In this document: one piece after another, positions 1-64,000 of the stretch | Position numbering within the stretch: the stretch's first letter is position 1 | How the letters are laid out: each line of letters starts with the position of its first letter | Assembly (NCBI GenBank): GCA_038049695.1 | Contig: CP142451.1 | Coordinates: 66,159,501-66,223,500, forward strand | Reading direction: 5' to 3' | DNA length: 64,000 nucleotides | From: Cinnamomum chago | Taxonomy: Eukaryota > Streptophyta > Magnoliopsida > Laurales > Lauraceae | Notes under the pieces: model-generated | What the model was told of the DNA's origin: nothing | Seen by the model: only the letters and a program-made list of their open reading frames with translations | The model's database searches: none | Program-made: the position numbers and the translations under genes

Positions 1-540
1 CCACGGGGAAAATTTAATTAAACTCCAAAATTACCTCCAATGTCTCCCAATACTCATATATATGAAAACAAACCCTTGAATCCAAGACTCCTAATGAAAC
101 TAGGAAAATTAATCAGAGGCTCCTATTGGAATTAGAAAGCTAGGTCTAATTACAACTCATTCAAGGAAAAAACAAAATAAAAATCCTAGACTTATTTCAT
201 AAATCTGAGCCATGGGTCTCATTGCATTGGGCCATTGGCTTTGCATCATTTAGATGTAAAAGAAAAAAACAAAAAAATCCCTAACCCCATCTATTAAATA
301 ACAATGAGAAATAGAATGACAAACTTACTCTTCATCTATAGACTATTCTTGTAACTACTATTAATATTCAATAGCATAAGATTAATAGATATGATTGATA
401 ATATATTTACTTTTCTCTTGTTTGTTTGATTATCTTGCTTTAACATGTAACTAATTTCAGAAACTATTCAACCCATCCACTTTACATAATCAATCAAGTG
501 GGAATATAAACCATGAGAAGAACAAAATACGGTGGTACCA
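1..540. other. unassigned AT-rich DNA
   Basis: I see no coding region, structural RNA or repeat boundary here. The stretch is AT-rich with short A runs, and no frame resembles a known protein. It could be the edge of an old transposon that begins outside the window. Confidence 0.5.
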
Positions 541-562
541 TCAAATAAAATGAGGTTTTGAT

Positions 563-587
563 GAATATATATATATATATATATATT
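563..587. repeat. (AT)n microsatellite
   Basis: An uninterrupted run of about eleven AT dinucleotides. It lies directly beside the LINE-like tail that follows, where simple repeats are common. Confidence 0.9.
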
Positions 588-589
588 GA

Positions 590-795
590 ATGGTCACTTC
601 AATTTTATTAAGGAAAGCCAAACAAGAAGGCAAAGCCGGCAAAGCAAGAGCAAAAGCAAGTTTAAATGAAAAGAAAAACTAAAGCTAAAAGATAAGAGAA
701 ATGTCCTCATGAGCAAATGAGCAAACAAAAGCAAGTTTAAATGACTCCTTGGCTAAAAAATCAACCTCAAAATCGACTTATTGAAGAATATGATG
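590..795 (-). pseudogene. possible L1-type LINE RNase H tail
   Basis: On the minus strand a short stretch reads EVDFLAKES, which resembles the ADxLAKxG end of the RNase H domain in plant L1 LINEs. The plus strand then shows a TTTTATTAA-type junction followed by the AT microsatellite, as at the 3' end of such an element. The match is short and there is no other domain, so this is a weak call. It could be chance. Confidence 0.3.
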
Positions 796-1190
796 AAAGG
801 GGGTGTTAGGACAACGAGTTAGGTACATAGTTCGCTTTTATTCCTCGATGCACACACTAACTAGTTTTTTGCCCATTTTTGGGTACCTTTGGCATTTTGG
901 TTGTATTCTGGCCGAAGTAGTCAAAATGGACTTGTTTGGGGCAAACCATTACGACTAGCATAGCTAGGGACCTTTCTGACATTTTAAGAGTTTTTATTTT
1001 TTATTTTAATAAAATACCCATATTTCTAGCCCAAATTTGTAATTTCACTTTGAAGAACAATTCATTAGGGTTTTTTTTAGGGAGTTGGCACACTTGTAGG
1101 GCAACCTAACTTTAGATTTCACCTATGATGCCCATGGCTAGGACGCTCCATGGATACAATAAGAAGAGCACATCGTTATAATCATCATCG
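796..1190. other. unassigned intergenic DNA
   Basis: No gene or repeat boundary was recognised. The stretch separates two LINE-like relics. Confidence 0.4.
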
Positions 1191-1194
1191 TTGA

Positions 1195-1622
1195 AATCGT
1201 CGTCGTCATCATCATCATCATCATCAAAGCCTTGTCTCAACTATGTTGGGGTCAGCTACATGAATTCTGTTTTTCCATTCTAGTCTATCATGGGCCAAAT
1301 CCTCTAATAGGTTTCATCGATCCAGATCTAACCTTATTACTTCCATCCATGTCCTCTTTGACTTGTCCTTTTTTCTTAGTAGGCCTTTAACTTACATAGA
1401 AATATTTTCCCCCCACTGGTGCTGTAGCTTGTCTGCGTTGGACATGTTCGAGCCATTTCAAAGAATTCTCTTTTAATTTATCACCTATTGATGCTACCTG
1501 TAAATTCCCCAAAATGTGCTTTAATTTTTTCTTTCCTAGTTTTACCACACATCCATCTTAACTTTCTCATCTTTGCTTCCCTCATTTTGTGCATTTGTTG
1601 CTTCTTGGCTTGCCAACACACC
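1195..1622 (-). pseudogene. RTE-type LINE 3' end, degraded
   Basis: Read on the minus strand, this is the C-terminal end of a plant RTE-clade non-LTR retrotransposon. The last coding block reads DRLEWKNRIHVADP, the usual end of these ORFs, and is followed by a TGA/TCA-rich simple tail (plus strand 1195-1225). Further upstream on the minus strand is the diverged region before the C-terminus, including a counterpart of the LRWFGH block (plus strand about 1430-1500). The frame is broken. The element is 5'-truncated, as most LINE copies are, and ends where the plastid-like rRNA piece begins. Confidence 0.75.
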
Positions 1623-1635
1623 CATAGGCGGAGGA

Positions 1636-1730
1636 GCGAGATGAGGAATCTGCCCTAGGAGGGGCTTGTGTCTGATTAGCTAGTTGGTGAGGCAATAGCT
1701 TACCAAGGCAATGATAATTAGTTGGTCCAA
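1636..1730 (+). rRNA. plastid-type 16S rRNA fragment (not functional)
   Basis: About 95 bp match the bacterial/plastid 16S rRNA block around GTCTGATTAGCTAGTTGGTGA, including the AGGCAATAGCTTACCAAGGC segment. From memory of the two gene families, the wording fits plastid 16S better than plant mitochondrial 18S. Several substitutions are present and both ends are cut, so this is a transferred fragment and not a working gene. It abuts a copia fragment at about 1725-1733. Confidence 0.8.
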
Positions 1731-1732
1731 GA

Positions 1733-1815
1733 CCACCCACAAATGTACAATAACCACTTGTGGACCATCTATCGTCAAAAGATCCTGCCCAATCAGCATC
1801 ACAGCAGCCTGCCAC
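1733..1815 (-). pseudogene. copia RNase H fragment
   Basis: The minus strand encodes [24 protein letters not shown], close to the conserved RNase H block (DADWAGS...RRSTSGY) near the end of Ty1/copia polyproteins. Only about 27 codons remain. It is joined directly to the 16S rRNA piece on one side and to a gypsy integrase piece on the other. Confidence 0.85.
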
Positions 1816-1854
1816 ATCAAGACGACCATGATTGGAGTATAATAATCCTTCTTA

Positions 1855-1968
1855 GCATGAATTTTGTGAAGGTCTTGCCTACGACAGAGCTTCGTAACAA
1901 TTCGATTTTTGTGGTAATAGATTGGTTTTCTAAAATGGCTCACTTTATTCCTTGTAGGACAAAAAGAA
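1855..1968 (+). pseudogene. Ty3/gypsy integrase core fragment
   Basis: The plus strand reads [19 protein letters not shown], the block after the first catalytic aspartate of Ty3/gypsy integrases (usual form [18 protein letters not shown]). Only about 35 codons are present, and the frame then runs into a lysine/arginine-rich chance sequence. It faces opposite to the adjacent copia fragment. Confidence 0.85.
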
Positions 1969-1984
1969 AAAGAAAAAAAACCGT

Positions 1985-2410
1985 CACGGCATAGGATAGA
2001 TCAGGCTGTGTGAGAGTGTGAGCTACTGCAATCCTCCAACAAGACTTCGATAAAAATAGGGGTCACAAAATAGCGCACCCGAGTCTGGTAAAAGCTTTGT
2101 GTCCATAAATAATGGGGTGCTCATGGGCTTGGAACTGGGGGGAAGAAATGAGCTATGTATCCAGCTTGCTACGGACTAGGCTAATGAGAAAGGCGGCTAG
2201 AAAAAGTGATCTAGACTGGAGAGTAATCGGCAAAGAGGGGAGAAAGAGATGGGGCAGGGCCTCTTCGTTCTGTTCTGGCAGGGATGCAGCGAGCAATTAC
2301 CGGAACAAGAAACAACTAAGTGCCTTATGCTCCTTTTGGTCTTCTCGTTCTATGTCCATTGATCTCCTGCCTTCTCCCATTCTCTTTATCAAATCCTTCT
2401 AGGCAGATAG
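1985..2410. other. possible mitochondrion-derived insert (NUMT)
   Basis: The stretch is more GC-balanced than its surroundings and its style resembles plant mitochondrial intergenic DNA, for example the parts around 2060-2100 and 2270-2310. No mitochondrial gene is recognised, so the call rests on composition and wording only. The adjoining rRNA, copia and gypsy scraps could have arrived in the same insert, because plant mitochondrial genomes often hold such pieces. A frame at 2112-2402 shows no protein motif. Confidence 0.35.
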
Positions 2411-2458
2411 GCAATGGGTACTTACCTCTCTTGGACATATAATAGGTGTATTAGGACC

Positions 2459-2546
2459 TCTCTTGTGTATTCTCGACTCTTGAGAATTATCATCAATAAT
2501 ATTCTCGTGTATTCTTGACTTTTGAGAATCATCATCAATAATATCC
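2459..2546. repeat. tandem duplication, unit about 44 bp
   Basis: Two adjacent copies share TCTYGTGTATTCTYGACTYTTGAGAATYATCATCAATAATAT-type wording with a few differences. Function unknown. It may be the edge of an old LTR. Confidence 0.7.
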
Positions 2547-2649
2547 ATATTTTTTTTCTTCTCTGAGATAAAATTGATACTAGTTCTAAAACCCTAGAAG
2601 TAATAGTACCAAGCTTGGGTTGGAGGTGTCTACAGTTTGGGTGAATGTC

Positions 2650-4960
2650 TTCCACACCAATCTGGCTATGTTAGAAGGGTTTTATCTTGCCCTTCTTTAA
2701 AGAGGTGAGTAGAGTTTGTAGGCAAGGAAGAAAACAAATGTTACTGCTCATGAAATAGATACCATGGAACTCAGCCTGCATAATCGAATATTTTCTATTC
2801 TCTAATCCTGCGGAATCATAGGTTGTCGTCCATACAAGTGTACAATCCTATTCAGATTATAACAGTATCCTATGATCTCTAGAAAAACATACCATAGTAT
2901 TTATAACTATATACACTGGTCAAATCTCACCAATAGGTATGAGAAGGTTATAATCTAATCTACCAAATAATATTTTGTAATCTAAAATCATTGGTTTCTC
3001 TACACTATTAGATTTCTTCACCTAATCTGGGAGATGTCCACTTTCTTCTTCGTGATTTGTTCATGTGAAATCCACTCAAACTCCTAGCCCAAAAAACAAA
3101 AAGGAAATCCCACTCAATCTGCCTGCATTCCATCGAGTGGTGATGTCAAATTTTAAAGAATCTTTTTCCCCTTTCAGTTGAATCAAATCAAATTGCAGCA
3201 TTTAAACTGAGTTTGCTCCCTCTTCGGATTTCCTATTGACAAACAAAAAAAAAAAAAAAAAAAGGGCTTATCAGTTTGACCACCGAAACTGAATGACTGT
3301 TTTTCTTATTTTGACCAGCTATTTTTAGGCTCTTGAATGTTAAGACCACATGTTAGAACCGAGTTCAGGACTAAGCTGGATCATCTGTCTGATATGGTTG
3401 TGCTGCATAGCAATATATTGATAACATGACAGAGGATCATTCATTACAATTGTGTTTCTTGTGTTTTGTTATGTCTGCTGTTTTATTGTTATGTTTTTCT
3501 CACAATTTAGTTTTTTTCCTTGATAAAGAGCTCTCAGAACTGATCTGTATGACGTAGAGAGCAAGTGATGGTGTAGGAGCTTCCAGCGAAACCGATTTGT
3601 TTCCGCCTTCTCCAAATATTTCTTGATTTGCAAATGTTATGCTTTTACTGTTCTGATTACAGCTGCAAATACAAACTCCAAGAATTTCTTGTGATGGTCT
3701 TGGGTTAGTAGTAGTATGCTTTTACTTTGTCTTTTCCCTTTAGAATATGATACTGTTTGTTATTTACCAAATAAAGATGCAGAAAATTTTGTGAGGCTAC
3801 AGAGGTTATTGTCTTTCACTGCAGTTTGTTTTTCACTATTCTGAGAGGAATCCTTAAATAGCTGTTTTAGCGTTTATTAGGCAATACTGCACTCCACATA
3901 GTAAGAGACTTTCCAGGAATTTGGGAGGCAAAAAAAATGGAAAAAGGAGAAGAGGAAATGAATTAACGAGTTGGGATCATGGTTAAAAAACACTGTTTCA
4001 GACTCCATTAGGGGTTGTTTGTTTGCACTTATTTACATACATAAATGATGCATATGCATAATGATTGCACATCATCACATTTGTTTGCCCTCATTTGCAC
4101 ATGTCTCATAAATGAGGTATGAAAAAATGAAGTATGAAAATGGTGTGTAAATGAGGCCATTTTCAGCATCTCATTTGCATAGCTGAATAGTGGTTGAGTG
4201 TTACACATTGTACTGTAGCTGGGTGGTGGTACTGGTTGGGACATGTAGCGATGTTGGTTTCAAATCCCCTCAGCCAGGTTTTTTTTCCTCACTTTTAGTG
4301 GACCCCAGATTCGTGATACTAACCATCTTCTTTATACGCTTAAGAAAGCCTAAAATGTTTAATTTCACAATTTGCATTTCCATAGATTTTGAGAAATTTA
4401 TGAAAAACATCCAAAAAACCCCAACCTATAAATCTAATTTTCTATACTTTTGTGGACCCCTAATTCATGATCCGAACCATTCAATATCTTGTTTTAATGA
4501 AAAAAAATAAAAAATCAAGATGCTTAGTTTTGTATCTTAATACTTCATGGATTTCGAGAAATTTGTGAAAACACCCAAAAATCCAATTACGTTTAGAACC
4601 ATTTGATGTAGTCATTTACTATGTGAAAATGATGATTTTGACAAACATGGTAATGTGCTTCACATGTAACATTTACATATGTGAAACCCATTTTCCTATC
4701 ACGTACGAAGGGCAATCTGACAACTTATGTAACAGCCAACATAACAATCTGTTTCGGTCACTTTTTAATTTTGAAATTTCTTTTTAGAAATTATAGAAAA
4801 TGTTGGTTCTGAAAATACCAAACTTAATAGTACTTTTAGATTTCTTTGAAAAAAGCCGTCATATACATTATAGTCTATTTGTATTATATATTTTTATGCC
4901 TTGGACATTTACATTTGTATAAATGGCAATGGTGACTACTGCAAAGGTATTTAATGGGCA
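2650..4960. other. unassigned DNA
   Basis: No gene was recognised. The stretch contains an A20 run near 3246, and around 4015-4700 many short ATG-rich words of the kind seen in hAT-like MITEs, but I could not pair terminal inverted repeats. Frames at 4029-4244 and 4190-4510 show no protein motif. Confidence 0.4.
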
Positions 4961-4967
4961 AAACTAA

Positions 4968-5342
4968 TGCAGGCCAGACTACTGGGTCCCGCTTAAAAGG
5001 TTTATGCCGATGGACCAAGTCCAACAAGGCCCATTAAAGTGGGGATCTCCAATGACATCTTCCTATTTTGTAGATTTCTTGATTTTACTAGATTTTAGTA
5101 ATTGCTTAGTATTAAATTAGATAGTTTCTAATTTTATTATAAGTTGTCTTCCAAGTTAGAGCTCACGCTAAACTATATTAGAGATGTAATCCCTTCTCAT
5201 TGGGATAGATTGCAGTTGAATAAAATTGAGCCCTCTCTTGTGAGTTTTTTTGTCTTTGGTGTGAGACCTAGACAACATTATCCTAAGCCCATTGGCTTGG
5301 AGAGTAGCCCATTGGCTATTCTTCCCTTTCTGTGTTGCGTCA
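4968..5342 (+). repeat. family A 5' LTR
   Basis: About 375 bp beginning TGCAGGCC and ending GTCA. It aligns with 12624-13280 across shared blocks such as GTGGGGATCTC, TCTTCCTATTTTGTAGATTT and GTCTTTGGTGTGAGACC. The 3' copy is longer because of an insertion. Confidence 0.85.
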
Positions 5343-5343
5343 A

Positions 5344-5360
5344 TTGGTATAAGAGAGACA
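5344..5360 (+). other. primer-binding site of family A
   Basis: TTGGTATAAGAGAGAC lies one base after the 5' LTR. It is a decayed form of TGGTATCAGAGC, the initiator-methionine tRNA binding site used by most plant LTR retrotransposons. Confidence 0.7.
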
Positions 5361-5919
5361 ATCCGTTCTCATATTGTTGTTTCGATCGAGGTAATCTGTG
5401 CATTCATCCCTTTCATTGATTTCATCATCCATTATCTTTATCTTCATCATCCGCAAATAGGCCCACCGAGACCAGCTCGCTGCACGCCAGCACCGAGGTC
5501 TAGTCGTCGTCATCGTGAGGCTTCAAAGCGTCTTCCTTCGTCTAGATGCCGAGAGCAGCAGTAAGGACCATCTTCCTCACCTTTTGTTTCAAACAAACAG
5601 AGGGGCTTTTCAGCCTTTTCTCTTGCGTGCACAAAGTTCAAGGCCAAGGGGATGACACGTGTCTATAACACTTCTTGAGCCAACATATTGTGCTATGATT
5701 TGGGACAATTTCCGACCCGTTTAAAGAGTTTGCATCACTGAGCAGATCCATCTGCAGTAGACATCCAACCCCTTGACCAGATCAAGGGGCTGGAACTTCT
5801 TTCGGCGATATTGGAGTCATCCACCGTCAGATCTTAGATCTGTTTTCGCTAACATGATCGTGAAGAGCAAATCTACAAATTAAGCCAGTCAAAAATTTTA
5901 AACTTGCATTTAAAAGAAA

Positions 5920-6413
5920 ATGCCTCCCAAGAAGCATATAGAAGTGGAGTTTTCCTCAAACGATGAGGATTTGAAGGGAATTGTTGCGGAATTATTGGTA
6001 AATGTTAATCAACTAACCGCAATAATGGTTCAAATCCAAGAGGCTCTTGCAAGGATTGAAACCTTATTAACCAATTTGGAAACTAATCGGCGTGAGGATA
6101 ATCATCGAGATAGTGGAGGACATAATTGGAATCAACGAGATCCACATACTGTCAATGTTGATCGTGATTTGGGTATTATACTCGTGATTCTCGAATATGA
6201 TGGAAAATTGAAACCGACGAGTTCATGGTTTGGTTGGTGTGTGTTGAAAATGTTTTTTCACACAAGCTAATGACGGATGGTCATAAAGTTACACTGGTAG
6301 CAACTTGATTACGCAATTATGCTGCGATATGGTGGGCCGAGATGCAAAAGAGGAGAAGAAACCAACAAATTGACCTCGTGGACACATGGACCGAGATGAA
6401 AAATCTGTTGAAG
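5920..6413 (+). pseudogene. gag capsid region, first module (interrupted)
   Basis: A frame from 5920 opens with MPPKK and a coiled-coil-like stretch. After a frameshift near 6195 it shows a gypsy capsid pattern: a YDGKL block, ATRLRN-like residues with an in-frame stop, WWAEMQK and TWTEMKNLL. The coding sense breaks at 6413, where a hAT-like element begins. A few codons continue the same block from 7757. No zinc knuckle follows directly, and a second complete gag-like region begins near 7990, so this may be part of a different copy. Lies about 560 bp after the PBS, a normal leader length. Confidence 0.7.
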
Positions 6414-7756
6414 TAGTGTTGTGAAAGGCGCGCCTAGGCGCGAGGTGCACCTATTGGGCTTTAGCTGCCTCGAAGTGAGGCGCGTTCAGTGAAGCGCAGC
6501 CTAGGCGCTCGAGGTGGTGCCTTGGAGCCAGGCGCATGAAGCGTGAGCTTCTTTACAGTACAATAGTTGGATGAAAATTAGAAAAAAAAATCATTTAAGG
6601 GGCTAAACATAAGTTTTAATGGATTAAAATTAGAAAAGGAATTGAGGAGGGGGCCAATTGTAATTTCTTTACTCTTTAAAAGGGCATCAAAGCCCTAATT
6701 GTTTCATTTCCATCGAAACGAAAAGAAGAAGTAGAAGCAGAAGCAGCAGGACCTGGAACTACTCTTTTCATTTCCTAGTACTACTCCTTTCCTCCTCCCA
6801 GTCTCTCTCTCTCTCTCTCTCTCTCTCCCTTTGTTCTCAAGATCTGGAAGTGAATAAATATGGACGTTTGGAGTAATGGGACCCCCATGGCCCACTGTAT
6901 GGATGATCTGGACCATAGAGCAGGAGGCATACCCCCTAGTCGACCAAGAACGACTTAGACCCATGTGAGGTGGGCCCCGTTTGGGCCACCGTCTAGACCC
7001 TTGAAGCACGAGAGGTGGGGTTGGAGGAAGGGCAGGGTAATGTGGTTGACACCGTGGTTGACACCATTACTGGGACCCACTGCACGGCCTGATCTGAGAT
7101 CAGGACCCCTCATCTTGCAGGGGACCCGGGGGCCACCTATGTGGTGGTGGTCCCATGTGGAGTGGGCCCCATCTGCCCCATCATCAGAGACTTCAATTCT
7201 GGGAACCGAGAGAGAGGCCTGTTCATGAAATTTTCTGTAATTGTTAAGGCTGCGGGGCCCAGTAAGGCTACCTAATGATGAATAAGAACCATGGGACTTC
7301 TTGTGGGGCACCGGGCGACCCTAGAGATCAGGTCTGATCATGTATCAGATCAGCGGCACCCACTGTTGGTATATGCCCACTATTCCAGATTCTGTCAGTG
7401 ATTTGCTGTTTGGTCATAGCTATAGTTGTCTTTTTAACATGAAATCATCCTGCTGTGCATTGTGATTGGTTTCTTGGTGAGACTGCTGATTTATGAATAG
7501 GCTCAGCAAGAGTTTGTGGCAAACTGCTGATTTATGAATCTTAAAATTAGCATTTAGAGTGATGGATGCTTTATGACTTTTAGAATTCTTCTAATATTCC
7601 TTGCCTTTTTTGTTCTAATTTGTGAATTATCCATCTATACCAATATATATATATATATATATATTTATCTACAATGTGCGCCTCGCCTTGCGCCTTAGCG
7701 CTTAGGCCCCAGGAGACCTTAATGCCTTGATGCATCTCTTGCTTTTCAAAACACTG
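6414..7756. mobile_element. non-autonomous hAT-like DNA transposon inside gag
   Basis: A 1343-bp insert. Its left end TAGTGTTGTGAAAGGC and the complement of its right end, CAGTGTTTTGAAAAGC, form terminal inverted repeats. Both ends carry subterminal GCGCCTAGGCGC-type words known from plant hAT-like elements. Flanks GTTGAAG (6407-6413) and TTTGAAG (7757-7763) match at six of seven bases, as for a worn TSD of about 8 bp. Gag coding resumes immediately after it. It contains a (CT)n run near 6801-6828, an (AT)n run near 7646-7665 and no transposase. Confidence 0.7.
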
Positions 7757-7930
7757 TTTGAAGCAAAAATTCCTTCTTGTCATACTCTGTATTTCCTAAA
7801 ACTTCAAAACCCTAAACCCCAAATTTCCCAACTTCTTGAAGCCCTAAAATCCCCAAATCCACAACCCAAAACCCAATCTTCGCATTATCCCCTTCAATCC
7901 CCAAAACTCAAAATCCTTAATCCCAATTCT
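7757..7930 (+). other. C-rich leader-like stretch between gag modules
   Basis: After a few codons that complete the first gag block, the sequence becomes rich in CCCTAAA/CCCAAA words without protein similarity, like a 5' untranslated leader. It separates the two gag modules. Confidence 0.4.
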
Positions 7931-7934
7931 ACCA

Positions 7935-8950
7935 TGAACCCTCGTGACCCCAGGCAAGATGTGAAAGTGCAGTCAATGTTCCCAATTTCTATGGGCGCAT
8001 GGACGTGAAAGTTTTCACCGACTAGATTACCACACTTGAAGATTATTTTAAATGTTACAACATGGATGAAGACAAGCATGTCCCCTTTGTAAAGATGAAG
8101 ATGAAGGGTGCAACACGTGTTTAGTGGTGGAGTATTGACGAAAGGAATGCCGATCAGAGAAGACCTCCTATTAGCACATGGGAGGAGATGAAGGAAAAAC
8201 TTGAAGATAAGTACCTGTTGGTTGACTAGGTTGTTGATTCCCTCTTTGATCAATTGGTTGACTGTAGACAAGGGACCTCCACTATGGATGATTGCATAGA
8301 AAGGATCAATGATCTTATTAGTACGTTGCAAAGTGTCAAAGACAGATCGCCAAGCTATCTCCAAATACAAGCGATGACCGCATCAAGAGATTAAAATAGA
8401 ATTGACTATACTCAATTTTCACGGTATAGAACTTCATTGCATGGAACTTCGCATCGAGGATCAGATGAGGCATTTGTATTCAAGGCATGTCGGAGAACCT
8501 CTTCAGCGGAGAAACTCCGATGCAACTTATCAGCGGGTCGTTCCATAGCAAAATCCTATCCAACAAGCTCCACACAAAACCTCATTAAGCAAGCCCCACC
8601 TTAGAATCAAGAAAGGTCACCACCAAATTATGCCACCAAAGGAAAGAATGTCGTCAATCCTTCGCGGCAGAAGCATGATATTGAATGCTTTCGATGCAAA
8701 GGCGAAGGACACTATGCTTCTGAATGCACAGGTGCAAAGAATCTTCACTATGCCTACAATGAAGAACATGGTTATGATTCATAGTGTGTTGATGAAGAAT
8801 ATGAAGTTGAAACTCCATATGAAGAGTAGGGACCTCCACCCAAGCAAGAAGATCTATCAAGCTGAAACAGAAGAACATTATTCATTTGTCTCCTCTTCAT
8901 CACTACTAAAGAGGAAGCTGAAGATTGGAGGCGAAGTAACATAGTTGGCT
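7935..8950 (+). pseudogene. gag with CCHC zinc knuckle, second module
   Basis: Read across several stops and shifts, this is a gypsy Gag. A capsid block with LEDYFKCYNMDEDKH, FVKMKMKGATR and TWEEMKEKLEDKYL is followed by a spacer and the zinc knuckle CFRCKGEGHYASEC (8686-8727, C-x2-C-x4-H-x4-C). The knuckle binds RNA for packaging. The capsid part is homologous in type to the 5920 module but not a copy of it. In-frame stops (for example at the WWW block near 8124) make it non-functional. The protease follows. Confidence 0.85.
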
Positions 8951-9375
8951 CCATGGCTAAATGTTGCGACAGATTGTACAATCTTGTTATTGATGAAGCA
9001 AAATGAATGTGGTATCCTACTAATTAAATTTTTTTTTTTTTTTGAATGTGGTATCCCAAGAAATTGACAAATTGAAGCTGCCAACCGAGAAACACCCGAA
9101 GCGTTACTAAGTTTCTTAGGTGAATGAAGTGGCAATTCCGGTGACCAAACGATGCAAGGCAACATTCATGATTGGTGGTTATGAAGATTCGATTTGGTGT
9201 GATATTATTCCCATGAATGTTACTCACATTTTATTGGGAAGGCCTCGGTTCTTTGATAACAAGGTCCAACGTGATGGAGAAGCTAATACTCATACTTTCA
9301 AGTATAAGGGCCGAAAAGTTACTCTTCTTAAGCCTCCTATTGGAGGCAAAGCAAATGGCATCCATCCTAGCAAAG
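8951..9375 (+). pseudogene. retropepsin-like protease region of family A
   Basis: Broken frames show the order of a gypsy protease: an NLVIDEA-like segment, then VNEVAIPVTKRCKATFMIGG and a C-terminal HILLGRP block (about 9220-9245), which normally reads LLGRPW in this family. The usual catalytic DSG/DTG is not clearly visible; the nearest block (near 8945-8955) reads VGS. A 25-bp insert at 9018-9042 splits the region. Between gag and RT, as expected. Confidence 0.75.
9004..9056 (-). mobile_element. tiny retroposed insert with 14-bp target duplication
   Basis: TGAATGTGGTATCC occurs at 9004-9017 and again at 9043-9056. Between them are 25 bp, TACTAATTAAA followed by a T tract. This fits a severely truncated LINE/SINE insertion in antisense orientation (poly-A on the minus strand). 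Confidence 0.6.
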
Positions 9376-9460
9376 CAAGTTGCATCCATGCTTGATTCTC
9401 GCATTCTCTCTATGCAAAAATTTGAAGAAGAAAACAAAGATCAAGGAGCTTTCTATGCCT

Positions 9461-10670
9461 CTTGTACCCCAAGAACTCAAAGAGGCAGGTGAAAAGGAAG
9501 AATTTTCTAGAGCACTTGAAATAAAGTCTTTGTTCCATGATTTTAAAGACTTAATTCTGGTAGATCTTCCAAAGGCGCTACCACCTATGAGGGACATTCA
9601 GCATGCTATTGATCTAGTCCCCGGTTCCTCACTTCCAAACCTACCTGCTTACCGGATGAGCCCCACTAAACATGCAGAATTGAGAACACAAGTTGAAGAA
9701 CTCCTCCAGAAGGGTTGTATTCAAGAAAAGATGATTCCTCGTGCGGTTCCCACTCTCCTAACACCCAAGAAAGATGGTTCTTGGCGAATGCGTGTTGATA
9801 GCCGAGCAATCAACAAGATCACCATCAAGTATCGATTTCTGATACCTCGGGTCGGGTGGATGACATGCTCGATATGATGACCATTGACCAGATCCTCAAT
9901 CTTTTCAAAGCTTGATCTTAGAAGCGGATATCACCAAATCCGTATTCGACTAGGCGATGAATGCTATGATACTCAGATACTTGTACAACCCCCAATGTGG
10001 CCATATCGAACCAATACGACACTTGTATTGGTACCTGATACTGCACTGATACTTCAATGGAACAAGTTTAACATATCCTACTCACCATTAAAAAAAAAAA
10101 GCTAAAAAGGGACGAAAACAATGATAATTTCATTGATTCAAAAGTGATCCAAAGAAAATTAGGGCACTCGTATCTGTATCCGCGTCCTAGATTTTCAAAA
10201 GTGTGGAGTTGTATCCCTGATCCCCATATCAGTGTCTGTATCCATATCCGTATCTGGGCATCATAGGATGAATGAAAGACAACGTTCAAGACAAAAGATG
10301 GATTGTATGAATGGTTGGTCATGCCGTTCAGATTATCTAGCTCCCAACACTTTTATGCAAATTTGTCATTGTGTGCTTTGATGACATTCTGATTTTTTGC
10401 AAATCAAAGGACACATCTTGATCATTTAAGGAATGTGATGCGGGCACGAGTTCTAAAGTTATTTTCTTGGGTTTTGTTGCGTTGGCCCATGGAGTTGAAG
10501 CCCAATTCAGATAAAATCAAAGGAATTACCGATTGGCCTCTTCCTAAAACTATCCATGAAGTACAGGGTTTTCATGGATTGTCCTTTTATAGGAGATTTA
10601 TTTGCAATTTCAGCACCATTATGACTCCTATAACATATTGGATGAAGAAAGGGGACTTCAATTAAACCAA
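9461..10670 (+). pseudogene. Ty3/gypsy reverse transcriptase, split by a MITE
   Basis: The region encodes the gypsy RT core: [48 protein letters not shown], then FSKLDLRSGYHQIRI after a frameshift near 9870. After a 303-bp MITE (9964-10266) it continues with [17 protein letters not shown] and the catalytic CFDDIL box (FDD at 10377-10385), which is intact. The palm/thumb follows with [21 protein letters not shown]. Part of the segment between LVMPF and FVIVCFDD is deleted. RT copies the element RNA into DNA; this copy cannot. Confidence 0.9.
9964..10266. mobile_element. 303-bp MITE with 17-bp inverted ends
   Basis: The left end CTATGATACTCAGATAC (9964-9980) and the complement of the right end CTATGATGCCCAGATAC (10250-10266) match at 15 of 17 bases. 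Both sides carry the perfect 8-bp TSD GATGAATG (9956-9963 and 10267-10274). RT coding continues across it once one TSD copy is removed. An 8-bp TSD suggests the hAT superfamily, though the ends are not the usual CAGGG type. It has no coding capacity. Confidence 0.9.
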
Positions 10671-11127
10671 GGCAACCACTCGGGCATTTGAACAGATTAA
10701 GTAGAAAGTGACGAGGCGCCTATTTTAAAACTTCCAGACTTTGATAAGGTCTTTGAAGTCAGTTGTAATGCTTCGCAAGAAGGAATTGGTGGAGTCTTAA
10801 GTCAAAATGGACATCTAGTCACCTACTTTAACGAAAACTTGAGTGATTCCCACAAGAAGTATTCGCCCAATGATCTGGAATTTTGATGCAGTAGTACAAG
10901 CTCTTCGTAACTAGTGTCACTGTTTGATTGGAAAGAATTTTATGTAGTAGTACAAGCTCTTCGTAATTAGTGTCATTGTTTGATTGGAACGGAATTTGTG
11001 CAGTACTCTGATCATGAAGCTTTGCAACATATGGATTCACAAAAGAAGATGAGCTCGAATCACGTCAAATGGAGTGCAAAGAATTCCCTGATGATCATAT
11101 GCTTGAAGTCGTCAATCTCACCTACTC
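10670..11127 (+). pseudogene. RNase H region of family A
   Basis: The block [21 protein letters not shown] matches the start of gypsy RNase H, usually FEVxCDAS. The catalytic aspartate codon reads AAT (Asn) at 10767-10769. Later blocks are [26 protein letters not shown] and YSDHEALQHM. A tandem duplication of about 59 bp (10887-11004) repeats the VVQALRN...CHCLIG segment. RNase H removes the RNA template strand; this copy is dead. Confidence 0.85.
10887..11004 (+). repeat. 59-bp tandem duplication within RNase H
   Basis: Two direct copies share GTAGTACAAGCTCTTCGTAA, then TAGTGTCAYTGTTTGATTGG. They differ at several bases, so the duplication is not recent. Confidence 0.8.
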
Positions 11128-12390
11128 ATGACAATTTCCGTCACAATACTAGGCTTTGAAGAAATTCACAAAAAAATCCCTGATGATCATGACTTTGGAT
11201 GCATTTACAAAGATCTTCTCAATGGTGAGTTTACTAAACATCCAAAGTTTACCATACATGATAGCTATTTCTTTCGTGGGAATCAATTATGCTTACCAAC
11301 TACATCTATCCGCGAACATGTCTTACAAGAGTTACATGGTGGCGGACGCAGTGGACATCTAGGGCGTGACAAAACATTGGCAATTGTGGAAGATCGCTTC
11401 TTTTCGCCCCGCCTAAAACCTGATGTTGCCCGAATTTATGAACAATGCAGAGTTGAAAATTGTCAAAAGAAGAACACCAGATTATATCAACCTCTTCCTA
11501 TTCCACATGTGCCTTGGCAAGATCTAAGCATGGATTGTCTTAGGCTTTACCAAAAACAGCATGGAAAGTAGATTCTAATTTTTGTTGTGGTGGAAGATTT
11601 TTCAATGTGGCACACTCTATACCATGCTCAACCATAGCCGATGCAAGGAAGGTTGCTACTGTTTTTTTCAAAGAGATTGTTCGTCTGCATGGCTCTCCCA
11701 AGACAATAGTATTTGACAAAGATACTAAGTTCATGAGATTTTTCTGAAAGACTTTATGGCAAATGATGCATACTAAGCTTCAATATTCAAGTGCCTACCA
11801 TCCACAAAAAGATGGCCAAACATAGGTTGCCAACCAAAGCTTGGGAAATCTTCTTTGATGTCTCATTGGAGAACACATCTCTACATGGGATCTTATTTTG
11901 CCCATGGCGGAGTTTGCCTACAATAACTCTGTAAACATAACCATGGGAAGATCACCATTTGAAGTTGTCACAGGAGTCGAGTCATGTCTTTCTATTGATT
12001 TGAGTCCCTTACCAGTTAAAGCCAGACCTAGCCAAGAAGCTGAGTAATTCACACGGCACATGAAGGACGTTCATGATGAAGTTCACAAACAGATTGCCAA
12101 AAGTAGTGAGAGCTATAAACATTATGCGGACACTCGAAGACGCCATGTTGAATTTAATGAAGGAGATATGGTCATGACCCAAATGAAGCTTGAACGGTTT
12201 CCCGCAGGTACTTACAAGAAGCTTCACCCAAGAAGTGCTGAGCATTCAAGATTCTGAAGAAAATCAGCTCCAATGCTTGTGTGCTCGATCTTCCTCCCGA
12301 CATAAATATCAGTTCCACATTCAATGTCGAAGATCTCACAATTTATCATGGCATTATCAAGATGAATCCTTTTAAGAACAGGATATCAGG
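11128..12390 (+). pseudogene. Ty3/gypsy integrase
   Basis: The N-terminal zinc-binding region (LHGGGRSGHLGRDKT...IYEQCRV) lies in an open frame of 147 codons at 11128-11571. The catalytic core follows through several shifts: SMDC (first Asp, 11533-11535), VFDKDTKF (second Asp, 11715-11717), then AYHPQKDGQT followed by a stop at 11823-11825. In this family the next residue is the catalytic glutamate, so one base change (GAG to TAG) removed it. Later blocks are LILPMAEFAYNNSVN, SPFEVVTG and GDMVMTQMKLERFPAGTYKKL. Integrase would join element DNA to the chromosome. Confidence 0.9.
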
Positions 12391-12396
12391 CTTACC

Positions 12397-12633
12397 ATGC
12401 TTCCACCTCCTCGAGAAGAAATTGAAGATGTCTTTGATGATCGGCTAGTATCAACAAAGAACAGAGGCTTTCAAAAGTTCTTAGTCAAGTGGAACGGGCA
12501 ACCTTTCTCTGAAGCTACATGGATCACAGCCACAAACATCCAGAGACTTGACTTGGATTTGTATGAGAGAGACCAAACTGATAATTCACCAGAGTCGAGT
12601 TTCTCCAAGCTAGGTAGAGTTGATGCAAGCTAG
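12397..12633 (+). pseudogene. chromodomain at the integrase C-terminus
   Basis: An open stretch with EEIEDVFDDRLVSTKNRGFQKFLVKWNGQPFSEATW, the chromodomain fold (one strand of aromatic/acidic residues, then FLVKWxG and EATW), and a short tail. In chromoviruses this domain steers integration toward marked chromatin. The stop at 12631-12633 lies about 8-10 bases inside the 3' LTR. This is the best preserved coding block of the element, though the upstream frame is broken so it is not expressed as part of a full polyprotein. Confidence 0.85.
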
Positions 12634-13280
12634 ACTACTAGGCTTGCTTAAAGGTTTATGCTCGAAGGCCTAACTCCTAAGTCCAACAAGGCCCAGTAAA
12701 GTGGGGATCTCTGACGACCTCTTCCTATTTTGTAGATTTCCTGATTTTCCTAGATTTTAATAATTGCTTAGTAGTAAATTAGATAGTTTCTAATTTTATT
12801 ATGACTTTTTTTCCAGTTTCTAATTTTATTATGAAGCCATGTTAGAAGGCGCCCAACGGAGGCACCTGTTAAAAAGTGTGAAAGCATGGAGATTGCCAGG
12901 AGTAGGAGAGGGAGAGGGAGAGGGAGACCCAAGAGAAGTCGGAAAGAAACTATTAAACATGACCTTGCCTACATGGATCTAACGGAGGACATGGCCCTAA
13001 ACAGATTTGACTGGCGTTGTCAAATCCATATAGCCGACCCCACCTAGTGGGAGAAGGCTTGGTTTGGTTTGGTTTGGTTTGTTTTCCAAGTTAGAGCTTA
13101 GGCTAAACTTTGTAAGAGATGTAATCCATTCTCATTGGGATAGATTGTAATTGAATAGAATTGAGTTCCTCTCTCTCTCATGAGTTTTTTGTCTTTGGTG
13201 TGAGACCAAGACAACATTATCCTAAGCCATGGGCTTGGAGAGTAGCCTGTTGGCTATTCTTCCCTTCCCAGGCTGTGTCA
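12624..13280 (+). repeat. family A 3' LTR with LINE insert
   Basis: It aligns with 4968-5342 at both ends (TGCAAGCTAGACTACTAGG at the start, GGCTGTGTCA at the end). About 270 bp in the middle are extra and hold an RTE LINE end and a local duplication of TTTCTAATTTTATTATGA. Confidence 0.85.
12838..13080 (+). mobile_element. RTE-type LINE 3' end inserted in the LTR
   Basis: The plus strand shows the C-terminal end of an RTE LINE ORF: RRxRGRPKR-like residues, then HDLAYMDLTEDMALNRFDW and IHIADP, and a TTGGTTTGGTTTGGTTT tail. It is 5'-truncated to about 240 bp. Candidate target duplications are TTTTCCAG (12809-12816) and TTTTCCAAG (13082-13090), but a local repeat at the left edge blurs the boundary. 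Confidence 0.8.
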
Positions 13281-13289
13281 AAAACTATT

Positions 13290-13676
13290 TGAGGGCCGTC
13301 GTTATTTTAAACAATGGGAGATGATTCCATTGTGGGATGCATCTCTTTTTTATTAATGTACCTTCACTAATTAGAGTACAGGGCCAGCTAAGGAAGATTA
13401 CAAAAGATAAGAAAACAAATCTCTAATTCAAATCTTCCATCCATAGTTCTTGTGTCCTTGTATGCAGAGTTAACTCAATGTACACAGCCCTATGTTCATG
13501 TTTTTTGATCACCTTATAAATGTGTAAAACCTGTTGAATGATCTGTTCCCATCCATGCAATTCGTCATTTCATTCCCTTAATTGTCAACATCTTGCTCAC
13601 CAGCTATGTACTTTTAAAGATAAGACCCTAGATCTAAATCCTAGTAACCAAACTAATAATTTTTTCTTGAGATAAA
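13290..13676. other. unassigned flank between two elements
   Basis: No gene or repeat was recognised between the family A element and the Mutator-like element. Confidence 0.4.
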
Positions 13677-13685
13677 ATCTCTAAA

Positions 13686-14487
13686 GGGAGCTTCTATTGG
13701 CACACAAGAAATTACTCTCCCCACACACAAAAAAAAAATAAAAAAATCCTAAAGTACCCCTCCTCCCCTTACCCCCTCCACCCTCCTCCCTCTCTCCCCT
13801 CCCCCTCTCCCAGTCGCTGGTCGAGAGGGAGACCATCCGGCAGGCCCTCTCTTCCTCCCTCCCCCTCTATTTTCTCTCCCTCTCCCTCTCTCTCCCTTCT
13901 TCTTCTGCTACCACCAGACACCCTCGCCGTCGCCGCCGCCGCTGCCACCTGACCCTCCATTCTTCCTCTCCACTTCACTGCCGCCCCATCTCTCTTTCGT
14001 TTTCCCCTTTCTCTTCCTTTCTCTCTCACTCCCCCTTGATGTCCCATGTCATCGTGTCAGCACCGTCGCCTTCGGCGACCACCAGCACCACCGCCGGCCA
14101 CCACCAAGCTCTCCTCATCTCTCTCTATTTCCCCCATTTTCCCTCTCTTTGTTTCTCTCTTTCTTTCCTTCTCTCTCTCCCATCTCCTTGCTGCCATGTG
14201 AATCAGCCCCCGCCCCCCCACAAATCCCATTCTCTCTGTTCTTGTTCTTTTTCTTTCTTTCTTCTTTTTCTCTTTCCCCTCCTCCATGGGAGGGAAGACT
14301 GGGCAGGGGGAGGGAGGGGGGGAGAGAAAAAAGAGGGGAAGGGAGGAAGAGAAAGGGGCTGCTGCAGGGCCTGCCGGCTGGGGCTCCCTCCCAGCCGGTG
14401 GGGGAGGAGGGTGGAAGGGGGAAGGGAGGAGGGTAGTTTAGGAATTTTTTGCGTGGAGTTTGTTTTGGTGTGCCGGTAGAACGTCCG
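13686..14487. mobile_element. 802-bp non-autonomous Mutator-like element
   Basis: Long terminal inverted repeats start GGGAGCTTCTATTGGCACAC on the left and CGGACGTTCTACCGGCACAC on the complement of the right end. They continue for well over 100 bp through AAAAATCCTAAA and pyrimidine-rich CCCTCCTCCC blocks. The flanks ATCTCTAAA (13677-13685) and ATGTCTAAA (14488-14496) are a 9-bp TSD with one mismatch, the length typical of Mutator. The interior is a CT-rich, GA-rich low-complexity region. Frames here (for example 14036-14479) are compositional artefacts, and no transposase is present. Confidence 0.85.
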
Positions 14488-14496
14488 ATGTCTAAA

Positions 14497-17400
14497 TGAT
14501 CAACCAAAGGAAAGTGATTATATCCTAATCTAACTTAATTAGATTAATCAATTAAAAGAATTTCCAATGAAAAAATCAACATATTCTAGCTTGTGGCTTG
14601 TGAGCCTCATGCATATGGACTGCATTATTCTCTTCGAGTTGGATGTAACTCACTCAAGTTAGCAACTAGCATCATCATCCTCTGAGATCAAACACCAAAA
14701 AAATGAAGGCTTGATCATGTAGGTTCCTTTTGTCTAGATCAATTGTCATGGATGGTGATATGATCTCGTTTTTAATTGTGTACTGTCACACTTGGTGAAT
14801 TCTTGGATTTGACCAGACACCATTTAATTGTCAGATCAGGCCAAATATTCCATTTAATAATCCTGTCAGATATTCGCATTCATCCGACTGTTGCAATCAA
14901 TGGATGTGCCTGTTTACCTGCTACACCCACTTGCATACATGATGCTGTCTTCAATTGAGTCCTACATTGTTGTTGCCAATCTCCAACGATGAAACGAATA
15001 GAGCCAGTACCATTAGATTGTCTAATTGAACCTTGACATGCAGATTTTCTGGACTGTCACCAGGTGTCGAAGATCAAACACAAGATTCTCTTTAGAGTCC
15101 TTTGTTTGATCTCCTATATCAAGATCAACCATAGAACTTTCTTCTAGCAGACATTCTACGACCTTCTGGCTCAAGATCCATTGTATGGACATCATCAACT
15201 GGAATATGATTAGCCAATGCCTTAAATTGTAATAGCATTTTATGCATCTCTCTATGGGTGCCTCAGTGTAATGAGAGGACTCCGCTCCCTGGGTTTTCAT
15301 TTCCGTGATGGAGACGAATCATGTGTTCCTAGCCCTTGCATTGGAAATTAAAATCATCTCTATCAAAGAAAATCAGTTCACTTTTTTTCCTTTTATCGCA
15401 AGGAAAATGTGTCACCCCAATTGATCGGAAAATGGGTTGCACGGAAAATCAGAATAACTTTAACTCTCTGCTACAAAGTCCTCTCGTCACAAATATACCC
15501 TATGTGTGTTGCTTTTGTCTTAGTATGGTGCTCTTCCCAACCATCAACTTCCCAAACAATGACTTGATAAATAGATTTTACCAATGATCAAAGTAAGGCT
15601 TAACACACTAATAAGAAATTACTCATACCAGATTGTACAGGTAAGGCCATGGTCATTGCCATTCTCTTCATCAAGGTTTAGATTCTTGCACAACCTCTGC
15701 AACGCTCGTATTCCAAAATATAAAAGCCTCATTAAAGAAATTGCTTTACAGTTCATAATAATGCATCCCTCTATAAAGAAATTCAAATCCTACATCCCAG
15801 TCAGAGAGAGAAAGGAAACTAAATTATAATTGCTTCCTAAGATAACATTTATTTTCTAATAATAAACTAAAAGGAAAATAATTAAATTCTAGTATAACTT
15901 GTTTAGATAAATCAATTAAAAGAAGTTTTTATATGAAAGAAAGGGAACTGGACAAATTCTAGACTGGCTTATTGGCCGACGTATACCAATTCAGAGTGCG
16001 TCATTACATGATTTGAATTGGCACTTTGAGGGTGAATGTTAATCCTTTGTTGCTTCCCTTCCCCGACACTCTAGCTATGATCCTTAGATGTTGACATGAA
16101 GGGGCCTTCTCATCTCCAGCCGTTGTGCCTGCGGTGTCTAGTCTGGATGCTTTACTTCCATGGCACTGTGTAGGGAATATGGGGTAGGCAGGGGTGAGCG
16201 GGCTCATCTGGGATAGTGCTGCAACGATCTTCTTGGTCCTTGTGGAGTTTCAATTGGCCATATGGGTGGAGATGATGGCATTGATGATTTGACTCTTACC
16301 TGATTCTTGTCCATCGTATTGTTGAAGGAGACCAATGGCCAGTTGCCAGTGTGTGGTGGCCTTGAGGATAGCAGCTGTGGTGGTAGACATCGCTAGAACT
16401 TAGGAGTATTTAGGCATTTTTCTTCTTTGGAGAAAGGGGTGCAAAGTAGGAGGTGGACAGTTTCCCTGGAAGTATTGTGTAAGCTTATGGATTTTTGGAA
16501 ACAGTCTAATAATTCCCCTCTAATAGGCTTGTCAATTCATTTGTGAGTAATATACATTTGGCTCGCTGTCCTGAGCTCGTTAGTATGGAACTCTGATACT
16601 AAATAACTCCTTTATTAATTGAAGTCACCAGACAAACAAAAAAGAATCAGAGTGCATACCCACGTACAGCTAACTGCCCTTTTCCCTTATGGTTACGAGG
16701 CCCCAAATCCTGTTCTTATTGCATCTTGTTTTCTGTCAATTTGGGAAACAGATGGTTCTCACTTGGAAGAAAATGGATTAATTTTTTTTCTCTTATTGTG
16801 ATCTAAGCTTTGACATATAATGGAATTTCCTTTTCTATAAGTTTCCAAGGCCTGATTATATCCCCACGTCCGCCGTTTTATATCATCAAGAAATGTGTGG
16901 AACCTAACTATTTCGTAATTCGTTTTAACAACCTAACCCTACTTCTGAAACCGGTGGAGTTGATTTTTTCCCTTTTGTGCGACTGATCATTTCGTTCTCT
17001 CAATGGTTAAGCTCTTGCGTGCAGTTTTCTCCTTTGGCAATTTTACATATGGTTACCTTTTCCTTTCTACGAAATTTGAGACATTATTGAGATGGTACGT
17101 TCTTCCCACTGTTACTTATGGCAGCTTCAATCCAAACCCAAGTTTTGATAGTGTGAATGTGGTTATTTTATGCTGATGTTGAATCGACGGATGATTTGCA
17201 ACGAGAGTGGGATCTACTTCTATTTATCCCCTCTTAAAAGGTTAGGATCCTGTGCTGTACAAAGAAGGGTGCTTTCATTTTGGATTGAGCTTTCACCCAT
17301 ATATGGCCGGTTGTTTGCATGAGATTTCAACATATAGGAATTCATGGTGAAATGGGCTCGACAAAGAGCCTTTTGGCATTGTTAAATGTGCTCGATATTG

Positions 17401-18120
17401 CAACCTTTGAGGTTTTGGGTTCAAGTCACATTGCCAATCCAAAAATAGAAAAAGAAAAAAGAAAAAAGGTCAAATTAGTTGAAAAGGGACTGAGTGTGGG
17501 CGTGAAGAATTCAAAGGAGAGAAATAATTGGGATCTTGACTTTCCTAGGAATTGAATTACTGGGTGATGTCTGGGCATTTATTTTTCATGCCCTCTTGAT
17601 TTTATTTTTTTGGTAAAGAGAGATGGTTGATGGTCATTTTTTATTAGAAGTCTTCGAATTTCTAGAGTTCAATCATTTGAAGCAAATGGGTCCTTTTAAC
17701 AATATCTGTAAACCTTTGATGGAAATTGATACAGAGGGACAGTCAGAGCCGATCATGTTGTGAGCCTATCTTCTGCCAATCCTATTAACCGTTGGATTGG
17801 ACTATAGATTGAATTACTTTAAGCTTGAAAGTGATGAAATCCATGGGGTCTGCGGTGGTGATTGTGTGGTTACATCAAATTTATTTTATATCAGGCCTCT
17901 TGACTGGCACCAGAAATAAGAGAGGACACCGTCTGTTATCCTTTCTTTCTAGGCTCGCTTTTGTTGGTCAATCTATGTGCTCACAAACAACTTAGACAAC
18001 CATCTCGACCTGTTATAGTCAGCTGGATAAGGACATTTGTGAGTACATAAGTTTAAATTTCATGTAAAGAAAAATACTAATAATAATAGAAAGAAATAAT
18101 ATAATGATTTTGATTCAATT
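14497..18120. other. unassigned DNA
   Basis: No gene was recognised. A minus-strand stretch near 15100-15290 reads KALANHIPVDDVHTMDLEPEGRRM in one frame and looks more protein-like than its surroundings. It could be a relic exon, but I cannot name it. Other frames (15336-15829, 17319-17555) are short and without motifs. Confidence 0.35.
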
Positions 18121-18127
18121 TCCATTC

Positions 18128-18222
18128 AAACACACTAATTTGCCTTTAGTAAGAGCTAAATTAGATTAAAGCCTAAAATGAAAGCTCTAATTTTTAAGTT
18201 CTAATTTACAATTAGTGTGTTT
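18128..18222. repeat. small foldback repeat
   Basis: AAACACACTAATT (18128-18140) is the perfect complement of AATTAGTGTGTTT (18210-18222), enclosing 69 bp. It may be a small MITE-like foldback or the left end of a larger one. No clear TSD was found. Confidence 0.5.
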
Positions 18223-21200
18223 GATAAAATTATAAAAGAAAAGCTCTTATTTTGTGTGGTAATTGGGAAGGGAGAAACCCTGGGTTATAAAAAAAGAAAA
18301 AAGAAAAAGAAAATTGAGGCGTATCTTTAGGAATTGTGGTAATTGAGACCCACCTTTTAAATGTTACAATTTAGAACTCGTAATTTGCATCATTTTATAA
18401 TTTTATGAGGTTATTTTTCTCCAAGACACAATGGCAACCTCCATCCACTTTTCCTAAACAACTCTAAAAAAATAAGCAAACTCCATTAACTTATTTTTCT
18501 GAGGCAAAAGCTATAATTTGTAAATAAGCTGTAAAATTAGAATATTAATTAGAAGTTTACCATATGCTCTAATATGTAAATAAGCTCTAAGTCACATATA
18601 AGCGGAGCTTATTTTTAGAGTTACCAAGTAGGCCCTAATTACAAGAAATTGAAATACATATGAAACAAACAGGTCCAAAGCGTAGCTTACAACATTGGAT
18701 CTCTGAGGTGCCTTCACTTGGTTTACGAAGATGTAAACAAGCGCCAATAGGTTGGCACTGCACCAAATTTTACACTTGGTTTACAGAGATTTAAACGGCA
18801 CCTAAAGGCTAACAAGTATGGCCCATATCATTGTATGTGTATATATCAGGCTGTGGGGAGTTTCCAATCTATCTAAGGAAATATTATGTTCTGAGGACCT
18901 TTTTTGGTTTGGCTAGGAAGGATAATTATATTTACTAAATTTTTTACCAACTCAAAAAATCTATGCTGCTCAAAATAAATGTCTTTAACTTTGATTTCAA
19001 TGTAACGAGAGTTGGGCCTATTATCGAGTTTATTCACATGTTTCACAATACGGCTTGCCCAATTCCAATTAAATTGAGATTTGTCCAAAACCAGAACAAG
19101 TGGGTCACTTGGAGTGGTTTGTGTTTTTTAGGTTATAGGCCCTCCCAAAAACTTCTCTAATCTTTGGCATAGGAAAATACAGGTGCTGATGTGGATGTAA
19201 AAAACAAGCCCCTGTTACCCTGTCGCCAAATCAGACTTGAAGGGTCCTGAAACTGCCTGAGCCAACAGGAAAACTGACTTTTGCCACCCCTAACTGGGCT
19301 TTGGATCAAACCATATTACAGCAAAATCAATCTGGCCGCAGTGCAAGTGGAACCCTATCATGATTGTATATATAATATGCTAGATATGAACATCAGTTTG
19401 TTAATGACTGAGACAAATGACTAAGATTTCTTTAGCGGTGGATTCTCGCGCCAAAATTGAAATAATCTGGAGTAGGTTGGGCATGTATGGTTAATATTCA
19501 TCTTTTATAAGAAAGATGATCATTTATACGAAGGATCCACTACAAAATATCGTACTACAATATCTAATACAAAAGGTTAAGAAAACACCACTATAGAAAC
19601 CTTGCTATGGAGATCCGCTGTAGAAAAGCCATTACCTAGGTTTTCTGCTTTAAGATTTGTTGTTTTTGGTGGACTTGCATGGGATTTGAATCTAGTTTCA
19701 TAGAGATTTGGGTTCGGATTCTATAGAAATATGGGATTTGGATTCTAGTTTTGTAAGATTAAAGACTTGCGACCTTGGGAGGATGGCATTTGTTCTTACA
19801 GATATTTGGGGTTTTGGATTCAGCATAGATAAGTGGTTTTTTGGTGTATTTATAGAGAGGCCAATGAGCAAGAAGACTTGCTTACAAAACAGGGATTTGA
19901 TTGGAAATCAATGGCCATATTAAGCATTTCTAGGATCTAAAAACTGCTTACATAGGGACAGTTTTTGAAACTTCCGTTTTCTTTTTCAAACTCCTAGTAT
20001 ATATAACTGTTCAATGCTTTTCTAGCGATTTGTGGGCGGCATGGGAGATGCATCGCAGAAAGCGACAAACATTTATAAAAGGAAAAATGCATTTGACGCA
20101 GGACAAGGGAAACACAACATGAAAATGCATTTGTCATTCCATTTCAGTTTTCAAGTAAAAATTTGAGTTTTACATCAAGAATTTGTGGGCTCAACGTTCC
20201 GACTCACAGGTGATATGTCATGACTCTCCTATCTGTCATCCGATACACAAAATATAATGCTTGCGCTAAATTACAATTTAATGATGGAAAAGGCCACAAA
20301 AATGTGAAAGAATTGGCTGAAGTGTTGCTTCGGAGGTCCCAAAGACTGTTGGGTACATAAGAATCCAATTCCATCTGTTCTTTGATTTCTATGTCCATTT
20401 CATGTTTTGCCTCTAGAGTTGGCATTCTTATGGGTAGTGGGAGTTTTGGTGGTCCGAGCACGGTCCCTTTCATCATGTCACTTAGGCAAATTTATGTTAA
20501 TTGGCTATGGTGAAAGCAATTTGCATGATAGGACTTTGGTCCAACATCGCTAGGTCCCCAAGTAGACATTGAAATGGAAATTAAAGGAAAAGGAAAGAAA
20601 CTAACTTCATGGAATGTTAAAGTTTCCTCTGGAGGTTTAAGGGTACCTTGGAGTCGTGCAAGAACACCAAGTTGCAGCAATTGTAGAGCTTTTCCTCTTT
20701 GGAGTGCATGCAACTTCTTCTTTCTCTTAGCTTTTCTTCTTTCTTTTCTCTCCTTTCGATTGCCGGGATTGGGGCTTAATTCTCAGACCCCTTTTCTAGC
20801 TTAAAATGACCTATTTATAGGGTTAAAAGACTTACGGGTGGATTGAACACGATTCCCATGATTACCCCTGCTTTCTCCATCAAGAAATTATTTTGGGAAC
20901 GTGGGGCCGCTGGATTTGCTTGGGGTGTTGTAGCACCTGTACATTTCTGTCAAAATGGGGGGTCGTAGGTGGTTGCTTGTCACCCAAAGTTATTGAAGGT
21001 GGGCTCCCTGCTCCCAATTGCCAAGAAGTGGTTAAAAAACATGGGAGGGTCGTGGAGAAATGGTCCACATGAGTGTCACGTGTCGGTTTTTTTATTTGTG
21101 ATACATATTATGCAATTTTGGCATTTTCATGGATTTGTTTTGGTCAAATTCAAGTGCCACACGTCACATATTGATTGGAACACATGTCATGATGACTTGG

Positions 21201-22320
21201 GAGTATGTGGGATCCATTTTAAGTGAGAAAAAGCTAAAGGGTCGCAAGTTTTGGACCTTTCAGGGGCGGTCGTAGAACCCTTTTTTTCTTCCATGTGGGC
21301 AGACCTATCTCCCTCGTTTTAACTCTTTTTGATTTGAAATTAAAAGGGTATATTCTTGATATGCTCTTCAATGATTTTGCAGTGGATATGGAGGCTTTGT
21401 ATTGCTTGATCATCATGAAATGGGGCCTACAAAGATGTATATTGTTTGCATTGTTTTGGCTTTAAATGACCTCTAATTCACTTGATATTTGTTCTTTTAG
21501 TTTGGAATGTCTCAACATTAACTTGATAGCTCTTCCTTGAACTTTTGAGTGCAGGACTTGATATTTGATAACAGGAGTTAATCCCGACCATTGATTTGAC
21601 CTAGTGGACCCTGATTTGACTTCACAGGCCCCGATTTAACTTCATGGACCCTATGTATGGCTCAATCTTCTAAATTTTCACTTTATATGTGCCAACAAAT
21701 TAGTGACCCTTGAGGCATGACAGTGGAGAGGATGTCCTCGGAGGCATCACTCCTCGGAGCTTTGAGAATTTCTCCATCTTTGGTTTGAGCTTTTGGGACC
21801 CTTTGCCTGAGCTTGGATCTTCATCATATGTATGTAAACCCTTTTTTACTCTGGATTCTTGACCTCTGGCAGAGGCCAGAGTGCTAGCTTTTCCTAGTCA
21901 AACTTGCCATTAGACTGGGTCTTGGCTTACTTGAGCTTGTCTTGGGAATTGGGCCCTGTGATAGGCATCGCTTGTAAAATCATCTCGAAAATGTGCTTTC
22001 GGCGTTGTAAGAGCCTTCCTTTGCGAGGATTTATGACCTTGGATGTGTTTGTGGACTTGATTTGTGGATTTGATGAGGTTTTGGATTGCATTGGTGGGCT
22101 TGGACAAATTTGTTGTCACTGTCCTACTTGGCCCAATTCTTGTTCTTCTGGCTTTAAGTCTGAGTTTGATGGTAGAAATAGGCCATGCATATGCTCGTTG
22201 AAAAGCTTAGGAGGCCAGAAATCCAACGGTGTGCTTGGTTTGACGATCCGACAGGCAGTTTGAATTTTGCTGGGAAAAGGCCCAATTTTGAAAATTCGAA
22301 GGGTTTGGCTCAAGGGCCTG
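18223..22320. other. unassigned DNA
   Basis: No gene or complete element was recognised. The region has a few longer frames without motifs (for example 19708-19923 and 21904-22263) and several GGGTCGCA/GGTCGTAG words near 21050-21290 that recur near 28285-28340, so parts may be old LTR sequence. Confidence 0.35.
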
Positions 22321-22348
22321 AAATTGAAGGGCTCTCTCTCTCTCTCTC

Positions 22349-22414
22349 TCTCTGGATGTTGATGTAGGAGGAGATGTTGTAATCACTTACCATCGATTTG
22401 AGAAAAGGTCCCAC
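22349..22414. repeat. left copy of a 75-bp tandem repeat
   Basis: TCTCTGGATGTTGATGTAGG through GATTTGAGAAAAGGT recurs at 25551-25614 with few changes. Removing the LTR between them leaves two direct copies with a period of about 75 bp. A (TC)n run (22331-22352) precedes it. Confidence 0.8.
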
Positions 22415-22422
22415 TCTATGTT

Positions 22423-25400
22423 TGTAAGACCCCGTCCCGAGTGACCTCGATTAGCATTAATTAAGTTGTGTTTTAGTTTAAGCGTGTTTAGTGGATTTTG
22501 GTTAAGTTGGGAATGGAATAGATTTTGATATAACTTTGGGGAATTTTGATTGCATTGTGATTAGTGGGGCCCTTTGGGGGTTCTTTTTTATGACCTTGCA
22601 TGTGCTTGGGGATTTATTGGAGATTCTTGCATTCATTGTTTTAATCCCGTTTTATTTGTATTGTTAATCCATACAACTTTTATGTTGATCCCGTGCACAT
22701 TCGAAATCCCGAAACCCGACTTTCCTAGCATTGATGGCAAAACAGTTATTGTGCACTAAATCTGTAACCAAAATTTGATATCCCCGAAACTCACGAAAAA
22801 TATGTTTTTTGGAAACTAGATATTTCGGTGATCGTTTTTTCCTTCTTCGTCGAATTCATTAGAAGTCCCGAAAGATATGATTTCAGCCTAACAAGTTTCT
22901 TAAGTGGTGGGACTCAACTCCAATTGCTTATAAGAGGAGAACCCATCTTCCCTTCTCCATTTTTCCAGCGCAACTCAGCCTAGGGTTTCTTCTCCCCTTT
23001 TCCTTCTCCTTCTTGCTCTCTTCATCTCAACCTCCCACCAAACTTGCACCAACATCAAAATGGACTTCATCATTCTCTTCCTCATCTTGAAGGCTACCTC
23101 TTGATACCATTTGTGAAGAAAACCACGCATTCCAAGATTTTCATTGAGCTAACTCTTGCCATTAGAAGACCTTACAAGTAAGTGATCATCTCTATCTCTT
23201 AGATATGTGTCCTTGTGACCCTAGAGAAGCTCCATCTCCATTATTGAAAGTTTTCTCCTTTTATTTCTTTGTTTGACCCATTTTAGGGTTTGTTTTGGGG
23301 GTTTCGCTTGTAGCTTTGGAGCTTGGATTTGGAAGAGTGTTTAGGCTTGATTTCTTGATTAGAAGGCCCAAGGCAAGTGGTTGAAATTATAGTTTGAGCA
23401 TTTAATGGTTTTATGAAGAATATGTTGGTTTTGTCATTTATGTTCACATTTATTAGCTTGCATTGATTTGAAATAAAGGCTCATTAAAGAGTTTTGTTAA
23501 CTCATTTATTGTCTTAAAAAATGTGATAGATAATTCTTCTTTTAACTCTTGATTATAGCTCAAATGAATTTTTATGGTTGTGAGTTTCTTCTCTCTTTGG
23601 TGATTGAATGTGAAAGGATGGTGGTGTTGGGTTGGATGTTTGTGAAATTTGGAGTCGTGGAGAAGTGTTGAAAGATGTATTGGAGGAGCTTATAGCTCAC
23701 TTTTATTGCATGAAATAAATGGGAAGTGACGAGAGTGGTTTGAGGAGGGAAAGAGCTCAAATCTGATCGTAGAAGGGCTTTTCCACACCTGGCGGTCAGC
23801 TGGCGGTCACCTATCGGCTAGCCGCTTGGTGACGGCGGCTAACCGCCAGATAACCGCACAGTCGCTGTCACTTTTCTAGGGAGCTGCATTTTCCCCTGAA
23901 GCCACGCGGTCAGTCTCACGGTTAGCCAGCAGCTAACCGCTATCCAACCGAACCATTTCGGTTACATTTCCAGTAACCTGTGTTTTATCAGGCGAACCGC
24001 GGTCAGCAACGCGATCAGCCAGCGGCTAACCGCCGAACCCAGCGGCGGCTAACCTCTAGGTAACCGAAATCACCCAGGAACCCTGAAATGAAGAGGGTTT
24101 TGGTCCCAATCATTTGCGCACCACTTTAGAGAATGATGGGGACTATTCACCTAGAGATATGTATGGATCTGTTTGAGGAAGAAACCATGTCACGAATATT
24201 TCGTTTGAAGTTGTAAAAATCCTATGGTGTATAAGGAGCTCGGAATGTCCCCAAACTCAAAGAGTACCAAGTGGTCATTAAATCGACATACGAGACCCCT
24301 ATTCAACTTAAACAAATCTTGAACCCCGGTACTTGTCTTGAGATTTTGAAAGATTCATTTGTATTTTACTATTTCTCGAACTTCCCATGTATTCTCGAAA
24401 ATGTTGAAATTGCAATTGTAGCATCTTGCTAGCTCGATAAGCATGCCCGAATTGATATGACAGTTGTGCCTTTGAGCACCTCATCTCGTTTATTTATGTA
24501 CTTGCACTTGATGTATTTCATACATGTTTGATATTGTCATTTGACCTATGAGTCGGCACTACTAAGCTTGGATAACCTTGTTGGTCTGATCCACTGACTT
24601 AGAGATCCCCCTCTTGTCCCGCCAACTGTAGTTTGGATCCTGCTATCCGGTTATTACCGTGGTCTTGTCCCAATGCCGCAGATTGCTACTGTGGTTCCCG
24701 ATGCCCGGCTCGCTACCGTGGTCATGTATAGTATATGTATATGTATTTATAAGATCCACTGTTTCTCCTCACCTCGAGTGACTGAGACCAGTGCATAGTT
24801 ATTGCTCTGTCACTTTAGTGATAGATGACTTAGCTTCGTGTGGTTGCCATCTTGCTTGTTTCCCCGTTTCCTTGGTTACCTTTACATGTTTTACAATGCA
24901 TACTTGTATTTGTATAAATGTTTTATCTCGTTTATAGAAATTGTTATTTAGACAGGTTTAAAATGCTTTTGAAGGCAAACTCATTTATTATTTTACTGTC
25001 ATTGTATTTTACCCATTTGCCAAACCGTCGTGTTTGACCCACTCTTTGGTACTCAGGTCCGGATATTGCCTACCCCGAGGCGGAGCTTGAGGACGCGGTT
25101 GGTGAACTGCAACGCCTAGTTAAGTGGCATGCTGATGATGTTGTTTAGACATTTGACTGCTTGAGAGACATAACATTTTGGGAACGTTTAACCATTCTTT
25201 TAGGGATTGGTATTTTGTTTATATTGGCATTTGTAGGCCTCTATTTTTGGGAATGTAATTAAATGATCTTTTGTAAACTTTAACTTTACTTTTGGGAAAG
25301 CACTAATGATCATTGCTCATTTTGATACTTGGTTATACATGTGATTTATCTTGTGAATAGAAATGAATTATCATTTGATTTAATACACGCTTCCGCATTT

Positions 25401-25544
25401 AAATAGAAACATTTATTGTATTGATGTGATATCCTCACCGCGGGCACCTATGGGAAATTAAATCAATAAAAGCGACACTTCTCTTACACAACAATCACCG
25501 CGATCCCGATCCCGGATTGGGATTCCTGGTCCGGGGTCGCGACA
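22423..25544 (+). mobile_element. solo LTR of family B'
   Basis: A 3122-bp LTR with TG...CA ends (TGTAAGACCCCGTCCCG to GGGGTCGCGACA) and a perfect 5-bp TSD ATGTT on both sides (22418-22422, 25545-25549). It has no interior, so it is a solo LTR left by LTR-LTR recombination. It is homologous to the family B LTRs at 44427 and 54829 in many blocks (GGGGCCCTTTGGGGGTTC, ACTAGATATTTCG, CCTATGAGTCGGCA, CCGTCGTGT). A TATA-like TTATAAG lies at 22928-22934. A cluster of GGCGGT/GGCTAACCGC words fills 23790-24070. Confidence 0.9.
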
Positions 25545-25550
25545 ATGTTT

Positions 25551-25614
25551 TCTCTGGATGTCGATGTAGGAGGAGATGTGGTAATCACTCACCGTCGATT
25601 TGAGAAAAGGTTCC
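25551..25614. repeat. right copy of the 75-bp tandem repeat
   Basis: It matches 22349-22414. The solo LTR inserted between the two copies. Confidence 0.8.
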
Positions 25615-25859
25615 ATCTCGGCTGCCATTCCACTATGGGCTTGAAATTTCTCTTTTCTTTTGAATGAAGGCATGGCCGTGCTCTTCCTTTTCAATTTCTT
25701 GATTCTGGAGATTTGTGCACACTGTTGGAAGTAGGTGGGCCTCGTAGATAGGTTTTCAAAACTTTTTGACACACTTGACTCAGGGATCAAGTACCCATAA
25801 GGCCATAAACCACATTTAGGATCCAATCCCTCAAACCCATCAACCATGTACAGTAATAA

Positions 25860-27396
25860 ACTCTATCTAGAAGATAGAAATAACATCAATCAAGCAACCA
25901 CAAAATCTACAACATACAAGGAGGTAGATTATACCTTTGGAGATCGATTGTGCTCTAATGGAGAAGAAGACTTGCTAGATAAAGAAACTCTTTCTTAGTA
26001 GCTAATTAGGATCTTCAAGACCTAATTGTCTTCCATGCTATGACCCACTTTAGATCTCTTTTGTTAAGAAGAATGGTGGAATCTTCAAGAAGAAAACCAA
26101 CTAGAAGCTCTAAGGAAACCGGAATAGAAACTAGAAGAGAGATGAGAAAGAAGATGTGCAACTCTTGCACTATAGGGCTGGGCGTGGACTCCAATGCATG
26201 GGGGCGTCCAAGGGGTTTTGCTCCCTTTTATATAGCCTATGACTCCACCTCTTACTAATAATCAATAGAAGTCTATCTTCCACAAGAATTAGTAACATTC
26301 TCTTCTTACTATTACCACTATTAGAAGTCTTACATCAAATAGAAATAGTAACTTTCTAATTCCTCTCCTTTTGAGTTTAAGTAGAATTAGTAATGATCTA
26401 ATCTTGGGCTAATGTGGGGACCACTAGGGATTCTATAGAAAGTTGGCTCCAACTAGGACACCGCAACTCCACATCTCATGTGCTATCCGGACTCATAGTT
26501 AATTGTAAATAACTCCACTATATAAATGCAATTGCATTCTAGTCTTAGGAATAAATTACAAAGAAGACCCTAAACTTTTGTATGACCACAAGTAGGCCTC
26601 TATCAATATCAATGGATCAATTGAATTAAATTTGTCGCTTCCAATCTTAGATCCACATCTTATTATAATTGAGACCCAATTAATCACAGTAATCATCAGT
26701 ACTATTCAATTAACTCTAAATTGAAATGGGTGCGTACTTATTAATGATAAATCCATTAATTGGCACAAGGGGATGATAGAGATAGATTCCATCTTGACCA
26801 TTAAATGTTCCGGCAGTCTTACTACCACATACCCAATACACCGAGGTATTGACCTACAGTTGGCCTCACTCATTGGTGACTCAAAGCAAATGAATGGATA
26901 GAAACTTGAGTTCATTAATATCTCAAGATTGAGAGCCTATTGTTAGGGAATTATAAGAGCAGACCTTAAAGTAAAGACAATGTTTCATAAGGTGCTTCTC
27001 ATGGTCCTTCAATACATCCAATGTACCAGCACCATGATCCAGAATTTTACATTATGATGATCGAGACAAATCACACTATCTCATAGTAATCAATGTGTTG
27101 CAACCTTATCAGATGAGATGCTCAGTCTCATCATTGCAGGTTGTGGAGATATTTAAGTATAAGATTTATGACACATATCTCCCGTAGGTGGATCTCATCA
27201 ATACACATATATCACATCTAATATACTAATGAGACTCGGTTCATCTCATGAACCATCATGTCATATTTATTGGTTATGTGCATAAAGTAATAAAACACCA
27301 TTCATCTCATGAAAGGAAAGCATGATTATATTGATAAATAGAGAAATAAATTAATTTATTTCATTATCTGATGGATTGAGACCATACAAACTAACA
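25860..27396 (-). repeat. LTR-like repeat F, minus-strand copy
   Basis: On the minus strand this aligns over most of its length with the plus-strand copy at 28550-31790. The shared start is TGTTAG.TTGTATG, followed by matching blocks about host flank AACTCAAGTTTCTA, GAGTGAGGCCAAC and CCCTAGTGGTCCCCA. The shared end lies near TCTTCTAGATAG. No coding capacity. It behaves like a long LTR, but no PBS or PPT was identified and the outer boundary is uncertain. A 5-base TSD was not found. Confidence 0.65.
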
Positions 27397-27399
27397 CAC

Positions 27400-28545
27400 A
27401 CATAGTCTCGAAGAGAGAGAGGTTCTATTCGGCTAAGTGGGTGTGAACCAATTTCGATTTCATGTGTTTGGGCTGTTGATGATTATGACGATGATGTGAA
27501 TGGAGGGTTTTGTGGTTTGAATGAAGCCATAACTTTGGTGGTGGGACCGTTTGGATTTGATGGCCTGATGGCTTAGACCCACTTTGATGATGGGTTTGAT
27601 TTTGATGGTGATGATGAATCTTGGCTTTGACGGGTTTGGTTTGTGATTGGACCTATTTGACGAAGACATGCTTGGTGGAGTTCGACAGTGTAGATTGACC
27701 ATGGCTTGGCCTTGATGTTCAAATTTTGATGATGGTAGGGCAAATCCAATGGTAAGATACACTTTTTGGATGGCCCTGTGTATGCCTTTGGAATGGAACT
27801 TGTATTCATGGCACCTTGGCCCTGAGTTTTGAGACTTTTTGAAGCATGAACACTGTAGCCTTTCTTTTTTTTCCCCTTTTTATAGCACTGCACTGTTTGC
27901 ATGAGAATTTGCACGTAGAACTATGTGCCTCATGTATTTTCCTTTTTTGTTTCTGCACTTCTTTCCTTTTTCTGTATTGTCTCATCTGCATTGGATGCAT
28001 TAGATGTCCTCTAGTGTCCCTGGGTTTTCTCTGTTGGCCTTGGAACGGAGTATCAAACTTTCGGGTTTTGTTCCAATCTGATTTTATCAGAGCTTTTACT
28101 TAGGGGAGATGATGTCGAGTTTTCGTTAGGATTTTCTTCTTAGCTGAAGTTTTAATGAACTTAGCATTGGGGATCTTTTTCTTCAAATTTCGGGGCCATT
28201 ATTGACTTGGAAATAAAGTATGATGAGGTGGCAAAGAATTGAACAACTGCAAAAGGGGACTTTGGACCCATATTTAGAGCAAGGGTCGCAGGCCCCTGAC
28301 TTTCTGCGACCCCCTCTCGGCCTCCAGGGGTCGCAGGCCTCCCTGTTTCTCTTCCACCAAGGGTTGAGGGCTTGTAGGCCCTTGTTTTAGAATCTTAGGG
28401 GTTGTGACCCCTTTGGCTTGCACAAAAGAAATTCTCTCTTCTTTTTCCAGTTTTGGAACTTTTTTCATATGGTTTTACATGACAATTTTGATTGTATTCC
28501 TTCACCATTGCATTGATTTTGTTTCTTGTATTAATACAAACTTTC
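27400..28545. other. spacer between inverted F copies
   Basis: No gene was recognised. It contains GGGTCGCAGG-type GC-rich words near 28285-28340. Frames at 27460-27914 have no motifs. Confidence 0.4.
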
Positions 28546-28549
28546 TTTT

Positions 28550-31500
28550 TGTTAGATTGTATGTCCTCAATCCGGTAGATGATCCGAATAAATTGATTTA
28601 TTCTTTAATTGTTTTATATTTTCATGCTTTATTCATGTGATGAATGGTGTTTTATTCTGTGATCGCACATAACCAACACAAAATGACATGATTGCTCATG
28701 AGATGAACCGGAGATGAACCGGAGCCTACAACTGTACTTGATGTGAACAATGTGTGTGGATGAGATCCACATGCAAGAGACAAAGTTTACAGATTTTATA
28801 CTTAAAGTATTCTCACAACCAGTGATGAGATTGGGTATTTCATCTGACAAGGTTGCAACACTATGATCATTTTGAGATAGTGTGGTTCATCAGAGTGTAA
28901 GACTCTCGATCATTGTGCTGGTACATTAGATGTAATGAAAGACCTTATGAAAATCTATCTTTGATTAGGGACTGCTCTCATAATTCCCAAGCAATAGGAT
29001 CTTAATCCTTAGAGATTAATGAACTCAAGTTTCTACTATGCATTTACTTTGAGTTACTAATGAGTGAGGCCAACCATAGGTGAACACCTTGGTGTCTTGG
29101 GTACAAGGTAGTAGGACTATAGGAACATATAATTCTGAAGATGGAAGCTATCTTCTAAGAGAAAAATATCACCTCGTGCCAATTAATAGATTTATTATTG
29201 GTAAGAGCGCACTCATATCAATTAAGAGTTAATTGGATGGTACTGATGATCATTGTGATTAATTGGGTCACAAGGATAATAAGATGTGAATCTAATTTGG
29301 TTGGACATATTTATTCCAATGGATCTATGTATATAATTGATGGAGGGGTCCACTTGTAGTAATTGAGATGTTCAGGATATTCTTATAAATATTCCTAAGA
29401 TTGGAGTGCAATTGCATTTATAGAGGAATTGAAAGTCCAGGATCCGAACCATAAGGGGGGGGGGGGGGGGGGTGAGCTTCAAAATAGTGACCAATTATGA
29501 CCTATTTTAACTTTTTTAATTCAATTAGTCACAAGTGATGATATAGAACTAAAATGCGGAAGCTAACAAATAATCATCACAAAGAATTCACCATAACACA
29601 ATGATTTATAGTGGTTCGGCCTCAATGCCTACATCCACTACCGGCTTGTGATCCAACACCCCACCGGATTTCCACTATCTATGCTTTTCAATAGGCTAAC
29701 CAATAACCTTTACAATATGCTTTTCTAAGGATAAGCAATAACCTAAACACTATGCTTTTCTAAGGCTAAGCAATAAACCTAAACACTATGCTTTTCTAAG
29801 GCTAAGCAATAACCTATACACTATGCTTTTCTAAGGCTAAGCAATAACCTTTACAAGTGAAGATTTCTCAAAGAAAATATCTTTACAAACACTCTAAGAG
29901 ATACAATATAAGCTCAAATACAATGCCTCTAAAACATGCAGATATGAAAGTGTAAAACAAACTCACACAACTCTCTATGTAATGCAAAGATGAATGCACA
30001 GGATGTATGTGTGTGATCGAACTTCAATCAAAGTTGAAAGTGAGGCTCAAATGATATGTGCTCAAAGCATTTCAAAGTTTGAAGAACAGAAATAATTAGA
30101 TTGAAGTTGTATTGCAAATCACATATTCTTTTTCAAAAAGACAACTTGTAAAGATTTCAATAATCAAGAAATGCAAGTTGTACGAAGATTTAAATAATAA
30201 GGAACATGTAATGAAGGAGCAAAGTTGTTTTCATAACTTAAAGATTTATATGAGATAATAGAGTGAAAACAACTAGTTAAAGACTCAACCAAGTAGAGTA
30301 ATCATGCATCTAATGAAAACAAGAAAGTTGAAGTAAGCATGATTTATATAAGAAGGCAATGACTTGGTATGAGACTAAGTGATGAATCCTATAAAGAATA
30401 AATCAAAGATAATGTAGAGGGTTCAACTCATCAAAGTTAGCATGTTACAAGAAATTTTCCAATAAGATATATTAGCATGTAACAAATGAGAAGAGCAAAG
30501 CTTACTAAGATGTTTAACTTATATCAAGCTTTGTCTCTTCAAGATGTTTCCCTTGCTCCTTTGTGTTAAACTTGTTCTTGGGTTTGAAAAATGTTCAGAA
30601 GAAAAACTCCCAAGATTGGTCTCCAAGAAGACTCTCTAAAGCTCTCTCACAAAACAAGGAGTGAACTTCTTAAATAAGAAAAACAGAGTCCAACGGATCT
30701 CTTGTCGGTCGACCGACAAGGAGGGTTCGGTCGACCGACCCCCAATGGTCATAAATTTTTGAAACAATTCTCTTGTCGGTTCACCGACACTCATTCGGTC
30801 GACCGACATGGGACCGACACCTGACCGACAGAGTAAAAAGGACTGAAAGTAAGCTCTCTGGAAACGGAACCGACACAAGGTTCGGTCAGGAACTGGAACA
30901 GCTTCGGTCGACCGACAACCGACTGACAAGCTGACCGATAGAAAAACAGCTTGCTGGAAATGGAACCGGCAAAGGCTCGGTTGAGCTCGGTTCCTATGTC
31001 GGTTAGCTGAGACTTGACCGACAAGCTGACCGACAGAGAAAATAGTCAGAAGATCTGAAGGTTTTGCCTAGAAAATCTTTGGAACAAGGATTAACACAGA
31101 AAATAAAAAGATTTCTAAGCCAAATAAAAATACATTTTGACACAAAATGAAATCAACCAAAGGGATTTTGAATAAAACAAGATAGGGTTAATTTTCAAAC
31201 AAGATTTTCAATAAATCAAAATGCAATGTTGAGATTAGGTGATGTGATGAAAATGAATGCATGTGTTAACCATCAAATTGCAAACTACATAGATCTAATA
31301 GGAATCCCTAGTGGTCCCCATGCTAGCCCTAAAAAGAGAGTTATTAATTCAATTGGAACTCTTAAAGGAAGGAGGAGTAGGACACATACTTATAATAGAA
31401 GCAAGACTCCTAATTATAGGATAACAGGAGGTTCACGTGCTATATATTGAGGAGAGGGGGCTGGACATCCAAGGCATCTCACACGCCCAAGTCCCCCTCT

Positions 31501-31790
31501 CTCTCTCCTCTCCTCTTCTCTCCTCTGGTTTCCTTCTAGAGAACTTAGGGATTTCTTCTCCTTAGAGATCCTACCATTCTTTTTGAGAATTTCTCATCAC
31601 GAGGGTCATAGCGTGGTAGAACACAAGGTGTTGGAGATCTTGATTGTTCTTACGATAGCGTTTCACAACAACTAAAGTAATTAACTCCTCGATTTGAGCA
31701 CAACCGGGCTCTTAAGGTATAGATCTATTTCATGTCTTCTTGTAGATTCTTTGGATGCATGTTGTTGTTTTTATCTTCTAGATAGTTTAG
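28550..31790 (+). repeat. LTR-like repeat F, plus-strand copy, split by a solo LTR
   Basis: This is the inverted partner of 25860-27396. Homology runs from 28550 to 29429, stops at a solo LTR (29430-31300) and resumes at 31301 with GGAATCCCTAGTGGTCC. An imperfect repeat of about 50 bp around GGATGTATGAGRTACTAACC lies just past its end at about 31900-31980. Confidence 0.65.
29430..31300 (-). mobile_element. solo LTR of family C/D, minus strand
   Basis: A 1871-bp LTR whose minus-strand ends are TATTAGATC (start, decayed) and GGACTTTCA (end). It has a perfect TSD GGAAT (29425-29429, 31301-31305). A run of 18 G (29455-29472) is the expanded C tract present near the 3' end of all C/D LTRs. It carries the AAGGCTAAGCAATAACC tandem units (29690-29860) and many CGGTCGACCG palindromes (30701-31030), including a perfect 20-bp palindrome CTTGTCGGTCGACCGACAAG at 30701-30720. 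Confidence 0.9.
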
Positions 31791-31799
31791 CTCTGATCA

Positions 31800-32390
31800 G
31801 GCAGGTCGACTGGGTACACACAGACAACAACATGCAAATCTATTTTTCCCGATCCGTAGTTCGTTTTGGCAACCTGTTTTTCCGCTGCAAATTAGCAGCA
31901 TGGATGTATGAGATACTAACCATGCAGGTTTCTTAATCCGCAGTTCGTTTGGATGTATGAGGTACTAACCCTGTAGGTTTCTTGTCCTCTTCATATGGCC
32001 CGCAAGTCTTTTTCTTTCCCTTTTTGGATATTGGTTTAACTAGGGCAACTTGTAAAGAGCATCATGGTTTTCTTGGTTTCACACGAAAGAGCATGGCATG
32101 ATGATTTCCCTAAGCCCATTTTTTTCCATTAATTAGATTGTCATGTTAGTCTCATTGTTGAGACATATGAATTTATGTAATTTTTATTTTTATCAATTTT
32201 GTAAACTCTGGCTGCGTCTAAAGACAAGAAGGAAGGCAATGTTGGATCCTTAACTAAAGAGTTTGGCGATACCCAAAGAATTTGAGGAATCCCAAAAGTC
32301 TAAATGTGTAAGAAGTCAAAAAGTCTATTATGCTTAAGGCATGTGGAGGAGAGGACTAGTTTCTATTTTAATTTATTGCCTTTTATGCAT
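31800..32390. other. unassigned flank
   Basis: No gene was recognised between repeat F and the next solo LTR, apart from the 50-bp imperfect repeat at 31900-31980. Confidence 0.4.
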
Positions 32391-32901
32391 GTATGTGGTA
32401 GGGATTTTGTATTTGCAATTTGATGGATGCATTAACATATTCATATCATTTGAATTTACACTCATGCATTGTTTTAAAATATCTTGAAATCTTGATTTTT
32501 ACATGCATTGGTTTTAGACTTGAAGAAATCTTGTTTTATGCATGTTTTGTTTCTAAACTTGGATGCATTGGATTTAGAATCAAAACTCTTTTGAAAACCT
32601 AATTCTTTGTGCATTACTTTTGTGAAATCATATTGAGAATTTAGGTTTGTGTCTTGCATATTTTCATCACTTTCAGAATCATCTTTGTATGCATTTTCAT
32701 TTGAAAAAGAGTTTTTAGAAATCAAGCTAGCCTTTGTTTTTAAAGTTTCGAATCTTTTTTTTGGCTTTGTGTGTTTCATGTTTTTAAAACTCTTAGAATG
32801 TTTTAAAACATGTTTTTCAAGCTTGATTTAGTGGCCAAAAGTTTCCCTAAGAAAAAACTTTGAAATATGATTTTTTGGAAATTTTGGCCCCAGGGGGTCG
32901 G

Positions 32902-33075
32902 CCAGCAGTGTCGTCGGTCGACCGGCCCCGGGGTCCCGGTCGACCGGCGACACTGCTGGCTGACTGGGTCCCTGGAGCTCCAACGGTCACTTTTTTGACC
33001 GTTGTGATCCCGGTCGACCGAGACCTCTTTGCAGGTCGACCGAGGACTAGCCGTTGGGCACTTTTTGGCTATAAA
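32902..33075 (+). promoter_or_regulatory. LTR promoter with stacked palindromes
   Basis: The arm at 32902-32925 (starting CCAGCAGTGTCG) pairs with 32936-32959 at 23 of 24 positions, the odd one being a G-T pair. Each arm itself contains the palindrome CGGTCGACCG. A second hairpin has 9-bp arms CAACGGTCA/TGACCGTTG (32981-32989, 32996-33004). Two more GGTCGACCG words follow, then a TATA box about 65 bp downstream. The layout recurs in all C/D LTRs of the window. Confidence 0.75.
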
Positions 33076-33712
33076 GTCCATTCATTTCCAACCTTTTTCA
33101 AGGCTTGATACATGAACTTTTGAGACCATATTGGAGCCAAAGAAAGGGGAAGAAGTTGGAAAGGCTAGAGGGCAATTTGGAAATCAAATACTTGAGTTTT
33201 AAAAAGGTACACTTTACTTGTATTTTGATTTCCATTAAAATTAGAATCTATGCATGTTTAAATCTTTGTATTTTCTTTTATGCATGATTTCTAGTTTGTA
33301 AAGAGATGTTTAGCAAACTCAAATCATCTTTGGTAAATTAGTTTGGTTTGCAAACTCTCTTATCCTAATCACATGTGTTCTTAGACTTTAACATTCATAC
33401 AACTTGTTTATTTCATTTTTTCAAAGTTGTTTGAATCTTTTATGTGATTAGTTTTCTCTTCAATCATCATTTTATAAGCCTTGATTTTAAAATGCATCAT
33501 GCATTCATTTAAGAGCTTCATTGTTGAATTTGATTGAAGAAAAGCATTCATACACTTGTGCACACACTTTAACTTGTTTTAGTGTATGATTGTAATTGGA
33601 ATTTCACTTTCACATTAGCCTATTTAAGAGGCAATTCCATTGTGCTTAAATTGTATCTCTTGGAGTGTTCTTTTGTGAAGACACCATCTTAGAGAAATAT
33701 TCATTTGTAAAG

Positions 33713-33872
33713 GTTATTGCTTAGCCTAAGAAAAGCATCTTGTAAGGTTATTGCTTAGCCTAAGAAAAGCATTTTGTAAAGGTTATTGCTTAGCCTAGAA
33801 AAGCACATTGAGAGGTTGTTGTTTAGCCTACAAAAACAACATTGTAAGGGTTATTGCTTAGCCTAGTAAAAA
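33713..33872 (+). repeat. mini-hairpin tandem units with AGCCT loop
   Basis: Five direct units of about 30 bp. Most read TTGCTTAGCCTAAGAAAAGCAT, in which GCTT pairs with AAGC around the fixed loop AGCCT. In one unit the arms are instead GTTGTTT (33818-33824) and AAACAAC (33834-33840), still complementary. Confidence 0.8.
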
Positions 33873-34134
33873 GCATAAATAGTGGAATCCGGTGGGGTGA
33901 TTAGATCACAAGCCGGTAGTGGACGTAGGCATTGAGGCCGAACCACTATAAACCTTGGTGTTGTGGTGCTTGCTTGTGGTGATTCTTTTATTAGCTTCCG
34001 CATCTTATTTGATTAATATCATCACATGTGACTAGTTTACCTTAAAGAATTAAAATTGGTCTAAATTGGTCATAGTTGTAGCACACCCTATTCACCCCCC
34101 CTCTAGGGTTAGGATCCCAAGGACTTTCAGTATG

Positions 34135-36148
34135 ATTGCTTTTATGGCATGTTTCTATTTCTTTCCAAATCTGATCCAAACATAGCAGTTACCAAAATTG
34201 GTGAAATCAATTTAATATTTTGGAAAGAATTCTAAATAAGGAATTAGTATTGGTGGACCTATGAGATGGATCAACTCGTAATACTAATCTTAATAACTGG
34301 ATTTTTCTTAATTTTAAACTTGACTTGGAATCGATTATTGGTTATATCTTGAGATTTGACATTCTTTACATGTAGGCCCTTAGACCTAAAAGGAAGATCC
34401 TCAATTCTAAAATATTAAGTGGGAGGGGGGGGGGGGGGGGGGGGGTTTAAATTTAGAAATTTCCATGGTTTTCCACCGTAGGTCCATTGTAAGGCAAGTA
34501 GGTGCCTAGTGACATCAAAAGAGTTGTCGTTCCCCATAGAAGGCATTTATTTAGCTGGTTACAAGATATGGACCTCTTTAGGATAGCGTTGGTCAGACAT
34601 GGTGTGGGTGCACTCCCCAAGGAGGCGCTGCTCGCAACGGTTTTCATGCAATGCTAATCGGTGGGTCACACTTAACTAAAATAATAATGTAGTATCCCTA
34701 AGGATTTGGCTCATGTATTTTAGAAATCAAAGTTTAATCAGGAGTAACACATTATCTTGTATGAGATACCTAAATCATAATGAGTGACAGGGGATCATGG
34801 AATATTAGTCTTAGACCTATAATAGACTGATATTGATTTGCACCAATCTAAGGGTCATTTGCACTCCCTGAGGAGGCATGCCCTAAGGGATTGGGATTCC
34901 GATGTATTATGAATTTTAGTGGTTAGAGGATTTTACTAATTTGGTAGAATGCTAAACCCTTATGTCATTTAGATTTATTGAATGAATGTATGGTTGTTTG
35001 CAACAGTTTTTCCAAGCATGAACGTTAATCATGGGAGATGGTGAAAATCTCAAAATAAAATAAACCAAACCCGCCCCTCCCCCCCACCCCAATTTTTGTG
35101 CATATATAAATATGGCCAAAGTATGATTTTATTTAGCATGAGTCCATAACACCCCAGTAGATGGTAGGAGGTTACAGCCAAAAAAAAAAATCTCCAATTT
35201 GTTTGAATGCAATCAAAAGAACATATGAAATTGGGATTCCAAATCTTGTTTCCAAAATGTGTTTTTTCTATGGTATAAGTTCCAAACCAAAATGCATGTA
35301 TAGCTAAGATTGCTAGAGCATTACACGTAGCAAAAACATGATTTGCTTGAGTTGTACATCGGCTCCCAGATAAATGCAATTAGAAAATAGAACACCCAGA
35401 TCCAAGAATATAAACAACATTCGAACAATCTGATGAAGTAAATTAGATCAGAAAAGAATTATGCAAGATCAAGAAAATCGAGCAAGAAATTGAAAGATAT
35501 GAGAAATGCAGATTAGATTGGGAGGTTTAGAGACATAATGAAGAACTCTAGCACCGGAAACACGAGAGCGGAGAGGAGCAGGGATAGCATGCAACTTGCT
35601 ATAGAATAGAGGGTAGGCGCTTTTTCTAAGGGTAAAAGAGGGTGGTCGTTAATGAAGAGGAAAGTTCGTTTCATTGGAAGAGGAAGAGGTGCAAATGAAA
35701 CCTTCTGTGGGAGGGCTTTTTTTTTTCTTTTGGTTTTCGGTTTTTTTAAGGACTTAACTACTGACATGGATGAAAGAGGGTTGAGAACGAGGGTTTTTCT
35801 TTTTTCCAAGCCTTTCAACTAAATCCAAACTTTAAAGGAAAGAACTAGCATGAAAGCCCCTGCGATGCAAGGTTAAATATCATTCAAATGAAATAGTTAG
35901 TTAATGTTAACATTCAAATTAATTATCAATTAATAAAATGAGTTAGAAATCATTCAATTAATATCCAATAAAAATGTGATCTTTTTTTTTCTCCTCCAAA
36001 CTAGGTAAGTATGGTTCATGCATGTGTTTCAATTTTAGCACTCCTTAAAATCTCTCTCATCTCGGTCATCTAAATCCTTATAATTTGGCAGATTTCAAAG
36101 TCTAGACTCTTTGATCTATCTTCAATTTGGAAGTTTCGAATGAATTAT
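34135..36148. other. unassigned DNA
   Basis: No gene was recognised. There is a run of about 21 G at 34425-34445. Minus-strand frames at 35050-35379 and 35513-35818 have no recognisable motif. Confidence 0.4.
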
Positions 36149-36600
36149 GTAACACCCCAATTCCGAATACCGAGTTTACTGCCAAGGTACCCGAATTTGG
36201 AGCACTTCCCGAATAAATCGGGAACTTCAAGGATCATAGGTCGTTAGTGAGATCCAATTTAAAACTTTTTACCGAGATTTTTATCAACAGTTAAGTGTGG
36301 AAGGAAATATAAAATAGCGGAAGCAATGCATCATGTAAGCGAAAGCACATAATAGGTATCAGTCTCGTAAAGCAAATATAATGGCATAGCATAAGTCCAT
36401 CTAGTGTCAAAGTGAGAAATATAATGTGTACATATCAAAATAAATGCCCCAACCTCACCACAAAAGTCACTCAATCCTAAAAGAAAGATATCGCTCAAAC
36501 CCCAAGTACAGGCTCTCCGTCCTTCGGTGCCACCTCTTGGTCAACCGGGCCCCACCCGTACTCATCTGCTAACGATGCCTCGATGAGTGCCTCACTCTCG
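36149..36600 (-). repeat. LTR fragment, minus strand
   Basis: It opens with TGTAACACCCCAATTCCGAA, whose complement is the usual ...GGGGTGTTACA end of a gypsy-type LTR. The stretch near 36500-36560, read on the minus strand, gives GAGTACGGGTGGGGCC and GAGAGCCTGTACTTGG, like the final part of the family B LTRs in style. The other end is lost. Confidence 0.55.
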
Positions 36601-37089
36601 GGGATGGGTTTAGGCAGGATACCTAAGCACCAAAAAACCCTTCTTGATCGCCTAATGCGCCACATAAAGCCTTTAGGTTCACAAGGTCAAAAAGAAAATC
36701 CAAAACCCAAAAACCCAAATCCAAATCTCTCATGTCATTTTCAAAACTTTGCCTTGAGATGGAACATGATCCCTCTCACTGCCTTGAAATTCACTTGGAA
36801 ACTCAAAAAGCTACTCTACCAAAAGAAAAATTGCTCAAGACTCTTGGTTAAGTTAGAAGCTCTCATTCAAAATTCTCTTCGAGGCACATCAACTATAATA
36901 GTTATGCAACTCGTCGTTGTACCTCCAGGGGGCATTTGTTGACACAAAAAATGTCACTATGCCTCCTCATACACTTTCAATGTCAAGAAGCTACATGAAA
37001 CCACATCCTACCACAAGAAGGTGATGCTACTTCAAGCATCAAATCTTGTCAGAATCAAGCAAAAACTACAAGATTCTTCAAAACAGCCA

Positions 37090-37990
37090 AAAGAAGAGTA
37101 CACATGAAGTTTCGGGCCATTTCAACATCATTTGGCCTAAGTTCACTCTTCCACCAGCTGAGCAGGAGCTCTCAGTGGCGGTGAAGCTGTAGACATCGAT
37201 TTACAAAATAGAGCACACAGTTAGCCTCAAAATGCCACTAGAAGGCTCCACATCAAATTCTAGGCCATTCCGATATAGTTTGGCCCAAAAAGGAAACAGC
37301 CGTAGCAATAGCTCTCCTGGCGGCGACAACACCGAAGACATCAGATCTTCGATTAAAGCCTATGGATGGTCTCAAAATACTTCCAAAAGGCTCTATGTCA
37401 AGTTTCAAGTCGAATCGACGACGTTTGACCCTATATCAACCCTTAAGCTGCAAAATCAAGCCTCTCAGTGGCGAGAACCATTGAGGCAATCACTCATCAA
37501 ACAGAGCACATGGGTGATTTTAAAATACTTCCAAAGGGTTACATGTCAAGTTTCAGGTCATTTCAACAACATTTGACCAGACTTTGACTCGTGGAAGTTA
37601 AATCAGGCCTCCTGGTGGCAAAACTCCCCGGGACCATGATTTCCAAATTGGAGCTAATGGATCATCTTAAAATGACTCCAATAGGGTCCTTGTTAAATTT
37701 CAAGTCAATCGGACATTGGTTGACCATACATCAAAGCGGCTTCTCCCTCGTGAAAAAATCAAGTCTACTAGTGATAGGACCCCACACGGCTTCAAAACTA
37801 AAAAAAGCCTATAATTGGCCTTATTTATTTCTTAGGAGGCTTCACCTCAAATTTAAGGTCATTCCGACATCGTTTGACGTAGTTTCGGCTTCTGACGGTA
37901 AATCGACAACTTTGCGTGACAAAGTCTTTTGCTTTCCTGGAAAATTAGAAACTTTGCCCTCTGATCTGCACCCTTTCTCGTCAAGTTTTC
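37090..37990 (+). repeat. diverged tandem repeat, unit about 147 bp
   Basis: Six units share a core like ATGTCAAGTTTCAGGTCATT, then TTTGACC. Core starts are near 37101, 37249, 37393, 37540, 37687 and 37841, giving spacings of 144-154 bp. Each unit also has a CTCAGTGGCG/CCTGGTGGC word. Long frames here (37232-37576, 37591-37995) are a by-product of the repeat and show no domain. Confidence 0.7.
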
Positions 37991-38304
37991 TGTAGAAAAA
38001 TTAGGCCAATACATGTGAAAAAATGTCAAGAAAAATATCAAGGAAGAAAGAAGCAGGAAAAACCAGAAAACGCCCGAAAATCGACAACTGAAAGGGTCAA
38101 AAGTCCCCATGGTCGCCGATGACCTTGGCCCATGGTTGCCGGCGACCCTGGAAATCTGGGTCGCTGGATTTCTACCAAAAACTCATTCTAGGTCCCTTTT
38201 TACATTTTGAGATGATTGGCCTCTGTGATTTTCCAAAATTTTGGTTTTCGACCCACAAAATCCGTCGATCTTTGTTAACATCACAGATCCGCCGTTGGAA
38301 TCTG

Positions 38305-40519
38305 TTAGGAATTTTGTAGATTGCAATTTGATGGATGCATAATCATTCTAGCATCATTTGATTTACACACATATGCATTGATTTATAAAAACTTGAAATC
38401 TTGTTTTATTCATGCATTGCTTTTAAGATTTGTAAAAGTATCAATTTATGCATGATTTTTTTTTAAAACTTGGATGCATTTGTTTTTGAAAAGAGTTTTA
38501 GAAATCAAGCAAGCCTTTGGTTTTAAAGTTTTGAATCATCTTAAGCTTTTTATGTTCATGTTTTAAAAACCCTTAGAATGTTTTAAAACATGTTTTTCAG
38601 CTTGGTTTAGTGGCCCAAAAGTTCCCCAAAGAAATACTTTGAAAACATGCGATTTTGGGAATTTTGGTCCTAGGGGGTCGACCAGCAGTGTGGCTGGTCG
38701 ACCGGCCCAGAGGACCCGGTCGATAGGCCACACTGCAGTTCGACTGGGTCACTGTACACCAACAGATCCTTTTTTGACCGTTGTGTGTACCCGGTCGACC
38801 GGGCCCTGTCATGGGGTCGACCGGGGACTAGCCGTTGGGCAATTTTTTTTCTATAAATATGAGTTCTTTCCTTTGCCAAAAGTTAGGAATTTTAAGGCCT
38901 TCCTTGAGGGGTTTTGAGGCATATCAAAGGGAAATGAACTAAGGGATGAAGGGGATCATTAGGAAAGCTAAAGCTTGGATTAATGAAGTTAAATCTCCAA
39001 GTAGGCTCTACTTTCCTTAATCATATGCTTTCATGCTTTGTTTTATTTTTGGTAAATCATTTGTAGCATGATAAGCTATGTTGTGTTGTATCCTTAACAT
39101 GTTTTATGTTTTGAATTGATTTATTGTTTTGGATACATCACCATTGATTCAATCCAAGTAGTACTTTATCTTTGGTAAATCTAAGTAGATCATGTTAATG
39201 AAAGAACCTTTGAAATTATATGTAACATGATTCCTATACTTGGTTGAATCTATGGTTGTTGTTTTTCAACATAAGAAAATCACTTTCAAAACTATCTTAT
39301 GTTTTGGATTCAACTTCTTTACAAATCATATGTTTTCATGTTTTGTTTTATCTTTGATAAATCTTTAGTAGCATGTTAACCTATGATGTGTTGTATCCTT
39401 AGCATGTTTTATATTTTGAATTGATCTATTGTTTTGGATGCATCACCATTGATTCAATCCAAGTAGTACTTTATTTGGTAAATCTAAGTAGATCATGTTA
39501 ATGAAAGAATCTTTGAAATTATATGTAACATGATTCATATACTTGATTGAATCTTTGGGTGTTGTTTTTCATCATAAGAAAATCTCTTTCAAAATATATC
39601 TTATGTTGTGGATTCAACATCTTTACAAATCATATGGACTTTTGTTTTAAAGTTTCACAACTTGCATTACTTTGATAGGTATATCTTTATCAAGTTGTTT
39701 TTATAAGTTCATATGATTTGTCCCCTAATCTCAATCAAATCTATTTTTATGTTTTATGAGCTACATTGTTAATTTGATTGACATCCCTATGCAACACATG
39801 TTTAGAGCTAATTAATTTCATACAACTTGTGAATCTTTGATATCTTTAACAAGTTGTTACTTTTAACATGTGACTTGCATTCCTTCCTCAATCATAAATG
39901 TTTTATGAGCTAAAACTTTCAAAAGCCTTAGGCATACATTTATGAGCTTTCATTTTCTAAATGATTGAGGACATCATACACACATCATGAGCATACATCT
40001 TTGCATTCATTTAGAGTGTGTGTGAGTTAGTTTTTCACTTCCATATCCGCCTATTTAAGAGGCATTGTAATGAGCTTAATTGAATCTCCATCAAGTGTAT
40101 TATAGACACTGACTTAGTGAGATAACCAACCTTGTGGTTGAAGAGGTTATTGCTTAGCCTATAAAAGCATAGTGTATAGGTTGATGTTAAGCCTTGAAAA
40201 ACATCATTGTAAAGGTTATTGCTTAGCCTTGAAAAGCATATTGTAAAGGTTATTGCTTAGCCTATTGAAAAGCATAAATAGTGGAAATCCGGTGGGGTGT
40301 TGGATCACAAGCCGGTAGTGGATGTAGGCATTGAGGCCGAACCACTATAGATCCTTGTGTGATGGTGCTTGCTTTGTGGTGATTGTTTTCATTAAGCTTC
40401 CGCATTTTGTTTGATAATCATCACCTGTGACTAGTTTGTTTTAAAGAAGTTAAAATTGGTCATAAATGAAGCTCACCCTATTCACCCCCCCTCTAGGGTT
40501 CGGATCCCAGGACTTTACA
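38305..40519 (+). repeat. C/D 5' LTR
   Basis: 2215 bp from TGTTAGGAATTTTG to GGACTTTACA. It contains the palindrome cluster (38675-38830), a TATA box CTATAAATA (38851-38859), a long stem-loop-rich stretch (39040-40000), AGCCT-loop units (40141-40277) and the conserved ATCACAAGCCGGTAGTGGAT block near its end. Confidence 0.92.
40141..40277 (+). repeat. AGCCT-loop units in the C/D 5' LTR
   Basis: Direct units of about 30 bp. Three have GCTT/AAGC arms. One has GATGTT (40183-40188) and AACATC (40200-40205) around AAGCCTTG. The arms differ between units but stay complementary within each. Confidence 0.8.
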
Positions 40520-40521
40520 AG

Positions 40522-40536
40522 TGGTATCAGAGCGGG
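40522..40536 (+). other. primer-binding site of the C/D element
   Basis: TGGTATCAGAGCGGG lies two bases after the LTR end, complementary to the 3' end of plant initiator methionine tRNA. Confidence 0.9.
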
Positions 40537-40805
40537 TTACTCCATTTTAGGGCTTAACAACCCGGAGTTGATCCTTGCTAGATTTGAACCATAGTGTTGT
40601 GATTTATTGCATATCTTTTTAAAGATTTCCACTATGTTTGAAAATGAAAATTTCCCCTAGTATCTTTGCACCACTCTAAGACTTGTTCAAGTTATATCTC
40701 CAAGAGTTGGTGAGTCCTCAAAGTTTACTCTCAAGGACATCCTTTTCAAGACCTTAGGTGAATCTTTATTAGTACACTTTTAGACTAACCTTAAGGCCTT
40801 GATCC
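40537..40805 (+). pseudogene. remnant leader and Gag-like tail
   Basis: The stretch after the PBS has no open frame of note. Its end (about 40755-40800) aligns with the last 15 codons and stop of the 468-codon frame that ends at 63276, ending in the shared AACCTTAAGGCCTTGA. The rest of that frame is deleted here. Confidence 0.6.
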
Positions 40806-40811
40806 TCTCTA

Positions 40812-42990
40812 GATCAACCTATTCTTTTATAGTTAAATCTTTTTGTTGGTCTTTGTTACATTTGCATTTTGTTTCTTTATAGTCACATCTTTTAAAATGC
40901 AAAGTTTCGTTGTGATCATTTGATTTTGTCTTCATGAACTTTTAAGTTATATCTCATGGCTTTCAAAATCCCTTGATTGCAATATTTTCATGATGGATTT
41001 GCATTTTGTTCATATAGTCATATCTCTTGTAGTGCATATCTATTCATGATCAATTGATTGTGATTACAAAAGCTTTCATAGCTAGTTTTTTCATGATCAA
41101 TTGATGTTGGGAAATCATTTGATGATTGTCATAGTTAGATCCTTTTTGTAAATCAAATGATTTGAACCCATTTAAGTTTTCCATTGTTTTCTCAAGTTAT
41201 ATCTCTTGATATGGAAAATATGTGTTCAATTTGTATGAGTGTCTTTTGTCATATTTAGAATACAAATTGAAACTTTCTTGTTTTTCTAAATCACTTGCTC
41301 TTAATTCTATAAATGATTCTTTATTGGAATTTCAAATATTGAAGTGATTTGAGAAACTTTGGAAAATGTTCTAAGCTTTATTGTTTGTATTTATAGAAGC
41401 ATTTTCCTTAAATTTATTTCCTTGTGCTTAACTATGATTATATCATTTGGAAGGAAATAATTTTTACAAACAATTTGCATCTTTGCTCATTGAGTTACAT
41501 TTTTTATGCAAATTGATTTTAATGCCTTACATTGCATGGTTGGATTTGGTGTCATTGATTTGCATGTTTGTGCCTAACTTGGTACACATTTTTTTTCATT
41601 AATGCAAATTGATGTTTGTTTATGTGCTTTATAGTAAAATCTTGTATTTGAGCTTTTTAAGTACATATGTGATTTAATGTGCTAAGTTCATTTGGTTTAA
41701 ACCTCATATCCATTTTCCATTGCATTGTAAGCTTAGTACATTTGCTAAGAGTGGAGATGTTGCATGATAGATTAATCCCTTTAACTTCATACCTTCTTGT
41801 GTTTACATAGTCATATTCTTTTTGATAATATGGTATGAGTTAGATCTTGAGTGTTGATTGATCCTCTCTATGCAAATGTCAAATTGCTCTATGTATGGTT
41901 GTGATCTTAGTTATATTTGTAGAAACCATACTAGAACTAAAATCCATCCTCTATGCTTTCTAGTCATATTTGTTTTGGATGGTTATGATGTTGATTCATG
42001 TATTTTCTCTAAGTGATATCATCCTTATACATGTTTCAACTTCATAGTAGTGTTCTTGATCATATGAAACTCTTTGAAATCTATTCCTCATGTTTCTATA
42101 TGTTTGATGGATATCTTAGATGTTGAATTCATATGATTTTGATACTTTGAAAATTGCATGCATTACCAAGTAATATCCTTTTGCATTGCAATTTACCTTG
42201 TTCATCATTTTGCTCTATAGTCATATCTTTAAAAGTGATGAATATGCATTTATGATGCTTGATGGAATTTTGTGTTTATCACATTCTTGCTCTTTATCAT
42301 GTTGTCAAATTCAATTGGTTTCAATTGGTAAATTTTTCGATTGATTTGATTTCTTGTGAATGTGATAGACCATGTGTACATTGGTTTGAACTTGATAGTT
42401 ATATGTTTTCATTCCATGTCACATTCCATTAGCATCATAATTTTCATGATTGCCTCCTCCCTTGCTCATATAGGTATATCTCATGACCACCATGTTTATG
42501 TGTTCATAATATTGGTTGGTTATTAGTTGAGGTTGACTTCATGTTTGAATTTCATTTCACTCATTCTTGCACATTAATAGTCATATTTATTGATTGAATG
42601 AGATGATTTCAAAACCTTCATAGCATATGTTTTTCATAGTTAAATTATTTTGATGCTATGTTTAATAAACCCCATTTCATCATGGATAGCTCTAATTTGG
42701 ATTTTTCCTAATAGTTATATTTTTAAATCCATTTTAGAGTGATTGTGTTTAATAGACTTATCTTTAAATCTCAATTGGTATTCTTTGTTTTTCCAATTGG
42801 TATCCGTGATTGCTTTTCTATTTAGACCTTGCTTTCTTTTGGTAATTTGATCATATTGTGCTCTATAGTTAAATGAATCTAATCCTTTCCTTGAAGTTGA
42901 CCCTCATTTGGTTAAACCATCTACTTCTTGAATCAAATAGTTATATCTTGTCAAAAGTTTGACAAAAGAAGAGAATGGATTGAGGGGGAG
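40812..42990 (+). repeat. hairpin array, copy 1
   Basis: A chain of short inverted repeats, spaced about 50-70 bp. Examples (left arm / right arm): 40861-40870 / 40894-40903, 41112-41123 / 41152-41163, 41225-41236 / 41260-41271, 41414-41423 / 41451-41460, 41471-41480 / 41506-41515, 41787-41793 / 41832-41838, 41893-41900 / 41934-41941, 42619-42626 / 42653-42660 and 42690-42704 / 42725-42739. Arms differ between units. The loop usually contains a word close to AGTTATATCT or AGTCATATCT. No open reading frame spans it. Confidence 0.85.
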
Positions 42991-43177
42991 TGTAAACCTT
43001 CATAGGAAGTATTAGTTTTGATCAAATTGACCATTGGATTGACTTTGAACCTTTAGAGACTACTTCCATACATGATAGCCTGTTATGTATTTCAATTTCG
43101 ATTTCTTTTGTTAACAGGTGCTACTAAAAGGTATTTTCCTTATTTCATGTGTGTAGGTACCTTTGCAATTTAATGTC

Positions 43178-43548
43178 AAAGGGGGAGAGAGCATTCAAGT
43201 TCTCAAAAGGGTGAAGATAATGTGCAAGCTTCCTAAGGGGAGGTTTTGTATGATCTTCTACAGAGGGAGAGAATACATACCTTGCCAAAGGGAGAGAGAG
43301 GCATGGTCAAAGGGGGAGAGTTAATAGAAGAAAGAAAGCTTGGAAGCTAAAGAAGATGCTTGGCTAAAGAAAGAAAGATTGAAGAATGATCAAGCTCCAA
43401 GCATCATGAAGAATGAAGAAAAGAAAAGAGTCCAAGCTAAGAGAAGCATCCAAGAAGATTTCAAGACTTGTCCAGCTGAGGGGGAGCTGAAGACTTGGTG
43501 TGTTATTTCAATGGTGAGTGTGTTGCCATCAAATTGCAAAGGGGGAGA
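43178..43548 (+). other. series of polypurine tracts
   Basis: AAAGGGGGAGA-type tracts occur at 43178-43191, 43235-43243, 43262-43273, 43287-43301, 43309-43320, 43478-43486 and 43538-43548. The last lies next to the 3' LTR and is the expected plus-strand primer. The others are extra copies in the 360 bp before it. A 71-codon frame at 43340-43555 overlaps them and has no motif. Confidence 0.8.
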
Positions 43549-43549
43549 T

Positions 43550-44426
43550 TGTTAGGAAATTTGTAGATTGCAATTTGATGGATGCATAATCATTCTAGCA
43601 TCATTTGATTTACACACATATGCATTGATTTATAAAAACTTGAAATCTTGTTTTATTCATGCATTGCTTTTAAGATTTGTAAAAGTATCAATTTATGCAT
43701 GATTTGTTTTTAAAACTTGGATGCATTTGTTTTTGAAAAGAATTTTAGAAATCAAGCAAGCCTTTGGTTTTAAAGTTTTGAATCATCTTAAGCTTTTTAT
43801 GTTCATGTTTTAAAAACCCTTAGAATGTTTTAAAACATGTTTTTCAGCTTGGTTTAGTGGCCCAAAAGTTCCCCAAAGAAATACTTTGAAAATATGCGAT
43901 TTTGGGAATTTTGGTCCTAGGGGGTCGACCAGCAGTGTGGCCGGTCGACCGGCCCAAAGGACGCGGTCGATCGGCCACACTGCAGGTCGACTGGGTCACT
44001 GTACACCAACAGATCCTTTTTTGACCGTTGTGTGTACCCGGTCGACCGGGCCCTGTCATGGGGTCGACCGGGGACTAGCCGTTGGGCATTTTTTTTCTAT
44101 AAATATGAGTTCTTTCATTTGCCAAAAGTTGGGAATTTTAAGGCCTTCCTTGAGGGGTTTTGAGGCATATCAAAGGGAAATGAACTAAGGGATGAAGGTG
44201 ATCATTAGGAAAGCTAAAGCTTGGATTAATGAAGTTAAATCTCCAAGTAGGCTCTACTTTCCTTAATCATATGCTTTCATGCTTTGTTTTATTTTTGGTA
44301 AATCATTTGTAGCATGATAAACTATGTTGTGTTGTATCCTTAACATGTTTTATGTTTTGAATTGATTTATTGTTTTGGATACATCACCATTGATTCAATC
44401 CAAGTAGTACTTTATCTTTGGTAAAT
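43550..44426 (+). repeat. C/D 3' LTR, truncated
   Basis: It begins TGTTAGGAAATTTG after the PPT and matches the 5' LTR base for base over most of its length, with TATA box CTATAAATA at 44097-44105. It stops after TTTGGTAAAT, where the family B LTR begins. The remaining part of this LTR (CTAAGTAGATCATG...) is not found on the far side of the B complex. Confidence 0.92.
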
Positions 44427-47400
44427 TGTGAGAACCCGACCCCTAATCTCTTGGATAAGTGTTGTTTTATTTGTGGATTAGTTTCTTTTAGAGGGATTAG
44501 TATTTTTTGGGTTGAGTTTGTGAGCTAGAATGGTTTTTCTTCTAGTTTTGGGCTTTTAAGTGCTTTGGTAGCTTGTGGGGCCCTTTGGGGGTTCCCTTTT
44601 CGGCTTTGCATTTACTTGTGAGATTTTCCCGATTTGTTTCGTATTGTGTTTTTGGCCCGTTGCATTCATCTTGAGGAATCCTACAACTTTCATGTTGATC
44701 CCGTATCCATTTGAGAACCCGAAACCCGATTTCTTGGCCTTGAGGGCAAAACAGTCATTGCACACTAAATATGTACCCAAAACTCGATATTCTCGAAATC
44801 CGTGAAACATATACTTTTTGGAAACTAGATATTTCGACGATCATTTCTTCCTTCTTCGTCGAATTCATCCGAGGTCCCGAAAGAGATGATTTCAGCCACC
44901 CAAGTTCTTTAAGTTGTGGGACCCAAACCTCACTTGCTTATAAGAGGAACCCATCTCCTTCATTCATTTCACTCTTCATTTTCCAGCACAAACCAGCTGA
45001 ACCTAGGGTTCCTTGTGCTTCTCTTCTTCTTCTTGCTTCTTCATCTCCAAGCCACACCAATAGTTCATCAATCAAGAAATGGAGATCACCAACCTCTTCC
45101 TCATCTTGCAAGCTTTCCATTGATACCATTTGTGAAGAGAACCCTCCATCACAAGACTTCCTTTGAGCTTACCTTGTCCATTAGAGGACCTTGCAAGTAA
45201 GTGTTCTTCTTCATCTTCTAGATTTGTAATCTTCTAGCCTTAGAGAAGCTCCACCTTGATTATTGAAAGGTTTCATTGTCATTGCATTGTTTAACCCATT
45301 TTAGGGTTTGTTTTGGGGGTTTTTGTAGAGATTGTGGATCTTGAGCTTGAGAGGTGATTAGGAGCTTGATTTGCTTGATTAGAGTCAAAGGCAAGTGGAT
45401 GAATGGATTGTTTTGATTATTAACATGTTTTGTGAGAAAAATCTTGTTTCATTAAGGGTTTTGGTGATTTTAGTAGTTGTCTTTACTATGATTAATATTG
45501 ATTTCGAAATGTGCTTATTGATGAGTTTATTCCCTCTTGTTCATGCTTGGAAATTATATGCATCATATTGGCAAGGTTTCAAATGGTTTCACATGAATGA
45601 GTTTTCTCCACCTTGAGATTTGTTGTGAATGGAAAGAATGGAAAGGGAGAAACTTGAAATGAGGAGCTCTTTAGCTCATATCATTGTCTTGGAAACATGT
45701 ATTTTAGTCTTCTTGTTTATAGTTCTATGTGATTGTTTAAGTGTTGGAAAGGAAAGGAAAAAGAGGAGAAAAAATTCAGTTTCCCGGACCTGCTACACGC
45801 CCAGGTCCGATCGATCGGACCTACAGGCCGATCGATCGGTCTGTCTTTAACTGTAAGGCTTTTTGAGCCGATCGATCGGACTCCGTGTATAACTGGGACA
45901 GAAATTTCGGAAGTTTGAGTCCAGTGAAATTTGATATTGTTTTTTTTTGGAAACCTTTGGGCTTTCTATGAGTCCTAGGGGTATATACCTTAGTGTTAAG
46001 ACCAATTATACCCTAATCTAAGGTCTCTAAGACTAGGGAACTAAAAAGGAAAGAATGGTGATGATCTAGGCACTAATTCTCGGTTTTAGGTGGGACCCTG
46101 GCTACCCTCTTTGGACTGTTTGGACCATGTGTGAGAATGTCTTGAGCCGACACGCCTCACGGTTGGTTCGGTGGCATCGGAGTTCAATCCATTTCAATCT
46201 TGAACGGGATGGAACGACGCGATATCTTCTTTATATCAAAACACAAGTCTTTTCCTTGGTTATCGCGAATTCTATTCCTTTCGGTGACTGAATAGGTTGC
46301 TCGATGTTTCTGGATTAATGTCATGCCTAGGATGGACCGTTCATAATCTTGATTCTTTTCTATTGTAACATCTAGTACTACCCATAAGCTCATTTTAAGT
46401 TTGGTAAATCGAAAAGTGCATAAGGAGCCCGGAATGTCTTCAAACTCAAGGAGTACCAAGTAATTATTATAATCGACATACGGGACCCCTATTCACTTAA
46501 ATAGATCTTGAAACCGATATTTTTACCCGAAATTGTTATAGTTCATTGTTTCACCTCTTTTCCCGAGATTTGCATCACATGACTTGTTTCCCGAAAGCAT
46601 TGAAGTTACACTGGTAACAGTTATTTGTCCCGAAATGTATTGCCCGATATGAAGTGACAGTGTGCCCTTGAGCACCCCCGTTTTACCCATTTATTTATTG
46701 TACTTGATTTACTTGCATATGTCCCGATTTGTTATTTGACCTATGAGTCGGCATCACTAAGCTTGGATACCTTGTCGGTTTGATCCACCGACTTGGAAAT
46801 CCCTCTCCCGTCCCGCCAGCTGCAGTTTGGATCCCGATACCCGGTTATTACCGTGGTCCCGTCCCGATACCCGGTTCGCTACCGTGGTCCCGTTCCCGTA
46901 TATTTATATTGTAAATATGATTTACGTTGGGTCTCCTCACCTTGTGTGACTGAGACCAACGTCCCGTTATACTCTTGTCACTTCGGTGATAGAGGACTTA
47001 GCTTCTTGTGATTGCCATCTTGCCAGTTCCCGATTCCTTGGATACCCGACATGTTTTATATTGCTTACTTGCTTTCCGATAAATGATTCGTTTCCTTTAT
47101 GAAAGTTGTTATTTAAACAAGTGTTAATATTCTCCAATGTAAATTCAGTTATTACTATATTGCCTTCTGTTCTTTGTACCCGCACATGTTTTAAATGAAT
47201 GCCGGTTGAGCGAATACCCATGCTTTTACATATGTTTCACACGATCGATGGTTTTACTAGATTTATGTGATTACACATGTTTTAAATGAATACCCGAATT
47301 GTTAAATATCCGTGCTTTGTTTTAAATGACATTTGGCTTGTGAGATTCCTATGTTTATACCTGTTTTAAATGATTACCCGATTGTTAAATATCCATGCTT

Positions 47401-48454
47401 TGAAATATGTTTCAAATGACACTTGTTTGCCAGATCCCTACGTTTATACCTGTTTTAAACGATATCCGGTTTGTTAAATATCCATGCGTTGAAATATGTT
47501 TAAATGAACACTAGTTTTGTCAGATTTCTTTGGTTACACCTGTTTAAATGAACACCCGATTTGTTAAATATCCGTATTTCTACATAGGTTTCAAATGGAC
47601 ATTGGTTTTGCTAGACTGCTATGAATACCTGGTTTGTTGTATACTTATGTTTTTACTTAAGTTTCAAATGAACGTTGTTTTGCCATACCGCTATATTTAT
47701 ACATGTTTTAGACGAACACCCGATTGTCAAACATCTATGATTATAGATGATGTAAACGAACACATGTTTTATGAGATATTCATGTTTTACCCATGCTTGA
47801 AATGAATACAGGTTTTCCCCGAGATTCCCGACTTTGCACCCGTTTAATTATATGCAGCATTTGATCGAATAGCATGATTTATCTTATGTTTTTTCTTCAG
47901 TATATTTGTTATCTTTTCATCCACCTGCCAGACCGTCGTGTCTGACCCACTACTTTTGGTACTCAGGTTCAGATTTCTTCGTCCCGAGTTGAGTGCTTGA
48001 GTTGGCTGTGGAGCCATGTTTTGCAGGTTGTTTTGTCGGCTATGTCATGTAGACATTGAGCTTGACATCGGAGCTACGTCAAATTTGGGGTAGTAGTTTA
48101 TAGCTTATTGTTGTATGGCTTTTATTAGCCTTTTTCTTGGGATTCTTAATTAATGTACATTGATAATTGTAACTTGAACATATTTGGGAATGTATTATCC
48201 TGTTACTGTCAGCTCTGTAATTTATTGTGATGGTTACTCCAGTCTGATATGATTCTTGATATAATAGCTCTGTGCTAAAGGTTGAGTGCGACGCGGAATC
48301 CGATGGCCACGGACTTCGGGTCGCAACGCCACAAATGCTTCCGAAAAATATTCAGAATGTGTTGTCTTCACACACGCGGATCCTGGGAGAAGTATAATAC
48401 ATTTATGCTTAAATCCCATTCCCGCCCCCGAGGTTCCGGTTCGGGGGCGTGACA
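44427..48454 (+). repeat. family B LTR1
   Basis: 4028 bp, TGTGAGAACCCGACC to GGGGGCGTGACA. TATA-like TTATAAG lies near 44940. About 860 bp downstream is a palindrome cluster (45803-45880). A long stretch near 47180-47800 is a diverged tandem series with TGTTTTAAATGA and GATTGTTAAATATCC words. Frames inside are chance. Confidence 0.95.
45803..45880 (+). promoter_or_regulatory. GATCGATC palindrome cluster in LTR1
   Basis: Contains the perfect 20-bp palindrome AGGTCCGATCGATCGGACCT (45803-45822) and two further CCGATCGATCGG words (about 45828-45839 and 45868-45879). The copy in LTR2 (56205-56282) has one word altered to CCGATCAATCGG. Role unknown. Confidence 0.6.
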
Positions 48455-48457
48455 GAC

Positions 48458-48472
48458 TGGTATCAGAGCGGG
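48458..48472 (+). other. primer-binding site of family B
   Basis: TGGTATCAGAGCGGG lies three bases after LTR1. The same site follows LTR2 at 58860-58874. Confidence 0.9.
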
Positions 48473-49826
48473 CAGGTTTCTCGGAAATAAAACACTCTAG
48501 GAACCTTAAGACGTGTGGTGAGGACTCTTTTTCTTTTCTCTAGTTGTTTTTGTGAGTTTGTGCCTGTTTTTCTTCTAGTGGGGGAGACTATTTTTGTCTC
48601 CTTTTCTTGTCCTTGTTGTTAGTGAATTTGGGGGACCAAATTCTTTCTAGTGGGGGAGAATTTAGTGTCTCCGCACCCACATTTAGTTCCTTTTCCTTGT
48701 TTTCACGCCAGAGAGTCAGAGTTTTGTGGACTTAGCATGTGTTTCTCGAAGGACATGGGCAGAATTTTCAGCTTTTCGATGTCACAGATGGAGCTAGAGA
48801 AGGAATTTGCGACCAATTGTTCGTCAGTAAGGAATGTGAGCAGCATATGGAGACCCAATTACAGTTGATCGTGTACCGTCAGAGGATTCGTCAAGCAAGT
48901 AAGTGTGGATTTTTGGATAAACTTGGATTATTTTCCTAAGTCAGAAGACTCCATGAGCCGAATAAGTGGTAGACTTTATGAGGTTTGAAGTGATTTTCAG
49001 TGGTGCAGCTTCAAGAAGATGCGAAAAGTTAGAAATTTCTTGAGTATTGACGAGCTTGTGACAGGGAATTGTTGGAGGAGGTTTAACAGTTGCAGTTATG
49101 ATGGCGAGTCAACTCAGCAGGATGTTTCAGTGGATGATTAAAAGCATAGGAAATTAGTTTTCTGCTGCATTGTAGAGAGTTACATGTGGAATTGATTGTT
49201 ACTTGATCACATGTTGAGAAGATTTAGTGGACTTTACCGACTTGTAGAACATCAGTTTGGGGCAGAGTACAGATACAAGCAGGAGAATCATCACCTATGG
49301 ACAATGACAGTTGAAGGATTCAGAGAAGAATGAGTTTGTCAGAAGCACACCTCACGAAGTGTGGACATGTGGAGTAGCATGACAGTTAAAGTGTGGACGG
49401 GTCTAGTCAGAGCTGGAAACTTACAGAGCTGTGAACCTTGTGTTTTCAGTGAGCAGATAAAGATGAGTAAAGTGTTCAGAGAACCGTTCAAATATTTGAT
49501 TGAATCAGCTTGGTATATGAAGGAGTGACAGATTTCCAAGTCATTCACCTCGAAGATTGCGCATTGGCAGGAGGCCTAATTTCGACAACTTTGACAGAGA
49601 CGACAGAAGAGTACAGAGGACTGGACGACATTGCCTAAAGTAAGAGATATCTGGTAGTACTAAACGTCACCAATGTTCCGAAGTCAGGGCAGATAGAAGG
49701 ATAAGGCAATATTTCAAGGTAAAGACATGTCCAAACCGGCAGAGACCGACTGTTGTGCAGTGGACCAAGAGCAACGGACAGAAACAGTTAGAGCTTCAAA
49801 TGTTGAAGAATAGTGAAAGGACAAGC
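48473..49826 (+). other. family B interior, left part, non-coding
   Basis: No open frame with a recognisable domain. The stretch has GTGGGGGAGA tracts near 48580 and 48650 and a purine-rich style like a decayed gag, but no zinc knuckle or capsid motif is visible. It ends at the TSD of the nested LTR. The first 1.09 kb is repeated after LTR2. Confidence 0.7.
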
Positions 49827-52800
49827 TGTAAGTCATGGGGATCCGAACCCTAGAGGGGGGGGGGGTGAATAGGGTGAGCTCCAATTATGACCAATTTTAA
49901 TCAATTTTAACTTCTTTAAAACAAACTAGTCATAAGTGATGATAATCAAACAATATGCGGAAGCTAACAAAAGAATCACCACAAAGCAATCACCATCACA
50001 CAAGGATTTATAGTGGTTCGGCCTCAATGCCTACATCCACTACCGGCTTGTGAATCAACACCCCACCGGATTTCCACTATATATGCTTTTCAATAGGCTA
50101 AGCAATAACCTTTACATTATGCTTTCCAAGGCTAAGCAATAACCTTTACATTGATGTTTTTCAAGGCTTAACATCAACCTATCCCTTACGCTTTTATAGG
50201 CTAAGCAATAACCTCTTCAACCACAAGGTTGGTTATCTCACTAAGGTAGTGTCTATAAACACTTGATGGAGATTCAATTAAGCTCATTACAATGCCTCTT
50301 AATTAGGCGGATATGGAAGTGAAAATCTAATACACACTCACACTATGAATGCAAAGATGAAAGTACATGAAGTGTGTGTGTGTGGTCCTCAATCATTTTG
50401 AAAATGAAAGCTCATAAATGTATGCCTAAGGCTTTTGAAAGTTTTAGCTCAAAAACATTTATGATTGAGGAAGTGCAAGTCACATGTTAAAAGTAACAAC
50501 TTGTTAATGAGATCAAAGATACACAAGTTGTATGAAATTAATTAGCTCAAAACATGTGATGCATAGGGATGTCAATCAAATCAACATGAAGCTCAAAACA
50601 TAAAAATAGATTTGATTGAAAATAGGGGACAAATCATATGTAATTATAAATACAACTTGAATATGATATACCTATCAAAGTAAGGCAAGTTGTGAAACTT
50701 TTGTTAGGGTTTTTATAGATTACAATTTGATGGATGCATTATCATTCAAGCATCATTTGATTTACACACTTGCATTGGTTTTAAATAAACTTGAAATCTT
50801 GTTTTATTCATGCATTGCTTTTAAGATTTGTAAAAGTATTGATTTATGCATGATTTGTCTTTTTACCTTGGATGCATTTGATTTAGAAAAGAGTTTTTCA
50901 AGAAATCAAGCAAGCCTTTGTTTTAAACTTTTGAATCTTTTTAGGCTTTTTATGTCATGTTTTAAAAACCATTAGAATCTTTAAAACATGTTTTCCAAAC
51001 TTGATTTAGTGGCCAAAAGGTCCCCCAAAGCAAAACCTTCAAATATGCAAAAGTTGCATTTTTTGCAAAAAGGGGGTGTCCCGGCAGTGTCGCTGTCGAC
51101 TGAGACACAGGTCTCGGTCGACCGAGACAACTGCAGGCAGAATTTTGCCTGAAGCCCCAACGGTCAGAAATCTGACCGTTGTGTGTTCCCGGTCGACCGA
51201 GGCCTGTTTCCTGGTCGACCGAGGACTAGCCGTTGGCAACTTTTTGCTATAAATATGAGTTCTTTCCCTTGCCAAAAGTTGGGAATTTTAAGCCCCTCCT
51301 TGAGAGGTATTGAGGCATATCAAAAGGGAAAAGAACCAAGGGATGAAGGGGATTATTAGGAAAGCTAAAAGCTTGGATTAATGAAGTTAAACTACCAAGT
51401 AGGCTCTTCCTTCCTTAATCATATGTTTTCATGCTTTGTTTTATTTTTGGTAAATCATTTCTAGCATGTTAAACTATGTTTGTGTTGTGTCCTTAACATG
51501 TTTTATGTTTTGAGTTGATTTATTGTTTTGGATACAACATCATATGATTCAATCAAAGTAGTACTTAATCTTTGGTAAATCTAAGTAGATCATGTTAATG
51601 GAAAAATCTTTGAAATCACATGTAACATGATCCATATACTTTGTTGAATCTTTGGTTGTTGTTTTCCATCATAAGAAAATCACTTTCAAAACTATCTTAT
51701 GTTTTGGATTCAACTTCTTTACAAATCATATGTTTTCATGTTTTGTTTTATCTTTGATAAATCTTTTGTAGCATATTAATCTATGATGTGTTGTATCCTT
51801 AGCATGGTTTATATTTTGAATAGATTTATTGTTTTGGATACTTCACCATTGATTCAATCAAAGTAGTACTTTATCTTTGGTAAATCTAAGTAGATCATGT
51901 TAATGAAATATGTAACATGATTCATATACTTTGTTGAATCATTGGTTGTTGTTTTTCCATCATAAGAAAATCTCTCTCAAATGTATCTTATGTTTTGGAT
52001 CCAACATCATTACAAATCATATGTGTATTATTGTTTTAAAGTTTCACAACTTGCCTTACTTTGATTGGTAAATCTTTTTCAAGTTGTCCTTATAATTACA
52101 TATGATTTGTCCCCTCTTTTCAATCAAATCTATTTTTATGTGTTGAGCTACATTGATGATTTGATTGACATCCCTATGCATCACATGTTTAGAGCTAATC
52201 CATTTCATACAACTTGTGTAACTTTGATATCATTAACAAGTTGTTACTTTTAACATGTGATTGCATTACTTCCTCAATCATAAATGTTTTATGAGCTAAA
52301 ACTTTCAAAAGCCTTAGGCATACATTTATGAACTTTCATTTTCAAAATGATTGAGGACCACACACACACACTTCATATACTTTCATCCTTGCATTCATAG
52401 TGTGAGTGTGTATTTGTTTTTCACTTCCATATCCGCCTATTTAAGAGGCATTGTAATGAGCTAAATAGAATCTCCATCAAGTGTATGTTAGACACTAACT
52501 TAGAGAGATAACCAACCTTGTTGTTGAAGAGGTTATTGCTTAGCCTATAAAAGCATAGTGTATAGGTTGATGTTAAGCCTTGAAAAACATCAATGTAAGG
52601 TTATTGCTTAGCCTTGGAAAGCATATTGTAAAGGTTATTGCTTAGCCTATTGAAAAGCATAAATAGTGGAAATCCGGTGGGGTGTTGGATCACAAGCCGG
52701 TAGTGGATGTAGGCATTGAGGCCGAACCACTATAAATACTTGTGTGATGGTGTTTGCTTTGTGGTGATTATTTTTATTAGCTTCCGCATATTGTTTGATA

Positions 52801-54358
52801 ATCATCACTTGTGACTAGTTGGTTTTCAAGAAGTTAAAATTAGTTAAAATTGGTCATAATTGGAGTTCACCCTATTCACCCCCCCTCTAGGGTTCGGATC
52901 CCCATGGATTTACAACTTTAAAACAATAATACACATATGATTTGTAAAGATGTTGAATCCAAAACATAAGATACATTTGAAAGGGATTTTCTTATGATGG
53001 AAAAACAACAACCAAAGATTCAACCAAGTATATGAATCATGTTACATATTTCATTAACATGATCTACTTAGATTTACCAAAGATAAAGTACTACTTGGAC
53101 TGAATCAAATGGTGATGTATCCAAAACAATAGATCTATTCAAAATATAAGACATGCTAAGGATACAACACATCATAGGTTAACATGTTACTAAAGATTTA
53201 CCAATGATAAAACAAAACATGAAAACATATGATTTGTAAAGAAGTTGAGTCCAAAACATAAGATAGTTTTGAAAGTGATTTTCTTATGATGGAAAACAAC
53301 AACCAAAGATTCAACCAAGTATAGGAATCATGTTACATATAATTTCAAAGGTTCTTTCATTAACATGATCTACTTAGATTTACCAATTCAAGTACTATTT
53401 GGATTGAATCATATGGTGTTGTATCCAAAACAATAAATCAACTCAAAACATAAAATATGTTAAGGACACAACACAAACATAGTTTATCATGCTACAAATG
53501 ATTTACCAAAAATAAAAGAAAGCATGAAAACATATGATTAAGGAAAGTAAAGCATACTTGGTGATTTAACTTCATTAATCCAAGCTTTAGCTTTCCTAAT
53601 GCTCCCCTTCATCCCTTGGTTCTTTTCCCTTGAATATGCCTCAAAACCTCTCAAGGAGGGGCTTAAAATTCCCAACTTTTGGCAAAGGAAAGAACTCATA
53701 TTTATAGCAAAAAGTGCCCAACGGCTAGTCCTCGGTCGACCTGCAAAGAGGCCTCGGTCGACCATGAACACACAACGGGAAAAAAAATGACCGTTGGTGT
53801 TTCAGGGTGCAGTCACCCTGCAGTGGTCTCGGTCGACCGGCGACGCTGCCGGGTGACTGCCCTGGGACCAAAAAATCCATTTTTTGCACATTTGAAGGTA
53901 TTTCTTTGGGGAACTTTTTGGCCACTAAATCAAGCTAGAATAACATGTTCTAAGTCATTCTAAGATGTTTAAAAACATGAAACACACAAAGCCTAAAATG
54001 ATTCAAAAGTTTAAAACCAAAGGCTAGCTTGATTTGATAAAACTCTTTTCAAATGAGAATGCTTACAAAACTGATTCTGAAAATGATGAATGTATGCAAA
54101 GCTCAAACCTAAATTCTCAAAATGATTTTCCAAATATAATGCACAAAGAATTAGGTTTTCAAAAGAGTTTGGATTCTAAAACCAATGCATCCAAGTTTAG
54201 AACCAACACATGCATGAAACAATACTTTTGCAAATCTTAAAAGCTATGCATGTATAAAACCAGATTTCAAGGTTTTCTAAAACAATGCACGTGTGAGAAT
54301 TCAAATGATGCTAAAGTGAAAATGCATCCATCAAATTGCAAATACAAAATCCCTAACA
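49827..54358 (-). mobile_element. solo LTR of family C/D, minus strand, with another LTR nested in it
   Basis: On the minus strand it runs from TGTTAGGGATTTTG (54358) to a TTACA end (49827), with a perfect TSD CAAGC on both sides (49822-49826, 54359-54363). A plus-strand LTR (50702-52914) interrupts it. Without that insert its length is about 2314 bp. Family B interior continues on both sides, so it inserted there. Confidence 0.92.
50702..52914 (+). mobile_element. solo LTR of family C/D nested in the minus-strand one
   Basis: A 2213-bp LTR from TGTTAGGGTTTTTA to ATGGATTTACA with a perfect TSD ACTTT (50697-50701, 52915-52919). It contains a hairpin with perfect 11-bp arms (51158-51168 and 51171-51181), a TATA box CTATAAATA (51247-51255) and AGCCT-loop units (52527-52660). 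Its neighbours are homologous DNA in the opposite orientation. Confidence 0.93.
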
Positions 54359-54363
54359 CAAGC

Positions 54364-54815
54364 ATGATTGTGTCAGAGACTGATTGCTGTGCAAGGGATC
54401 AGGAGCACCGAGCATCAAGAGTTAGAGTTAGCAAGAGTTCTCCTTGAAGATGGTGTAATTGACATGAGACCCTAGCTTTGACAGTTGTGATGAAGTCGAC
54501 AGAATTGTTCCAAGAATTTTCGGCATCAGAGTGGTTAGAAGCGAGAGACTTGGTGGAACTTAGAAGGAGTCAGAGATAGCAGATTCCTTGAACAGTTAGA
54601 TTGGTATAGCAGTAACAGTTTTGAGCCAGTGATGGAATGTCTGACAACTGTTGATGGTTGACCGAAGAGTTCTACAGCGAGGATGATCCAGCGAGTCCAG
54701 TGCTTCCGAGAGGACCAGTTGGAGTAGTCGTTTGAGGTTTTCTTTTCGAAGTGTGGGATTGATGCCCCCGCTTGTTTTTGAGTTTGTTTAGTTCATTTGG
54801 AGGACCAAATGTTCT
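54364..54815 (+). other. family B interior, right part, non-coding
   Basis: Continues the interior after the nested LTR. No domain was recognised. It ends at the PPT. Confidence 0.7.
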
Positions 54816-54828
54816 AAGGGGGGGAGGA
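54816..54828 (+). other. polypurine tract of family B
   Basis: AAGGGGGGGAGGA ends immediately before the TG of LTR2, the normal plus-strand priming site. Confidence 0.9.
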
Positions 54829-57800
54829 TGTGAGAACCCGACCCCTAATCTCTTGGATTAGTGTTGTTTTATTTGTGGATTAGTTTCTTTTAGAGGGATT
54901 AGTATTTCTTGGGTTGAGTTTGTGAGCTAGAATGGTTTTTCTTCTAGTTTTGGGCTTTTGAGTGCTTTGGTAGCTTGTGGGGCCCTTTGGGGGTTCCCTT
55001 TTCGGCTTTGCATTTACTTGTGAGATTTTCCCGATTTGTTTCGTATTGTGTTTTTGGCCCGTTGCATTCATCTTGAGGAATCCTACAACTTTCATGTTGA
55101 TCCCGTATCCATTTGAGAACCCGAAACCCGATTTCTTGGCCTTGAGGGCAAAACAGTCATTGCACACTAAATATGTACCCAAAACTCGATATTCTCGAAA
55201 TCCGTGAAACATATACTTTTTGGAAACTAGATATTTCGACGATCATTTCTTCCTTCTTCGTCGAATTCATCCGAGGTCCCGAAAGAGATGATTTCAGCCA
55301 CCCAAGTTCTTTAAGTTGTGGGACCCAAACCTCACTTGCTTATAAGAGGAACCCATCTCCTTCATTCATTTCACTCTTCATTTTCCAGCACAAACCAGCT
55401 GAACCTAGGGTTCCTTGTGCTTCTCTTCTTCTTCTTGCTTCTTCATCTCCAAGCCACACCAATAGTTCATCAATCAAGAAATGGAGATCACCAACCTCTT
55501 CCTCATCTTGCAAGCTTTCCATTGATACCATTTGTGAAGAGAACCCTCCATCACAAGACTTCCTTTGAGCTTACCTTGTCCATTAGAGGACCTTGCAAGT
55601 AAGTGTTCTTCTTCATCTTCTAGATTTGTAATCTTCTAGCCTTAGAGAAGCTCCACCTTGATTATTGAAAGGTTTCATTGTCATTGCATTGTTTAACCCA
55701 TTTTAGGGTTTGTTTTGGGGGTTTTTGTAGAGATTGTGGATCTTGAGCTTGAGAGGTGATTAGGAGCTTGATTTGCTTGATTAGAGTCAAAGGCAAGTGG
55801 ATGAATGGATTGTTTTGATTATTAACATGTTTTGTGAGAAAAATCTTGTTTCATTAAGGGTTTTGGTGATTTTAGTAGTTGTCTTTACTATGATTAATAT
55901 TGATTTCGAAATGTGCTTATTGATGAGTTTATTCCCTCTTGTTCATGCTTGGAAATTATATGCATCATATTGGCAAGGTTTCAAATGGTTTCACATGAAT
56001 GAGTTTTCTCCACCTTGAGATTTGTTGTGAATGGAAAGAATGGAAAGGGAGAAACTTGAAATGAGGAGCTCTTTAGCTCATATCATTGTCTTGGAAACAT
56101 GTATTTTAGTCTTCTTGTTTATAGTTCTATGTGATTGTTTAAGTGTTGGAAAGGAAAGGAAAAAGAGGAGAAAAAATTCAGTTTCCCGGACCTGCTACAC
56201 GCCCAGGTCCGATCGATCGGACCTACAGGCCGATCAATCGGTCTGTCTTTAACTGTAAGGCTTTTTGAGCCGATCGATCGGACTCCGTGTATAACTGGGA
56301 CAGAAATTTCGGAAGTTTGAGTCCAGTGAAATTTGATATTGTTTTTTTTTGGAAACCTTTGGGCTTTCTATGAGTCCTAGGGGTATATACCTTAGTGTTA
56401 AGACCAATTATACCCTAATCTAAGGTCTCTAAGACTAGGGAACTAAAAAGGAAAGAATGGTGATGATCTAGGCACTAATTCTCGGTTTTAGGTGGGACCC
56501 TGGCTACCCTCTTTGGACTGTTTGGACCATGTGTGAGAATGTCTTGAGCCGACACGCCTCACGGTTGGTTCGGTGGCATCGGAGTTCAATCCATTTCAAT
56601 CTTGAACGGGATGGAACGACGCGATATCTTCTTTATATCAAAACACAAGTCTTTTCCTTGGTTATCGCGAATTCTATTCCTTTCGGTGACTGAATAGGTT
56701 GCTCGATGTTTCTGGATTAATGTCATGCCTAGGATGGACCGTTCATAATCTTGATTCTTTTCTATTGTAACATCTAGTACTACCCATAAGCTCATTTTAA
56801 GTTTGGTAAATCGAAAAGTGCATAAGGAGCCCGGAATGTCTTCAAACTCAAGGAGTACCAAGTAATTATTATAATCGACATACGGGACCCCTATTCACTT
56901 AAATAGATCTTGAAACCGATATTTTTACCCGAAATTGTTATAGTTCATTGTTTCACCTCTTTTCCCGAGATTTGCATCACATGACTTGTTTCCCGAAAGC
57001 ATTGAAGTTACACTGGTAACAGTTATTTGTCCCGAAATGTATTGCCCGATATGAAGTGACAGTGTGCCCTTGAGCACCCCCGTTTTACCCATTTATTTAT
57101 TGTACTTGATTTACTTGCATATGTCCCGATTTGTTATTTGACCTATGAGTCGGCATCACTAAGCTTGGATACCTTGTCGGTTTGATCCACCGACTTGGAA
57201 ATCCCTCTCCCGTCCCGCCAGCTGCAGTTTGGATCCCGATACCCGGTTATTACCGTGGTCCCGTCCCGATACCCGGTTCGCTACCGTGGTCCCGTTCCCG
57301 TATATTTATATTGTAAATATGATTTACGTTGGGTCTCCTCACCTTGTGTGACTGAGACCAACGTCCCGTTATACTCTTGTCACTTCGGTGATAGAGGACT
57401 TAGCTTCTTGTGATTGCCATCTTGCCAGTTCCCGATTCCTTGGATACCCGACATGTTTTATATTGCTTACTTGCTTTCCGATAAATGATTCGTTTCCTTT
57501 ATGAAAGTTGTTATTTAAACAAGTGTTAATATTCTCCAATGTAAATTCAGTTATTACTATATTGCCTTCTGTTCTTTGTACCCGCACATGTTTTAAATGA
57601 ATGCCGGTTGAGCGAATACCCATGCTTTTACATATGTTTCACACGATCGATGGTTTTACTAGATTTATGTGATTACACATGTTTTAAATGAATACCCGAA
57701 TTGTTAAATATCCGTGCTTTGTTTTAAATGACATTTGGCTTGTGAGATTCCTATGTTTATACCTGTTTTAAATGATTACCCGATTGTTAAATATCCATGC

Positions 57801-58856
57801 TTTGAAATATGTTTCAAATGACACTTGTTTGCCAGATCCCTACGTTTATACCTGTTTTAAACGATATCCGGTTTGTTAAATATCCATGCGTTGAAATATG
57901 TTTAAATGAACACTAGTTTTGTCAGATTTCTTTGGTTACACCTGTTTAAATGAACACCCGATTTGTTAAATATCCGTATTTCTACATAGGTTTCAAATGG
58001 ACATTGGTTTTGCTAGACTGCTATGAATACCTGGTTTGTTGTATACTTATGTTTTTACTTAAGTTTCAAATGAACGTTGTTTTGCCATACCGCTATATTT
58101 ATACATGTTTTAGACGAACACCCGATTGTCAAACATCTATGATTATAGATGATGTAAACGAACACATGTTTTATGAGATATTCATGTTTTACCCATGCTT
58201 GAAATGAATACAGGTTTTCCCCGAGATTCCCGACTTTGCACCCGTTTAATTATATGCAGCATTTGATCGAATAGCATGATTTATCTTATGTTTTTTCTTC
58301 AGTATATTTGTTATCTTTTCATCCACCTGCCAGACCGTCGTGTCTGACCCACTACTTTTGTTACTCAGGTTCAGATTTCTTCGTCCCGAGTTGAGTGCTT
58401 GAGTTGGCTGTGGAGCCATGTTTTGCAGGTTGTTTTGTCGGCTATGTCATGTAGACATTGAGCTTGACATCGGAGCTACGTCAAATTTGGGGTAGTAGTT
58501 TATAGCTTATTGTTGTATGGCTTTTATTAGCCTTTTTCTTGGGATTCTTAATTAATGTACATTGATAATTGTAACTTGAACATATTTGGGAATGTATTAT
58601 CCTGTTACTGTCAGCTCTGTAATTTATTGTGATGGTTACTCCAGTCTGATATGATTCTTGATATAATAGCTCTGTGCTAAAGGTTGAGTGCGACGCGGAA
58701 TCCGATGGCCACGGACTTCGGGTCGCAACGCCACAAATGCTTCCGAAAAATATTCAGAATGTGTTGTCTTCACACACGCGGATCCTGGGAGAAGTATAAT
58801 ACATTTATGCTTAAATCCCATTCCCGCCCCCGAGGTTCCGGTTCGGGGGCGTGACA
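54829..58856 (+). repeat. family B LTR2
   Basis: The near-identical copy of LTR1. Differences seen: an A to T near 44453/54855, T to C near 44506/54908, A to G near 44559/54961, G to A near 45833/56235 and G to T near 47959/58361. Such similarity points to a recent insertion or a recent duplication of the block. Confidence 0.95.
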
Positions 58857-59947
58857 GACTGGTATCAGAGCGGGCAGGTTTCTCGGAAATAAAACACTCT
58901 AGGAACCTTAAGACGTGTGGTGAGGACTCTTTTTCTTTTCTCTAGTTGTTTTTGTGAGTTTGTGCCTGTTTTTCTTCTAGTGGGGGAGACTATTTTTGTC
59001 TCCTTTTCTTGTCCTTGTTGTTAGTGAATTTGGGGGACCAAATTCTTTCTAGTGGGGGAGAATTTAGTGTCTCCGCACCCACATTTAGTTCCTTTTCCTT
59101 GTTTTCACGCCAGAGAGTCAGAGTTTTGTGGACTTAGCATGTGTTTCTCGAAGGACATGGGCAGAATTTTCAGCTTTTCGATGTCACAGATGGAGCTAGA
59201 GAAGGAATTTGCGACCAATTGTTCGTCAGTAAGGAATGTGAGCAGCATATGGAGACCCAATTACAGTTGATCGTGTACCGTCAGAGGATTCGTCAAGCAA
59301 GTAAGTGTGGATTTTTGGATAAACTTGGATTATTTTCCTAAGTCAGAAGACTCCATGAGCCGAATAAGTGGTAGACTTTATGAGGTTTGAAGTGATTTTC
59401 AGTGGTGCAGCTTCAAGAAGATGCGAAAAGTTAGAAATTTCTTGAGTATTGACGAGCTTGTGACAGGGAATTGTTGGAGGAGGTTTAACAGTTACAGTTA
59501 TGATGGCGAGTCAACTCAGCAGGATGTTTCAGTGGATGATTAAAAGCATAGGAAATTAGTTTTCTGCTGCATTGTAGAGAGTTACATGTGGAATTGATTG
59601 TTACTTGATCACATGTTGAGAAGATTTAGTGGACTTTACCGACTTGTAGAACATCAGTTTGGGGCAGAGTACAGATACAAGCAGGAGAATCATCACCTAT
59701 GGACAATGACAGTTGAAGGATTCAGAGAAGAATGAGTTTGTCAGAAGCACACCTCACGAAGTGTGGACATGTGGAGTAGCATGACAGTTAAAGTGTGGAC
59801 GGGTCTAGTCAGAGCTGGAAACTTACAGAGCTGTGAACCTTGTGTTTTCAGTGAGCAGATAAAGATGAGTAAAGTGTTCAGAGAACCGTTCAAATATTTG
59901 ATTGAATCAGCTTGGTATATGAAGGAGTGACAGATTTCCAAGTCATT
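58857..59947 (+). repeat. repeated family B interior after LTR2
   Basis: Starts with the same PBS and matches 48455-49545 almost perfectly at an offset of 10402. One difference was seen (GTTGCAG to GTTACAG near 49092/59494). It ends at AGTCATTCAC, where the partial third LTR begins. Confidence 0.92.
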
Positions 59948-60687
59948 CACCCGATTGTCAAACATCTATGATTATAGATGATGTAAACGAACACATGTTT
60001 TATTAGATAGTCATGTTTTACCCATGCTTGGAATGAATACAGGCTTTCCCCGAGATTCCCGACTTTTGCACCCGTTTAATTATATGCAGCATTTGATCGA
60101 GTATCATGATTTATCTTATGTTTTATTCTTCCGTATATTTGTTATCTTTTCATCCACCTGCCAGACCGTCGTGTCTGACCCACTACTTTTGGTACTCAGG
60201 TTCAGATTTCTTCGCCCCGAGTCGAGTGTTTTTGTTGGCTGTGGAGCCATGCCTTGCAGGTTGGTTTGTCGGCTATGTCATGTAGACATTGAGCTTGACA
60301 TCGGAGCTACGTCACATTTGGGTAGTAGTTTATAGCTTATTGTTGTATGGCTTTTATTAGACTTTTCCTTGGGATTCTTAATTAATGTACATTGATAATT
60401 GTAACTTGAACATATTTGGGAATGTAATATCCTGTTACTGTCAGCTCTGTAATTTATAGTGATGGTTACTCCAGTCTGATATGATTCTTGATATAATAGC
60501 TATATGCTAAACGTTGAGTGCGACACGGAATCCGATGGCCACGGACTTCGGGTCGCAACGCCACAAATGCTTCCGCAAAATATTCAGAATGTGTTGTCTT
60601 CACACACGCGGATCCTGGGAGAAGTAAGATATAATTGATGCTTAATCCCATTTCCCGCCCCCAAGGTTTCGGTTCGGGGGCGTGACA
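59948..60687 (+). repeat. family B partial third LTR
   Basis: Matches the last 738 bp of LTR1 (47717-48454) but is more diverged than LTR1 and LTR2 are from each other. The 5' part is missing. The junction with interior 2 shares the bases CACC between the two parents, a sign of illegitimate joining. It ends GGGGGCGTGACA and then abuts the middle of a C/D LTR. Confidence 0.9.
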
Positions 60688-61769
60688 ATTTCCAACCTTT
60701 TTCAAGGCTTGATACATGAACTTTTGAGACCATATTGGAGCCAAAGAAAGGGGAAGAAGTTGGAAAGGCTAGAGGACAATTTGGAAATCAAATACTTGAG
60801 TCTTAAAAAGGTACACTTTACTTGTATTTTGATTTCCATTAAAATTAGAATCTATGCATGTTTAAATCTTTGTATTTTCTTTTATGCATGATTTCTAGTT
60901 TGTAAAGAGATGTTTAGCAAACTCAAATCATCTTTGGGAAATTAGTTTGGTTTGCAAACTCTCTTATCCTAATCACATGTGTTCTTAGACTTTAACATTC
61001 ATACAACTTGTTTATTTCATTTCTTCAAAGTTGTTTGAATCTTTTATGTGATTAGTTTTCTCTTCAATCGTCATTTTATAAGCCTTGATTTTAAAATGCA
61101 TCGTGCATTCATTTAAGAGCTTCATTGTTGAATTTGATTGAAGAAAAGCATTCATACACTTGTGCACACACTTTAACTTGTTTTAGTGTATGATTGTAAT
61201 TGGAATTTCACTTTCACATTAGCCTATTTAAGAGGCAATTCCATTGTGCTTAAATTGTATCTCTTGGAGTGTTCTTTTGTGAAGACACCATCTTAGAGAA
61301 ATATTCATTTGTAAAGGTTATTGTTTAGCCTAAGAAAAGCATCTTGTAAGGTTATTCCTTAGCCTAAGAAAAGCATCTTGTAAGGTTATTGCTTAGCCTA
61401 AAAAAAGCATTTTGTAAAGGTTATTGCTTAGCCTAGAAAAGCACATTGAGAGGTTGTTGTTTAGCCTAGAAAAACAACATTGTAAGGGTTATTGCTTAGC
61501 CTAGTAAAAAGCATAAATAGTGGAAATCCGGTGGGGTGATTAGATCACAAGCCGGTAGTGGATGTAGACATTGAGGCCGAACCACTATAAACCTTGGTGT
61601 TGTGGTGCTTGCTTTGTGGTGATTATTTTTATTAGCTTTCGCATATTGTTTGATTAATCATCACATGTGACTAGTTTTTGTTAAGAAATTAAAATTGGTC
61701 TAAATTGGTCATAATTGAAGCTCACCCTATTCACCCCCCCCTCTAGGGTTAGGATCCCAAGGACTTTCA
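60688..61769 (+). repeat. C/D 5' LTR, truncated at its left
   Basis: Matches 33084-34129 of the solo LTR at 32396 (offset 27604) and ends GGACTTTCA. The first 688 bp or so are missing because the family B partial LTR sits there. It contains AGCCT-loop units (61313-61514), including arms GTTGTTT/AAACAAC. Confidence 0.92.
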
Positions 61770-61771
61770 AT

Positions 61772-61785
61772 TGGTATCAGAGCCT
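61772..61785 (+). other. primer-binding site of the second C/D element
   Basis: TGGTATCAGAGCCT lies two bases after the LTR, matching initiator methionine tRNA. Confidence 0.9.
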
Positions 61786-61869
61786 CGTGCTCTATCTTTT
61801 AGGATCAAGTGTTTGGAACTCTTGATTAGGTGTAAAAACCTAGAGTTAAAACCCTAGAGTTGTGTTTTT

Positions 61870-63276
61870 ATGAAAATCATGAGAATGAACTCCACTATGC
61901 TAGACCTTGTAGATTCTTCTAGACCTCTCATTCTTCCATCTATTGGAGATTCAAACATTCAATTAAAAGAATCTCAATGTGAATTAAAAGAAGAAGAAAT
62001 TAAAGAAAATGAAGAAGATCTTCAACAAGCCTTTGAGGAATTATATGAATTATCCTTAAAGACTGAAAAGAGAAACAAAAAGTTAAGAGAAGAATCTAAA
62101 AGACTAAACAAAGAATTAGTCTCTTCAAAAGATGAGCTTAGAGAGAAAGAAGAAGTAATACAATGTCTAGACTCTAAGTTCATGATCTCTTTAAATAATC
62201 TATCTGACATTCAAGATGAATTAAAAGAATTAAAGATGGATTATGATAATGTCAATAAGGAAAATTTAAATCTAAGAGATCAAATAAAAAGGCAAAATGA
62301 AGACATTGACAATTTAGAATCCAAATTGATTAAAAGTAAGTTAAAAACTCAAGAACTTGGATCTAATGTCATCAATGAACTTAAACTTGAATTAAAACTT
62401 GCCAATGAAGAGCCAAGCAAATATAAGGAAATTGAAAATGAACTTTCAAAAGTCAAAAATGAAAATTCAATCCTTATAACCAAAGTCACTCAACTTGAAA
62501 GCTATAAACAAAAGTATGAGTGCAAATTTACCCAAGGAGAAGATAAATTTGAAAAATTATTTAGATTGGGTAAATCTAAAGGAGATAGGACAGGTCTTGG
62601 ATTTAATAGGAATTTGTCATATGACCCTAAATTCACCAACACTTTTGTGAAAGGTGAGTCCTCTTTCTCTAGCACTATTTCTCCTTTGCCCAAAACCAAA
62701 TGTAATTATTGTGGCATTGAAGGGCATTTTTCGTTTGAGTGCAAACTAAGAAAAAGAAGCCATGTGTCTAAACCCATCTTTGAACTCAAAAATGTAGAAT
62801 CTAAATCTATGAAGGGTAAGACACTAAAAATCAAAGAAGACTCCAAAAAGACTAAACAAGGTAAATCATTTAAAATGGAGTCTCCTAAGATAGATTCTAA
62901 AAAGTTTAAACAAGTTAAACCAAGCTTGAAAGAATCTATGAACAAAAAGCTTCTCAACCTATCTCCCTTATATAAACCCATGAAAGAACTTTTGAATAAA
63001 GTAACAAAGTTAAATTTAAAATTTAAAAGTCAAGTAAAGGGAGAATATAAGAAGAAGAGAAAAATGAACAAATCCCCTAAGAATCAAACTCACCAACATC
63101 AAAAGACTAATCATCAATCTAAGCTAAATTTAGTAAAATCTAAATATCATGGTGATAAGTCTAAATTGAAAATTTATCAAGTCAAATCTCCTTTAGTTGG
63201 TGGAAGTTCCAAAATAGTCTCCAAAGCCCAAGACCTTAGGTGGATTCCAAAAGTTATTTACTTAGACAAACCTTAA
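61870..63276 (+). CDS. Gag-like coiled-coil / CCHC zinc-knuckle protein (468 aa)
   Basis: The only long intact frame of the window. It starts 85-100 bp after the PBS, as gag does. Residues of about 30-215 are a heptad-rich, Glu/Lys-rich coiled coil. Residues 278-291 are a CCHC zinc knuckle, CNYCGIEGHFSFEC (62701-62742), a nucleic-acid-binding motif of retroelement Gag. The tail (about 300-460) is lysine-rich and ends RWIPKVIYLDKP, which recalls the W-x-PK end of SIRE-type copia Gag. I see no capsid-type N-terminus and no protease, integrase or RT after it, so the element is non-autonomous unless pol lies beyond the window. The hairpin array follows 17 bp after the stop. The frame is open over 468 codons with low GC, so recent selection or recent insertion is likely. 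I infer RNA binding and self-assembly; a full-length capsid role is unlikely. Confidence 0.8.
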   Translation: MKIMRMNSTMLDLVDSSRPLILPSIGDSNIQLKESQCELKEEEIKENEEDLQQAFEELYELSLKTEKRNKKLREESKRLNKELVSSKDELREKEEVIQCLDSKFMISLNNLSDIQDELKELKMDYDNVNKENLNLRDQIKRQNEDIDNLESKLIKSKLKTQELGSNVINELKLELKLANEEPSKYKEIENELSKVKNENSILITKVTQLESYKQKYECKFTQGEDKFEKLFRLGKSKGDRTGLGFNRNLSYDPKFTNTFVKGESSFSSTISPLPKTKCNYCGIEGHFSFECKLRKRSHVSKPIFELKNVESKSMKGKTLKIKEDSKKTKQGKSFKMESPKIDSKKFKQVKPSLKESMNKKLLNLSPLYKPMKELLNKVTKLNLKFKSQVKGEYKKKRKMNKSPKNQTHQHQKTNHQSKLNLVKSKYHGDKSKLKIYQVKSPLVGGSSKIVSKAQDLRWIPKVIYLDKP

Positions 63277-63292
63277 GGCCTTGAACCTTTGT

Positions 63293-64000
63293 GACCAACC
63301 TATTCTTTTTAAGTTAAATCACTTTGTTGGTCATGTTGCATTTGCATTTTGTTTCTATTTAGTTACATCTATTAAAATGCAATGTTTCTTTATGATCTTT
63401 TGATTTTGTCTTCATGCACCATTCTAAGTTACATGTCATGGTTTTCAAAATCATTTGATTATAATTTCATCATGTTTAGATTTGCTTTTTGCTCACATTT
63501 AGTTTTATGTTTTGCATTGCATTTCTACATGACTAATTGATTGTGCTTTTAAAAGCTTTCATAGCTAATTTATTCATGATCAATTATTGTTGAATCATTT
63601 GTGTAGATGTCATAGTAAGATTATTTGAACAAATGATTTGAATCAATTCAAGTTTTTCCATGGATTTCTAAGTTATACTTTTATATGGAAAATCATTGTT
63701 TTGTAAAATCAACTTGTATGTGGTTTATTTAAGTTATATCTTTTAAAATACAATGTTGAAAATTGATCTTCAAAATCATTCTCTTTATGCTCATTGTTGG
63801 ATTTTGTTTATCAAAATGATTTGAAGATTGTTTGAATGGAAATGCTCTATAACTTCATTAGTCATATTCATCAAAGTATGTTCCATGTTCTCATTTCCTT
63901 TTCTTTTGGTTTCATTATCTTAGAATTGGAAATGAATGTTGTTTGCATCTTTGCTTATTTAGTTATTCTTTTTATTTGCAAATGACTATTGGTTCCATGT
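63293..64000 (+). repeat. hairpin array, copy 2 (continues past the window)
   Basis: Homologous to the start of copy 1 (40812 onward) but clearly diverged. Units: 63293-63299 / 63326-63332, 63342-63350 / 63374-63382, 63593-63602 / 63629-63638, 63654-63661 / 63685-63692, 63709-63719 / 63748-63759 and 63891-63898 / 63928-63935. Loops again carry AGTTAYATCT-like words. Order and spacing follow copy 1. Confidence 0.85.

What the first reader, a model, noticed from the sequence alone, without database searches (positions are those of the whole stretch)
40812..42990. Chain of at least 16 hairpins with different arms and one shared loop word
Seen directly: over about 2.2 kb, inverted repeats of 6-15 bp lie end to end, roughly every 60 bp. 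Perfect examples are TTTGCATTTT/AAAATGCAAA (40861/40894), AAATCATTTGAT/ATCAAATGATTT (41112/41152), TTCAATTTGTAT/ATACAAATTGAA (41225/41260), TTATTTCCTT/AAGGAAATAA (41414/41451), CAATTTGCAT/ATGCAAATTG (41471/41506), GTATGGTT/AACCATAC (41893/41934) and CATAGCAT/ATGCTATG (42619/42653). Between most arm pairs lies a word like ATAGTTATATCT or ATAGTCATATCT. The arms are unrelated from unit to unit while the loop is shared. That is the reverse of an ordinary tandem repeat, and I know of no retroelement feature described this way. Inference: an RNA (or single-stranded DNA) array of stem-loops with a recognised loop, perhaps for packaging, dimerisation or protein binding.
Basis: partly seen in the sequence, partly recalled or inferred. 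Interest (0 to 1): 0.88.

Follow-up and report, generated by a model that had tools for sequence, protein, structure and literature searches.

The report
Shared-loop hairpin chain in plant retrotransposon
A common jumping element of a plant genome carries about 2.2 kilobases of end-to-end hairpins whose stems differ but whose loops show the same short word; both stems and word look conserved by selection, which would fit a row of docking sites for a packaging protein.

Summary
Window 40812-42990 has 15 perfect inverted repeats with arms of 8 bp or more (100 shuffles: mean 3.1, maximum 8). The loop words sit at hairpin centres (5 of 2167 rotations do as well). The core word is AGU(U/C)A, on the sense strand. 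The chain lies where pol would be in a non-autonomous LTR retrotransposon with Sirevirus hallmarks; a second subfamily at the window's right end carries it after a gag-like ORF. The unnamed 1.06-Gb genome gave thousands of first-look candidates.

Selection is supported in two ways. The fold survives 25% divergence (-147 kcal/mol observed; -95 +/- 7 when the same substitutions are re-dealt; 0 of 400). Among 21 copies, shared variants are depleted in stems and in the loop word compared with the rest of the loops. The same word marks hairpins in the gag ORF. Against: covariation at fixed columns is modest, and nothing shows whether RNA or single-stranded DNA folds.

Best mechanism: dispersed loop-displayed binding sites for a Gag-type protein, resembling the packaging signals of small RNA viruses. 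Protein binding is untested.

The parts
38303..40519 (+). 5' LTR of element A (TGTTAGG...TTTACA); TATA-like box at 38852; R/U5 part is itself a chain of hairpins without the loop word
   Evidence: 98.4% to 43550-44426 over 878 bp; ends and TATA; hairpins
38973..39002 (+). hairpin near the start of R with AAGTTAAA in the loop, also in the copies at 44233, 51385 and 53571(-)
   Evidence: fold alone only z -1.1
40426..40464 (+). hairpin just upstream of the PBS with AAGTTAAA in the loop, also in the copies at 52832 and 49912(-); the L4 copy lacks the word
   Evidence: z -1.8
40522..40533 (+). primer binding site TGGTATCAGAGC
40746..40802 (+). inverted repeat TCAAGACCTTAGG/CTTAAGGCCTTGA at the end of the gag remnant, kept in element B
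40812..42990 (+). hairpin array A: 19-25 scored hairpins by two settings, shared loop word ATAGTYATATCT (core AGTYA)
40861..40903 (+). example hairpin TTTGCATTTT/AAAATGCAAA, loop with ATAGTCACATCT
41112..41163 (+). example hairpin AAATCATTTGAT/ATCAAATGATTT, loop with ATAGTTAGATCC
41225..41271 (+). example hairpin TTCAATTTGTAT/ATACAAATTGAA
42199..42244 (+). example hairpin TGTTCATCATTTT/AAAGTGATGAATA, loop with ATAGTCATATCT
42983..43547 (+). five AGGGGGAG polypurine octamers (42983, 43180, 43311, 43479, 43540)
   Evidence: GGGGGAG positions, preceding A read
43526..43581 (+). inverted repeat CCATCAAATTGCAA/TTGCAATTTGATGG around the PPT/3' LTR junction; left arm borders the octamer
   Evidence: sequence printed
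43550..44426 (+). 3' LTR of element A, cut off at 44426 by another element
61772..61783 (+). primer binding site of element B
61870..63276 (+). gag-like ORF of element B (468 aa, one CCHC knuckle just under the Pfam cut-off); over-folded, AGTNA in hairpin loops
62304..62377 (+). example hairpin inside the gag ORF with AAGTTAAAA in the loop
63280..64000 (+). hairpin array B, first part (runs off the window)

Best explanation
The chain is a selected, multi-copy cis-acting structure of a Sirevirus-type non-autonomous LTR retrotransposon. Each unit is a short stem of largely free sequence that displays a recognition word (core AGUYA, extended AUAGUYAUAUCU) in a loop of about 25 nt. Most likely these are dispersed binding sites for the nucleocapsid part of a Gag protein, supplied in trans by an autonomous relative or by gag-bearing sister elements, so that the non-coding RNA is gathered, condensed and packaged into virus-like particles in competition with full-length RNA. 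Shown by computation: the hairpins, the word in the loops, the conservation of fold, stems and word, and the same signature in the gag ORF. Inferred: that the folded strand is RNA, that a protein reads the loop, that this protein is Gag, and that the outcome is packaging.
For: Word at hairpin centres in array A (5 of 2167 rotations); unbiased scan ranks AGTNA first of 297 patterns in array A, with z 3.30 in array B and 2.70 in the gag ORF; in sense orientation 30 of 42 AGT[TCA]A sites of the two arrays and gag have a stem of score >=16 against 69 of 344 elsewhere. Fold kept at 25% divergence (0 of 400) and in 13 distinct comparisons, z -2.3 to -9.6. Shared variants depleted in stems and in the AGTNA core. 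Same word in hairpins at the R start and beside the PBS. The gag-like ORF of the sister element has a CCHC knuckle. Anatomy matches the published description of dispersed packaging signals (PMC3662417 section 6; PMC6281560 passages); Gag-less BARE2 RNA is packaged in trans (PMC3735527 passages).
Against: No protein contact was tested. Sense and antisense folds are conserved nearly alike and G-T is not favoured over A-C (11:9, 8:1, 6:3; composition 1.84, 1.87, 1.43). Covariation is modest: stems from A tested in B are not significant (106 of 125 against 103.5, p 0.11); within the A subfamily one pair has a double change, and shared stem variants break pairs 28 times and keep them 9 times; across 20 rows the number of pairs with double changes does not beat shuffles. 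In gag the narrower word AGT[TC]A is not centred (179 of 1402 rotations). The 12-letter word is not centred in array B (187 of 709), and AGT[TCA]A in L059 only weakly (127 of 1195). The R/U5 hairpin chain lacks the word (1 site), so hairpins also occur without it. No autonomous partner was found (those searches did not complete).
Confidence: 0.42

Rival explanations
1. The loop word recruits a host RNA-binding protein for nuclear export, stability or translation control of the unspliced retrotransposon RNA, in the manner of a constitutive transport element.
For: Same anatomy and conservation; the word also sits in leader hairpins.
Against: So many sites over 2 kb are more than such elements need (recalled); the placing of the word in loops of a coding gag ORF fits genome-wide coating better.
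Confidence: 0.2
2. Selection is for bulk compaction or protection of the RNA (or of single-stranded cDNA) by any hairpins; the shared word is a relic of an old tandem duplication of one hairpin.
For: Hairpins without the word run through R/U5 and U3; both strands fold equally well.
Against: The AGTNA core in loops is depleted of shared variants like stems (0.046-0.072 against 0.185-0.201 for other loop sites; p 0.0016-0.025 for all core sites against other loop sites), and hairpins in the non-homologous gag ORF are centred on it.
Confidence: 0.18
3. Mutational by-product: template switching of reverse transcriptase at near-palindromes makes and repairs hairpins without selection.
For: Strand-neutral, near-perfect arms; few G-T pairs; fold excess also in U3 and gag.
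Against: Variants shared by copies are rarer in stems relative to private ones (odds 0.56, 0.51, 0.64; p 0.003, 0.0014, 0.017); conserved word at loop centres.
Confidence: 0.1
4. Hairpins are substrates or decoys for the host small-RNA silencing machinery, as discussed for palindromes in maize Sirevirus LTRs.
For: Copia elements of maize have abundant miRNA-like structures with small RNAs mapped to them (PMC10760457 passages).
Against: Stems here are mostly 7-17 bp, short for dicing (recalled); in maize the structures concentrate in LTRs and the commonest shares its stem, CACCGGACNNNGTCCGGTG, the reverse of this case; being cut would not select for keeping hairpins.
Confidence: 0.08

Closest known systems
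Dispersed RNA packaging signals of small RNA viruses (STNV, MS2, parechovirus, HBV)
   Same: Many stem-loops along one RNA, sequence-variable stems, one short loop motif, in coding and non-coding parts (PMC3662417 section 6, PMC6281560 passages)
   Different: Here in an LTR retrotransposon, as a dense 2.2-kb non-coding array, with loops of about 25 nt; no coat-protein contact is known
Sirevirus non-coding motifs (Bousios et al. 2010, PMC2829016)
   Same: Multiple AGGGGGAG tracts, inverted repeat at the PPT/3' LTR junction, inverted repeat at the gag/pol boundary; palindromes in the LTR
   Different: In the passages and sections seen no hairpin array with a shared loop is mentioned
LARD and TRIM elements with conserved RNA structure (recalled: Kalendar 2004; stated in PMC7215508 passages)
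   Same: Non-coding internal domain, presumed trans-mobilised, conserved predicted structure; Cassandra also forms tandem arrays
   Different: No shared loop word or repeated unit is described in the passages seen; sister subfamily B keeps a gag-like ORF
Sirevirus LTR palindromes linked to small RNAs in maize (Bousios 2016, not held; described in PMC10760457 passages)
   Same: Hairpins in a Sirevirus
   Different: They lie in LTRs and share the stem sequence; here the loop is shared and the stems vary
BARE2 (PMC3735527 passages)
   Same: Gag-less copia element packaged in trans with conserved packaging signals
   Different: No hairpin array described in the passages seen

Membership tests
Sirevirus lineage (Ty1/copia) | AGGGGGAG octamer starting 10 bp upstream of the 3' LTR | tested here: met
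   octamer 43540-43547, LTR from 43550 (definition)
Sirevirus lineage (Ty1/copia) | several identical PPT copies upstream of the 3' LTR (mean four) | tested here: met
   five octamers at 42983-43540
Sirevirus lineage (Ty1/copia) | inverted repeat whose left arm borders the terminal PPT | tested here: met
   14-bp arms 43526-43539 and 43568-43581 (definition)
Sirevirus lineage (Ty1/copia) | RT/integrase phylogeny within Sireviruses | not testable with these tools
   element A has no pol; the autonomous partner was not found (protein searches of the own genome did not complete)
LARD | long internal domain without coding capacity between LTRs | tested here: met
   element A: no ORF of 100 aa or more listed between 40534 and 43549; no Pfam match in the three sense frames of the array. 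Subfamily B has a gag-like ORF and does not meet it
LARD | conserved predicted RNA structure | tested here: met
   fold kept in 13 distinct comparisons, though the strand is not resolved
Dispersed packaging signals | many stem-loops with a common loop motif | tested here: met
Dispersed packaging signals | motif recognised by the coat or Gag protein and needed for assembly | not testable with these tools
   needs binding and packaging assays
Any Rfam family | match at or above the gathering score | tested here: not met
   0 matches in the whole window

The most novel reading that the evidence does not exclude
A plant retrotransposon lineage swapped its polymerase genes for a multivalent array of loop-displayed Gag-binding sites, giving a super-competitive parasitic RNA that spread to very many copies: a dispersed packaging-signal system in an LTR retrotransposon that can be read directly from sequence.
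Probability: 0.35. Interest if true: 0.88.

Novelty: new variant of a known kind. Interest (0 to 1): 0.7.

Why it matters
How Gag of plant LTR retrotransposons picks its RNA, and how non-coding relatives win that competition, is poorly known (PMC3735527 passages say little is known beyond BARE). Here is a family with roughly 20 natural replicates of one candidate site in each RNA, with stems and loop word apparently kept by selection, in a genome with very many copies. That makes the question directly testable with a short RNA and a purified protein.

Tried and rejected
Tried without gain: the gag-like protein in viral contigs and genome contigs and two DNA patterns in viral contigs, no relatives; Rfam at gathering thresholds, none; Pfam on the three sense frames of the array, none up to E 1, so no sign of a decayed known domain; of 12 loci around an L6-type LTR, 10 had no array or gag match downstream, L061 had only a gag end and its following stretch is not an array, L059 is; covariation inside the A subfamily is too sparse at 6% divergence. 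The sliding 100-nt z map is noisy: arrays and LTRs are raised on average but so are a few other stretches.

Rejected: chance; an ordinary tandem repeat (TRF lists none inside the array); a strand-symmetric DNA site, because the word is on the sense strand only. Not rejected: folding as single-stranded DNA.

Choices to know: the motif was widened from AGT[TC]A to AGT[TCA]A after I had seen gag loops; the unbiased scan was made on array A, with B and gag as check. In one search, 20 of the 24 loci then held were aligned with A; left out were L001 (the window copy itself) and L006-L008 (tandem neighbours of L005). One search used 20 rows: A, B, 8 A-type loci, 9 B-type loci and L059. The slid-partner double-change counts compare letters of unlike columns and were not used; only its percentages of standard pairs were (36-51% slid, 84-90% in register). 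One search lists 14 lines, two of them the same comparison.

Full report
What is there. Window 38303-44426 holds element A, an LTR retrotransposon: 5' LTR 38303-40519, PBS at 40522, five AGGGGGAG tracts from 42983 to 43540, 3' LTR from 43550, 98.4% like the 5' LTR over 878 bp and cut off at 44426. It has no recognisable pol and only the last stretch of gag. Window 61772-64000 is the start of the internal part of element B: PBS, a 468-aa gag-like ORF with one CCHC knuckle (20 bits, Pfam cut-off 20.8), then the same kind of array (72.7% to A). Of four relatives of the ORF in other data sets, the two that reach the C-terminus end with the same LRWIPK stretch and then stop (P0002, P0003). The AGGGGGAG octamer 10 bp before the 3' LTR and the inverted repeat bordering it are the Sirevirus hallmarks of PMC2829016 (sections 6 and 8 read). 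That paper also mentions an inverted repeat at the gag/pol boundary (passage); one lies at 40746-40802 and at the matching place in B.

The observation. Perfect inverted repeats with arms of 8 bp or more number 15 in 40812-42990, against 3.06 on average and 8 at most in 100 shuffles. Local folding of four quarters of the array gives z -8.1, -2.1, -4.2, -2.5 in sense, array B -6.8; six control stretches give +2.9 to -1.1 over both strands, and the A tail 42991-43548 gives -0.4. The LTR is as extreme (-3.7 to -6.4 in sense), so the array is not the only over-folded part of this family. The word sits in the loops: mean stem score around 22 word sites 17.95 against 14.0, reached by 5 of 2167 rotations. 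In B the 12-letter word is too decayed to tell (187 of 709 rotations), while the core AGT[TCA]A is centred (4 of 716).

The core word. Of 297 gapped four-letter patterns with at least 8 sites in array A, AGTNA has the strongest association with hairpin centres (z 3.97). It scores z 3.30 in array B and z 2.70 in the gag ORF, where it is fifth of 176 patterns and the first, AGNTA, is close to it. Rotation counts for AGT[TCA]A are 3 of 2180 (A), 4 of 716 (B), 28 of 1402 (gag); for the narrower AGT[TC]A 4 of 2180, 23 of 716 and 179 of 1402, so gag depends on the AGTAA form. R/U5 holds one site, not centred. In sense orientation 30 of 42 sites in the two arrays and gag have a stem of score >=16, against 69 of 344 elsewhere, the antisense strand of these regions included (Fisher 3.9e-11). 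In gag the number of sites is not raised over synonymous-codon shuffles for AGT[TC]A (p 0.21) and weakly for wider forms (p 0.008-0.08), but eight sites of AGT[TCA]A[ACT]A are strongly centred (1 of 1399 rotations; motif chosen after seeing the loops). The gag ORF is over-folded against 120 synonymous shuffles (z -5.8 sense, -5.3 antisense). Two further hairpins with AAGTTAAA in the loop lie at the R start (four copies shown) and beside the PBS (three copies shown; copy L4 lacks the word); alone they fold modestly (z -1.1 to -2.0).

Selection. (a) If the substitutions between A and B are re-dealt among sites of the same letter, the fold is lost (-95.1 +/- 7.1 kcal/mol); the real B has -147.4 (0 of 400), and in the other direction the real A has -159.1 against -96.6 +/- 7.4 (first run). 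Thirteen distinct comparisons with B-type, A-type and third-subfamily copies give z -2.3 to -9.6, with at most 3 of 100 simulations reaching the real value. The R/U5 chain shows it more weakly (z -0.9 to -3.5 in nine comparisons). (b) Among 21 array copies of the A subfamily, variants carried by two or more copies are rarer in stems (0.070 per site) than in loops (0.172) or outside (0.149), while variants private to one copy differ less (0.151, 0.219, 0.170); odds 0.56, p 0.003, and 0.51 and 0.64 (p 0.0014, 0.017) with two other reference copies. The AGTNA core inside loops has 0.046-0.072 shared variants per site against 0.185-0.201 in the other loop positions; all core sites against other loop sites give p 0.0016-0.025. 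Private variants are also somewhat rarer in the core (0.13-0.15 against 0.21-0.23). (c) Covariation proper is modest. A versus B with stems taken from B: 93 of 109 pairs standard in A against 85.0 expected (p 0.0004), 6 double changes against 1.5 (p 0.0016); with stems from A: 106 of 125 against 103.5 (p 0.11), 2 double changes against 1.0. With minimum-energy folds: 178 of 217 and 10 double changes from B; 169 of 214 (p 0.03) and 7 from A; only 105 pairs are common to both folds. Across 20 rows, 3-7 of 98-129 pairs have double changes; that number does not beat shuffles (71-198 of 200 reach it), the number of such cells does (0-3 of 200). Within the A subfamily there is 1 such pair, and shared stem variants break the pair 28 times and keep it 9 times.

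Which strand. Sense and antisense folds are conserved nearly alike (difference z -0.8 and -1.3), and G-T versus A-C mismatches in stems are 11:9, 8:1 and 6:3 where composition predicts 1.84, 1.87 and 1.43 to 1. The case for RNA rests on the sense-only loop word. Single-stranded cDNA is open.

Family size and mosaicism. The genome (1.06 Gb, 14 contigs, not named) gave 8186 first-look candidates for the A internal domain, of which 40 were scored (42 match rows, the near-complete copies at 89-94% besides the window itself), and 3730 candidates for array B, 40 scored at 93-97% besides the window itself. Candidates are not confirmed copies. B-type copies match the first 700 bp of array A at about 71-80%, lack about 355 bp, then match at 87-94%, so the subfamilies are mosaics.

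Mechanism. Free stems plus a fixed loop word, many times over, in coding and non-coding parts, is the anatomy given for dispersed packaging signals (PMC3662417 section 6; PMC6281560 passages), and a Gag-less plant copia element, BARE2, is packaged in trans (PMC3735527 passages). I therefore favour binding of a Gag/NC protein and packaging at 0.42, with host-protein recruitment, bulk compaction, mutational origin and silencing as rivals. Nothing here shows a protein contact.

Literature. In the listings of ten paper searches I saw no report of a shared-loop hairpin array in an LTR retrotransposon; that covers only an open-licence library and those terms. Kalendar 2004 is recalled only, and Bousios 2016 was not held.

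Noticed in passing
G000:C6:22532120-22582367; C3:35124897-35148696; C5:42002673-42016392; C10:46068021-46109559: Element copies in head-to-tail tandem arrays: 10 A-type matches spaced about 5.24 kb, 5 spaced about 5.19 kb, 3 spaced about 5.29 kb, and 8 B-type matches spaced 5.73-5.87 kb, reminiscent of Cassandra arrays.
   Followed up: no
window 44427-49549 and 54829-59951: A 5.1-kb direct duplication at 99.9% identity, each copy with a PBS (48458, 58860); it cuts off the 3' LTR of element A.
   Followed up: no
window 49823-54366: A forward LTR copy (50702-52915) lies inside a reverse LTR copy of the same family (52916-54366 and 49823-50701).
   Followed up: partly
window 38685-38828: U3 carries GC-rich palindromes (GGTCGACCGG core, arms up to 21 bp), like the CGG-CCG repeat motifs described for Sirevirus LTRs (PMC2829016 passages).
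   Followed up: no
window 40144-40276, 33705-33865, 61309-61503, 52530-52662, 29679-29850, 50082-50214: A 34-bp tandem repeat (AGGTTATTGCTTAGCC...) near the 3' end of the LTRs.
   Followed up: no
L059; B-type loci L025-L054 against window 41513-41870: A third array type (about 79% to A) and about 355 bp of array A missing from B-type copies: arrays change by recombination and by loss or gain of units.
   Followed up: partly
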